A program made the position numbers and the translations under genes. A stretch of DNA of 64,000 nucleotides from Lunularia cruciata (taxonomy: Eukaryota; Streptophyta; Marchantiopsida; Lunulariales; Lunulariaceae): contig OX419758.1 of the NCBI GenBank assembly GCA_948567375.1, forward strand, positions 45,337,473 through 45,401,472. Reading direction: 5' to 3'. The notes beneath the pieces are model-generated. The model worked only from the letters and a program-made list of their open reading frames with translations. It had not been told where the DNA came from and ran no database searches. Positions 1 through 64,000 of the stretch are shown here, piece by piece. Position 1 is the stretch's first letter. Every line of letters begins with the position of its first letter.

Positions 1-1177
1 GGAAGCTCTTCGTAACGTCAACTGAGCTTGATCCACCGAAGTTCATGACTCCCACCGGCAGGCTAGCTCGTCTAGGATTCTCGTTTAACACCAAAACTGT
101 AGGCCATTTGGCAGCTGGCAAACATTGTAAAGTTGTACCGCCTTGTAATATCTTATGCCATGTACCATCGGCAACGTCGAATTCCTGCTGATACTTACTG
201 GGTAGTTTAAAATGTGCAATTGGAGAGCAATCACCAAGCCAACATCACGATTGATCAATCACCGCTAAGTGCCGACTTCTCCTACGGTGAAGGAATCCTG
301 CAGGAAGTGGGTTATTGAGATGTTGCTTCAGCTACCAACCTAGAGCTTGCCGGCAGAGAAACCGCAAATTTATCTTTGTGTCTTGTGCTTGACTCCGTGC
401 CACTATTTGAACTGTGGGCCGGGAATCAAGTGACTGTGGAGCACAGAACTTGACGTCGGCACAGAACTATGGTCTGCGTCACATCGACCGTGATTCACAT
501 CAGCAAACAGGGTGCTGCCGAAAATCGCCTGTTTCGAGTTGTAAGGCTTTCTGCAACCCATCCGTAGCTCAGTACTGTCGTTGACTTTTTCCCATACATT
601 CGATCTATATGATCTCAAGAGCAGTACAACCTAGAGATTAAATAATGCACATCACCACGTGAAACTGTGGTCGAATTAAAGCGTCAAAACTTAAAGCAAT
701 CCAGGCGCGATATAATGACACAGTACTCAATCTCATAAGGAATTCACTGGAAAACTAAGTCCGTGCCCAGAGTGCTTGAATGACACCGTCCGCTCGACAG
801 TGACTACGGTACAGAAAATTGGTCACGAAATTCGCATTCGCTGTATATTTCCACATGCCGTATCTTCGGAGTAACAATAGCCAGCATCTGTGAGATAAGG
901 GATTTGATGCCGTCTTCCCAGGAGAACTTCCAGATAATCGTTCTCGGGTTCTCAGTTATGTGTATGACATGGCCAGTGTGATTTAGCTTGCTCTACCCAT
1001 TTTGTCACAAGGAATGTGGAACTGTTTTATTGACTTTGCATAAGTCTATATCCACACATATTTTGACTTTGTTGGCTAGAAACCCGGAGTATACCAAGAA
1101 TACAATGGTGTACATGTAGACCTCCATGCCAAATTCCAAGCTCACTAGCTAGCCACCAAAGCAATATTTCATCCCAG
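1..1177. other. Left flank, no gene recognised
   Basis: This is single-copy-looking plant DNA before the retroelement nest. The longest reading frame is 71 codons on the minus strand and resembles nothing I know. I see no tRNA, splice-like exon structure or repeat shared with the rest of the window. It is probably intergenic host sequence that received the outer copia insertion. Confidence 0.5.
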
Positions 1178-1345
1178 TGTTGATAGAGTATCGCACGTTA
1201 ATGTTCCTGGCGGCTAGTGTACCTGAGAAAGATTAATCTTTAGTCACCATTTTAAATTTATGGTAAAAAGTGACTCAATATCCTTTCTCTTCCTATATGT
1301 CCCGTAGACCATTGGTTTTATGAACTTTGGCATATAGCATTCGGG
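1178..1345 (+). repeat. copia1 5' LTR and primer site
   Basis: The LTR starts TGTTGATAGAG and aligns by eye with the right LTR at 53579. A sequence resembling a tRNA-iMet primer site (TGGCATATAGCATTCGGG, compare TGGTATCAGAGC) begins near 1328. The two LTRs differ in length and at many positions. Confidence 0.6.
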
Positions 1346-1486
1346 TAGAAGAGAGACGGTGAGAACCTTTGAGTTCAAATTGAAGGTAGTCCAGTTAAAT
1401 AGAAGTTTGATCAATCTATACTCTATGAGTATTGAATTTGATAATTATAGTGGCGTCGCGAGTTAACCTTGACAAAGAACAATTAT

Positions 1487-1612
1487 TGGTAATGGAAATA
1501 TATAATGTCTACCTTCTTGAAAGTCAAAGAATTGTTTGATTTGATACGATCCATTATTCTGATCCATTATTCTGTTGCAACGTGGTGAAATTTGACAGAA
1601 AACAATTATTTA
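1487..1612 (+). repeat. copia1 gag-start repeat, left copy
   Basis: This stretch, containing GAAATATATAAT and CAAAGAATTGTTTGAT, aligns imperfectly with 48618-48722 on the other side of element A. Its first part recurs again near 48730. It looks like the start of copia gag and may come from an internal duplication older than the insertion of A. Confidence 0.5.
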
Positions 1613-1614
1613 TA

Positions 1615-3184
1615 ATTGTTACCAGATTTATATCGCTAAAGTTAGTTTGCTCGGGTGTTGGAGTGATAGTGTTGGTAATCATGGTTATTTCAGTAGTTGC
1701 TTATGGACTACCCGATGACAGCCAGATTTCATATTAGAGCTACTAATCAAATGGTGAAACCCACACTCCTTACATCGTTTGTACCATCAAGCGTTCCGTT
1801 AGGACTAGAGCAAAGTGTATATTTTCAAAGTGCAACTCCAAAAAGTTCATTTCTTTGATGTTGAGCCTTTGAGTTTTTGGCTATGGTGGATAGAGGCTAG
1901 CAAGCATCACTTAGAATCTCTTAGTTAGAGTATATGTGGCTTGATTGTAATCTATCCAATTGTTTGCAGATTGTTGAGTGGAATATCGAGTTTCGATTTG
2001 ATTTGAATGTGAATTGATTACATTAAAGAAGTGAGAATTAAAGGGAAATCAAGTGCAAGAATTGAGTGTATTGATGGTATCTCCAAGCTTGACGGACTAT
2101 TGAGTATATTGATCGTATCTCCAAGCTTGGCAATGTGTTTGATCGTGATCCTAGACTTCTTGAGAACGATCGTGTACGGAAGCCTTGTTCAAGTTGATAC
2201 AAATTTAGCAGTGAGGCACATAGTGTGTGGATAAGTTGTCCAAATTTCTCAAAATTGAGATCAATTTGAGTCAATGGATGTCAATTTGAGTGCAAGAGAG
2301 TAAAATTGGAGGCCTCGATGTTATGAATTGGGCTTGAGAAATACAATTGGAGGCGGATTTGGAAACCCATCCTCTCAAATTAAGGATTTGGAGATCCCCA
2401 TTCTCTCAATTTAACCTGAGTTGATAGTTAATGGAAGATTTGGCCGTAAGCCAATTATAAAGGTGTATCAAATTCACGGAGGTTGTCCAGAGTTGGAGAT
2501 TGCCCTAACTAGTGCTTGAGTTGGTGAAGATTTGCCAGATTTGCAGAGGGTTTGAATTAGCAAGGAGAAAGGTCTCATTTGGTTGAATTCAAATTTAGAG
2601 GTCAAGTTTACGGAGATTGTCCAAAGTTAAAGTTACTCAAATTGCACTAGTTAGTGCTCAAGTTGGTGAAGGTTTGCAAGATTTAGAGAGAGTTCAAATT
2701 GGCAAGAAGGAAGGCCTCATTTGGTTGAATTTTGGCATTAGATTCAAAGCACATGGTTGTGGGCTAGAGAGGCTAGCTAGTGCTTGAGTTGGTAAGGGTT
2801 TGCAAGATTTAGAGAGTTCAAATTGGCAAGAAGAAAGTGCTCATTTAGTTGAATTTTGGCATAAGATTCAAAGCATAGGGTTGTGAGCTAGAGAGGCCTT
2901 CTGCTAGCCAATTTAGATGAGTTTTTTTTTTTATAGTTTTTGGTCATCATTTGGCAAAATCTGCACACCCTTCTAGATTATATGCAATAGGATTTGAACC
3001 CTAAATCTTTAGTTCCTAAATTGGTGCTCTAGTCAACTGGTCCACCCTCACTTGCTATCATAGTGACAAGTTGATCGATACATATACACATGTAGCTTTG
3101 GCTAGGAGATGTAGTTTGATCCCATCTTTGGTGATCATTGTAGCTTAGGAGTAAATAGACACTCCTCTTATGTCAAATGCCAAA
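1615..3184 (+). repeat. Element A 5' leader / terminal region
   Basis: It aligns with 34903-36253 (reverse) in element B, and its first part aligns with 48097-48529 at the 3' end of A. Shared landmarks include GCCAGATTTCATATTA, a CTTGGCTATGGTGGA-like block and an ATTGTTTGCAGATTGTTGAGTGG-like block. No protein is evident. The region ends in AAATGCCA-like sequence just before the primer site. Confidence 0.65.
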
Positions 3185-3203
3185 TGGTGGTAGAGTTAAT
3201 CCG
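3185..3203 (+). promoter_or_regulatory. Element A putative primer-binding site
   Basis: The sequence TGGTGGTAGAGTTAATCC corresponds to TGGTGGCAGAGTCAGTCC in element B. It begins with the TGG expected opposite a tRNA CCA end and directly follows a CA-ending leader. I could not assign the tRNA. Confidence 0.45.
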
Positions 3204-3579
3204 GTGTTGATATATGAGATGGAGTGTTTTTGTTTAGCCTTCTTGTGATTGGATCCCCTCCATTCTATGCTTCTTGTTTGTGCACCATATTTGTGTGAGG
3301 TGCCTTGATATTATAGATTGCACTATCCCTTAGTTTAGTTGTCATAGTTAGAGCTATATTAGTGAGTGGTGATCAATTGGTGGTGGCAGGTGTTGGCACT
3401 TGGTGGCAATCAATGGCAATTGGTAGTGATCCTTAGTTGGTACCTGTGGTGGTTATGGTTATGGTTTGAGTTAAATTGTAATGATAAAGTTCTTTGGGGA
3501 TTCCAAAGGAGATATTGCTATAGTACATAGTGGGTTTACTTAGAGTAACACTTAATATCATCTTGTATCTTAGGTCCCA

Positions 3580-5040
3580 ATGAGGGAGATTGACTCTGAT
3601 TTGGAGTTTGATACGAGAGTTGATTCAATTGCTAATGAACTTGGTGTGTCCATACCCTTGTTCTGTGACATCCAAAGGCACCAGATGCTTCTTTAGTATA
3701 ATGGGTACAATTAGATTGTATGACTTTATCCAAGAGTTTGATAGTTGGTGTGATCTACAATAGATACAAAACTTGACTTTTTTCACACCCTTCATGGCAT
3801 GGAAAAGGTTATTCCAATACTTGGAGTGTCCATTGATGGATGACTACCATGAGTTCAAGAGAGCTCACTTGGAGGAGATTGAGTTATGGAGATAGTATTG
3901 GTCTCCACACTACATCTCCATCACTTCAAGCTTGGTTTCTAAAGGAAGATTTGCAATACCCATGATTTTTTTCTCTAATAAAATTGGTGTATCTAGTGGA
4001 GGTGTAGTAGTTGGAGATGATGCTACTATGAGTGGAGGTATTTTTGCAAGAAATGGCACAATACCAGGGTTTAATCTCATGGTGAAGTTCTTCTATTTTT
4101 TGAGGCAAAACTACAAAGGAGTGCAGATTGACAAGTTGAGTAGCTTGTAGGAGTTCCAACAAAAGGCTAGAGAGAGCCTACATTGTGCATGCACTTACAT
4201 GAGATGGTTGATCAGTTTCATTAAAGAGTTATTAAGGCCCAAGCATTCCAATTTTGGTATGGGATTCATGACAAGGAGTTGCAACATAGAGTATATGATG
4301 CTATGTTATTATAGGCTACCTCACCTACTTTGGTGGTGGTCTTTAGTTTGGTTGAGTACATTGAGCTCAACATGGTGGAGAAGAGATTTGTGATATCTGG
4401 ATTTGGTAGGGAGACCTCATCCATAATGAGTTATTTCTTCTAGAGTGCACCATATTGAGTTGACTTTTGGGGGTAGAGTGGAAAACCCAAATCTTATAGA
4501 GCGAGTGGAAGGCCTAAAGCAACTAGACCTTTACCTTAATTTTTGAGTCAATAGCAACCAATGAGTGATGGTGTTGCTTGTTGGACTTGTGATGGACCTG
4601 TCCAAAAGGGAGAGTGCACTCAAGGCAATGGACATGATACCTCTAGTGCATGACAACCAACATAGAGACAATTTGACCATTGCCATAGATTTGGTCATAT
4701 TAGTGACCAATGCTTTGACGTTCACCCAGATTTATGGAGTGGTAGGGCTAATATGGCAAGTGGTAGAGGAGCTCTAGGTCATGAAGGATGAGGTGGTTCT
4801 ACAATTGGTAGGGGCCCTATATCTTTCATTGCCTCTAACATAGCCATAGCTTCTTAGATTGAGCAATTGGAGCAAAGATTGGCCATCATGGCCATAACTC
4901 AAAGAAGATCAGATTTGGGTGCAGAGGCTTCTACCTCTTATGTTGGTGATAGAGATACCCTAAACTTTATGTGTGGAGCAACATAGATAGATGCATCTAC
5001 CATAGTGACTAAAAGTGCAATACATGCTCCAAAGCTTAAA
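3580..5040 (+). pseudogene. Element A gag region (fossil)
   Basis: Reading frames here match element B gag: the opening motif with EIDSD and LEFDT, the DDYHEFKRAHLEEIELW block near 3840, and a nucleocapsid with two cysteine-histidine knuckles near 4570-4740. Gag forms the virus-like particle and binds the genomic RNA. A poly-GGT/TGG-like low-complexity patch (about 3365-3470) precedes it. The region is decayed and not translatable as one protein. Confidence 0.7.
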
Positions 5041-6165
5041 GGAACATTAGTGGAGTTGGACCCACAAAGAAGAGAGGTTAGTGGATAGATCAAACTTCCC
5101 TTGTCTTTCACACTCTTTGAGGCACTATAGATGATATCTATGGATCCTAAATGTCCTGGTATAGTTGTGGTAGGTAGTGATAGAATGCATGCTAGACTAG
5201 ATACTAGTCAGCCACTTGCTACCATATAGATTTAGTCTAGGATGATGTTGGAGGCGGCTCAATTGATTATGTGCTTCCTTTTGTTCTCATCCAATGACAT
5301 GTTTATATTGGAAGTTGACCTCACTCCAATGTTTTGGTTGGCTGCCACACTTTGTGAGAGTAGGGATGATGTAGTTCTTGCTTGTAGAGCAGGGGTGGTT
5401 GATAGTAGAGCTGACTTGAGTCTAGAGCATAGGATCCATTCAATGATCAATTGTTTATGGTAGACAATAACAATTAGGTTGGAATACGTATAAACTAGAT
5501 TTGCATTTGAGTGAGCTTGGTTCACCTTTAGAGTTGTCCTATTGGATAGCCGAAGTGGGATTTTCCATTTGGTGAGACCTTCAAGCAAGGTTTATATACC
5601 ATAGAGGGTCTTATTAGACTCTGTGCATAACCCTTATGTTGGGAAGATTGCAATTGTTGGTCTTGGGTTACGGAAGACCGATATGGAGAGGTGTCCACTT
5701 CAGATCTAGACATCTATAGGGGATGGTTTTAGATAGTACATCACATGTGGGGAGCTCATTGTCTAGATTCAGCCTAGTCATTTGATTGATAGCTTTGTGG
5801 TTAGAGCTTAGGCCATTATAATAGTAGCAAAGTCATATGATGTGCTAATTGGTAGAGTAGTGTTATAAACCATAGGTTTCAATATTAACTATTGTGAGTA
5901 GACAACTTCCTATAGGCCAGGTTGGTATGTCAAGTGAGGGATGAGTATGTCACCTAATGGTGCACTTTAGTAGTGGCAGTCCTTGCTCACTATAGTTAAG
6001 GATAATGGCATCAATTTTAGCTTTCAATGGTTTTGTTAATTGACATGCTAACTTATTGGGATTGTTCTATCCACCTTTTATGTTCCATTTTTGAGTTTGG
6101 AGGAGGCATTGCAACAACATACAGATCAGTTGGTGCAATAGGCTTGGAGTGAAGCCTTTATGTTT
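5040..6165 (+). pseudogene. Element A protease region (fossil)
   Basis: It aligns with 31099-32225 (reverse) in element B. The part near 5600-5720 matches the retropepsin-like segment of B, whose core reads DYGAQPLML. The part near 5840-5960 matches the conserved tail of B around LVGRAVLYPTGF. The role would be polyprotein processing. It is decayed, and copia2 is inserted directly downstream. Confidence 0.55.
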
Positions 6166-6902
6166 AATATAGAGTCTAATTAATTATAGGAATACTCTAT
6201 GTGACAAATATCCTAGAGGATGTAGAAGAGTTAGTGTGGAACAAATCCTCTAAAGGAACATTGAAGAGTTAGTATGGGGCAGATCTTCTATGGAAGTGTT
6301 GAAGTGTAAGTACAGAACACACCTTCATATCATGAGATTCCATTTATAAGAGTGAGCAAAAAGATAATTTTTGTTGGACCCATATCATTGGGAATATATA
6401 TGCAAATGAAACTTGTATTATCTTGTTTGAAGCATATTCTTAAGGGCTATCCATAGACATCAATATAATAGAATATAGAGCTCTAAAAAGAAGTTTCACT
6501 CACTTGAAGTTTAGGATAAATATTTCTTACAAGAGTTATGGGATTCCATTACAAGAGTCATGGAACTACGTGCATGGCCCCCTGGAACCTAGGGCATGGG
6601 ACCTATGATAAGGCTTTGGGACCATACGACGTATTGGAAGGCTACTCGCATGGCTCCACACTTGTGGAACTTAGTGATGTGACGTGTATCAATTGGTACC
6701 AAACAATCTAGGGTTTAGATACAAGATCAATTTGCATCACATGTTTCCAAAACTAGATAATGGTCTCCAAGTGCAAGAGTATAAATATGTGTAGAGCTGG
6801 CAATCCAAAGACTTTGACAATTCTTGTTTTACAATCATTGTTTTACAATCCTTGATCAACAATTCAAGAGTAAAATAAAAATCTTGTGCAAGTGTGGACG
6901 TA

Positions 6903-7259
6903 TGTAATACTCCGAGGACAAGAGAAGAGAGAAAACACAGATTGCACACTCAAACATTCGATGCCCCAAGGGAGCACATTCTCTTTATTATATAGACAAA
7001 GAGGATCTCCTCCAAGGAAGCTCCACCATAGGATTAGGGACACAGATAGGTGACATGTCAGCAAGCTCCACCCTTGGATTACTTACTTGGATGGGTGACA
7101 TGTCTGGTCTCGGTCCTATCTGGTTGGTCAAACAAGCTTTGACCGGAGGGAATCTTTTAGGGAATCTTCCTGTAGGAATCTCAGAATCACGTAAGGTACC
7201 GTTGGAAAGCTCTCGACGAGACAAAGCAGGGGGAGGGAAGGCCAGCCTTTCCTCCATCA
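6903..7259 (-). repeat. Probable solo LTR of an unidentified element
   Basis: The block reads TGTAATACTCC at its left end and CCTCCATCA at its right, so on the minus strand it runs TGATGGAGG to GGAGTATTACA, a proper TG...CA LTR. A TATA-like TATATAATAAAG occurs on the minus strand near 6985. The flanks ACGTA and ACGCG agree only in part. It contains an internal direct repeat of about 45 bp and a 90-codon minus-strand frame that I take to be incidental. Confidence 0.45.
7018..7107. repeat. Direct repeat, 2 x about 45 bp
   Basis: Two adjacent copies run from AAGCTCCACC to GGTGACATGTC (7018-7062 and 7063-7107) and differ at several positions. They lie inside the probable solo LTR. Confidence 0.7.
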
Positions 7260-7332
7260 ACGCGGGGTGGGGGGGGTGTAATTTTGAGGCCTAATTCATC
7301 TGTTTAGGCCTCCGAAATCGCCTTCAAAGATT

Positions 7333-7645
7333 TCAAGCATATTTCGGTTCCTACTCTATTAGTAGAAGTCCCCTTTTGGTGATACCTCTTTTTGATCTAT
7401 TTAGTCCATCATGTGCAACATCCTTCCAGATGTTACCAAACTAATTCTCACCTTTAAATCATGTGTCTAGCTATTGATTCTAAGGTTCTCAAGTCTATTT
7501 CGGTTTCTGACCTATTAGTAGAAGTACTCTTTTGGTGATACTTCTATCTTATCTATTTTCACCATCATGTATAATATCATTCTAGATGTTACCAAACCAA
7601 ATTTCACATCTAGATCATATGGCTAGCTCTTGGTATTACAACGTA
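7333..7645. repeat. Tandem repeat, 2 x about 157 bp
   Basis: Two diverged copies share TATTTCGGTT, CTATTAGTAGAAGT, CTTTTGGTGATAC, CCATCATGT and AGATGTTACCAAAC. The copies start near 7333 and 7490. They lie in the copia2 5' LTR and are absent from its 3' LTR. Confidence 0.75.
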
Positions 7646-7795
7646 GGTAAATATTGGCCAAACCACATGAAATTTGGCAAAATTTCTATGCATACTTTTC
7701 TTGACCATATTGATGAATGATTTTTGCACCACCTCATAGTCAGATTTGGATTCCCGTTACTCTCACAAATTCCTAATTGCAATTTTTCTCCAACA

Positions 7796-10700
7796 AGTGG
7801 TATTATAGCATTGGTCTTTGGAGAGAGAATGAAGGATCACAGAAGATTGGAAGGTCAAAATCAAAAACATTAATTGTAAATATTTTAGATTTAGGAAAAT
7901 GCAGATTGAGTGCTATCTATATCAAAAGAAGCTACACCTACTTCTTGGAGCAAAAAAACCAAACAAGATGGAGAAAGGTGAGTGGGAGCTTTTTGATCAA
8001 CGAGCCTTAGATGTGGTGAGATTGACATTGGCAAGAAATGTTGCATATAACATTGTATACCAAAAGGCCACTCACAAGTTGATCAAGGCATTCTCATATA
8101 TAATTATATATGAGAAACCTTCAACCTTGAACAAGGTATTCTTGATTTTCCAATTGGTGACCATAAGGATGAAAGAAGGAGCATTAGTTCAAGACCACAT
8201 GAATGATTTCAACTCAATCATTTCAAGACTAGAATTTATGAAAATCAAGTTTGATGATGAAGTTCAAGCATTGTTGCTATTATCTTCAATACTTGATAGT
8301 TGGGGGAGCAACAATATAATAGTGAGTATTTCCTTAGGATCAAGTGCTCTCAAGTTGGAGAGTATACAATGATTCTCAATGAAGGCATTAGCAAACAAAA
8401 TTCTTTAGAATCATCAAATGCGGTGCTATTTGCTAGGAGTAGAAGCAAAAGACCGCAAAGAGATCAAAGTCAAAGAAATGGTAAATTGAAATCAAGAAAG
8501 AGAAGTGAGTCAATAGGCCACAAGGAAATATGCAAAGAAATTTTGTGTTGGAATTACAACAAGCCTAGTCACTTTAGGAATTAGTGCAAAAGTCCAAAGA
8601 AGGAGGAGAACTCAATGAGTATAACAATGAAACAAGAAGATGCTCTTGTTTGCTATGTGGAGTGTCTCGTAGAATCTTAGGTGACAGATTTTGGTGCATC
8701 ATTTCACTATACCTTATATAAAGAGTTGATGCACAACTTTGTCGTAGGAAACCTTAGAAAGGTTCACCTCATTGACAATAAAATACTATTTATCAAAGGA
8801 AAAGGCAATGCCAACTTGAAGACCTCTCAACGGTCAATATGGACATTGATAAATATCAGATATATCCCTAGACTGAAGAGGAATTTGATTTCTATAGGTC
8901 AGTTGGATGAGGAAGGATATCAAATATCCTTTGAAAGTGATCAATTGAAGATCACTCACGGAAACTTATTTTGGCACTAGGACAGAAGGTTGGAACCCTA
9001 TATGTTATGGGAAACTCCAACCATTTTATGATAGTTGTAGATGCGATCTATCCTTCAATCTTATTGCACAAAAGACTTGAGTGAGAAGGGTATTAAGGAG
9101 TTAATTACCAATGGGAGGATCTTAGAGTTGAAGACTATTCAACTTAGCTTTTGCAAACCATGTATTTTGCAAAAGAAAAAGTGGTCACACTAAGGTCACA
9201 AGAGCAAGAAAGCTAGAGTGGATACACACAAATGTGTATGGCCCAACTTTAGTTGAGTCTCTTCTAGGATCTTGCTACTATATCACCTTCAAAGATGATG
9301 CTACCAAGAAGGTATGGGTTCAATGTTTTCAAGCAATGGAAATCTGAGGTTAAAAACCAATCATGTTTGAAGATCAAGTGCTTGAAGTCAGATAATGTAG
9401 TAGCAATGAGTTCTGAAGATCAAGTGCTTGAAGTCAGATAATGTAGTAGCAATGAGTTCTGAGAGTATTGTGCAGAGAATGGGATCAAAATGATCAAAAC
9501 TGTTCTTGAGACACCACAACAAAATGGTGTGGAAAATTTCTTGAGTAGATTCTCAATGAGAGAGCAAGATGCATGAGACTGCAAGTAGGTTGCCACAGAT
9601 CTTAGGGGTAGATGCAGTCAGCATAACGGCATACCTCATAGATTAAGGACCCTCAATTCCCTTGGGATTCAAGATCTTTAAGGAGGAATGGTTAAGAAAG
9701 ATGGTGAATCTCTTGCACTTGAGAAATTTTGGCTCTATTTCATATGCAAAGATTGAAAATTGTGATAGGGGCAAGCTTGATTCAAAGTCAAAGAAGTGTT
9801 TGTTCATTTGTTACAGATCAAATGACATGGGTTATCATTTTTTGAATGAAGTTGATAGAAAAGTGCTAAGAAATAAAGATTTCATTCTCCATGAGAATAC
9901 TATGTACAAAGATAAGCTTGGATCAGGTTTTAAGGTTACAAATAGAACAAGAAAAACATCAAGAAGAAGTAGTGTTGGAAGACATCTCAAAGAATGATGT
10001 TGTAGAAACCAAAGAGGGCATACCAAATCCAGTCACCTACAATTGATTTGAGTAGATCTACTAGATTTTAGGAACCAATAGAGAGGTATTCTCCATCCAT
10101 GTATTAGTTACTCCTAACTAAAATGGCAAAATTAAGTGCTACTCAAAAGGAGGACTTATTGCAATGGAGGCTTGCAAATAAGGAAGAGGTGTCATCCCTA
10201 GAAATGAGACTTGGTTATTTACCAAGTTGCAAGAGGGAAAGAAAGCATTGTACAACAAATGGGTGTACAAAATCAAAGAAGAAGATGGAAGCAAGCAGTA
10301 CAAGGCCAGACTTGCGGCAAAGGGCTTCCAACAGACCAAAGGTATAGACTACAATGATATTTTCTCTCTTGTAGTTAAGATGACTACCATCAGATTGGTC
10401 TTTGGTCTTGTGCTTGTAGGGGACTTGCATTTAGATCAACTAGATGTAAAAAATACATTTCTACATAAAGACCTTGAGGAGGATATGGCAAAACTTGAGG
10501 GATTTCACAACTTGGTTTGCAAGTTCAAGAAGAGTCTTTATGGTTTGAAATAGGCACCTTGATGGTGGTAGTTGAAGTTTGATGGCTTTATGGCCAACAA
10601 GGGTTACACCAAATGCAAAATGAACCATTGTTACTACATTAAGTCATTTGTTTTTTCATACATCATCTTAATGCTTTATGTTGATGATATGTTGGTTGTT

Positions 10701-11729
10701 GTATCCAACATGAGAGAAATCAACAAGCTAAAGCGCCAATGGTCTGATGTGTTTGAAATGAAATATCTAGGTCCTACATAATATATAATTGGAGTGAGGA
10801 TTACAAGAGACAAATTTGTAGGTTCTTTGAAGCTATCTTAAGAGAAGTACATCAAGAAACTAATGGAGAAATTTGGCCTTCAAAATGCTACATTTTGAAC
10901 CACTCCCTTGGGAAGTCACTTTAAACTCTCCAAGGAGTTTCCCCAAGAATTGATGCAAAGAGTGAGTACATGAGCAGAGTACCCTATGCATCAGAAATTG
11001 GCAATTTGATATATGCTATGGGAGTGTAATTTGCTCATGTAGTGGGAGTTGTAAGCAGATTCATGTAAAATCCAAGAAGAGAGCATTGGGAAGCAATGAA
11101 ATGGTTGTTATGCTACTTGAAAAGTACCTTTGATAAAGAACTTTGTCTCAAGCAAACAAATGCTATTTTAGAGAGTTTCACTCATGCAGATTTGGGAGGA
11201 GACTTGGAAAATAAAAAGAGCACTACATGGTATGTGTTTACCTTGGTTGGTATTGCAATTAGTTGGATGTCTTTTTTGCAGATGAGTGTTGTACTTTCTA
11301 CCAAAAAAGCTAAGTACATGACCATCTCAAAGGCTAGCGAGGAGATGACCTGGTTAAAAACTTTTCAGTAGAGCTAGGCAAGAAACAAGACAACAATGGA
11401 GTTTGCTAAGAATCTTGTGTTTCATGCCAAGACAAAGCTTTGGTGACTTTTCAGTCTTTGCACAACTGAAAAGAGTGCACCAAAGCATAATAAATTGTTC
11501 ACATGCTTCAATCACCAAAGCATATCTAATTGAAGTATCATTTCATTTGTAAATTGATAGAAGGAGGAGTATTGACTTTGGTAAAGATTGCAAGAGTAAG
11601 CAATCCCATACATATGTTTACCAAGGTAGTCACAACTGAAAAGCTCAAGCAGTGTATAGTTGCAGTTGGGACTTCAGAATTAAATTTCTGCATCGAGTAA
11701 TGTTAGACTCCAAGTGGGAGATTAATAAA
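7796..11729 (+). pseudogene. copia2 gag-pol region (fossil)
   Basis: The parts are recognisable as separate frames. Gag with a UBN2-type core lies at 7899-8372 (HMNDFNSIISRLEFM) and a knuckle-like CWNY...H near 8550. The copia protease core DFGASFH is near 8690, and the Gag-pre-integrase/integrase region is about 8980-9900. RT lies at 10227-10781, with LDQLDVKNTFLHKDL and LYVDDMLVV, and RNase H at 11096-11371, with STKKAKYMT. Domain order (integrase before RT) fixes it as Ty1/copia. It is broken in many places. Confidence 0.85.
9369..9460 (+). repeat. Perfect 46-bp tandem repeat in copia2
   Basis: The unit starting GAAGATCAAGTGCTTGAAG occurs at 9369 and again at 9415 without a visible difference. 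Identity suggests that it arose recently or during replication. Confidence 0.85.
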
Positions 11730-12633
11730 TGTGGAGTCTAATTAATTATGGGAATACTCTATAGGAAAAATATTCAAGAGGATGTAGAAGAGTAATATGG
11801 GATAGATTTTTATGGGAACATTGAAGAGTCAATATGGCATAAATATTCTATGGGATTGTAGAAGTGTGAGTACATGATAGATCTTCAAATCATGGGCTTC
11901 TATTCATGGGAGTGAAAAAAAAGGCAGCTCATGTTGGGACTCATATCTTTGGGAATACATATGCAAATAATGTCTGTATTATCTTGTTGGAAGCATATTC
12001 TCAAGGGCTTTCATATACACCAAGATAATGTAAAATAGAGCTCTTAAAAAGAAGTTATGCTCATTTGAAGTTCAAAACAAGTGTGTCTTGTAGAAGTTGT
12101 GGGATTCCATTATGAGAGCTACGGGCTATGGGATTGTGGGATTGCAAGCATGGCTTTGGGATATGCAAGCATGGGACCTATGGGCATGGCTATTGTGGGA
12201 AGCCTCCAAGACCATGGGAACTACCGGTAGGTTACTCACATGGCCTTCCACTTGTGGAACTTAACGTGGTGGCGTGTATCAATTGGTACCACACAATCTA
12301 GAGTTTAGATATAGGATCAATCTGCACCACATATTTCCTAAACTAGATATGGTCTCTAAGTGCAAGAGTATAAATATGTATAAAGTTGATAGTCAAAAGA
12401 GACTTTGACAATTCTTGTTTCATAGTTCTTGATTGAATGTTCAAGAGTAAAATGAAAATCTTGTGCAATTGGATGCAAGCAGATGTTGGTTTGTGGCCAA
12501 GCTGTCTAAAATTTGGCATAATTTCTATATATGCTTTTCTTGACAAGATTGATGAATGATTTTTGCTCCATCATAGCCAGATTCAGATTCTAATTGCTCT
12601 CTCAAATTCTTAGTTGCAATTTTTCTCCCAACA

Positions 12634-13700
12634 ATTTGCACCACAAAGAGGTGAGTGTGAAGATGAGCCTCCAAAGTCTATTACCTTGTCATCTTTGGAT
12701 ACCACACTCATTGCTTGGCAATATTACACAAAGGGAGTATGTCTATTGGAGTTGTTTGGTGAGATTAGCATTGGACTAGTCATGGTACTACAAGCAAGTA
12801 TATGGATTTAGATGTACTTGTAAGTGGAGAGAGATAAGATTGCTAAGCAAGTCTCTCTACATCATATGGCATACTTGGGCTATCACTGTCTTGAGTTATT
12901 ATTGATGTCAACAGTCAAGGGTCACCAAAAGATCCTACTAGCAAACATTTCCTTGCTAAGAGCCCAAGATTGGAGAAACATGGTCCCATTCATTTGGTGA
13001 TTTTTGGATGGCCATATCAAGGACATACATGTGCTAGCCAAGGTCAAGATCCCCATTTGGGTGTATTTTGGGAGATGTTATGTATACTATGATATCTCCA
13101 AGTTCATTAGTTTGTTTCTTTAGCCTATATTTTGGACAACTACCCTTTTATGGGTGATTCTCATACACAAGTAATGGAGAGTATATATTAGGTCCATTCT
13201 TGGATGAGACCTACCGTGTTGTTGGATGCAACTAAAGTAGGATCACAAGCTCATTGTATTTATCTTTAGTGGAGAAACCTCTTACCTAAAGAGGTTCTAT
13301 AGCGTGCTTACAATGGGATTCAGCAACTAAACTCCCTTACTATCAATGATATTTTGGATGTTGTGCATTAGTCTCAAATGGTAGTAGTGGCTGATAGGTC
13401 AACTATGGTAGTGGTGAACCTTGTTGGATAGCCTAGAGCCTCTTTACCCACACTTATGAGTTTCCCTAGCTCCCATGCTTTTTGATAAGCAGATCTTAGA
13501 CTTGTTTGAGACTTATAATCATAATAGTTGGTGGAGCCCAACGCCAATGAGAGGGAGTAGGTGATGGATTTTGTACCAATATAACCGTTGATATATCATT
13601 GTCAAAGGCATCCAAGTGTTAGGTTAAGCTATGGACCTGAATTATTTGACATAGATTATGAGCCTTGGCTTGGCAGATCAACATAAGATGCACTTGATAG
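12634..13700 (+). pseudogene. Element A cytosine methyltransferase region (fossil)
   Basis: The DNA aligns with the two methyltransferase parts of element B. The motif I block reads CLLELFGEIS near 12740-12780. The block PIHLVIFGWP, corresponding to the catalytic-loop region, lies near 12985-13025. The DERE-type motif IX block is near 13540, and the motif X block with AMDLNYLT near 13630. Here the domain is not split by a later insertion except at its left edge, where copia2 sits. It is decayed beyond translation, but its placement between protease and RT matches element B, so the domain was already part of the family when A inserted. Confidence 0.75.
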
Positions 13701-14339
13701 GCACCACCACTTGGACATTTGTGAGCTTTGTGCCTATTGAGATGATTCAGGTACATGTTGACGGCAATGGACCGAGTAGGCATGATACTCTTGGGACACA
13801 ACCAATGGCTACTAGTGAGAGTATTCTACTTGGGGTCCATCTAGGTAAGCATGGTCTACTTGGGTTCCACCCTTGGTCTATTTGAGATCCAGCTAGAGGA
13901 CGTATGGAGCTTGTAGCCAAAGTAGAGGACATTTTTTGCACTAAGGTTAAGCATTCTAGTGGTTAGGAGCATGAAATTACTATTCTCAAGGGCCCAATGT
14001 AGTAGCTAATTAATACATCTTCCACTCTTATATCAATTACAAAGGATACTTGGGAGCCAAACATTGGACACAAGCTTATAGGAGAGGAAAGATGGAGGAG
14101 TTTGGAGGTTCTTGAGGAGCTACATGAGTTATTTTGCCTTCAATATGAAAGATTTGGGAGCTTTAAAAGGACTTGGTATTTGGATTGAATTGACTAGTGA
14201 TGCTCTAGTTTTTGACATCCCTATAGATATACGGACATGGAAAGAGCATTGATTCAAAACCAAAGTAGAGACCTTTTTGAGATTGGTTTGGTGGAGATTT
14301 CACATAGAGAGTATGCTTTAGCTACAATGATGCAAACTA

Positions 14340-16260
14340 AGAAGGATATGCATGGAAACTATACAAATAGACTGATATATGGAGATTACCATCCTATCAA
14401 CCAATAGACTAGGACTATGCCTCCATTGGAAGAAATCTTTGATGCAATTGGGCATACAAAGGTTTTGAGTACTTGGGATCTTTGTGCAAGATATCATCAA
14501 TTGTGATTAGGGAAGAGGACAAATCCAAGACAATATTTTGGGCTATTGATACTCATGGTAAGGATATATTGTATTCATGGAGGTTCTTACCATTTGGGTT
14601 AAAGAATACTCTTACCAAGTTGCAAGGGATCATAGACAAGATCCTAGCATGATTGGATTTGCTCATTGTTATATTGAAGACATTTTGGTCTATAACACTA
14701 CTATAGAAGAGCATGAGAGATATTTGTTGGAGGTTTTTGAGAGATTGAGATCTCATGGACTTAAATTATATCCTAACAAATGGAAATTTTTTCACAAGCA
14801 AGTTGAGTATTTGGATCATATTATCTACCTTGCAGGACTTGGTGGTAGAGTCTATTGCAAATATTCCTTGGCCAATGGATGTGAGCAAAGTGCAAGCATT
14901 CATTGGATTAGTAAACTTCTATCATTGATATGTTGGAGGATTTAGCGCCATGCCAAGGCCTTGAAAAAGTTAACCAAGCTTACATAAGAGTGGTTTTGGG
15001 GAGATGAGCAAGAGAGAGTTTTTATAAATCTCAAGGAGAGGTTAACATACTCTTATTCTCAAAAAGATTGATTAAAGGATAAGCATTTTAGGTTGATATT
15101 GATTATAGTATGTTGAGAGTCCCAAGAATATGCAAGACAACTACACAAATATGCAGATATGTGGAGATTACCATCCTATCAACCAATAGACTAGGGCTCA
15201 TTGGTATGTTATGCCTACACCAAAGAAAATCTTTGATGCAATTGAGCATGCAAAGGTCTTTAGTACTTTGGATATTTGCATACAATATCATCAATTGTAG
15301 ATTAGGGAGGAGGACATGTCCAAGCAATATTTTGGGTTATTGATCCTCATGGAAAGGATGCATAGTATTTGTAGAGGTTCTTACCATTTGTGTTAAAGAA
15401 CACTCTTGCTGAGTTCCAAAGGGCCATGGATAGGATCCTAGCAAGATTGGATTTTCTTTGGTGTTATATTGATGACATTTTGGTCTATAGCACTATTGTG
15501 ATGAAACATGAGAGACATTTGTTGATTGTGTTTGAGGATTGAGATCTCATGGACTAAAATTATATCTTGGGAAATGTGGATTCTTCCACAAGTAGGTTGA
15601 GGATTTGGGTCACACTATCTACCCTAGTGGACTTGGAGTTCAACAAACCAAGGTGGAGGCTATTGCATGTATTCCTTGGCATATGGATGTGAGTAGAGTG
15701 CAAGTATTCCTTGGGTTGGTGAACTTCTATTGCCAATATATTAGAGTATTTAATGCCATTTTCATAGCCTTGACAAAGCTAACCAAGCTTACACATGATT
15801 GGTATTGGAGAGATGAGTAGGAGCAAGCTTTTATAGAGCTCAAAGAGAGATTGCTATCTACCCTTATTCTTAAGAGAGTGATCAAAGGACATCCATTATA
15901 GTTTCATATTGATTGGAGTATGTTGGGGCTTAGAGTAGTGCTCATCCACTAGGATGAGGAGAAGGAGTTTATGGTGGCCTATGCTATTTGCTTCAAAAAT
16001 TCAATGGAGGCATAGTATAGTTTATATGAGAAAGAGTGTTTGGCAACAATGTAAGCAATAGAACATTTTTGATATTACATATTTGGTAACGCTTCCACTC
16101 TTATCATTGATCATTAACCACTAAAGTGGTTGATGGAATCCAACAAGATTTTAGGGAAGCTTGCATGATGAACTTTAATTTTACAAGAGTATAATTTCAT
16201 GGTTATTTACAGACCTAGAGTAGTGAACCTTGATGCAGATGGGTTGAGTAGAAACCCATG
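14340..16260 (+). pseudogene. Element A reverse transcriptase and RNase H region (fossil)
   Basis: Frames match element B RT: EEDKSKT.FWAID.HGKD, LPFGLKN and LEVFERLRSHGLKLYP. RNase H follows, with YSLYEKECLATM near 16020 and the RPRVVNLDADGLSRNPCP tail near 16210-16270. An RT segment occurs twice in tandem (see the repeat entry). Order RT-RNase H-integrase places the element in Ty3/gypsy. Decayed. Confidence 0.8.
14345..15900 (+). repeat. Tandem duplication of an RT segment in element A
   Basis: The stretch with GGAGATTACCATCCTATCAA at 14381 recurs at 15163, and collinear similarity continues for roughly 700-780 bp on each side of the join. The two copies differ at many positions, so either the duplication is old or it joined two different templates. 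Confidence 0.75.
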
Positions 16261-16289
16261 TCCCAACTAGTAGATAAGACCGGAGCACA

Positions 16290-17131
16290 TTGGCATGGTT
16301 AGACATATGAGGAGATGGTGCTAGGTTGGCATGAATCTACTTTTCTATGTATTATTTTTGAGACTTTGATGGTTTCTCTCTCAACACATACAAGAGGAGT
16401 TGTAAAGGTCACAGATCTAAAGAGTGGAGATATTGGTATAGGTCTACAAGACATTCATGATGATATTTTAGTGATGGATTATCTTTTCATTTGTGTTGTG
16501 GATGGCACAATTGATGCCAAGGAGAGAGATCATATCCTTCAACAAGCTAGGTGGTTTAGATTGGAGTGCAAAGACCTTCTTTGTGTATGGGAGGATGATA
16601 GAGTGCAATTAGTATCACTTCAATCTTAGATACCATAGTTGGTACATCATGCTCTTGAGAAGCTAGGACATTTTGGAATAAAGTAGATGTATATATTACT
16701 CTAGAGTTATTATTGGTGGTGGGGTTATGCATATCAATGTATAGCAAGCTGATGCCAAATGTGTGATTTGTGATTGAGTTAGAGAATCATTTAATGCTCC
16801 TATGCTAAAATTATGCCAATTATCTATCATAGGATTGGGTTACCATTGAATTTTGGACTTTGTGTAATCTTTATTGTTAATTGAGACATCATCAATATAT
16901 TTTTGTTATGTTTGAGCACTTTTCCAAGTAGATTGAATTAGTGGTACTTCTTGACAAGTGCAATGAAGGGATAATATACTCATTCTTGGATTGGGTTATT
17001 GGTCATTTTGGTGAACTCATTGAGGTTTTGACCGATTAGGATACAATGTTCTTTGGAGAGTTTTAGGTCTTATGTGACAAGGGCTTGATTGATCATTGTA
17101 CTACCTCCCAAGATCACCTTGACACAAATGG
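16290..17131 (+). pseudogene. Element A integrase region, first part (fossil)
   Basis: Aligned to element B, this holds the linker (the 104-codon frame at 16315-16629 with IHDDILVMDYL) and the zinc-binding and core parts of a DDE integrase: ALEKLGHFG near 16650, a CQMCDL-like block, and the SQDHLDTNG-like run before the catalytic glutamate. Element C is inserted at the end. The remaining integrase resumes at 47030. Confidence 0.75.
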
Positions 17132-18387
17132 TATGGTACCTACATTTTTTGGTTTTGGATTGTTTTATAAAGTTTTGAATAAGAGGTACGTTAGTAAAGT
17201 CAAAGGAGGGCTAAACATGACAGAAAATAAGAAGAAGAGTGTGTTTGAGCCAAACCCAAAGTCGACCTTGGGTCAAGTCCAAAGGACCCGTGATGGACAA
17301 GAGAGAAAGAAGAAGAAGGGGACTTCATATTGGGTAGCATAGCCTGATCCAAAGAACATGTAACAAAATTCCTTGGGGTTTGCCAATCAAGAAAGTACGT
17401 GGGAAGAAAGTGACGACCTCGGGATCAAGAAGTTCTTGATAGTGATAGGAAACAACCTCACAGAATTAGTAATTGGAGCGGAGAAGCAATTGAAGAATGA
17501 CCGAGCACGCATGACTATAAAGTCAAGATTTCTGCAAGGAACCAGCACAATATCCAAACGCTACCTTGGCCTTATTCAGAGTCAACCCAAAGTTATGCAA
17601 ATTGCAAATTCACAAGAAGATGAGTGGGTTAGGATCTCGAGAACAATCTTTCACAAGAAGAGAGTGAGGAAACACATGATGAACCCAAAAGTGAGTAAGC
17701 AGAGTGCGGTGAGAAGACTTGCAATGCGTAGATTAGATGTAGTGGTAAGGATCAATGTCTTAGCAAGGCTCTGTATCATGTTCCTAACTTGGAACTGGAA
17801 TTTTAGTTTTCCAGGTTTCATGGCATAAATCACAGCAAGTGATTGTGAGGATGACCCAAAGCATGAGGGGAAGAGAGGAAATCCGGCTTGAGGGACTAAG
17901 TCAGATTGGAGAATAGTCCTAGGGAGAGAAGCAGGAGAGATAGGAGGTACCACCTTCTATTGGAAGTGTGATGCCTTAAAAGAGACTGCTAAGGTGATAA
18001 ATTCTTTCAATCGACCCGCACCAAGAATGGGTATAAGGTGGACAACAATAGAGATCCCAAGCAGAGAGGGATTGTAAGCGCAATGATGGCAATGTTGAAG
18101 CCGGAGCAAACCACCCATGTCACAATGCAATAGGTAGTGTTCTTTCACCAAATGTTTGCAAGAGAAGCAATAGATTGAGCAAAATATCTACATCAGCGAG
18201 CGGGGCAGATGATTTTGGGTTGCAGGATGGACATGCAACCACATTACTTTGTGCTCTTTGTAGCTCATTTCTATTTTGGGCTTAATTTACTAACTTTAGA
18301 GGAGAGAAACCAAATGAAATTGCACTTTTATCCGGATCTATGCAAGGAGGTGGATGCGGATGAACGGTACTAAATGGAGAGAGTGAG
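17132..18387 (+). repeat. Element C 5' LTR, left part
   Basis: From about 17205 it aligns with 43345-44520 of the 3' LTR. The insertion of element B interrupts it at 18388-18392 (target duplication AGAAG), and the LTR resumes at 36254. It includes protein-like frames (see next). Confidence 0.85.
17373..17828 (+). pseudogene. LTR-borne reading frame of element C (5' copy)
   Basis: The 151-residue frame begins MGFANQESTWEESDDLG and continues through FLIVIGNNLTE to a basic stretch. The 3' LTR carries its counterpart at 43513-43875. The frame lies inside the LTR rather than between LTRs. I recognise no domain. That it is protein-like in both copies suggests it was once coding, though two LTR copies are identical at birth, so this is weak evidence by itself. 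Confidence 0.45.
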
Positions 18388-18392
18388 AGAAG

Positions 18393-18498
18393 ATATCGTG
18401 CGTATATACATTGCTACACAACATACATCGCTGTCAACATCATACACTATAGAAGCACAACTCACACATAAGTAATACATAGACTCTAAAGTGCCACA
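18393..18498 (-). repeat. Element B 3' terminal segment (X) and polypurine tract
   Basis: On the minus strand the segment starts TGTGGCACTTTAGAGTC and ends GCACGATAT at the target duplication. It is preceded by the purine tract CTAGGGGGCGAT (18499-18510), as expected at the start of a 3' LTR. Only about 106 bp are present. Homologous segments in element A lie at 47995-48096 and 48530-48617. Confidence 0.7.
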
Positions 18499-18639
18499 AT
18501 CGCCCCCCTAGTTGGCAGTTAGGTCCCTCTAACTCCAGATAGCCATCTATTCTAAGTATATGGTATACCCTCTAATGGGCAAAGATCAGGAGGCCGGGTG
18601 CTATGGAGCCCCATAGTTAGTCGCCTGTCTGCAATCAAT

Positions 18640-18961
18640 ACCATATAAAGAATGAACTAGCTATAAGTCAAGTACATCTAGGACATAACCACTATCCCTG
18701 AGGAACCACCATGAGGGAAGGAGTCATACATGCCATATGCCATCCTCTTGAACAGCTATCACACACTAACATAGTAGCAGCTCCACCAGAAGAGCCACAT
18801 AACATACACCTCAAGCATGCACGTACAAGTGCCAAGCTTGGGTCTATAGTACCATCAATGTTTGGGAGGTGGCATGGCCCACAATTGCGCACATGATCCT
18901 TCCAAACAACACCATCACGTCCTTCTAACACAAGGACTCCATATGGCAAAACCTCGCGCAC
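18640..18961 (-). pseudogene. PHD finger at the 3' end of element B pol
   Basis: The 89-residue frame at 18692-18961 reads CMLC, then CDSC, then a H-x2-C (GWHMAC), and continues to a W-x-C-x2-C block just beyond the frame. The spacing C-x2-C-x11-C-x2-C-x4-H-x2-C-...-C-x2-C is the C4HC3 pattern of PHD fingers, which typically bind histone H3 tails. The preceding block has NCGPCHLPNIDGTIDP. It lies after the integrase, where chromoviruses carry a chromodomain, so targeting of integration to chromatin is a reasonable inference. The copy in element A lies at 47640-47840. Confidence 0.75.
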
Positions 18962-19072
18962 TCTCTAGATAGTGTGGCCTGTAGAAACATCAAGTATCAT
19001 TGGTGCTGTCTGTTGTAGATATATATAGTCGTCTGGATGAAATCGACGGATCAAGGGTCTATAACCTCCTCC

Positions 19073-19900
19073 TCAAATGGTAGCATAGCGTAAAGTATCT
19101 CTATGTTGAGCAATCGCCAAGTTCTCAAAGGCCATTGGCATCACTCTCCAAAAGATCTCTGTCCGCTGAGAACATGCTCTCATCCATACATCAAGGTCAT
19201 CCAAGTCCAAAACTACAGTAGCATCTCGATGAATGGCTGCAGGTAAATCTGGATCTCGCCCATAGAGTAGAAAGTATGGAGAGAAGGATGCTAAGGAGGC
19301 TTTCCGGCTGAACTGATAGCCCATGGCCAACCAAGGTAACTGGAGATCCCAATCTCCCAAGTGGCCTCTCTGCAAACCATACTTTTGCAATCCTCTCTTC
19401 ACCGTCTGAACCACTCTCTCTGCTAAGCCATCTGCCTTAGGGTGATCTTGAGATGTAGTATGATGATCAATCAAAGCCTTGTTACACAAGACCTGAAACT
19501 CCCCCCAAGAACTCTGTACCTTGATCAGTCAAAACCTCAGCTGGTGCACCAAAATGACTAAGAACTTGATCCAGGAACGAGTAAGCTGTCCCTTCACTAG
19601 ACTTGTCAAGAAGTGCCACCAACTCAATCCACTTGGAGAAGTGCTCCACCATCACCAAAAAATACCGATGATGTCTCATAGTCAACAGTAAAGGTCTGGC
19701 AAAGTCCAAACTCCAACGGTAACCCAATCCCATGATAGGTAATGGATGTAACTGTGGCATAGGAGCATTGAATGATGCTCTAACTTGGTCACAAACCACA
19801 CATCTGGCAACAAACTGTTGTACCTCGGTCTGCATACCGCGCCACCAATAATGACTCTAGAGTAAGCTATATGTACGCTTTACTCCAAAATGTCCTAGCT
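19073..19900 (-). pseudogene. Element B integrase region
   Basis: From right to left the parts are a zinc-binding segment with HAHEELGHFGV and CVVCDQVR, then the DDE core. The first aspartate is in RWSLDFARP, the second in VLTDQGTEFLGG and the glutamate in ADGLAERVVQ. Frames lie at 19482-19835 and 19073-19489. The enzyme would insert the cDNA with a 5-bp stagger, consistent with the AGAAG duplication around element B. Fossil. Confidence 0.85.
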
Positions 19901-19922
19901 CCTCATGAGCATGATGGACCAA

Positions 19923-20680
19923 CTATGGTCTCTGGGATGGAAGTGGTACTACTCGCACTTTACCATCCTCCCATACACGCAAAAGGTGTCTACCCTCCAA
20001 TCTGAACCGTTTGGCTCGCTGAAGAACACGGTCTCTCTCCTTGGCCCCAACTGTGCCACCCACAATACCAGTGCGAAGATAGTCCATCACTAAGATATCA
20101 TCATGAATGTCTTGTTGAACTGTACCAATATCTTCACTCTCTAGATCTATGACCTCAATAACTCCTCCTGTATGCGCTGAGAGAGATACCACCAAAGCCT
20201 CTACAAATATACACAGAAAGGCCAATGCATGCAAACCTGGCACCATCTCTTCATCTGTCTCACCATGCCAACGTGCTCCGGTCTGATCCTGCTGGCTGGG
20301 ACATGGGTTTCTACTCAACCCATCTGCATCACGGTTCACCACTCCAGGTCTGTGAACAATCATGAAATCATACTCTTGTAAAATCAGAGCCCATTGTGTA
20401 AGCTTCCCTGAAAGCTTGTCGGACTCCATCAACCACTTCAGCGGCTGATGATTAGTGATGAGAGTGAAGGGGTTACCAAATAGGTAACATCAAAAATGTG
20501 CTACTGCCCAAACTGTTGCCAAGCACTCTCCCTCATATGAACTATACTTTGCCTTTGCTGAATTGTTGGAGCGACTAGCATAGGCCACCACAAACTCCTT
20601 CTCCTCATCATCATGACGGGTGAGCACCGCTCCAAGCCCCAACATACCCCAATTAGTGTGAACCTGAAATGGTCATCCCT
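19923..20680 (-). pseudogene. Element B RNase H and linker region
   Basis: RNase H parts are visible near 20440-20640: HTNWGMLGLGAVLTR, YSSYEGECLATVWAV and NHQPLKWLMESD, followed by the HRPGVVNRDADGLSRNPCP tail. The 169-residue frame at 19923-20432 covers that tail and a linker with DIHDDILVMDYL and KRFRLEGRHLLRVWEDG before the integrase. RNase H removes the RNA strand during cDNA synthesis. Confidence 0.85.
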
Positions 20681-20889
20681 TGATTGGTCTCCTCAAAATA
20701 GGAGCAGATGTCAATGTCTCCTTGAGCTCTACAAAAGCTCTCTCCTACTCATCTCCCCAACACCACTCATGTGTAAGCTTGGTCTGCTTCGTCAAGCCCT
20801 TAGCAATGGCACTATATCCTCTAACATATTGGCGATAGAAGTTCGCCAACCCAAGGAATGCTCGCACTCTGCTCACATCCGTAGGCCAA

Positions 20890-21640
20890 GGAATACGTGA
20901 AATAGCCTCCACCTTGGTCTGCTAGACACCAAGTCCTCCGGGGTAGATAGTGTGACCCAAATACTCAACCTGCTCGTGGAAGAACTTACACTTCCCAGGA
21001 TGTAATTTGAGTCCATGAGATCTCAACCTCTCAAACACCTCCAACAACTGTCTCTCATGCTCCTCCACAGTAGTGCTATAAACCAAAATGTCATCAATAT
21101 AACACCGAGCAAAATCCAATCCAGCTAGGATCCTATCCATGACCCTCTGGAACTCAGCAGGAGCGTTCTTTAACCCAAATGGTAAGAACCTCCACTGATA
21201 TAACACATCCTTGCCGTGAGGATCAATAGCCCAAAATGTTGTCTTGGACTTATCCTCCTCCTTGATCGGCAATTCATGATATCCTGCTCGAAGATCCAAA
21301 GTATTGAAGATCTTTGCATGCCCAATCGCATCAAAAATCTCCTCTGGTGTAAGCATGGCATACCAATCAGCCCTAGTCTGTCGGTTGATAGGACGGTAAT
21401 CTTCACACATCTACCTATCTATATAGTTTCCATGCATATCCTTCTTGGCTGGCATCACTATCACTGAAACATACTCTCCATGTGAAATCTCCACCAAACC
21501 AGCCTCAAAAAGGTCACTACTCTGGCTCTGAATTAATATCCTCTCCATATCACTATATCAATAAGGACGTCGGAAAACTGGTGTGTCGCTAGTCAGCTCA
21601 ATCCGTATACCAAGTCCCTTCAGAGCACCCAAATCCTTCA
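20890..21640 (-). pseudogene. Element B reverse transcriptase region
   Basis: The 162-residue frame at 20922-21410 holds the RT core: CEDYRPINRQT, FNTLDLRAGYHELPI, FLPFGLKNAPAEFQR and the catalytic YIDDILVYS. It continues to LGHTIYPGGLGV and, in a neighbouring frame, FLGLANFYRQYVRGYS. These are typical Ty3/gypsy signatures. This RT differs clearly from those of elements C and D (FIDDF). Confidence 0.9.
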
Positions 21641-21959
21641 TACTAAAGGCAAAACAACTCGTGTGACTCCTCAAGAACCTCCAAACCCTCCAAACCCTCC
21701 GTCTTTCCTCTCCAATAAGCTTGGGTCCAAGATCTGGCTCCCAAGTATCCTTTGTAACTGTAGTAGGAGTGGAAGACGTACTGACTGACTGCTACACTGG
21801 GCCCTTGGGAGCAATAGTGTCATGCTCCCAACCACTAGAGGTCCCAACCTCTGTGTGAAAAACTCCCTCCACTCTGGCTGCAAGCTCCACACGTCCTCTA
21901 GCTGCATCCCATGTGGACCAAGGGTGTAATCCAAGTAGCCCACGCTCACCTGGATGGAC

Positions 21960-22384
21960 TCCAAGTAGACCACTCTCCCTAGTAGCTACTGGGTGTGTCC
22001 CAAGAATACCATGTCCACTTGGTCCATCGCCCCCACCATGTGCCTGAATTGTCTCGATAGGCACAAGGCTCATAAGTGTCCGAGTGGTGATGCCTATCAA
22101 GTGCATCCTACGCTGCTCTGCCAAGCCAAGGTTCACAATCCAGGTCAAATAGTTTAGGTCCATAGCCTGACCTAACACTTGATGCCTGGATGCCTGGATG
22201 CCTCTAACACTACTAGAACAGCGATAATACCGGTGTGAAAACCCATTGCCCGCTCTCTCTCATCAACATTGGGCTCCACCGACTGCTGTAACTGTGAGTC
22301 CCAAACAAGTCCAGGTCCTCCTTCTCAAAAAGCATGGGAGCTTGGGAAACTCATGAGTGTGAGAAATGCGGCTCTAAGCTGTCC
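21960..22384 (-). pseudogene. Element B methyltransferase, C-terminal part
   Basis: Just left of element D the minus strand encodes a VEPNVDERERAMGFHTG block (about 22228-22283), the counterpart of motif IX, and MLGQAMDLNYLTWIV (22134-22178), the counterpart of motif X, which helps form the SAM pocket in C5 methyltransferases. The same blocks follow the first part without interruption in element A (13540-13680). So element D inserted inside the methyltransferase domain. Confidence 0.75.
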
Positions 22385-23076
22385 TGTGAGCCGGCCTGTC
22401 TCTCACTCAGGATGAACCTCTGATGGCTATTATGGTAGCGCACCATGGACTAAGAAGGCAAGGAACCCCAACTCCATCATACTCCTCCAAGGCTAACACT
22501 CCAAGACTCAAGACATTGCTCACTAGAGAACTCAATGAGAGAGAGATAGTTGCAAATGAAAGGATGATGAGTACCTCCTCACTCCTTGTTTATATACTTG
22601 TGAAATAGTTACGTACCAAAGTTACTAATTACCGTAGTAACTCAAGTTACTAGACTAAAAGTCAAGTAAAGTCAAAAAGTAGAAAGGAATATCCATTCAC
22701 ATGGGCATATTCCCCTAAGCATGTGGTCTTATCTTGACCCAACCACTAAAGCAAGGATTCCTTCACATGGGCTATCCTTGGACTAAAGAAGAATCCAAAA
22801 CAAAAAGGCTTGCGGGCCCAAGAGTTCTCAACTCTTTCCCCAAAGCCAAACACCTAGGAATAATACCAAGTCAACACACTAAAATCCAAAATAGTGGTGC
22901 TCATCTTTTCTACTTCCTCTAAAGTAAGGTCCCATCTATCTTAGCTATGACTAACTTTAGCTAACCATGACTAATATAGAACCATCCTTTATCTCTATAT
23001 AAATAATATCTCTTAAGTACTTGTAATACCAAGCTAAATATCACAATACCACACACATGCACAAATGGGTGTTACA
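22385..23076 (-). repeat. Element D 3' LTR
   Basis: 692 bp; on the minus strand it begins TGTAACACCCATTTG and ends CCGGCTCACA. It carries a TATA-like TTTATATAGAG near 23003 (minus strand). The plus-strand frames of 61 and 62 codons are identical in the two LTRs and differ slightly in the solo LTR; I regard them as incidental. Confidence 0.95.
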
Positions 23077-23087
23077 TTTACCCCCGG
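23077..23087 (-). promoter_or_regulatory. Element D polypurine tract
   Basis: On the minus strand CCGGGGGTAAA directly precedes the 3' LTR. This is the usual primer for plus-strand cDNA synthesis. Only 48 bp separate the Gag-Pol stop from the LTR. Confidence 0.8.
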
Positions 23088-23124
23088 ACTAAGTTTTCAC
23101 TTTGTCCTCAAAGTGAAGGTCTCT

Positions 23125-26100
23125 CTACCTTCTATGGTACATCTTCAACTTATCATGGTTAATCCTATCAAAGTGTCTTCCTCCCAACTCCTTGAGATCA
23201 TAGGTGTAATTGCCCCACACCTTCTCTACTATGAAAGGTCCAAAGTACTTAGGCAAAAACTTCTTTTGCACTCTCTTGAATCGAATGGAATCAAACAACA
23301 TTACCCAATCACCTTCTTTGAAAGGCTCCACCTTCTTCTTGCCTTGCCTCTTGTCATAGCTCTCCTTTTGTTTCCTTTGGGCTTGCTCCACTCGAACCAT
23401 AGCAACTGCTCTTGCCTCTTCCAACTCCATGAGTTGATCCTTCCTTGACTTCCCTGCATCACTTCCTTGTGCTTTCTTCAATCTCCTATGAATGCTTTGG
23501 AAGGTAGGAAGATCAAAGTGAATAGGTAAGGTAGACTCAATACCATACACCAATTGGAATGGAGAATATCCAGTGGAAGTCTTCATGGTTGTCCTATACT
23601 CCCACAAAACTGCATGAATCCTCTTGTCCCAATGATGTTTAGCCCCCTCCATTTCTGCATCTTTGGCCAACATCATGCACAAGGTCTGATTGGTTCTCTC
23701 TGCCAAGCCATTGGAATTTGGCTTATAGGATGTAGTTACTCTATGTGTGATAGAGAAATGTCGTAGCATGGCTGTAGTAATGCTTCCTGTAAACTCTCCT
23801 CCTCTATCAGAAACCAACTCCAAAGGGCATCCAAACCTAGTGATAATGCGTTCATAAAGAAATCTACCCACTTCATCTTCATTCTTGTCCCTCAATGGTC
23901 TAGCCTCAACCCACTTGGTAAGGTAATCAGTAACTACCACAATGTACCGATTGTTCCTTGGGGTTCTATTGAGAGGTCCTACAAAATCAATTCCCCACTT
24001 CTCAAAAGGTCCTAGCAATGGAATTGATCTAAGTGGTGGAGTGGATGTAGACTTTCTAGCAAAAGCTTGACAAACATGACAAGTTTTGCAATAATCAAGA
24101 CAATCCTTGAAAATCCCTCTCCAATGGTAACCTGCATCTAGAATCTTGAAAGCAGTCACCTTTCCTGCAAAGTGTCCTCCACATACTAAACCTTCATGAA
24201 ACTCCTTTATGAGTAGGATAGACTCTTCCTTACCCACTGCTCTTCGAAGTAGACCATCTGCTCCTTGGTGAAAAAGAATATCCTCCACCATTGTGTAAGG
24301 TCTAGATCTTGCTGCAAGGGCCTTCCTCTCCCTAGCATGCATCCCTTCTGGATAGTTACCTCTTGTCACAAAATCCACAATCTCCTTGTACTCCATTGGA
24401 ATCTCTTGAGTGACTGAGATTGTCATGAGCTCCTCATCCGGGAAGGAATCATCTACTGGCTCATCTCCATCATGATCATAGGCTCTAGATAACAAATCAG
24501 TATTTGCATGTTTCTTTCCTGGCCTATCCTCAATTGTGTAGTCATACTCAGACAAGAGTATCATCCACCTTGCTAGTCTCCCTTCAACATTAGGCTTGTT
24601 GAAGATGTACTTCAAAGCCTTGTGATCCGTGACAATTGTGGCTTTCCCTCCAATCAAGTAGTGTCTAAACTTCTTGAGACCAAAGATCACTGCCAACCCT
24701 TCTCTCTCTGTGACAGAGTAGTTCTTCTCTGCTGAAACCATCTGCCTACTAGCATAAGCTATTGGATGATCATGCCCATCTTGGTCTAATTGACTAAGAG
24801 TGCATCCTATAGCTACATTAGAAGCATCAGTGTAGAGGATGAAAGGCTTACTCCAATCAGGTTTAGCAAGAATTGGAGCTACAACAAGGGATTGCTTGAG
24901 CTCCTCAAAAGCTTTGAGAGCCTCCTTGTCTTCCAAAATCACCATGTAATCTACACCCTTCTTCATGTAGATGGTCAATGCATAAGCCTTGTTGGAAAAT
25001 GAGAAGATGAACCTCCTATAGTACCCAACCATTCCCAAGAATTGGCGTAACTTTGTCAAGCTTGAAGGGAATGGAAGGTCTGAGATTTTCCTCACCTTCT
25101 CAAGATCAACTGCTATTCCATCCTTGGAGATGATGTGCCCCAAAAGTAGACCTTCTTCACATCCAAAAATGCACTTCTCTGGGTTGAGTGATGCATTTGC
25201 CTCATCCAAGCGTTGCAAGACTTTGATAAGGTGCTCAAAGTGCTCCTCCTTGCTCCCATAGACACAAAAGTCATCAATGAAATCTCTCACAAATTTCCCA
25301 ATGAAAGGTTCAAATACCTTGTTCATGAACCGTTGGAATGTGGCTGGAGCATTGCAAAGCCCAAAAGGCATGACCTTGAAAGCGTAAGTTCCCCAAGGTG
25401 TGGTGAATGTGGTGAGTTGTTGATGCTCTGGTGCAATCTTTATTTGGTTATATCCACTATAACCATCTCCAAAACTGTACCTCTCATGACCTGCAACCTC
25501 CTCCAAGATCTCATCAATGAATGGCAATGGGTAGTAGTCCTTCTTGGTAACAGCATTAAGCTTCTTGTAATCCACACATACCCGAAGCTTGCCATTCTTT
25601 TTCTTCACAATGACAATTGGAGACACCCATTCTGAATTCTCCACCTCAAAGATAAATCCAGCCTCCTTGAGCTTATCAATCTCCTCCTTCACAACCAAAG
25701 ATATTGGTGGGCTAATGCGACGTTGCTTTTGGCGGATTGGTCTTGCATGTGACTCCACCTCTATCTTGTGCTCCTCCAAGGTGACTTCCTTCAAATCCTT
25801 GTAACTAAAAGCAAACACATGGATGAACTTGCGGAAAATCTCCTCAAATCTCACCTTCTCCTCCTTGGTAACATTTGGGCCATACTTGAGGGTAGATAAC
25901 CTTCTCTCTACCTCCTCAAGTGTCAATGGTGATTTATCTGGGTCCTTCAAAACCTCTGGCTTAGGTGCAAAATCCATAGCACACAAGGGATACACATCTG
26001 AATCAGATTCAGATTCATCTTCCTCCGTGGAAGTCTCCTCTTCCATGCTTGTGTCCACACCTGAAGCTCCTTCTTCAGAATCTGATTCCCAATAATTAGA

Positions 26101-27951
26101 AGATGGGGTATCTAAATGTGAAGTGTTGGTGGTGTTAGTCACAGGAACAGTGATTCTATGGTTTGATGGCCCAATCCTCAAGTACCCTTTGTGCCATCGA
26201 TCAGTTGTGCGTGCTGCTCTCAACCATGGCCTCCCAAGAAGTAAGTCATAGCTTGAATCCTTCAAGACTTGGAAAGTCATGAGATTTTGAACTCCCATAA
26301 CTGAAACTACCACCTTATCCATCACCCCTACTGGTCGAACTTGTTGCTTGTTTGCCATGCTCACCACAAATGTTGAAGGTCTTGAGGGTATCATACCCAA
26401 CTTCTTCATCAACCTTTCTGACATGGCATTCACTGCTGATCCTCCATCAACCAATGCATCCTTGATGTTGTGACCATTCACTCTCACATCAATCTTGGAG
26501 GCATATTCACAAGCCTCCCATGGTGCTGGCTTGGCATCCACCACCCCCATTGATACTGGAACTTTTGCCTTCTTTTTCTTTTTGCTCCTTGTAGAACTCA
26601 AACCACCTCTAAGCTCCTTTCTCAAGGTAGGGTTCAAAGCAATTAATTGGCCCACTGTGATGTTAGCCTTGTGACTACCAACATCCTCCAACACATTGTA
26701 GTTCCATTGTTGCTTTGAGATCAAGAAGTCCTCCATCCCCAACTTCTTCCTTGGAGTCTTTGTTGTTGATGGTGTTGAGGTGCGAGTGCTCCTAGTAGAC
26801 ATAGGAGTATCCTTGCTTGAAGTAAATCCTTGAGAAGAGTGAACATCCTCTGCAAAACGAGCTCTCTTCTTCTCTTGTGCCAAAAGCTCCAAATTAAGAC
26901 CCTTGGAGTTTGAGCACTCTCCCTTCTCATACTTGCTCTCAACCACATCTATGGATGCTATCCCCTTACCTTTGTTGGGATTAGGAGCCACTTGGGTTTC
27001 ACTACCTCCCTCTTTCCCTCTATTGGCTCCCTCATAACCCCTTCCTCCATGGTAAGTGGAATTTGGGCAATTCCTTTGGATGTGGCCTCTTCCCCCACAA
27101 CCAAAACAATTTCTATCATTGAAATTGTTGGCTGGTTGGCCTCCTCTATATGGATGGTTTCCATAACTCCTAGGCCCTCTCCCTACATTCTGATCCACCT
27201 CTCTCTTCTCCCATAGTTGCACCACATTGATCTTGAGATCCGCAAGTTGTTCTGTGATGGTTTGGAGTGGATCTTTTGGTGGAGGTGCAAGAATTGGAGC
27301 AACTACTACTTGTGGTGCAACCCTTGTCACCAAAGTATCAGAAGTTCCACCATACTTGTAGCCTTGAGGAGGATGCACAACCTCCTTCACCACCAAATCA
27401 CTCTCATCCCCTTCCAAACTCTCCTCCATACGAATTGCGATCTTGATAGCTTCAACCTTGGAAGAAGGTTTCTCATATCTCACCTTGCTTCTAATTTGTG
27501 GTCTCAATCCTCCCACAAAATTCTTGGTGAGCATGGCCCCTATGCCAATCATTGTAGTCTCCACATCATCCCCACCCTTCCTCAACACTATGCGAAATCT
27601 GGACTCCAACTTTTCCACTCTTTCCACATAGACCCTCACTTTCTCTCCATCTCCTTGCTTGAGAAATGTAACCTCACTCATCAATCTCTCATAACTCTCA
27701 TCAGGAAGAAAGTTCTCAATGAGTGCTGAAGTCAAAGTCTCCCAAGACTCCTCTTCCCCCTCTCTCCTCTCTCTCTTTTGGTATTCTGACTCATACCATG
27801 TAAGTGCTGCATCCTCAAAGAAATCTGGTAATAATGAGGCCCACTCATTCTTCCTCCTCTCATTGTTTCCTATGCAAGCTCTCTTGAAGTCTCTCACAAA
27901 GGCCTCCACATCTTCTCCATCCTTGCCAAAGAAAACCGGAAGTTTCCCCAT
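23125..27951 (-). CDS. Element D Gag-Pol polyprotein (1608 aa)
   Basis: This is one open frame. Residues about 30-190 are a retrotransposon Gag domain, and 282-295 a CCHC knuckle (C282, C285, H290, C295). The aspartic protease has DGGS at 502-505. An acidic linker lies at about 621-652. RT spans about 735-960 with FIDDF at 891-895. RNase H has YTDAS at 1040-1044 and D1109. The integrase has H1252, H1260, C1291 and C1294 as its zinc site and D1322, D1382, E1418 (D-D-35-E). A GPF motif sits at 1571-1573 near the end, and no chromodomain follows. Gag and Pol share one frame, as in many plant gypsy elements. The start at 27951 is the first ATG before the Gag domain. Confidence 0.95.
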   Translation of the reverse strand: MGKLPVFFGKDGEDVEAFVRDFKRACIGNNERRKNEWASLLPDFFEDAALTWYESEYQKRERREGEEESWETLTSALIENFLPDESYERLMSEVTFLKQGDGEKVRVYVERVEKLESRFRIVLRKGGDDVETTMIGIGAMLTKNFVGGLRPQIRSKVRYEKPSSKVEAIKIAIRMEESLEGDESDLVVKEVVHPPQGYKYGGTSDTLVTRVAPQVVVAPILAPPPKDPLQTITEQLADLKINVVQLWEKREVDQNVGRGPRSYGNHPYRGGQPANNFNDRNCFGCGGRGHIQRNCPNSTYHGGRGYEGANRGKEGGSETQVAPNPNKGKGIASIDVVESKYEKGECSNSKGLNLELLAQEKKRARFAEDVHSSQGFTSSKDTPMSTRSTRTSTPSTTKTPRKKLGMEDFLISKQQWNYNVLEDVGSHKANITVGQLIALNPTLRKELRGGLSSTRSKKKKKAKVPVSMGVVDAKPAPWEACEYASKIDVRVNGHNIKDALVDGGSAVNAMSERLMKKLGMIPSRPSTFVVSMANKQQVRPVGVMDKVVVSVMGVQNLMTFQVLKDSSYDLLLGRPWLRAARTTDRWHKGYLRIGPSNHRITVPVTNTTNTSHLDTPSSNYWESDSEEGASGVDTSMEEETSTEEDESESDSDVYPLCAMDFAPKPEVLKDPDKSPLTLEEVERRLSTLKYGPNVTKEEKVRFEEIFRKFIHVFAFSYKDLKEVTLEEHKIEVESHARPIRQKQRRISPPISLVVKEEIDKLKEAGFIFEVENSEWVSPIVIVKKKNGKLRVCVDYKKLNAVTKKDYYPLPFIDEILEEVAGHERYSFGDGYSGYNQIKIAPEHQQLTTFTTPWGTYAFKVMPFGLCNAPATFQRFMNKVFEPFIGKFVRDFIDDFCVYGSKEEHFEHLIKVLQRLDEANASLNPEKCIFGCEEGLLLGHIISKDGIAVDLEKVRKISDLPFPSSLTKLRQFLGMVGYYRRFIFSFSNKAYALTIYMKKGVDYMVILEDKEALKAFEELKQSLVVAPILAKPDWSKPFILYTDASNVAIGCTLSQLDQDGHDHPIAYASRQMVSAEKNYSVTEREGLAVIFGLKKFRHYLIGGKATIVTDHKALKYIFNKPNVEGRLARWMILLSEYDYTIEDRPGKKHANTDLLSRAYDHDGDEPVDDSFPDEELMTISVTQEIPMEYKEIVDFVTRGNYPEGMHARERKALAARSRPYTMVEDILFHQGADGLLRRAVGKEESILLIKEFHEGLVCGGHFAGKVTAFKILDAGYHWRGIFKDCLDYCKTCHVCQAFARKSTSTPPLRSIPLLGPFEKWGIDFVGPLNRTPRNNRYIVVVTDYLTKWVEARPLRDKNEDEVGRFLYERIITRFGCPLELVSDRGGEFTGSITTAMLRHFSITHRVTTSYKPNSNGLAERTNQTLCMMLAKDAEMEGAKHHWDKRIHAVLWEYRTTMKTSTGYSPFQLVYGIESTLPIHFDLPTFQSIHRRLKKAQGSDAGKSRKDQLMELEEARAVAMVRVEQAQRKQKESYDKRQGKKKVEPFKEGDWVMLFDSIRFKRVQKKFLPKYFGPFIVEKVWGNYTYDLKELGGRHFDRINHDKLKMYHRR

Positions 27952-28186
27952 CTTAATCCCTCACTATCTTTCTTTTCTCTTAATTTTTTTTTTCTCTTTT
28001 CTTTTCTCTCACTCTATTACTAATAGAGTATATACATGACTAACACCATCTGAGAATAATCCACTCTAGGGAACACAAAAGGTTCAGGTTGCTCCAAGAT
28101 TTCTATAGCAACATCAAATCCTAGAGTGCATATTAATCTAACTCTCATGGATAGTTTATCCATAAGTTGAAAGATTATCTCCATCA
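27952..28186 (-). other. Element D spacer between the two ORFs
   Basis: These 235 bp contain a pyrimidine-rich tract on the plus strand (purine-rich on the element strand) just upstream of the Gag-Pol start. A short inverted repeat pairs ACTCTAGG near 28063 with CCTAGAGT near 28130. It may matter for how the downstream frame is translated, but that is speculation. Confidence 0.5.
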
Positions 28187-28684
28187 CTAATCTTGAGAAC
28201 TAGCTGATGAAGGTGGTAGTATTTCTGTAGCTGTACTAAGACTCTCTCCAAGATCCTTCACCAAAGTTTCCAAAAGTGCTTTTACTCCACTACACTCATG
28301 TCCTTTTGGAAGTCCTTCAACTCCACAAACCTCACACAACTCCTTGGTCTTAGATCTTCTCCCTCCCAATCTTGGTGAAGAAGGTCCAACATGCAAACCC
28401 AAGTCAAGTAAGCCTCTCCTTTCCCTCAATCTCTTGCTCTCAAAGGTTAATGGACATGAACTTGCCTTATGTCCCTTCTCTCCACATAGAAAGCACTTAG
28501 ACTCACTCTTTCCTCCAAGTGGTGTAGGTTTTTGGATCCTCTCAACACTCTCTTCAAATTCTATTGTAAACTCTCTTTTCCTCAAATCCACCCCTACAAT
28601 CACCTCAAACCCTTTGGGAACCTTGCATAATCTCAATTTCCACTCTTGATGACCCTCCATGTTCCCAAAGATGAATCTAAACAC
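28187..28684 (-). CDS. Element D upstream ORF with zinc knuckles (165 aa)
   Basis: The 165-residue frame lies between the 5' LTR and Gag-Pol. It has a standard CCHC knuckle (C64, C67, H72, C77) and a second cysteine-histidine cluster (C117, C120, H129, C131). The region before the knuckle (GFEVIVGVDLRKREFTIEFE) faintly recalls the DUF4283/zf-CCHC arrangement of plant LINE ORF1 proteins, but I cannot confirm that. A nucleic-acid-binding accessory role is the natural inference. Extra ORFs at this position are known in Ogre-type elements; whether this one is related is open. It could also be a fragment captured from another transposon. Confidence 0.6.
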   Translation of the reverse strand: MFRFIFGNMEGHQEWKLRLCKVPKGFEVIVGVDLRKREFTIEFEESVERIQKPTPLGGKSESKCFLCGEKGHKASSCPLTFESKRLRERRGLLDLGLHVGPSSPRLGGRRSKTKELCEVCGVEGLPKGHECSGVKALLETLVKDLGESLSTATEILPPSSASSQD

Positions 28685-29499
28685 TCAAACATGCTTTTTG
28701 TTGATCTCAAACTTCTCATGCATGAGATCTCCACTCTGCAGAATTGACCCTTCCTCACAATGTCACTCAAATCTCCCAACAAATATGTCACAGTCCTCTG
28801 AAATTTTCCACACTTGATCACAACTCTAGGGCGTCCCTCCCTGCAAAATTTTAGATCTTTTCATCGAGCCATTTGGCCTAGACACCTTTCTATTCAGCAC
28901 CCATATTTCAGATTTGGTCTGAAAACCACCCCCCTCACTTCAAAAACTCATAACGCACTGCGCAAAAATGATCTCTCTCTAATTTTTGTGGCACCAGGTA
29001 GGATACAATGCACTGAATTTTCTTGGAAATTTTCAGGACCATTCACTAAAAATTGAAGAAATGGCAGACTCTGTACAATTTTCCAGAGAGCATGCAGTTG
29101 CGGGAGCACTTTACCCTATCAACTTTCAAAAATTCTAGCCCAGTGCGCATAGAAGCTCTGTCAATAATTTCAAGTGTGCTAACTGAAAGATAACCCAAGC
29201 TATCATGTGTAGAAATCTCAAGTCCAGATCTCAAACTTGAGATTTTGCCCAAAATCACCTTAATCCCCAAAATCTGCAATCCACCTCACACAATCTCTCC
29301 AATTCCTCTCATGTGTACAAGATGTACAAAATCACCTCAAAGACATCATAATGAACTACAGGGTATACAAATGGATCTTGGTTCTCTAACATAAGTTCAG
29401 CCCTCTCCTCTCCTAATGTTCTCTCCAAGTGAGCTCTCATAGCCTCCTTCTGCCTAATGTAGAATTGGACGCGGAACATTATCTTGCCTTCTAGAGAGG
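28685..29499 (-). other. Element D 5' leader
   Basis: This untranslated-looking stretch lies between primer site and first ORF. The 77-codon frame at 29309-29542 starts inside the LTR and runs across the primer site, with AHLERTLGEERAELMLE. It is probably incidental, but I cannot exclude a short leader peptide. Confidence 0.5.
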
Positions 29500-29516
29500 T
29501 CCCGGCAACGGAACCA
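29500..29516 (-). promoter_or_regulatory. Element D primer-binding site
   Basis: On the minus strand TGGTTCCGTTGCCGGGA lies four bases inside the 5' LTR. It resembles the plant tRNA-Asp primer site (TGGCGCCGTTGCCGGGGATC) used by several gypsy lineages, with two or three differences, so the exact tRNA is uncertain. Confidence 0.75.
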
Positions 29517-29520
29517 AAAA

Positions 29521-30212
29521 TGTGAGCCGGCCTGTCTCTCACTCAGGATGAACCTCTGATGGCTATTATGGTAGCGCACCATGGACTAAGAAGGCAAGGA
29601 ACCCCAACTCCATCATACTCCTCCAAGGCTAACACTCCAAGACTCAAGACATTGCTCACTAGAGAACTCAATGAGAGAGAGATAGTTGCAAATGAAAGGA
29701 TGATGAGTACCTCCTCACTCCTTGTTTATATACTTGTGAAATAGTTACGTACCAAAGTTACTAATTACCGTAGTAACTCAAGTTACTAGACTAAAAGTCA
29801 AGTAAAGTCAAAAAGTAGAAAGGAATATCCATTCACATGGGCATATTCCCCTAAGCATGTGGTCTTATCTTGACCCAACCACTAAAGCAAGGATTCCTTC
29901 ACATGGGCTATCCTTGGACTAAAGAAGAATCCAAAACAAAAAGGCTTGCGGGCCCAAGAGTTCTCAACTCTTTCCCCAAAGCCAAACACCTAGGAATAAT
30001 ACCAAGTCAACACACTAAAATCCAAAATAGTGGTGCTCATCTTTTCTACTTCCTCTAAAGTAAGGTCCCATCTATCTTAGCTATGACTAACTTTAGCTAA
30101 CCATGACTAATATAGAACCATCCTTTATCTCTATATAAATAATATCTCTTAAGTACTTGTAATACCAAGCTAAATATCACAATACCACACACATGCACAA
30201 ATGGGTGTTACA
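29521..30212 (-). repeat. Element D 5' LTR
   Basis: 692 bp and indistinguishable by eye from the 3' LTR. A TATA-like TTTATATAGAG lies near 30131-30141, about 75 bp from the LTR start on the minus strand, so the transcript would start early in the LTR. Confidence 0.95.
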
Positions 30213-31098
30213 GTCCAACTAGATTCACCACTGCCATAGGTGACCTATCAGCCACTACCACTATCTGAGACTAATGCCCAACATCCAAGATATCATCAAC
30301 AAGGATGTGGTCAAGTCACTAAATCCCATCATAAGCACGTTGTAGAACCTCTCTGGGTAAGAGGTTTGTCCACCAAAGACGAAGACGATGAGCCCGTGAT
30401 CCCACTTTGGCTGCATCTAACAATACAGTAGGTCCCATCCAAGAATGGACCTGATGTGTACTCGCCACCACTCTAGTGCGAGAATCACCCATCAAAGGAA
30501 CATTCTCTAAAAGGTAAGCTGGATAAATAGACTGATGAACCTGGAGATGTTGTAGTATCCATAACATCTCCCAAAACACACCAGAACGAGGATCCTGAAG
30601 ACCTATTCCTCTACCAGCACGTGTATGTCCCTGACATGGCCATCCAAAAATCACCAAGTGAATAGGCCCATGTCTCTCTAGGTCATGCGCCCCTAATAAG
30701 GAAATGTCTCCTGGTAGGGCCTTTTGGTAACCTCTGATTGTTGACATTGGTAATAACTCCGGATACCGATAGGCCAAGTGTGCCACATGATGTAAAGAGA
30801 CTCGCCTAGCAGTCTCATCTCTCTCTACATACAAGTACCTCTATACTCGTATACCTGCCTATAACACTGCAGCTAGTCTGGTGCTGATCCCACCAAACAA
30901 CTCCAATAGGCATATCCCCTCTACTGGATACGGCCAAACAATGAGTGTGGTATCTAGAGGTGTCAAAGCAATAGCCTCTGGAGGCTCATCCTTACACTTA
31001 TCTCCTGATGCTACGAAGGCTCCACTCCAAGCCTGCTGCATCAACTGATTTGCATGCTGCTGCAATGCCTCCTCTAAACTCCACAATAGAACATCCAA
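30213..31098 (-). pseudogene. Element B C5 cytosine DNA methyltransferase, N-terminal part
   Basis: C5 methyltransferases move a methyl group from SAM to cytosine in DNA. In the 79-residue frame at 30859-31098 the SAM-binding motif I reads ICLLELFGGIS. The 171-residue frame at 30319-30834 opens with YVERDE (motif II). It carries GWPCQGH with the catalytic Pro-Cys at residues 66-67, LLENV at 108-112 (motif VI) and GSRAHRLRLWWTN at 145-157 (motif VIII). The order I-II-IV-VI-VIII-IX-X is the unpermuted one, unlike plant DRM. The motif VIII block recalls AHRARYFWGN of DNMT3. It sits between protease and RT, so it was made as part of Pol. Fossil, but the main catalytic motifs are legible. Confidence 0.85.
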
Positions 31099-32225
31099 GG
31101 TAGATGGAACAATCCCACTTGTACTCCAAAGTCGAGTGATCTCCTATGGTAATGGAGTATCCTTTGCATGGGCGTTCCCCTCCAACAAGTCACCAGGCCA
31201 TGTAACTACACCATTGAAAGCTAAAACTGATGTTGCTATGGTCTCGGACTGTAGTGAGCCAAGACTGCCACTACTGAAGCGTACTGGTAGGCAACATACC
31301 CGTCCCTCACCAGACTGCCAACCAGGTCTATAAGAGGTTGTCTCCTCCCAATAGTCAATGCTGAAACCCGTGGGGTATTACACTGCTCTCCCAACTAGCA
31401 CATCATATGACTCAACTATTGTCGCAATAGCATGAGCTCTCACCACCAAGCTATCAGTCGGATGACCAGGCTGAACCTAGACAACAAGCTCTCCAGTGTG
31501 ATGTCCTGTGTCAAACCACCACCTAGAGATGTCTGGATCTGAAATGGACACCTCTCCACATCGGTCTTCCATAACTCCAGACCGACAACTGCAGCCTTCT
31601 CCAACATAAGGGGCTGCGCACCATAGTCTAACAAGACTCTCTATGGTGTATAGACCTTCCCTGAAGGTCCCACCAAATGGAAAATCCCCCTTTGGTTATC
31701 CAATAGGACAACACCAAGTGTAAACCACGCTCTCTCAAAGGCCGGTCTAGTTGGCAACTCCTCCAGTCTAGCCGCTACTGCCTACCATAAACCACTGGTC
31801 GTTGAACAGATCCCATGCTACTCAACCAAGTCAGCTCCACTACCAACCACCTCTGCTCTAGTAGTAGGAACTGCACCATCCCTACTCTCACACAACGTGG
31901 CAGCCAACCGGAATACTGGGGATGGGTCAACTCCCAATGTAAACATATCACTGGTCAAAAACAAAGGATGTCGCATAATTAGCTGCACCGCCCCCAACAT
32001 CATGCTAGACTCAGTCTGTGTAGTAGCAGGTGGCTGACTAGTAGGTAGTCCATCATGTATTCCATCACCGCCTACCACACTTGCATTGGGACGTCTAGGA
32101 ACCATGGATGTTGTCTATAATGCCTCAAATAGTGTGAAAGACTAGGGAAGTCTGACCTGTCTCCCAACCTCTCCTCTTTGTAGGTCCAACTCCACTGATG
32201 CTCCTCTAGGCTATGGAGCACGTAC
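31099..32225 (-). pseudogene. Element B protease region
   Basis: A retropepsin-like segment is visible near 31560-31640 (LDYGAQPLMLEKAAVVGLELW, shortened here to its core DYGAQPLML), where a D-x-G-A active-site pattern is expected. A conserved tail follows near 31330-31420 (YDVLVGRA, YPTGFSIDYWEET, YRPGWQSGEGR). The 95-residue frame at 31818-32105 covers the stretch after gag. The protease would cut the polyprotein, including release of the methyltransferase. Confidence 0.6.
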
Positions 32226-32917
32226 TGTGAGCCGGCCTGTCTCTCACTCAAGATGAACCTCTGATGGCTATTATGGTAGTGCACCATGGACTAAGAAGGC
32301 AAGGAACCCCAACTCCATCATACTCCTCCAAGGCTAACACTCCAAGACTCAAGACATTGCTCACTAGAGAACTCAATGAGAGAGAGATAGTTGCAAATGA
32401 AAGGATGTTGAGTACCTCATCACCCCTTGTTTATATACTCATGAAATAGTTACGTACCAAAGTTACTAATTACCGTAGTAACTCAAGTTACTAGACTAAA
32501 AGTCAAGTAAAGTGAAAAAGTAAAAAGGAATATCCATTCACATGGGCATATTCCCCTAAGCATGTGGTCTTATCTTGACCCAACCACTAAGTCAAGGATT
32601 CCTTCACATGGGCTATCCTTGGACTAAAGAAGAATCCAAAACAAAAAGGCTTGCGGGCCCAAGAGTTCTCAACTCTTTCCTCAAAGCCAAACACCTAGGA
32701 ATAATACCAAGTCAACACACTAAAATCCAAAATAGTGGTGCTCATCCTTTCTACTTCCTCTAAAGTAAGGTCCCCTCTATCTTAGCTATGACTAAATTTA
32801 GCTAACCATGACTAATATAGAACCATCCTTTATCTCTATATAAATAATATCTCTTAAGTACTTGTTATACCAAGCTAAATATCACAATACCACACACATG
32901 CACAAATGGGTGTTACA
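32226..32917 (-). repeat. Solo LTR of the element D family
   Basis: It is 692 bp, the same length and ends as the element D LTRs, with about a dozen or more base differences. It is flanked by the 4-bp duplication GTAC (32222-32225, 32918-32921); the matching site in element A (near 5020) has a single copy. It is a relic of an older D-family insertion in element B, reduced by LTR-LTR recombination. Confidence 0.95.
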
Positions 32918-34420
32918 GTACTGCACTCCTAGTCAATGCTGTAGATGCATCCACCTGTGCTACTCCGCACATGAAGTCCAAAGCATCTCTATCACCAACA
33001 TATGAGGTGGAAGCCTCAACACCCAAATTTGATCTCCTCTAAGCAATAGCCATACTAGCTAATCTCTACTCCAACTGCTCAATCCGAGTAGCCATAGATG
33101 TGTCAGAAGTAAGGGCAAGTACCACACCCCTACTAGGTGTAGATCCTCTACCACCTCGTCCTCCATGAACTGAAGCTCCTCTACTACCTGCCATAGCAAC
33201 CCTACCACTCCGTAACTCCAAGTGTAGGTCAAAACACTGGTCACTAGTGTGACCAAATCTTTGGCAGTGCTCACACTGCCTCTGTGTTGGCTATGATGCA
33301 CCTGAGGTATCAGGTCCACTGCCCTGAGTACACTCTCTCTGATGGTGAGGTCCACCACAAGTCCAACAAGCAACCCCACCACTCACTGGCTGCTGCTGAT
33401 CCAAAAATGAGGGTAAGAGTCTAACTCCACTCGCTCCATAGGATCTTGGCTGTCCACCCTGTCCTCAAAAACCAACTGGGCGTAGTGCACTCTGCTGCAC
33501 TCTAGAAGAAATCACAGCCATGGATGAGGTCTCCCTACCAAATCCAAATGTCACCACTCTCTCCTCCACCATGTTGAGCTCAATACGCTCAACCAAACCA
33601 AAGACCACTGCCAAAGTAGGCGAAGTAGCCTATAACAACGTAGCATCATGAACTCTATGTCGCAACTCCCTGTCCAGTATCCCATACCAAAACTGGACTG
33701 CCTGGGCCTCAGTAACTCCCTAAGTGAAACTGATCATCCGCCTCATGCGAGTGTATGCCTCGTGTAGGTTCTCTCCAGCCTTCTGCTGGAACTACTGCAA
33801 GCTCCTCAGCTTGTCAGTCCGCACTCCTTGGTAGTTCTGCCTCAAACATAGGAAGAACTCCACCATGGGGTTAAACCCCGGTACCACACCACCTCTTGCA
33901 GCGGTACCTCCAATCGTAGTGGCACTATCTCTAGCTAGTGCCCCTCCTCTAGCTCCACCCACACTACTCAAGCTAGAACTCATAGGTACAACCGATCTAC
34001 TCCTGGCCACCGAGCCTGAAGTGATGGAGACATAGTGTAGAGACCAATACTGTCTCCATAACTCAATCTCCTCCAAATGAGCTCTCTTGAACTCATGGTA
34101 GTCATCCATCGGCAGAGCTTCCAGATGCTGAAACAACCCCTTCTATGCCATGAAGGGTGTGAACAAAGTCGGGTTCCGCATCTACTATAGATCACACCAA
34201 CTATCAAACTCTTGGATGAAGTCATCCAACTCAATGGTACCCATTGTACCAAAGTAACGCCTAGGGCCTTTGGAGGCCCCATAAATCTTGTCCATGTCCC
34301 ACAACAACGGTGCGGACACACCAAGTGCACTCTCAATTGAATCAACTCCTGTGTCAAACTCCAACTCAGAGTCAATCTCCTCCCTCACTGGGACCTGAGA
34401 TACAGGCTGATACCGAGCAC
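32918..34420 (-). pseudogene. Element B gag region
   Basis: It begins with the frame at 34185-34388 (EEIDSELEFDTGVDS, GTIELDDFIQEFDSW). The frame at 33792-34136 continues with DDYHEFKRAHLEEIELWRQY and a Gly/Ser/Ala-rich hinge. Further on are FWYGILDRELRHRVHDA and two knuckles near 33236-33391 (CWTCGGPHHQREC and CEHCQRFGHTSDQC), then a Gly/Arg-rich patch (GSRGASVHGGRGGRG). Gag packages element RNA. Fossil with several breaks. Confidence 0.85.
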
Positions 34421-34883
34421 CACTCTAAGTAAACCTATTGCGTATTGTAGGGCTAACTCCTCTAGAATCTCCAAAGAACTCTGTCGTGACAAAGTAACCA
34501 CAACAACAAACCCGAACCACCAACTGCAACCGCAAGTGCACCCACCAAGTGCCAACACCACCAAGTGCCAATACCAACTAAGCACCACCCACTAATGTAA
34601 CTCTAACCGAGATAACTACACTAGGAGAAAGGGCAACCTATAACCTGCCATCATAACACACACTCTCACGGTCTGTAGGTCATCACTTCTTGCCTCATTG
34701 GAGAGAAACAAAGGTAGTCTGACTAGTCATCACTCCAACCTCACCACCGAGAGCACACCAGAGCACCAACGCTCAAAAGTCAAGGCACCTCACACAAACG
34801 TGGTGCACAAACAAGAAGCAAAGAATGGGAGGATCCAATCACAAGAAATCTAAATGAAAACCCTCCATCTCATAACACAACAC
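34421..34883 (-). other. Element B stretch between primer site and gag
   Basis: It holds a low-complexity patch of TGGTGT/GGCACTTGG repeats (minus strand, about 34510-34590) also present in element A (3365-3470). Otherwise I see nothing in it. Confidence 0.5.
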
Positions 34884-34902
34884 GGGACTGACTCTGCCAC
34901 CA
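34884..34902 (-). promoter_or_regulatory. Element B putative primer-binding site
   Basis: On the minus strand TGGTGGCAGAGTCAGTCCC follows a leader ending in AAATGCCA. It is conserved at the same place in element A. The matching tRNA was not identified. Confidence 0.5.
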
Positions 34903-36253
34903 TTTGGCATTTTACATAAGAGAAGTTTGTATCCAAGTCCTAAGCTACCAGGATCACCAAGAATGGGATCAAACTGCCTTTCCTAGCCAAAGCTACATGC
35001 GTATAGATAACAATGGCACAATCACTAGGACAACAAGTGACGGTGGACCAATTGGCTAGGGCACCAGTCTAGGAACAAGAGATCTAGGGATCAAACCCTG
35101 TTGCGCACAATCTAGCAGGAAAGGCAGATTTTGCCAACCAATGACCAAGATCAACTCTAAACTAGCTAGCCTCACGCCAGCAAGCTGGCTTGCTGGCCCT
35201 TCTAGGCCTTCGTAGCCTCTCATAGCCCACAGCCCTATGCCTCGAAGCCTCTAAATGCCAAATGAGGCCTTTCTTGTTGCCACTTCAAACCTCCTCCAAA
35301 ATTAGCAAAACTTCTCCAAATCTGCAAAATTCCTCCAAACTAGCAAAACTCCTCCAAATCTGGCCAAAATTTGACTTAAATCCCAACCAAAATCTGACAT
35401 AAACCCTAAAGTTGGTTGTCTGCCAAATCCCCCGCTAACTTTCCACTCGAGCCAAATTGACAGCACGAGTTTTTCCAAATCACAAATTCATGAGAAGAGC
35501 TTCCTAACTCCACCTTCAATTTGACTTTTTGAGCCCAACTCGCAGCGAATTGGTCATGCTTTCACCCCCTGAGCTCAAAATCACAACCATTGCTAGAAAT
35601 TTGTTCCTTCTTTGCTCAAAATTTGGCCAGCGATTCCGCACACCGTCCGCCTAACTGCCAAATCCCGCATCAATTGAACAAGCTTCTGCACACTAGGGAA
35701 ACACTGAACTTGAATTGAGCTACCAATGATCCACCAAGCTTGGAGATACCACCAACACTCAAAGTTCTTGCACCCAATTTCCCCCTGACTTCACTTCTCT
35801 GATGTAATCAGATTGCTTACCACTCTCAACTCAACTCAATTTAGATCAATACTTGATCTGTCACTTTATAAACTACCAACAATTGGGCATTGATTACAGT
35901 CAAGCCACACCCACTCAAGCATAGAGAATCCAGGTGACACTCTCCCATCTCTGTCCACCATAGCCAAGAACTCAAAAACTCAACATCAGAGAAGTGAGCT
36001 CTCTGGAGCTCAATTCAAAACTATACCCCTAGACTTGAGCTAGCTCTGAAACCCTAACGGTCCCATTGACGGTACACTTGACGGTCCAAATGGTGCAAAG
36101 TGACGGTGGGCCCCACCGTGAAGTCAGTACCCCAAACAGGAAATCTGACTGTTGGAAAGTAGTCTTTGAGAAACTGCTGAAATAACTCTAACTACTATCA
36201 CAGGAACTCTAGTGTCCGAGCATCTAGATGTGGCACTACAAATGGCATGATAA
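34903..36253 (-). repeat. Element B 5' leader / terminal region (Y and W)
   Basis: The element strand begins TTATCATGCCATTTGTAGTGCC directly at the AGAAG target duplication. The first roughly 430 bp (Y) match 48097-48529 of element A; the rest (W) matches only the 5' region of A. There is no protein-like frame. An internal block has GGGCCCACCGTCAC and several ACGGT repeats (about 36050-36120). Confidence 0.7.
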
Positions 36254-38717
36254 AGAAGATGAGTACTACAAGAAGAATGGGAATTGTCGCAATTGACATC
36301 CCAAAGGCAAGGAAGAGAACTAAGCCTAGAAGTCACCCTGTGGCAGTTTATCCACATAAGATGCAAAAGCTTAACCCAAAGGCAGTGGTGGTGAAAGTGA
36401 AGGAAGTGACTCCGGAAGAAGAAGAGGAGTCCAAAGGAGAAGCTTCAAGAGGAGAAGAAGAGTTCACATTGTGAAGTGAAGAATTGAGTAATGATAGTGA
36501 AGGCAAGGCAGAGGTTCAGCAAATCCAAAGACATAATATGGATACAGGAAAGTCGAGTCCAGAGGTCTCTACTATCAAACAGGAGTGTGAGAAGAAGGAG
36601 GAAGATGTAGTCTTGGCCTATCTAAGAACTACCAAGGGAAAAGAAGTGTGCGTGCAGTCAAGGTGGGGCCTAGTAAAGTCACCACAAAAGAGGAGGAGAG
36701 CTCTGGTGGGGAAACCTTGGATTGCGACAAGATTACCTTGGATTACAAAGATTGTGACTTTGGAGTAAGGCGCCAATAGGAGAGTTGCTTGTAGAGGAAG
36801 ATGAAGTTTGGGCCGATGACAAGAAGTATGATGGAGTGGAGTATCTATCAAAGGTCATGTGTCTAATGTTGATGTTTTTATTGCAAAAGAAAGCATAGAT
36901 GGTGAGTACTAACCTCAACGTGCGAGACAACTTAGCAGTAGTAAAGAAGTGAAGTGCGGAAACCTTGTTGTTGAGAAGCAAGCTAACAAGAGTAGAGATG
37001 GAAGCCAAAGAACTTTGAGTGGAGGAGATTCTTTGGAGTAAGCATTCCAAAGCGATGAGGAGTGATTTGGTGAAGTGTCGCAAGGAAGCTAAGGAGACGA
37101 CGGCATTGGTAGAAGTGCTGAAGGGAGAAATTGCTGATGTGCAAGTAGAATTAATACATTCAAGGGAAAGTGTAGCAATAATGGAGCAAGAGTTGGAGAG
37201 TCTAAAGAAGAAGGCCATTGAGAAAGATCAAGCCTGGCAGCGGGAGTTAGCAGAACATGGTAGCAAAAAAGATTGATTGCGAGGATTGTTGAGGGTGGCA
37301 GAAGAACAAATTGTGGTAAATTGACAAGAGAAGAGGCAATGAAGGTTGAGTTTGAGGACAAATTACAGATGTATCACAATGATTTGGAGGAAGAAAGAAA
37401 GAAGGAGAAGCTCAAGATAGTGACGTAGCAAGAGTGGTAAACGAGATAAAGGTGATGCTCAGCACAAAAATCAAAGGGAAATTAGAAGAAGCTAGGTTGC
37501 ACGAGTTGAAGTTGTTGGTGCAGGAGATACGGAAGAGGAAGGCAAAAGACAAAAAGTTGAATAATTTGTTAATTTGTCAACGAGAATGAGTAGATAGGAA
37601 AATGTTTGAAGTAGGAGACAATGTGTGTCATAGATTGGATCTTGTTAGGACCAAGTTGGATAAACTTCAAAGTGAAGTGCACATAGTTAGAAGACCCAAA
37701 GTAAGTGAGGTAGGAGTTCAGGTGTCTTTGGACCCACTACCTAAAACATTAGAGAAGAATGGGTCAAGAGCTAAAGAGTTAGGAAGATTACCCATGACCT
37801 CAATAGTTTGTAGTGAAGAAATCATAGAAAAAGAAGAATTAGGAGTGGAATATAGACCCCAAGATGTAGAAATTCTTGAAGGAACATTGGATTTGGAAGC
37901 CAAAGTCAAAGTTGACATTGGATCGGATTAGAAACAAATTGAGATTTGAAGAGGCAAATATGAAGAGATGCATTGTCATTTTGGATCTGCAAGTTGGTAA
38001 AGTTGTTGTAGAATAGTGTAGTTGTTAGCAACTATTGAATGCTCTTCTATTTAAAGGAGGTATTTGCAGTGTATTTTTGTTTAGTGCTCATTATTTTGAG
38101 AATAGATAAAGCAAAGTGCTATGAAATAGAGCTCATCGCTTGAGCTTAATTTTGAGTATCAACGCTACGTTTGTGTTTGTATGGAGAATTTTGAAGTGCA
38201 AGTTAGTGTGTTTGTTGGATGTTGGATTCCGCAACCTTGATCTTCATTTTGTGTGTTTGATCTTAAGTGAAGTGAAATTGGAGCAATGCCTTGATAGATC
38301 GGAGAGGAATTGTAGTGTTGGTAGTATTTTGCAATTGTAAGTGCAACGTAGTGTTGATGTGAAGCAATTTTGATCAAGGAACTTGTGCCTTCAGTGGAAG
38401 GGTGGAACACAATTCTGAGCCAAAAGTGTTTTGTAGTGAAGTGCCTTTTTTGGAAGAGATTGAATCATCACAATCAAGAATGTTTGGAAAGATTTGATGG
38501 AGTTGTGATTAAGTGTGACAAATTGTTGTGACAAGACTGCAAGTTAGTGCTTGTTACTCTCTTCTGGATGTGGTTTCTACTTGAGAGATTAAAGATGCAA
38601 CCAAGAAGAACTAATTTGGCTACTTTGCTTTGTATTTAGGCTTTTCTAACTAGTATCTATGCGGGAACAAACTTTACTTACCTGATTACCGCAAAAATGA
38701 TATTTTCCGGGTTGTCA
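36254..38717 (+). repeat. Element C 5' LTR, right part
   Basis: It is collinear with 44530-47027 of the 3' LTR and ends CCGGGTTGTCA. It carries coiled-coil-like frames such as 37019-37276 (ELESLKKKAIEKDQAWQREL) and 37602-37931. A TATA-like TATTTAAAGG near 38048 is matched by CTATTTAAAGGAGG near 46350. Confidence 0.85.
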
Positions 38718-38726
38718 CATGATTTA

Positions 38727-38744
38727 TGGTGCCGTTGCTAGGGA
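38727..38744 (+). promoter_or_regulatory. Element C primer-binding site
   Basis: TGGTGCCGTTGCTAGGGA lies nine bases inside the 5' LTR. It resembles the plant tRNA-Asp type site found in many gypsy elements. Confidence 0.8.
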
Positions 38745-39289
38745 TAAAAATCTTGGAAGTGGAAAAATACAAAGCCAAACTTTAAATTGGGTTTGGAACC
38801 AATTTGAATGTCTGCATTGAAAGACAACGGGAAGAGAGAGTTCAAAGACAAACTTTGCATTGTGAATAAGAAGAATGCCTAAAGATCCAATCTATTGTTG
38901 ACAAAAAAAAATGGGAGGCATTGGACTTTCAAGTCCTTCACAAAGTCCAAGAAGCCCTGCGAGAACTTGAACAAAAGAAACCCAAAGGCGAGTGGCAAGG
39001 CTACTTCTCGTCTCCATCTTCCAAGAAGAAGAAAGAATCTAACAGGCAAACATACTCATTGTAACCCAATACACCGGCTTCCCTTAAAGCTATAAAGAAA
39101 CTCAAGTTTATAAAGAAATTCATTCACAAAAAGACAAAAAAAACCTTAATGGAAGAAGAGTGCTAACATCTCTTACAAAAATTTCCTCAATTGGCTCAAG
39201 GGAATTTTCACAAACACTTTCAAAGTGTTGAACCTCTTACTCTGTTTCCAGTCAAAGTTGACACCATTTGAGAAGAAGAATCTATCGAC

Positions 39290-41155
39290 AAAGACCCCAT
39301 TTTGAATTTGACTAATTGGAACCCTTGGGCTATCAACACGACATCAATACCAGCTAGTTCCTTGGGTCCATCAAGTTCAACCTTACAACAACCAAACCCA
39401 CCAAGTCAAACAATGACTTTGTTACTAGTCACCCAACATGCCTATCAGAAGTATAGGAGGATAGAACAAGACAAAGATCCTGATGAATTTATCAAAGAAT
39501 TCAAAGTCATTTCCTTTGCCAACAAGGAACATGACTCTACAGATTGTTTGTAAAATTTTCCAAGTCTGCTCTAAAAGAAGGCCTAAAGGTTGTATACCCA
39601 TGTAACCAAAAAGCGGTTCACACCAACCAATTGGGCAGACTTGCTTCCTAGAACAATTTTGGGAAGTTGATAACGATACAAGTGTCTTTGCAGCACTCAA
39701 TGATTTGGACCAAGGAAAGAAGGAGAAGTTGAGAGACTACTCTGAGCGGTTCATGGCATTCTTGAAACAAGTCCCAAAGCAATCCGGTGTGGTGGGTTAC
39801 TCTGTTGCCCAAGCCATCACCTGGTTCCTTGGCGGACTCTCACCAGAGATTTGTATCTTTGACAGGGAGGGGAACATAACTTCCTTGGACAAAGTACTCA
39901 AGCATGCCACCTAGTATGAGGTGGCTCACTCTCACTTGTCCAGCAACCAAAGAAATCAGGAGAAGAAAGGCAAGAAGCCCAGAAGGAGAGCTTCATGGAG
40001 CACATCTCCTTCGTCGGAGGAATCCTCTACGTCTTCAATTCTTCTTTGGAATCCAAAGAAGATTCAAAGCCAAGGAGAATACAAAGATGCAAAGGAAAGA
40101 AACCAATAACACCTCCAACAAAGAATGTACATAAGGCGGATCAAAAGCTGGAGATTCTTATTAAAGAGTTTGCGGATTTCAAGATCTAAATGATTGGTGC
40201 TAAGGACCAAAGAAAGCCTCCATCATTTGGCAGATGTATAGTGCACTACGTTTGGTAAATCTGACCATGCTAATACAAAGTGTTTGACTTGCATTGCATT
40301 TCCAATGCAACAAATTGATTGGGTTCCAGGTTGGGACCAAAAGTGAGGAAGATGAGGCTGTGTACTAGACCCAAGAGGTACAAACTCAAGCAAGTACATT
40401 GTATCAAGGTCCAAGGTATGGACCAAGGGAGTATAACAACAATGCTTCCTCACAAAGACCACCAATGGGCAGCTAAAATAGGCCTCAAGATGTTGCATTG
40501 GGTGCTTGTTATAATTATGGCTTGATAGGACATTGGTCTCCAAACTGTCTGGAGCCAAGATGGCAAATTGGGCACATCTTGCTATGTGGAAATTGTAAGG
40601 GATCAAGGCATACTAGAAACCAGTGCTCACAACCACCAAACCCAAAGCCGCCAGTAAAATATGTATAGACCCCAACTGAGCGTGTTGTGCTCCAGGAAAA
40701 AGGGGATACCAATGAAAATTGTACAACACTTGAGGAGAGGCCTCAAGAAGGGAGTCCGACTTCAAAAGGTGAATGGCTAGACCTCAAAATTTTGAAGGTT
40801 GAGACACGCTTGGGTAAGAAGAAGCGTGATCTCAAAGAAGCAAGTACTACTTCTTTGTCTTCAAAAAAGGCAAAGAGGTTGCATCCAAAAGCTATTCTTT
40901 TTGCCAATGAGGAAAATATTCTAGCAAAAGCCAAAGCTAAAGCTTTGCAAAAGGAAATCAACAAAGCAGTACAAAGAACTTGGGAGATGAGTTTGAAGGA
41001 TAAGAAGACGGGGCCTCCTATGTTTCCGGTGGATATCAGATCCGATGTAAAGGATCTAATCCAAGTCGAGGTGGGCAAACACAAAGAACTTTGGGTTAAG
41101 ACCGCTAGTACTCCAATCACCATCTTAAAGCACCCCGAAGTCCAATTTGAATGAG
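39290..41155 (+). pseudogene. Element C gag region (fossil)
   Basis: Frames contain Gag-like blocks (DPDEFIKEFKVISFA near 39477; EKLRDYSERFMAFLKQVPKQ near 39721). Near 40500-40625 are knuckles with CYNYGLIGHWSPNC and CGNCKGSRHTRNQC. A lysine-rich frame at 40687-41154 links to the protease. Broken in a few places. Confidence 0.75.
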
Positions 41156-43345
41156 GAGAGACTTTGGACCCAAAGATGAAGGTGAAGAAGATGAAGTTGG
41201 GAGGAGTCCCTTAGTATGATATTGTGGCCAATTTGGCGTATACAAGTGCTAATGTCACATTTAAGCAATTGAGGGAGGACAACAAGCTATATGCTGGCAG
41301 CTGAGTTCAGCACTCAAGAAAGTAAGGGCGATGACCAAGAAAGACTTGCCCGCAATATATCGCATTGAATAGGAAGATTTGGGGTCTTGCAAAGTGGACG
41401 CGGAGTTCATAGGCTGCATGATCACATTCATACCCATTGATTCAGGGTCGGGTGTGAATGTCATGATAGAACACACTGCATATTGATTGGGATATACGAC
41501 GTTTGAACCAACACCCCAAATTCTAAAATTTGCAGATCAAACCAGGAGATGGCCTTTGGGCATGCTGTTGAATATTACTACGATCATTGGAGGGGTGCCC
41601 TTCAAGTTAAACTACATTGTGTTGCGACCAGTAACCAAAACTGGTTACCTGCTCTTTATTGGAAGACCTTGGTTGTACAATGCTTAGGTTATTATAGGTT
41701 GGCACCAGCAAAAGCTAAGGTTCAAGGACATCTCATCCAAAGATCAGAAGTTGGTGAAGGTGAGTTGGATGAAGGTTCACCACCTTGGGGAAACAACTTT
41801 GTCAAAAGATGAAGATGAATCCAAAGATTCTTTGTCTTTGTCTTCAAGAGACTCCAAATACAAAGTCCAAGTCAACTACTTGGAATGCTACAAGGTAGAG
41901 GTTGAAGATGAAGACCCATACGACATCGCCTTGGGTGAAAATGACTTGGACGAAGGGGATTTGATTGTAGTTCAACTCGGATTACGCCGAGTGAGTCACG
42001 TTGAAGGAGTCATCATCCCCAATGATTGTCAAGATGTTGTCTTGACTAAAGGAAAAATTTTGAAGACAGTCACTTCAGAGGAGTTGGCAGGATATACTAC
42101 CCTATTTATAGAATTCCAAGATGTATTTGCTTGGTCTATTGATCAAATGCCGGATATTCTACAAGAATTTGGAGAACACCAGATTGATCTGGTTGAAGGT
42201 GCAGTTCCGGTTCGACAAAGACAATACCACCTGAACCTAAAGTACTTGCTTTTGGTCAAAGATGAAATCTACAAGTACTTAAGGGCCGGAGTAATCTTTC
42301 TTGTCTTAAGCAATGAGTGGGTCTTACTCATCATCATTGTACCAAAGAAGAAAACTGGGAAGATTTGAGTGTGCCAAGATTTTTGCAAGCTGAATGCAGT
42401 CACACGGAAGGATCATCATCCCTTGCCTTTTACCAATACAATTTTGGACCAAGTAGCTAGTCATCCTTGCTATAGTTTTCTCCATGGATTTTTAGGGTAT
42501 AATCAACTATCCATCCGAGAAGAAGACAAGGATAAAACTACATTCACTATTGATTGTGGAACTTTTGATTATAATCAAATGCCCTTTGGGTTATGTAATG
42601 CTTCCGCTACTTTCCAACTAATGATGAATGCAATTTTCAAGGTTTTTTTGCATAAATTTATGGAAGTCTTCATTGATGATTTTTGTGTGTTTGGGCTAAG
42701 AGAAGTACATTTAGATTACCTTTGCCAAACTTTTGAAAGGTGTCATTTTGTCGGTTTGTCATTACACCTAGAGAAATGCTTCTTTGCAATGAAGGAAGGA
42801 CTTCTTCTAGGGCATCAAATGTCAAGCCGAGGTATTGAAGTCAATGTTGAGGAGGTAAAAGTTATCTCAGCTTTGGAATCCCCTAAAAACATCTCAGAGC
42901 TAAGAGCCTTCTTAGGACATGTCGGATACTACAGACTCTTCATTTCAAATTATGTGGTGCTTGCTGCACCCCTTACAAAGCTTTTGAAGAAGTCCAAAGA
43001 CTACTTGTGGGAAGTGGAACAAGAAGAAGCTTTCCAAGTATTGAAGAAGAAACTTGTTGAAGCACCAATTATGAGGGCCCCAAATTAGGATGCCCCTTTT
43101 CATGTGTATGTGGACACTTTTTCCATGGCAATTGGAGTCATCTTAAGTCAGAAGGATAGAAGAAGAAGGACTACCCAATTTATTATGCCAACCTACAATT
43201 ATCAGTTTCAAAAAAATATTATTCAACGACTGAAAGAGAAGCACTCAGAATGGTTTATGCTTGTAAGAAGTTTTGCCACTACTTGTTGGGATACAAGTTT
43301 GTCTTCTATGTTGACCATTACGCGTTGCAACATTTGGTCAAGAAG
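41156..43345 (+). pseudogene. Element C protease, RT and RNase H region (fossil)
   Basis: The protease core IDSGSGVNVM is near 41438. The frame at 41751-42368 leads into RT, and the frame at 42369-43088 holds GFLGYNQLSIREEDK, MPFGLCNASATFQ, the catalytic FIDDF and LRAFLGHVGYYRLFI. RNase H parts (YVDTFSMAIGVILSQ, then FVFYVDHYALQHLVKK) run up to the 3' LTR. I see no integrase-like sequence in the element. Fossil. Confidence 0.85.
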
Positions 43346-43512
43346 GAGGGCTAAACGGGAAGGAAAATAAGAAGAAGCGTGTGGTTGGGCCAAACCCAAA
43401 GTCAACCTTGGATCAAGTCCGAAGGACTCGAGATGGACAAGAGAGAAAGACAAAGAAGAGGACTCCATATTGGGTAGCGTATCCTGATCCGAAGAACCTA
43501 TAAAAAACTTCT

Positions 43513-44502
43513 TTGGGGTTCTCCAATCAAGAAATTATGTGGGAAGAAAGTGACGACCTTGGGATCAAGAAGTTCTTGATAGTGATAGGAAACAACCTCA
43601 CACAATCAGTGATTGGAGTGGAAAAGCAATTGAAGAATGACCAAGCACACATGACTATAAAATCGATATTTTTGCAAGGAAGCAACACAATGTCTAGATA
43701 CTACCTTGTCCCTATTCAGAGTCGACTCAAAGTAATGCAAATTGCAAATTCACAAGAAGACGAGTGGGTTAGGATCTTGAGAATGATCTTCCACAAGAAA
43801 AGAGTGAGGAAACACACGATGGCACCAAAAGTGAGTAAGCAAAGTGTGATGAGACGACATGCAATGTGTAGATAAGATGCAGTGGTGAGGATCAATGTCT
43901 TTGTGAGGCTTCATATCACGTTCTTGGCCTGGAACTAGAATTTTAGTTTTCCATGTTTCATGGTAGAAATCATAGCAAGTAATTGCAAGGATGGGCCAAA
44001 GCACAAGGGGAAGAGAGGAAATCCAACTCAATGGGTTGAGTTGGATTGGAGAATAGTCTTGGAGAGAGAAGCAAGAGAGATAGGAGGTACCACTTTCTAT
44101 CGGAAGTGTGATACCTTAGAAGAGACTATTGAGGTGAGAAATTCTTTCAATCTACCTCACACCAAGAATGGGTATAAGGTGGATAGCTAAAGAGACCCCA
44201 AGCGGAGAAGGATTGTAAGCGCAATGATGGCAATGTTCAAGCTGGAGCAAACTCCCTATATCATGATGCAACAGGCGGTGTTCTTTCACCAAATGTTTGT
44301 AGGAGAAGCAATAGACTGGGCAAAATGTCTGCTACAGCAAGCGGAGCAGATGATTTTGGGTTGGAGGAAGGAATGCAACCACATTTCTTTGTGCCCTTTG
44401 CAGCTCCTTTCTATATGGGCTGAATTTACGGACTTTGGAGGAGAGAAACTAAATGTGATTGCACTTTTATTCGGATCTGTGCAAGGAGGCAGATGCAAAT
44501 AA
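43513..44502 (+). pseudogene. LTR-borne frames of element C, first group (3' copy)
   Basis: The frames at 43513-43875 (MGFSNQEIMWEESDDLG, FLIVIGNNLTQ), 43960-44190 (WVELDWRIVLEREAREIGG) and 44224-44502 (MMAMFKLEQTPYIMMQQ, FVGEAIDWAKCLLQQAEQM) follow one another on the same strand. I recognise no family. They look like remains of one protein, mixed charged and helical, encoded within the LTR. Confidence 0.45.
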
Positions 44503-45056
44503 ATGATACTATATGGAGAGAGTACAAGAAGGGGACAAGTACTACAAGAAAAGTGGGAAGGAGAGAATTTTAGCAATTGACATCCCAAGGGCAAGGAAGA
44601 GAACTTAGCCTGAAAGTAGCCTTGCGGTAGTACAGCCATAGAAGATGCAAAAGCTTAACCCAAAGGTAGTGGTGGTGAAAGCGAAGGAATCAACTCCAAA
44701 AGAAGAAGAGGAGTCCAAAGGAGAAATTGAGTCAAAGAGAGAAGCTTAGGAGGAGGAGAAGAAGAAGAGTTCACACTAAAAAGTGAAGAATCAAGTAGTG
44801 GCAGTGAAGGCGAGGTGGAGGTTTAGCAAACCCAAAGATGGAGTTGTATACAAGGAAGCCGAGTCTAGAGGTCTCCACTATCAAAAGGGAGTGTGAGAAG
44901 AAGGAGGAAGAAGGAGTCTTGGCCTGTCCAAGAATTGGTAGGGGGAAGAGAAGTGTGCATGCAGCCAAGTTGGGGCCCAGTAAAGTTGCTAGAGAAGAGG
45001 TGGAGAGCTCGGGTGGGGAAACCTTGAAGGTACAAAGATCATGACTTTGGGGTAAG

Positions 45057-46111
45057 GTGCCAATAGGAGAGTTGCCTGTAGAGGAAGATGAAGTCCGGGC
45101 CGATGACAAGAAGTACAACAGAGTGGAGTTTCTATCAAAGGTCGTGTGCCCAACATTGGTGTTTTTGCAACAGAAGAAAGCAGAGATAGCGAGTGCTAAC
45201 CTCAACGTGCGAGATGAGTTAGCAGTAGTAGAGAAGTGGAGTGCGGAAACCTTGTTGTTGAGAAGCAAGCTAACAAGAGTAGAGATGGAAGCCAAAGAAC
45301 TTTGGATGGAGGAGATTCTTTTGAGTAAATATTCCGAAGCGATGAGGGAGGATTTGGTGAAGTGTCGTGAGGAAGCTGACGGTGTTGGTAGAAGTGTTGA
45401 AGAGAGAAATTGCTGATGTGCAAGTAGAATTAATACATTCAAGGCCAAGTGTAGCAGTAATGGAGCAAGAGTTGGAGAGTCTAAAGAAGAAGGCCATTGA
45501 GAAAGATCAAGCCTGGCAGCGAGAGTTAGTAGAACATGGTAGCAAAGAAGATAGATTGTGAGGATTGTTGAGGGTGGCGGAAGAACAAATTGCGGTAAAT
45601 TGATAAGAGAAGGAGACAATGAAGGTTGAGTTTGAGGACAAATTGTGTACATATGTATTGCAATGATTTGGAGGAAGAAAGAAAGAAGGAGAAGCTCAAG
45701 ATAGTGGGGGAAGCCAATGACATAGCCGGAGTGGTAAACAAGATAAAAGCAATGCTCAGCACGGAGATGGAAGGGAAATTAGAAGAAGCCATGTTGCATG
45801 AGTTGAAGTTGTTGGTGTAGGAGACATGGAAGAAGAAGGCCAAGGACACAAAGCTGAATAATTTGTTAATTCATCTACAAGAATGAGTAGATAGGAAAAT
45901 GTTAGAAGTAGTAGACAATGTGTGTCTTAGATTGGATCTTGCTAGGACAGAGTTGGATAAACTTCAAAGTGAAGTGCACATAATTAGAAGACCCAAGATA
46001 AGTGAGGTAGGAGTTCAAGTGTCTTCAGACCCACTACCTGAAACATTAGAGAAGAATGGGTCAGGAGCTAAAGAGTTAGGAAGATTACCCATGACCTCAA
46101 TTGTAGCTTGA
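45057..46111 (+). pseudogene. LTR-borne coiled-coil frames of element C (3' copy)
   Basis: The frames at 45057-45416, 45367-45561, 45626-45820 and 45899-46111 are rich in Glu, Lys and Leu with heptad-like spacing (ELESLKKKAIEKDQAWQREL; LARTELDKLQSEVHIIRR). They predict long helices or coiled coils. They also exist in the 5' LTR (37019-37931). The function is unknown; a structural or Gag-associated accessory protein is possible. Broken. Confidence 0.5.
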
Positions 46112-47029
46112 AGTGAAGAAATTTTAGAAATAGAAGAATTAGGAGTGGAATTGAGTAGACCCCAAGACAGAGAAATTCTCAAAGGAACATTGGGTTTGGA
46201 AGCCAAAGTCAAAGTTGACATCATATCAGATTAGAAACAAATTGAGATTTGAAGAGGTAAATATGAAGAGGTGCATTGTCATTTCGGATTTGCAAGTTTG
46301 TAAAGTTGTTGTAGAATGGTGTAGTTGTTAGCAACTATTGATTGCTCTACTATTTAAAGGAGGCATTCACAATGTGTTGGTGTTCAATGCTCATAATTTT
46401 GAGAACAAATAAAGGAAAATGTTGTGAAACAATGCTTGTTGCTTGAGCTTAACTCCAAGTATCAGCGTTGTATTTGTGTTTGTGAGTGTGGATATTTTGA
46501 AGTGCAAGTCAATGTGTTTGTTGGATGTTGGATTCTGCAGCCTTGATCTTCATTCTATGTATTTGATCTTGAGTGAAGTGCAATCAGAGCAATGCCTTGA
46601 TAGATTTGAGAGGAATTGTAGTGTTGGTAGTATTCTGCAGTTGTGAGTGCAGCGGAGTGTTGATGTGAAGCAATTTCAATTGAGGAAGTTGTGCCTTTAG
46701 TGGAGGGGTGGAACACAATTTTGAGGCGGTGTGTAGTGTTTTGTAGTGAAATGCCATTTTTTGGAGAGACCAAATCATCACAATCAAGAATGTTTGGAAA
46801 GATTCTATGGAGTTGTGATTAAGTGTGACAAATTGTTGTGGTGTGACTGCAAGTCAATTCTTGTTACTCTCTTCTGGATGTGGTTTCTACTTGAGAGATT
46901 AAAGATGCAACCAAGATGAACTAATTTGGTTACTTTGCTTCATATTTGGTCATTTTTTACTAGTATCTCTATGGGAACAAACTTTACTTACCTAATTACT
47001 ACAAAAGTGATATTTGCCGGGTTGTCATA

Positions 47030-47300
47030 AATGGCTTAGCAAAGAGAGTGGTTTAGATGATGAAGAGTGAATTGTATAAGTAGAGTTTGTAGAGAGGCCA
47101 CTTGGGACATTGGGATATCCAGTTACCTTGGTTGTCCATGGTCTAATGGTGCAACCGGTAAGTCTTCTTCGCAACCTCCTTTCCTTAATTTCTACTCTAT
47201 GAATGAAATCTGGATTTACCTACATCCATTTGTTATGATTTTATTGTAGTTTTGGATTTAAATGATTCAGTTGTATGGGTGAGCGCATGTTCTCAACCGG
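47030..47300 (+). pseudogene. Element A integrase region, second part (fossil)
   Basis: The DNA resumes element A right after element C: GGCTTAGCAAAGAGAGTGG corresponds to the GLAERVV segment of element B. It continues with RGHLG, WDIQLPWL and a tail that matches 19140-19330 of B. Confidence 0.8.
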
Positions 47301-47639
47301 CAAAGATCTTCCTAAGAGTGATGCTAATGGCCTTTGTGAACACAATGATTGCTCATCATAGGGTTACCTTATGTTATGCTATTATTTGAGGAGGTTAAAG
47401 ACCCTTGATCCATCAATTTCATCCAAGTGACTATGTATATTTATAATAGATTGCACCAATAACACTTGATGTTACTACAAGTCATACTATCTTGAGAGTG
47501 CACAAGGCTTTGCCTTTTCAAGTCCTCATATTGGAAGGATATGATGGTGTTCTTTAGAAATATAGTGTGCACAATTGTGTACAATGCCACTTCCCAAAGA
47601 TTGATGATACTATGGATCCAAGCTTGGCACTTGTACATG

Positions 47640-47840
47640 CAAGCTTTTGGTGTGTGCTTAGCACTTGTACATACAAGCTTATGGTGTATGTTATGTGGTT
47701 CTTCTAACAGAACTGCTATTATGTTGGTGTGTGATGGCTATTTGAGAGGATGACATATAGTGTGTTTGACCTCTCCCCTCATTGTGGTTCCTCAAGGACA
47801 ATGGATATGTCCTAAATGTACTTGACCTATATCTAGTTCA
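47640..47840 (+). pseudogene. Element A PHD finger (fossil)
   Basis: Near 47680 it reads CMLCGSS, then MLVCDGY, then VPQGQWICPKC near 47795-47825. This supplies the last C-x2-C of the C4HC3 pattern and matches element B (18640-18961). Presence in two separately inserted copies shows that the finger belongs to the family. Confidence 0.7.
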
Positions 47841-47980
47841 TCCTTTATGTTATGTTGATTACAATTAGGCAATTAATGATGGGGCTAGATAGCACCCGGC
47901 CTCTTGATCTTGGCCCACCATAAGGTATATCACATACTTCAAGTGGATGACTATCTGAAGTTAGAAGGACCTAACCACCA

Positions 47981-48617
47981 ACTAGTGGAGTGATTATGGC
48001 ACCTTAGATTCCATGTATGGCTTATGTGTGAGTTGTGTTTCTATAGTGTATGATTTTGACAATGATGTATATACACATAATAATTGTCATGATATTTGTA
48101 GCACCAAAGGTAGTTTTCTTGGATGCTAGAGTGGTAGTTTTGGCAACAATTATTTTGCTAGTTGTTTATGGACTACTTGATGGTGGCCAGATTTCATATT
48201 ACGGTTAATGATCACATGATGGGACCCACCATCACTTGTGCCATTTGCACCATCAGATGTATTGTCAATGGTGCGTTAGGGCTGGAGACCTAGGTCAAGC
48301 AAGGGGTATACTTTTGAAGTGTAGCTCCAAAGAACTCATTCCTATGATGTTGAGCTTTCAAGTTCTTGGCTATGGTGGACAAAGTCTAGTGAGCATCACT
48401 TGGAGTCTCTTAGCTAGAGTGGGTGTGACTTGATTTTAATCAATACTTAATTGATGGCAGATTGTTGAGTGGAAGATTGAATTCAAATCTGATTTGAGTA
48501 TGATTTGAGTGGAGGAGTGAACTGATTATTGTGACGCTTTAGAGTTCATATATGACTTATGTGTCAGTTATGCTTCTATAGTGTATGATGTTGTGTAGCA
48601 ATGTTTATTCACATGAC
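47981..48617 (+). repeat. Element A 3' terminal structure X-Y-X
   Basis: After a purine-rich ACTAGTGGAGTGAT (47981-47994) comes segment X (47995-48096), then Y (48097-48529, matching the first 430 bp of the A and B 5' leaders), then a second X copy (48530-48617, TGTGACGCTTTAGAG). A second purine-rich stretch, GAGTGGAGGAGTGAACTG, precedes the second X. X and Y are adjacent here, whereas in element B they lie at opposite ends. Confidence 0.6.
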
Positions 48618-51449
48618 ATAATAGAAATATATAATTTCCTTCTTGAAATGCCAAGAATTGTTTGATCTTGTCACAAGGGTTGGTGGCATTTATAATGAGA
48701 CTTGACAAATAAAAATTATTCATACTAGAAATACATAATTTCTGCCTTCTTGAAAGGCAAAGAATTGTTTAAGTGGTTGAAACTTGTCATGTGTGCTCCT
48801 TCAGATCCTAGATCATGATGTTTGTGCTTGGAAGAAACATGCTAACCAAGTTGTGCACTTTCTTGGTGTGTTTCATCATCATTGTTTGGTTACATACAAG
48901 GCATTGATACTCCCAAGGAGGTTTGGGATGCAATGGAAAATATCTTTCAGGTCTAAACAAAGGCAATAAAGCTTCAACTGAAGAAGCAATTAATAGAGGT
49001 TAAGAGAGATAATTTAAGCATCATTGGTTATATTTATCATATCCATTGAATAGTTAAATAGTATAGGAGTTAAGGTTGAAGATGATAATATAATTCTTCA
49101 TACTATTCAAGATCTACCAAAGGGAGATGTTTAAACCTTTTAAGACATCTATAAGTATAAGAGATACTTATTTTCTATTTAATGCATTAGTCCCAATATA
49201 AATTTCTGAAAAGATGCGGTTGCAAGGTGGTGACAATAATACTATCACTCAAGATAAGGTGTTGTTTGTTGGGAGAGGTAGAGCAAGAAGCATATGATGT
49301 GGAAGTTCATTTGTGGAGATAAAGTTGATAAGGTCAATCCTCATTACTTAACCCAATGCAATTCCATGATAGACAAGCTCTGCAATTATTGTAAATAAAA
49401 AACTCATTTTGAGAAGATTTTTTTAAGAAGCAAGCTAATATTAAAATAGACAAACTCCATCAATAGAAATATATGGAGAAGGATTCTTACTCCAAAGATC
49501 ATCTACTAATGATTACTCGTACTGCTGAATCTATGAGCAATTGTGAAGTAGAGTGGTTCATTGACTTAGCTACTCAAACCACATGACCCGTCAAGCTAGT
49601 ATATTCAATTCCAAAGAAGCATTATCTGAATTATCATTTGTGAATATGAGTGATGATATTGAACATATTATTATTCATACAAATACTATCTTGTTCTCAT
49701 CTCCATAAGGGAATTTTTGTGGTTTAGGAGAATTCATGCATGGGTGCCTATAATCACAAAGAACTTAGTTTCTGTTGGATAAATTATTGAGATGGGTTTT
49801 CAGGTTATATTTAACCAAAGATGGTGTGTTTCTGACAAGTATGAGAAATGTGCTATCCATGTAGGATGAAAATTTGGATAAAAAGTAGGGATTGTGTTTA
49901 AGTTAGACATCAAGATCCCTACTACTATAAATCAAATGCTATGTTTATTTATGGCTCTACTGCACTTTAGATCTTGAGATGTGGCATAACAAAGTGTGCC
50001 ACATGAACCTACAAAGATTAAATATGCTACCTACCTCAGGTCTGGTTACAGGATTTCTAATATTGTTTGATTGTTTGTGTATAGGGGTTGTGAGACTTGT
50101 CAATTTGGTATGCAAGCTAGAAAACCTTTTAAGCATGACGGTACAAGGGCCTCAATAGTGCTAAAGTTGATCTTCACTGATGTATGGACCGTTTCAGAAA
50201 GAATTTGACATGCTCTAGATATTTTGTCTCATTTATTGACAATGTTTCTAAATATATGTAAGTTTACTTTCTGAAAGTGAAATCAGATGTCCTTTTGGTT
50301 TTCCAAATATTCTAAGCTTTTTTTGGAGAAGCAATATAGTCATAATATCCTATGTCTACATTTTAAGGGAGTAGAGTTTATTTCAACTCATTTTGATGAT
50401 TTTCTACATGAGCAAGGTGATCAAGAAAGAGGTCACTTGCAATTACAAACTTCAACAAGACAGATTTAGAACAGACATATTGCATAGATTGCAAGATCAT
50501 TGAGATTGCAATACCTAAGTGCTATTGTACAGAAGCATTTAATTGTATGATTTACTTGATCCTAATGAGAGGAGGGAAAAATTAGATTCTAAAGCACAGA
50601 AATATGTCTTTCTTGAATGTACCTATAATTCAAAAGGATATAGGTCTTATAATCTTGAATTCTTATTTTTATTTATTTTTATTATCTTAATTTTTATTTT
50701 TATAAGATATGCCTTATTTGAGGAGTTAAATCTTTTTATCAGGCTCCTGCAAGTTGCACATCTGATTTACCACTTATGGCACCCTTTAATCCTTCAATTG
50801 GTCCAAGTAATATTTCTATTCCACAATTCCAGTACTTCAAGTGCCACCGGTGTTTCTAGTGAGTAGTCTAGTTCTCATCCATTTATAAATCCTTGGTAAA
50901 GACATGGTATTGAGAAGCCAAGTCTCTCAAGTCATATGACATTTACTCCCTACTTTGTCCAATAATATTTCTCATCATTTGTTAGAAAAAATGGTCAGTC
51001 AATCATGTAGTTCAGAAATTCCACTTTATTTAAATGAGGCTACAAGTAGTTCTTGTTCACCTGAACCTATGCCTTAGCAAAGGGATCAGTAACTGGTCAA
51101 ATATCCATTTAAATGTTTTCAAGTTGAAGTGTTTTTAGCCCAACACCATACATATATAATATATAGTAAAGGCTATACAAGAACCAAAACCAAATTCTCT
51201 TAAGGAAGAAACAAATCATGAGAATTGGTTGCAAGCCATGGAGCTTAAAGTTGCAACATTGCATCACCAACAAACATGGGAGTTGGTGAATTTACCTCCT
51301 GAGAAGAAGGCAATTTGCTGCATGTGAATTTTTAAGGTCAAGTGAAATTCTGATGGTTCCATGAAGAGGTACAAAGCAAAGCAAGACTTGTGGAAAAGTG
51401 CTATTCATAGCAATATGGAATTTCTTTTATGAGACATTCAGCCTTGTTG

Positions 51450-51650
51450 CCAAAATGTTATTTATTTGTACTCTCTCCGCATTGGCCACTTTAAATAAAT
51501 GGAAGCTCTATTTTAACAAATGCATTCACCAATGGAGATTTGGAAGAGCAAGATGTTATGTATTTGTTCTTTCTCAAAGTCGGCCACTTTAAATAAGTGG
51601 AATCTCTATTAGATGGATTTTGATAATGTATTCCTCAATTGAGATTTGGA
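51450..51650 (+). repeat. Diverged tandem repeat in copia1
   Basis: Two copies of about 110 bp share GGCCACTTTAAATAA(A/G)TGGAA and a GGAGATTTGGA(A/G)GA-like end, starting near 51450 and 51560. A shorter duplication (about 55 bp, with TGTACAGACTACAAGC) follows at about 51805-51905. Confidence 0.65.
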
Positions 51651-52328
51651 GGAGGTCTATATGATCCAACCACATGGATATGAAGATCCAAGTTATCCAA
51701 ACATAAGTTTGTTTATTGAAAAATTCTCTACATGGACTTCAGCAAGCTCCACTAGCTTGGAATGTCAAAATAAATTTTATCTTATATCCATTAGATTTCA
51801 AATGTGCACTTCAGATTCTTCTATGTACAGACTACAAGCCGGTGACAATATGGTTTTAGTTCAGATTCTTAGTTGTACAGACTACAAGCTAGTGAAAATA
51901 TGGTTTTATTACTCATCTATGTTGATGATCACTGATTATCACCAGTAACTGTCAAGATCTCATTTGGAAAATATGATATCAATTGAAGACAGAGTTCTAC
52001 ACTTGGGAAAACTCTAAGACATTTTGGGAATTGAGTTTATTCAAGATGGCACCTTTGGTTACTACATCATCAATATTCTCTTAATATGTTGGAGAAATTC
52101 GTTATGATGGAGTCTTAATCTATTTTTACTCCTCTTCCAACCTCTGTTCAGTTAATGCTAAAGATAGTGAGTTGTTTGCTGATCCAAAAATGCACAGACA
52201 GATAGTTGGAAGTCTATTTGTTTGACTCTTACTTAGACCAGATCTAAGCTTAGCTATTGGACTATTGAGCCTATTTGTACTAGTACCAAGGAATTCACAT
52301 CTTGACACAGTTAGAAGGATTTTACATT

Positions 52329-52700
52329 ACTTGAAGTTTACAATCCAATTTGGTCTTCACTATTCAACTTTGGTCTTCACTATTCAACTGGTGGGTTACA
52401 TAATTTACAAGGTTTTACTGATGGTGGACTGGGTAGGAAGTGCTCAAGAGCTAAGATCAACATCAGTTTATGTTCTCAACCTTGGAAGTTTTGCAATTAG
52501 TTGGGCATCAAAGAAGCAATTATTACTTGAAGTTTACAATCCAATTTGGTCTTCACTATTCAACTGGTGGGTTACGTAATTTACAAGGTTTTACTGATGG
52601 CAGACTGGGTAGGAAGTGCTCAAGACCAAAGATCAACATCAGGTTATGTTCTCAACCTTGGAAGTTTTGCAATTAGTTGGTCATCAAAGAAGCAATTTAT
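52329..52700 (+). repeat. Tandem repeat, about 196-bp unit, in copia1 RNase H region
   Basis: The unit starting ACTTGAAGTTTACAATCC occurs at 52329 and 52525, with few differences over about 175 bp. Inside the first unit TTTGGTCTTCACTATTCAAC is itself doubled. Confidence 0.85.
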
Positions 52701-53578
52701 TGTTTCTTTATCATCGACATCGGCAGAATATAGGGGTGCCACTAATGCTATCCAAAAATTAATTTTTTCTTACACTTTATTACAAGATATGAGATATGCA
52801 TTTATTGTATAATCTTATATACATATAAAATATCAATATTATTAAAATTGCTAGCAATCCAGTATTTCATGCTAGGAAAAATCATATCAAGGTTCATTAT
52901 ATGTTATTAGAGAGAAGGTATTGGTCTACGTTTAAGCCCAAATACATTATGGGCAAACATATTACAAAGTCTCGCTTGAAACAGGTCACAGACTTTTTGT
53001 ATTGAAATTCTTATACATAGTTCAAGTCGGAGATAGAGGTACATTGATGAACTTGAGTATTTATTGTTTTCCAAGACCTGGCAAAATATAATCATAATGC
53101 TAAAAGCTAGACTAAAGCTCAACACAAGTAGACATTGAAAGCCAATTCTCTTTGCCAAAGAAGTTCCGTGTCTGCAGCACCATGGCCAAGCTGTGGGAAG
53201 ACAAAACACACAATCCGTTGGAAATGATTGACCTTTGGATAGAAGTGCTAATATTTGAAGTTAAACATAGTTTAATGTTTTGTTAGTGTATGGGAAGCAT
53301 TAAATACCCTCCATTGCAACATTGACCTTTAGATAGAAGCATGGTGCTTATGTTTGAATCTAAACATAGTTTTGTGTTTTGATATTGCATGGAAAACCTG
53401 TTGACATTGTGTACATAGGTGCCAAGTAGGGTTTAGAGCAGCCAATATATAGATCTGCAATATATTCTTGCAAATCAGCAAGTTGGTGATATTTTCACCA
53501 AAGCTTTATCTAAAGATAAATTTTAATGTTTCAATCTCATCTAGGCGTAAAAAATAGTGACGTTAGCTTGAGGGAAAG

Positions 53579-53824
53579 TGTTGATAGAATATCAACAAGC
53601 TAATATTCCTAGCGGTTAGTATACTCGCGAAAAGATTAGTCTTTAGTAACCATTTCTCGTTAGTCACCATTTTAAATTTATGGTGAAGAGTGACTCTATA
53701 TACTCGCATACTTTCTCTTCCTATTAGAAAAGAGCAGGACTTACAAGTCCCGCAGACCATTCTTTGGTGAACTTTGGGATCTCCACTCTAATTTTTATTT
53801 TTGTAATACAAAGTGTCTCCAACA
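53579..53824 (+). repeat. copia1 3' LTR
   Basis: It starts TGTTGATAGAATATC directly after the purine tract GAGGGAAAG and ends near TCTCCAACA. The end position is approximate. It matches the left LTR at 1178. Confidence 0.7.
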
Positions 53825-54110
53825 CAATAACGTTAGATTTTAGCCTTCATGGATCATGTCAGTTGCATATGTTGCTTCAGTCTCGGTTTATTATATACCG
53901 AAAGGCCATTTCTACCACCCTTTAGACTTACCCACCAGATGCAACGTAGACGGTGCGAACAACAACCAGCCAAGAAAGGAAATTCACAGTAGTAAGACGA
54001 TAATACCTGTGGAAATGTTGATGGGCTTTAAATTATGCCGTGGACGTACCTTCCAGATTTGAGGATAGAAGCCTGGGCTGGAACTTGATCTTTGTGAAGA
54101 CATATGCATC
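53825..54110. other. Host flank, no gene recognised
   Basis: This stretch lies between the copia1 3' LTR and the foldback array. I see no convincing ORF or repeat in it. Confidence 0.5.
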
Positions 54111-54186
54111 AAGAATGCCAATCGGTTGTGAGAAATATTCATGAGCATGAAAATATACTCCTCACAAGCGGCCAGCATGCTCGATG
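54111..54186. ncRNA. Foldback 1
   Basis: 5' arm GAATGCCAATCGGTTGTGAG (54113-54132) pairs with CTCACAAGCGGCCAGCATGC (54161-54180), with several mismatches and wobbles; short loop of about 28 nt. Confidence 0.55.
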
Positions 54187-54391
54187 GATATCCCTTGTAG
54201 AGTGCACTGCATTAGCCATAATCATTTCAGCTTGAGAATCATGATGCTGGTGCTACTGCACCAGCATGCCAGCTCCAACAGCTCCAACAGCTCCATGCAG
54301 TCCACTCGTGATCGGCTGGAGGTTAATGTTGCTGCCATACGGTGACGCAAAATTGGATTGTGCATGCCATCGATCTCAAGAGATAGTCATC

Positions 54392-54495
54392 AGGAATGCT
54401 GGTCGGTTGCGAGGGTGCTATAGGCATGGCCAGATCTTTTCATGGTAAACCTTGGACACACGTATTTACTCCCTCACAAGCGGCTAGCATGCTCG
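54392..54495. ncRNA. Foldback 2
   Basis: 5' arm GAATGCTGGTCGGTTGCGAG (from 54394) pairs with CCCTCACAAGCGGCTAGCAT (from 54471). The loop is about 53 nt. Confidence 0.6.
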
Positions 54496-54709
54496 ATCAA
54501 TATTCCTTTGTTCCAAGTTCATAATCAGAGCATACCTTTCCTGTCTGAATGAGAAGTTGGAAAGGGTGCCCACCAATTAGTTCCTAACGTCCGAATTGTC
54601 CAGTGAGCTCCAGATTGAAATCCATATAACAACGTCAGTGTGCCTGTCGATGTGATTGGACCTGATGTTGATCCCTATCTATTTCAGATTTGGTGCAGAA
54701 GAGATATAC

Positions 54710-54800
54710 TTCAAGAATATTTGTCGCTTACAAGGGTTTGGAACTTTTATGGGGCATTACAATGTCCTGTTGTCCCTTACAAGCGGCTCGCATGCTTGAT
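54710..54800. ncRNA. Foldback 3
   Basis: 5' arm TATTTGTCGCTTACAAGGG (about 54718-54736) pairs with CCCTTACAAGCGGCTCGCAT (54774-54793). Outside the core, CAAG and CTTG extend the stem. Confidence 0.6.
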
Positions 54801-54997
54801 ATATATCACCGCGCCGAGCTCCAGGACCTAGCTTGAAAATCTCAGCGGACTTAGAATCAAACTTATTGAGTCTCACTGCCACTTCAAGATTAAGGTTCTT
54901 ATCGGACTGTGGCGCATGCTTCGCACTGACCTCGTCATCATGATTACTGATTTGCGCTCGTACCGATGGTGCTGTACACATTAGAAGAGATATTTAT

Positions 54998-55096
54998 CGG
55001 GAATTCTAGTCGGTTGGAAGGTAGACTGTACATATCCAGAACTGAAATCCATCGGCAGGAAAATATCGTCTCCCTTGCAAGCGGCTAGCATCGGAC
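54998..55096. ncRNA. Foldback 4
   Basis: 5' arm GGGAATTCTAGTCGGTTGGA (from 54999) pairs imperfectly with CCCTTGCAAGCGGCTAGCAT (55072-55091). Confidence 0.5.
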
Positions 55097-55228
55097 GCCG
55101 TGACATTTCCAGCTTCAGAACGGAGCTACAGTTGATAGCTTCTCGGTAATAATTGCACCTAAGGATCAGTTGAGTCGGTTCTATCTGACTACAGGATGAA
55201 TTTCAACTCGCTGTATCTGTAATGACAA

Positions 55229-55297
55229 TCAGCAGGAGTAATCGGTTCACGTTGCCATCTGATATCCACTATACTCCCTCAAAGCGGCTACCGGTAA
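55229..55297. ncRNA. Foldback 5 (weak)
   Basis: 3' arm CCCTCAAAGCGGCTACCGGT (from 55275) has a partial partner AGTAATCGGTTCACG (from 55236). The stem is the poorest in the array. Confidence 0.35.
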
Positions 55298-56700
55298 GAG
55301 TAAGTACACAATACCTCATATGTTCTATTTTAAAGATCAGATGTACGGATGCATGGCCGAGGACCTTCATGATCAGCTTGAAAATGAAACCCATGTGGGT
55401 TAAGGTTCCGAGTCCATTCTCAGCACTATCTAGTTCACTTACAGGAATTCTGAACTGATATCCATATAATATGTGTATATCTTCATGATCATATTCAGTA
55501 ATCACCTGAATATGATCAACTCAGCTCCCCGAAACACTGAAATGGAGATGTGTACGTATACGCAATCGTGTTCCTCTGCGCATTACAAATACACTTTCTC
55601 ACAAGCCTTAAGCAGAGGTAGCCATTGGTACGCCCTTATATCAAACGTCATGGCTATGACAGTTCCAACCTCTGAAGGATAAAGCATTCAGCGATTGATG
55701 GACCCGTCACGACCGGCGAAGGGTTCTATCTCCGCACGCATGCATTGCAGCTTCAGCAGATTCGAAGTTACTCCAAGTCAATGGAGGCTGGTCTTTAAGT
55801 TCCTGAGGGAAACATAAACAATACTAGTGGTTAGTTGCAAATTTGAAGTTTAGGTATGGCTGTGCCTTACGAGACTCATGCATTTGCGAACTCAAGGACC
55901 ATGAGTGTACACATTATACTTTAATAGAATTCTCATTTTTGCGAGGAATTCACTGATACTTCGTAACAAGCCTGTCTGTATCGTATCACCTTTAGATCTT
56001 GCGCAGCAGTTTTGGACCGAGACCTTCGATCTTGTCGTTCCATGTAACTCGACCTCCAGATGCAGATGACGCACGCCATCGTTATTATAATCAGATTTGG
56101 AATATTGATGCTTGTGATCTGTATTTTGGGTCCAGCTAGATTGTTAATTTTACTCGAATGTCAATATAGAAGCTAAACGCATAGCTAAATCATATAAGTC
56201 GAGCTCGCTTGCAATGTGATTAAGGAGCCCAACACGAGCTCGAGGTAGCTAGAGGGAGACGTGAATCTAAAACCACAAGCAGCTTCACCTGACAGTTTTG
56301 TATCTCAATTTTGTCCCGTAGTGTCCGAGCCCCTCTTCTTGGAGTCCTGAGTATTAGAGTCAAGAATGCTGGAGTAGTCTGCTTTCGTAGCTTCTGTCAT
56401 GTAATATGAAAAGCGAACACGGCCTACATGCACAGGGTTCTGTCAACATATGCTTGTCTCCACAATACACAATACTTTCATTCCGCTCGTGGTCATATAA
56501 TCGTTTCATGAATTCTAATAGATTGTCCTTCAGAATGCATTCGATAGGTTGCTTGTGAGCGTTGCATATACCTTAAAGTTTACTTGTGCGACCAACTTGG
56601 AGAAGAGTCATGATCACCACGGTAGCCATATATTTTCCGATCTAGATCTGTAAAGCTCCCTTGGTATTTTAAAATAGTTGCAGCTTGTAAACTGATGAAC

Positions 56701-56820
56701 AGAGGTTGCCAGTCACTTGCAAGGGCTGTTTAAGCTTGATTTGAATGTTTGAATTCAAATTCAACTCAACTGAATCCGAAGCTCAAGTAGGGAGCCCTTA
56801 CAAGCGGCTAGCATTCCTTA
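56701..56820. ncRNA. Foldback 6
   Basis: 5' arm TTGCCAGTCACTTGCAAGGG (56706-56725) pairs with CCCTTACAAGCGGCTAGCAT (56795-56814), extended by an AGCCC/GGGCT end. The loop is long (about 69 nt) and itself has a TTTGAATTCAAA palindrome. Confidence 0.6.
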
Positions 56821-56960
56821 TTATCATCGTCTAGCTCTCCAGATTTTTATCAGGACTCATATTAGGCAGGATAGGCTCGATTATAACACTATACTTGTAA
56901 ATGTAGACGAAGTTAGCAATGACTCGATCATACGTATGCAACACTCGAAAGACTAAGTGA

Positions 56961-57045
56961 TAGAGTATGCCAGCACCTTGTAGGCAATTACGCACAGTTC
57001 TTCCTCATAACTGTTCCGATGGCCTTACAAGCGGCTACCATTCTT
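56961..57045. ncRNA. Foldback 7
   Basis: 5' arm TATGCCAGCACCTTGTAGGC (from 56966) pairs with GGCCTTACAAGCGGCTACCA (57021-57040). Several mismatches. Confidence 0.5.
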
Positions 57046-57217
57046 TATCCAAGTTGACTTGGACCAACACAATGAAGAACAGATGAATCTGCACAGATGT
57101 CAATTGCAAAAGTATTCAGATGTCGATATTGTGAGATTGTACGTGTATTGTGATGATTCTTATCGTTTACATTGCGTCAATCGATTTCGCCGATGCCTAT
57201 ATGCAAGACAAATTGAT

Positions 57218-57312
57218 AGAGGATGCTAGCTGTTTGCAAGGGATAGCTGTAGGTACATATGTCAACGGATGATGTATGCCAGCAACCCTTACAAGCGGCT
57301 AGCATTCTTTAT
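57218..57312. ncRNA. Foldback 8
   Basis: 5' arm GATGCTAGCTGTTTGCAAGG (from 57222) pairs with CCCTTACAAGCGGCTAGCAT (57286-57305). Confidence 0.6.
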
Positions 57313-57411
57313 TGCAATTATCTTGTGCATGCCGATGGAGCTCATCTTCTCTTTTTATCTGAGGTAGTTGCATATATGCATGAAGACAGCAGTCATGTAA
57401 GACGAGATGAT

Positions 57412-57498
57412 AATGGTTGCTAGGCGCTTGCAAGGGACTGGGCCAATTCAGACGTGAAATCTGTCAACAACCCTTACAAGCGGCTAGCATTCTTTATC
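57412..57498. ncRNA. Foldback 9
   Basis: 5' arm TTGCTAGGCGCTTGCAAGGG (57417-57436) pairs with CCCTTACAAGCGGCTAGCAT (57471-57490). The loop is about 34 nt. Confidence 0.65.
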
Positions 57499-57607
57499 AT
57501 GAACGTCTTGTAGCTCCACGGCCAGCATCTCTTTCTGTTCTTCATTCTGTTGGCGCAAGTGTATGTCATAGAGTTTTCAGGTGTTGATAAAATTGAGATC
57601 AAGTGAC

Positions 57608-57690
57608 TGAGGTTGCTAGTCGCTTGCAAGGGCCTATCGCTTAAATTGAACGAATCCTGTCGATAGCCCTTACAAGCGACTAGCATTCTC
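57608..57690. ncRNA. Foldback 10 (best stem)
   Basis: 5' arm TTGCTAGTCGCTTGCAAGGG (57613-57632) pairs with CCCTTACAAGCGACTAGCAT (57667-57686). The pairing goes on inward through GCCTATCG/CGATAGC with one bulge. The single change in the 3' arm (GCGACTAG for GCGGCTAG) restores pairing with the AGTCGC of the 5' arm. Confidence 0.7.
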
Positions 57691-60600
57691 TGTCAGAATT
57701 TCTCCCGTTGCGGTACATGTAGCTGACAATGGTGACTCGTAAGCATAGACACGTCAGTGAAGCCCACCGACCCGTCTAATTCAAAAAGTTCTGCGTATTC
57801 CAATTCAATTGGTGCCCACGGAGGACAGGTAAGTGTACCGAATGCATACCATAGACGACGTACTCGACGTACCTATGCACGTACTTACGATCACCGGAGC
57901 TGCTCTTTGGTTACGTACTGGCAATGGGACCTCATGCAACGCGAGCGTTGATTGTAGTCCATGGCCAATTCTCTACCACGATCCTCACGTACTTCCATCT
58001 GCATGGCTACATAGCTCCTCCGTCAAATGAAGGCTCAGTTTCTCATGGTTCTTGCCAACTGACTGTGGCCCACTTTGATGGCTTCACCTGATCGAAAACC
58101 ATGAGATTGTGAATCATTATTAGTCTAAGAGAAACTATTTTGCACGCTAGATAGAGTGAGTGAGAGCTTTCCAACTCAGTCTCATTTTGAACGAAGTTTG
58201 ATTCGCAGTATAAGATTCAAATGAGCAGCACATTAGCTGCAGGATATCAATGCATCTGCAATCCCGACATCCAATTTTTTCTGCGGAATTCAGATTATGA
58301 CAACAAGAATTCCAACTTATGTTCTCAATCTACATCCCAGAAAAGTAGAGGGTGGATTCTGATCATGAGATAGTACTCAGACTTAATATATTCTCCATGG
58401 AAATCAGACTAGTTCGGCTCGCTTGATTTGGGTCAAGTTTGAAAATGACACATAATGAACACATACATGGCTTTCCTGCATTGTTCTACTAAACTCTTTT
58501 AGTACGTGTATGCAAGGTTGTATGATAGAAACTTGGGGACAACGAACTCATCTGTATCTTACACTTCGAACTGTGGCATCTCGGTTTAAAGGTGGTGATC
58601 ACATTCGAGACTTTGTAATGTCAGTGTGCTACGTGAATCTGCAGTCGTGGAGCTGAGTTCGAGCAAGCCGCATCCAGAACGTCAGGTACGTTGTATAACA
58701 CCATACGCCTTAAAATAATGTCGGCGTCGCGATCGGGGAAGCGTAGAAGTCGACGTGGGCTGCATTACAACGACAACACTTGGTTTGCGTAGAGCAAGAG
58801 CAGACCTGGAGGTCAGACCTCATGATCAGATAACGTAAGGGCTTGTTCTACAGGCACATTGCCACTAAGAGCACTAGAAAAAATGGTCGAGCTCTAGATT
58901 TTATCATGAATCTGATAGGCTGAGATTGTAAATGAGTTGTAATTGACTGATTGATCATGATATGTTAGAGATCATGTTCTCATAGACTGCAAGACTGAGA
59001 ACCTGAATTGTACTCAATGATGAGGTTGATCGGATCGGACTTATAATCTTATAGACCTCGTAGTCAGTCATCTTGGACTTACGTAGAGGTATGGAATTGT
59101 AAATCCACATAATTTCTGCCGCCCTTGGCCTGCTCTGTGCCTGTGTTGGAGAGACAGCTGCTACATCACAGCATGCATCGTCCAGCCAGAGCTTGAATCC
59201 AAACGGCCGGCCCTTCCGAAAGGTCCTGAATCTTCAAACCTGTCTCATTTGAAACGTCATTTGCGCGTGTGTTCATTTTCCCAGGATTTGTCTCTTTGTA
59301 AATCTCTGCATCGCGTGTTTCTATTGTTGTAGCTCAACGAAACTGTCATGAGATCGTGCACAACATATCCATTTCTCGGTTTTTTCTACATCTGCGCTTT
59401 CTTGTGCTTCGCTAGCGGTCTTCATTTTTGTTTGCCTCGATATTTCTTGTCAGAACAAGAACATCCAACCGCGTTTTCAGGAATTTCCTTTCTAGCTACG
59501 CGCATTGGTATGCTTTGCGTTCTTGAAAGCTAGGTGGTCAAACTCAGGTTCATTTCAGGGACCGTTAGATGTTCGTGAGTCAAAATATTGTGATCCATAA
59601 CTAGCTCTTTCTTCAAATTTGTCAACCAGTAAGTACCCAGTCGTCAAGTGCATATCGTATTATCGTGGCTGCCATCACATGGGCAGTTTTAACTAGAAAT
59701 TAGTAGAAAGTTGCAATGCACAAGTAATGAGGCAGGCAGATCCTTCACGCACAGATCTAGGTGCAGTTTATGTACTCAGACCGGATGAGTAAGAACCATA
59801 TATGAACCCATTTCTAAAGCTTCTAGAGTCTGGTGTACGCTACCCTGAGCTGAAACATGAGTAGATCTAGATGCACAGTGCACCATGGAGATATAAATCA
59901 AGCACTCAAGTGTTGAATAAGGTCTGACCCATCTTAGCATCCTCATTAGCAGACAAAATCTGGTCAATGTTGTTCAGGGAGAATGAGTCCTCGTCTCGAG
60001 TCAATGCAATGGCAGGAAGCTGAACAGTGCGAGTCAGGCTTAAGCGTTTGTGGAAAGATGACTAGTAAAGGCATGAATTTGTGGAAATCTGAATCGTCGA
60101 GCCTGGACCTCCAATACCCAAGAGGTTGTCTGAGGTGAAAAAGTCGACAAAAGACAGGTGGGGAAGGTGGGCCAGCTTGCTGACTGGTTGTCTACGCTTT
60201 AAGTTCTCGCAATTGTGTGCATTTGAGGGTGATCGATCGTGTCACGGGATTAATATGAGCCCCTTCAACATGAGTAGGTGTTAGTTGTCTTGTATTTGTG
60301 GATCTCCCGCAGAGATTCTTTGTAAGTGCCGTACGTGTAACGCCTTTGTAATCCAGGCACCGGGATCGAATATTACTCTGAGGTTTATCGCCGTCGATTT
60401 CTTGCAGCCATTTTCTCCCCTCCTTGTTTTTCCAGAACTCAGTAACTTGTTAAGGAGGATCAGAAATGTAGCCCAAGCATTTTATATACATTTAGTTGGT
60501 GGTCTCAGCGTGGTAAACTGATCATGATGCATTTCGTCCACAAGCTTAGTACTATACATTATAATTGTACTGACCTAGCTTACTGTTATATACGGAAAGC

Positions 60601-62923
60601 CCTTGCTTGAATCCTTCAGTGCTGTCTCAACTATATATCTAGCTCTGGTTCATATGATTTGAGCAATATCATTCAGCTTTCACTGGCTAATTCATCCTTA
60701 GCTGACGACAACTTCAATGATCCGACGACTTCATGTTTAGTGTAAATTAGAGGTCTTGAAATCATGATCTTAGACGAGCTTTAATGCCTGAGCTGTCATT
60801 GAGTTGAGATGAGGTGTATCCTTGAACTTTTGACATCTAACAATACATGTCCAGCATAAGCACTTTCGGTGTACAGCTTCTCTCGGTATGTGTTACCTAG
60901 ACCAAATCCAAGTCAGTATTGAACTTCAAGGGAAACTGTATCAGGCGATGCTTCAGTTGTCCTGCTGAGTGGAAGCACTCAGCAGGATCAGAGCAGACAA
61001 GTTTACCCTGCACAATTACCTATGCACATGATCGACTAGTCATACGTTTGACCACAAAAGTCTTAATTATAATCTTTTCAATTGCAAAGGACAAGCCCCG
61101 AAAGGTGATGACTGTAAACACTGCTCAGTCTGTGAATATTTTAGTACTTCTCTCCAAACTGCGAGCATGTACTAGGCGAACAATTTGTGGATGATGATTG
61201 GTTCTTACTAATGCTGAAACAAAGTACGCACAGCGTCGGCATTAGAGAAGAACCAGTCAACACTCCAAATTATTCCGAATAGATGGAGAACTTCAATCCA
61301 TGATCCACGTGTCTCGTGTATTATAGTGCAGTTATCCAACTCAACAGCTTTGTCGAGAGTCTCCGAGGTTCCTCCAAGTGTCATGCCTGAAACTTTTCGA
61401 GATTGATTGGCCGTGCTTCAACACTTCTCTCATTCCGTGGGACAGAAACTGATGAAGTGCGGAGTTACTCAAACGTCAAAGCAATGCACATAAAATGATC
61501 CTTCCGAGAATGATCCTACACATGAAATGGCTCAGGTGCTCCTCAGTTTCACTCCAGATGAGATTTTTATGGGCAAAGGGTTCTAGATGGAATGTTCATA
61601 TTTGGCCTTTACGAGTTCTCATGTTTGTTAGTAGAAGTCTAATACAGAGAAGGAGTGTCTCGAAGACCAACGTTTTCCTTGCACGTTATTGCAACAACCC
61701 CGCTGCACATCCCAATCCAGAGGTTCGCGTGGGAACACACGATCAACAATCTCCATCGATATCAGTTCCAATCGTGAGGCTTTATTGTGAGGCTTTCGAA
61801 ACGGATCTGGAAACTCGTTCCGTGTTGGAAGTTTCTTGTATCTTTGACATTTGGACTTTCCTCTTTCTTTGGGGATCTGGGGGTATGAATCCCCAAAATT
61901 AATAGAATCACATGTACATCTGCGACCTACTACGAGCTGAAAATTGTTGCAGTTCGTTTGAAAATGTTGTAAATCACCGAACCTGTTAACGTTAGATATA
62001 TATGTGTTGCAGAGCTTAACTTCGTACAAGGATTAGGAAAAAGCTACCGAAGAGTTATTTCTTACAAAGTATAGAACCCTATATCCAGTAGAGAAAGCTT
62101 CTGATTATGTGAGAACTGCTGGTGATTCTAGCTCTTGGACCACACCTTTCTTCGCTATCTTACACCTGCAAAATACCTCGTGCAGTCCCGCGTGGTCAAT
62201 GAAAGTCATCCTTTGCGGTCTTTGAGGCTGACAAGGTCTGACAAGCATTCCACACAAGCTTGCCTAAGTAATACACAGTCAAGTGGACGACTCTTCTTTG
62301 CTTCAGTGAATGTTCGTGATGAGGATAATAGTTTGTCGAAGAGTTTATCCCATTGAATCATTTTGTTTCTTGCCTTGTGTACTTTGACATCTGGATATTT
62401 CTCGTATCAGGTTTCGAGCTAAAAACTACATTTAGACTCTATTTTCGTGAAGAGAACCTTTGAGGTTCGTAAACCTCAAAGTTGAAGCAATGGCGGGTTA
62501 TCACCCAAAATTGGTCATGAAGGCCGAGTCAAAGAATTGACTGGGTTGGAAATTTACTCGGTATAATTTTCAGCTTTATTATCACTGCTGCTTTGGCATC
62601 ACTTACATCATCACTTCTTCCGGTGCCCGACACGAAATCTCGTGTGCTCTTGGCTGAAAGTATTACTCTAACTTGATTAGTACTACTTCCCTCCTGGGCA
62701 TCATGATTGAATACAAATTCTGTGTATTACCAATCCTAAAAACATACGTAAGTCCTTCTGGGTGGAATTCAAGAATGTACTTCATTTAATCACGTTCTAA
62801 AGTATCATACAATGGTTCTTATTAAGTACCAGCAATGTTCATCGATGAACCTATCACACTGTCTTCAAGTTCAAGTTCTGGTGGCCTTCTGTGGGACTAG
62901 ATTACATGGTCTGCTATTGCTGA
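57691..62923. other. Right flank, no gene recognised
   Basis: About 5.2 kb without a recognisable gene. Frames up to 135 codons occur (for example 61495-61902 on + and 61628-62029 on -, overlapping) but resemble nothing known and show no supporting splice pattern. One frame at 59348-59533 has a hydrophobic, signal-peptide-like start. Probably intergenic or untranslated host sequence. Confidence 0.5.
60960..60987. repeat. Perfect 12-bp inverted repeat, 4-nt loop
   Basis: TCCTGCTGAGTG and CACTCAGCAGGA are exact reverse complements around the loop GAAG. As RNA it would form a strong GC-rich hairpin. No run of T follows, and no gene end is visible nearby, so its role is unknown. Confidence 0.85.
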
Positions 62924-63103
62924 TCACTCCAATACAGGACTTTGTTCTACCATCATATTTGCCTCCTCAATTGCAGCAACAGCCCAAGGAGGGACATCGG
63001 GAGCGAACTGGGCACTGCTGCCGAGAGCTGCGCCCTCACTCACGATAATCTCCGCCACATGCATCAAAATTAGTTGCTGGACACGGTAAAATTCTGACCC
63101 GCC
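62924..63103 (-). CDS. Probable last coding exon of a host gene (59 aa plus stop)
   Basis: On the minus strand a strong 3' splice site (CTTTCTGTTGCCTGCAG, ending at 63104) is followed by a 180-bp open stretch in phase 0 ending in TGA at 62924-62926. The peptide starts GGSEFYRVQQLILMHVAEII and ends MVEQSPVLE. It is helical-looking and has normal codon use, unlike the decayed elements. I do not recognise the protein. Upstream exons should lie at higher coordinates or beyond the window. There is no start codon near the splice site, as expected for an internal or last exon. A chance open frame remains possible. Confidence 0.45.
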   Translation of the reverse strand, partial: GGSEFYRVQQLILMHVAEIIVSEGAALGSSAQFAPDVPPWAVAAIEEANMMVEQSPVLE

Positions 63104-64000
63104 CTGCAGGCAACAGAAAGCAGGGGATGAGTGAGCCGCAGAAAGAAACGAAAATCGTGACTAAAGAAAGGCGCATGAAGTGTAAAACTCTCCTACAGCG
63201 CGAGGACAAATCCTTGTAGTAAGACAGACATAAACATAACCTAGTGAAGTCCGTACTCAGAATATCTTCGGACTTTGTTTCACATGTGCAGAAAACATCA
63301 GAAAGACACAACAGGAACAGATGGGGTAACAAGAGATCATGAGAACGTAGGTTTCACCAGGCGGGCGGTTTAATCGAAAACTCACAGTACGGGCGAGAAT
63401 TGGGCAAGAATCTGTTGAAATACTTTGCTGAACCAGTATGATGGGTACGAAGTTTACAGAAACCGCGTATTTTATGGTTTGGACTATTAAGCAGACAAAT
63501 AACTACTTGGAAAGACTAAAAGCCACTGGAACCAGCAGAGACTAAATGCCAACCAGTACTTGTATGTGAGCATAATTGTCCAAAAGAAAAGGGACGACAG
63601 TTGGATTTCTCGTGCTTAGGCTTCTATATTAAATTAGAAGTTTACACTACGCAGATAGCTCAGAACTTGGTAAAATCATATAAATCTGCGCAGGAAGCAA
63701 ATTATGTCGGCCTAGATCAGGAGAGTAATCTCTATTGGCTACAGATAAAAAACTTAAGCTAAACCAGGGGACTCCATCCTCAAGGAGGAAGAAAGTGAGC
63801 TACGAAACAGACCTCTAGTGACACCTAATTGTCCTTAAATTGCCTCTGAATCTGGGAGTTGACACGACTACACAACCACAAACCGACGAAGTAAGCAATG
63901 GGAGGTCTGTGGGAGGTCATATTCTTCGATCTTCTTCGATGTGGAAGATTAGATGATTACGAACCAGAACAACTATCTTGCTCACACAAGGATCTGAACG
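63104..64000 (-). other. Likely intron and upstream part of the same host gene
   Basis: The stretch next to 63104 has the pyrimidine-rich tract of a plant intron end on the minus strand. The 98-codon minus-strand frame at 63036-63332 overlaps the splice site in another phase and is probably a shadow. I could not place a further exon with confidence. Confidence 0.35.

What the first reader, a model, noticed from the sequence alone, without database searches (positions are those of the whole stretch)
18393..36253. Gypsy retroelement carrying both a C5 DNA methyltransferase and a PHD finger
Element B shows, in one element and strand, gag, protease, a methyltransferase with motifs I, II, IV (Pro-Cys-Gln), VI (Glu-Asn-Val), VIII, IX and X, then RT, RNase H, integrase and a C4HC3 PHD finger. 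Known from families: C5 methyltransferases write 5mC, PHD fingers read histone H3 tails, and chromoviral integrases use a chromodomain at the same C-terminal place for targeting. Inference: the element could both choose chromatin for insertion and methylate its own cDNA or the target. Retroelement methyltransferases have been reported in charophytes and dinoflagellates; the pairing with a PHD reader may be new.
Basis: partly seen in the sequence, partly recalled or inferred. Interest (0 to 1): 0.88.

Follow-up and report, generated by a model that had tools for sequence, protein, structure and literature searches.

The report
Gypsy retrotransposon with methyltransferase and PHD
A decayed plant-type jumping gene here encodes, in one element, an enzyme of the kind that puts methyl marks on DNA and a finger of the kind that reads histone marks; relatives in liverworts and mosses carry the same parts, which extends a family known from one green alga.

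Summary
Element B (minus strand, 36253 to 18393) is one insertion: a 5-bp duplication AGAAG flanks it and an intact copy of its target lies at 43343-47027. It encodes gag, protease, a C5 methyltransferase (MTase), RT, RNase H, integrase and a C4HC3 PHD finger, in that order. The MTase is split by a younger Ty3 element (22385-30212) that has neither domain. A second, older copy (A, plus strand) has the same order, and family models match only these two among 1617 frames. Homologues from Marchantia, Calypogeia, Sphagnum and Riccia show, between them, MTase fused to protease and RT, and PHD fused to integrase. The MTase has the DNMT3 fold. Copy A has the split repeats A-coding-B-A-B that de Mendoza et al. 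2018 give for DIRS elements and say KnitGypsy-Dnmt3 of Klebsormidium shares. So this is a new variant of a known kind: DNMT3-bearing Gypsy, now with a PHD finger and in land plants. Both copies are dead. I infer self-methylation plus PHD-guided integration; neither is shown. Host and copy number are unknown, because the genome search did not complete.

The parts
18393..36253 (-). Element B, whole insertion including nested elements
   Evidence: AGAAG target duplication at both ends, intact target copy at 43343-47027
35805..36253 (-). B 5' terminal repeat (repeat 'A1')
   Evidence: 70% identical to 48072-48528 of copy A
32922..34295 (-). B gag with two zinc-knuckle-like motifs, broken frame
   Evidence: 53% identical to Marchantia P0191 residues 1-447; motifs read
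31458..32234 (-). B spacer and aspartic protease (LLDYGAQPLML)
   Evidence: 44% to P0191 445-692; motif
30214..30921 (-). B C5 methyltransferase, N-terminal part: motif I 30909-30889, IV (PCQ) 30645-30628, VI (ENV) 30513-30499, VIII 30399-30370
   Evidence: Pfam PF00145; positions; family model E=5.9e-90
22152..22384 (-). B methyltransferase C-terminal part: motif IX 22261-22238, motif X 22175-22152
   Evidence: tblastn P0191 1114-1178 at 65% over 22384-22190
20504..21743 (-). B reverse transcriptase and start of RNase H (lower bound approximate)
   Evidence: PF00078 E=3.7e-31; P0196 at 60% over 21743-19977
19926..20489 (-). B RNase H end and linker
   Evidence: PF17917 E=4.2e-9
18823..19856 (-). 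B integrase (zinc-binding, DDE core, C-terminal domain)
   Evidence: PF00665, PF17921; P0067 at 78%
18674..18808 (-). B PHD finger, C4HC3, same frame as the integrase C-terminus, one internal stop
   Evidence: PF00628 E=2.4e-7
18393..18500 (-). B 3' terminal segment (repeat 'B1') after a G-rich tract; the last 27 bases are not in the alignment
   Evidence: 18500-18420 is 83% identical to 48528-48609
22385..30212 (-). Nested young Ty3/Gypsy element E; intact 1608-aa gag-pol at 23125-27951; no MTase, no PHD
   Evidence: 692-bp LTRs 100% identical; Pfam
32226..32917 (-). Solo LTR of the E family inside B
   Evidence: 97.7% identical to an E LTR
1612..17131 (+). Copy A, 5' part: repeat A1 1612-2039, gag, protease region, MTase 12683-13693, RT, RNase H, start of integrase; a copia-type element (about 6166-12640) is nested in it
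   Evidence: copia reading by eye from the translations
47030..48632 (+). Copy A, 3' part: rest of integrase, PHD 47655-47822, then repeats B1 (47984-48095), A2 (48080-48530), B2 (48516-48632); aligned ends overlap by up to 16 bases

Best explanation
B is a dead copy of a retrotransposon family of land plants and their algal relatives, Gypsy by its proteins. Its coding order is gag, protease, DNMT3-type C5 methyltransferase, RT, RNase H, integrase, PHD, and the older copy A shows DIRS-like split repeats at its ends. Shown: anatomy, single insertion with 5-bp duplication, second copy, homologues, DNMT3 fold of a whole relative, catalytic and zinc residues kept in B. Inferred: in live copies the methyltransferase, packaged with RT, methylates cytosines of the new cDNA or the new insertion, so that the copy enters the genome already marked; the PHD at the integrase C-terminus docks the integration complex on histone H3 tails, probably lacking K4 methylation, and so steers it to silent chromatin, as chromodomains do for chromoviruses.
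Against: No live copy was seen as DNA. CpG depletion, a possible trace of self-methylation, is no guide: o/e 0.15 in the nested element that has no MTase, 0.34 in B, 0.13 in A. The 2018 paper found no methylation in yeast by the KnitGypsy-Dnmt3 enzyme and calls this inconclusive. Phage methylases match well too (a tblastn hit of 85 bits; a PHROG profile at 8.5e-24), against 48 bits for DNMT3A in phmmer, so the donor is open. Closterium relatives have no PHD. The PHD-only model did not match P0207 at E up to 10. The dN/dS values are between two pseudogenes, and the PHD's is 0.72 over 48 codons. In the 25-row alignment only five of the eight PHD ligands reach 90% conservation (several rows are truncated or mutated). 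The integrase-PHD model was poor (pLDDT 44).
Confidence: 0.5

Rival explanations
1. The MTase acts on the host or on RNA rather than on the cDNA: it alters host methylation, or methylates the element's RNA, and the PHD serves nuclear retention or integrase assembly rather than targeting.
For: The 2018 paper raises RNA methylation for the LINE-type elements. Position in Pol does not fix the substrate.
Against: Sequence and fold are nearer to DNMT3 than to DNMT2 (by sequence; no DNMT2 among the 50 rows shown); PHD fingers of this kind mostly bind histone tails (recalled).
Confidence: 0.25
2. The MTase and PHD are captured passengers without a role in the life cycle.
For: Both window copies are broken; Closterium relatives live without PHD.
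Against: 59 of 65 MTase hits and 118 of 120 listed integrase-PHD hits are at least 50% identical; the catalytic Cys and the Glu-Asn of motif VI are invariant in 13 bryophyte-type rows and at least 90% conserved in 32 rows; dN/dS between A and B is lowest in the MTase.
Confidence: 0.15
3. The two domains belong to different nested elements that only look like one.
For: The region is a nest of several elements.
Against: A second copy in another nest has the same order; natural ORFs in other species join MTase to protease and RT, and integrase to PHD; B has one target duplication.
Confidence: 0.02

Closest known systems
KnitGypsy-Dnmt3 of Klebsormidium nitens (de Mendoza et al. 2018, PMC5890265; abstract and section 9 read, other passages by find)
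   Same: Gypsy Pol with a DNMT3-type MTase inside it; repeats described as those of a DIRS element, which copy A here also shows
   Different: PHD not mentioned in the main text; host a charophyte. Sequence not compared, as none was to hand under its name
SymbioDIRS-Dnmt3 of dinoflagellates (same paper)
   Same: DNMT3-type MTase in Pol; A-coding-B-A-B repeats
   Different: Tyrosine recombinase instead of an integrase, per the paper
Chromoviruses (Gypsy with C-terminal chromodomain; recalled)
   Same: A histone-reader-type domain at the integrase C-terminus
   Different: PHD instead of chromodomain; MTase added
Ginger1 transposases of Hydra (PMC2836005, passages seen)
   Same: Table 1 lists a PHD at the C-terminus of one family's Gypsy-type integrase
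   Different: DNA transposons; no RT or MTase (recalled)

Membership tests
Ordinary two-LTR Ty3/Gypsy retrotransposon | Order protease, RT, RNase H, integrase with DDE core | tested here: met
Ordinary two-LTR Ty3/Gypsy retrotransposon | 5-bp target duplication | tested here: met
   AGAAG
Ordinary two-LTR Ty3/Gypsy retrotransposon | The same LTR at both ends | tested here: not met
   B has A1 at 5' and B1 at 3'; A has A1 and B1-A2-B2. So it is Gypsy by its proteins but not filed as an ordinary LTR Gypsy
DNMT3-bearing Gypsy (KnitGypsy-Dnmt3 type) | DNMT3-type MTase inside Pol of a Gypsy element | tested here: met
DNMT3-bearing Gypsy (KnitGypsy-Dnmt3 type) | A-coding-B-A-B repeats | tested here: met
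   Copy A only; B lacks the last two blocks
DNMT3-bearing Gypsy (KnitGypsy-Dnmt3 type) | Common descent with the Klebsormidium sequences | not tested
   No sequence under that name was fetched
DIRS | Tyrosine recombinase, no integrase | tested here: not met
   DDE integrase present
Chromovirus | C-terminal chromodomain | tested here: not met
   PHD in that place; no chromodomain hit in the B frames scanned or in 25 relatives
DNMT3 | Catalytic domain fold and motif order I, IV, VI, VIII, IX, X | tested here: met
DNMT3 | ADD or PWWP domain beside the MTase, as in animals | tested here: not met
   No such Pfam hit in 16 of the 34 polyproteins (those scanned); PMC12344493 says algal DNMT3s lack such domains
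PHD finger | C4HC3 zinc ligands | tested here: met
   B: all eight; A: fourth Cys is Tyr
PHD finger | Binding to a histone tail | not testable with these tools
   needs a binding assay

The most novel reading that the evidence does not exclude
A land-plant retroelement family carries its own writer-reader pair, a DNMT3-type 5mC writer and an integrase-borne reader of unmethylated H3K4, remaking within one element the coupling that animal DNMT3 has between its ADD reader and its catalytic domain; each new copy is aimed at silent chromatin and arrives methylated. It does so with DIRS-type split repeats and a Gypsy integrase, so its replication differs from that of ordinary LTR elements.
Probability: 0.25. 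Interest if true: 0.85.

Novelty: new variant of a known kind. Interest (0 to 1): 0.62.

Why it matters
A transposon that encodes an enzyme for the very mark used to silence it is a standing puzzle. A family that also encodes a putative chromatin reader, with near relatives in the model liverwort Marchantia and in Sphagnum, would let self-methylation and targeting be tested in a tractable plant. It also moves DNMT3-bearing Gypsy elements from one charophyte into land plants, and warns that some bryophyte genes annotated as PHD or cytosine methyltransferase are pieces of this element.

Tried and rejected
Different nested elements joined by chance: rejected by copy A and by fused ORFs elsewhere. 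Self-methylation read from CpG depletion: tried, not specific. Prokaryote or phage origin of the MTase: phage matches exist (202 records, all under 60% identity; the eight listed are 24-31% identical) and viral contigs gave 28 loci whose best segments are 27-53% identical (loci not read), so the donor stays open. Rfam: no match at gathering scores. Viral contigs with the MTase piece, the integrase-PHD alignment and P0207: no relative. Trees of MTase (31 rows) and RT (13 rows) place B with the bryophyte rows; the deep forks are unresolved. The MTase of P0211 and P0214 lies after RNase H, not before RT, so more than one arrangement or acquisition is possible.
Full report
What is there. The window is a nest of plant-type transposable elements. 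Self-comparison shows the order of events: copy A (plus strand) is the oldest; element D, a Gypsy-type element with LTRs of about 3.7 kb, sits inside A's integrase (A stops at about 17131 and goes on at 47030); B sits inside D's left LTR; E, a young Ty3 element with identical 692-bp LTRs, sits inside B. B's ends are exact: AGAAG at 18388-18392 and 36254-36258, and at 44527 in the intact D LTR.

Domains of B. Pfam on separate frames finds RVT_1, RNase H, integrase core, DNA_methylase and PHD. Homologues found by protein search were then mapped back on the window: P0191 of Marchantia covers gag to MTase (34295-32922, 32234-31458, 31467-30214, 22384-22190), P0196 covers RT and RNase H (21743-19977), P0067 covers integrase and PHD (19835-18671, 78% identity). 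The gaps are just where the E solo LTR and E lie. MTase motifs I, IV, VI, VIII, IX and X are present in B (I and VIII differ from Marchantia by one residue each) and the eight PHD ligands are kept. In A the catalytic Cys of motif IV is Tyr, ENV reads DNY, motif VIII is altered, there are stops in IX and X, and the fourth PHD Cys is Tyr with a stop beside the zinc His. Stops and frameshifts make both copies dead.

Control. Models of the MTase and of the PHD, run over all 1617 stop-to-stop frames of 25 aa or more, match only A and B at E up to 0.01. Pfam itself did not call a PHD in A's frame. The intact E polyprotein has neither domain.

Relatives. The MTase piece found 65 proteins and, in a longer size class, 34; the integrase-PHD piece found 259, of which 120 were listed. 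Named sources: Marchantia polymorpha, Calypogeia fissa, Riccia sorocarpa, three Sphagnum species, and for more distant MTases two Closterium strains. Of the 120 listed integrase homologues, 78 align through query residue 266 or beyond, that is well into the PHD; the others end earlier or shift frame; a strict C4HC3 pattern is met by 51 of 120. A chosen set of 25, picked mostly because the listing showed PHD, all match PF00628, so that number is no independent count. In Closterium, 2 of 2 ORFs that reach the integrase C-terminus have no PHD. P0207, one ORF of 1494 aa from an unnamed source, has MTase, RT, RNase H, integrase and a C-terminus that fits the family model of integrase end plus PHD (83.6 bits, model positions 1-145 of 147), with a degenerate finger that neither Pfam nor the PHD-only model calls. 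P0205 (protease-MTase) and P0075 (integrase-PHD) both list a longest contig of 36,659 bases from the same source, which suggests, but does not show, one contig. So no single undamaged protein with both a sound MTase and a sound PHD was seen; the pairing rests on copies A and B and on overlapping proteins elsewhere.

Ends. In A the blocks read A1 (1612-2039), coding, B1 (47984-48095), A2 (48080-48530), B2 (48516-48632); A1/A2 are 71% and B1/B2 74% identical. This is the A-coding-B-A-B order that PMC5890265 gives for DIRS elements and says KnitGypsy-Dnmt3 shares. It is seen in one old copy only; no clear target duplication was found around A by eye. B has A1 and B1 only. I infer that recombination between B1 and B2 removed A2, as solo LTRs form, since the target duplication is kept; a copy that never had A2-B2 is the alternative.

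Selection. Between A and B, guided by homologues, dN/dS is 0.42 for the MTase, 0.53 gag, 0.58 spacer-protease, 0.71 RT-RNase H, 0.57 integrase core, 0.80 integrase C-terminus, 0.72 PHD over 48 codons. Both are pseudogenes, so values lean to 1; they are consistent with earlier constraint on the MTase, and weak for the PHD.

Mechanism. The best reading is cDNA or insertion methylation by the MTase and H3-guided integration by the PHD. The first rests on the fold, the motifs and the yeast result for the dinoflagellate DNMT3 elements; the same test was negative, and called inconclusive by the authors, for the Klebsormidium one. The second rests on place (integrase C-terminus, the chromodomain's place in chromoviruses, recalled) and on likeness to PHDs such as CHD4, PHF21A, KDM5 and ATXR5; that these favour H3 without K4 methylation is recalled. 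Composition gives no support: CpG o/e is 0.34 in B, 0.13 in A, 0.15 in E, 0.32-0.33 in D, 0.18 in the copia.

Known or new. DNMT3 in Gypsy Pol with DIRS-like repeats is known from one charophyte. A 2025 paper (PMC12344493, passages) repeats this for streptophytes and dinoflagellates, naming Copia and DIRS. I found no report of the PHD pairing or of the land-plant family in the listings of searches (searches listed 15 of 98 and 15 of 34 papers) or in the passages opened; figures, supplements and closed papers were not seen. The host species is not known to me; B lies among bryophyte rows in the MTase tree but outside the named genera.

Noticed in passing
22385-30212: Young Ty3/Gypsy element with 100% identical 692-bp LTRs and an intact 1608-aa polyprotein; a solo LTR of the same family at 32226-32917. 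It looks recently active.
   Followed up: partly
about 17132-18392 and 36259-47027: Gypsy-type element D with unusually long LTRs (about 3.7 kb) inserted in the integrase of copy A; its left end was not fixed exactly.
   Followed up: partly
14342-15925: RT part of copy A is present twice in tandem (77% identical), so A holds a partial duplication or a third copy.
   Followed up: no
P0077, P0083, P0086, P0089, P0099, P0126, P0152: Marchantia gene models of 154-222 aa named PHD-type domain match the integrase-PHD end of this element family, so host annotation may be misled.
   Followed up: no
P0211, P0214: Polyproteins with the MTase after RNase H rather than between protease and RT: a second arrangement.
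   Followed up: partly
48640-64000: Copia-like frames to about 52.8 kb (read by eye), then other sequence; the whole stretch has higher CpG (o/e 0.63) than the elements, perhaps nearer to genes.
   Followed up: no
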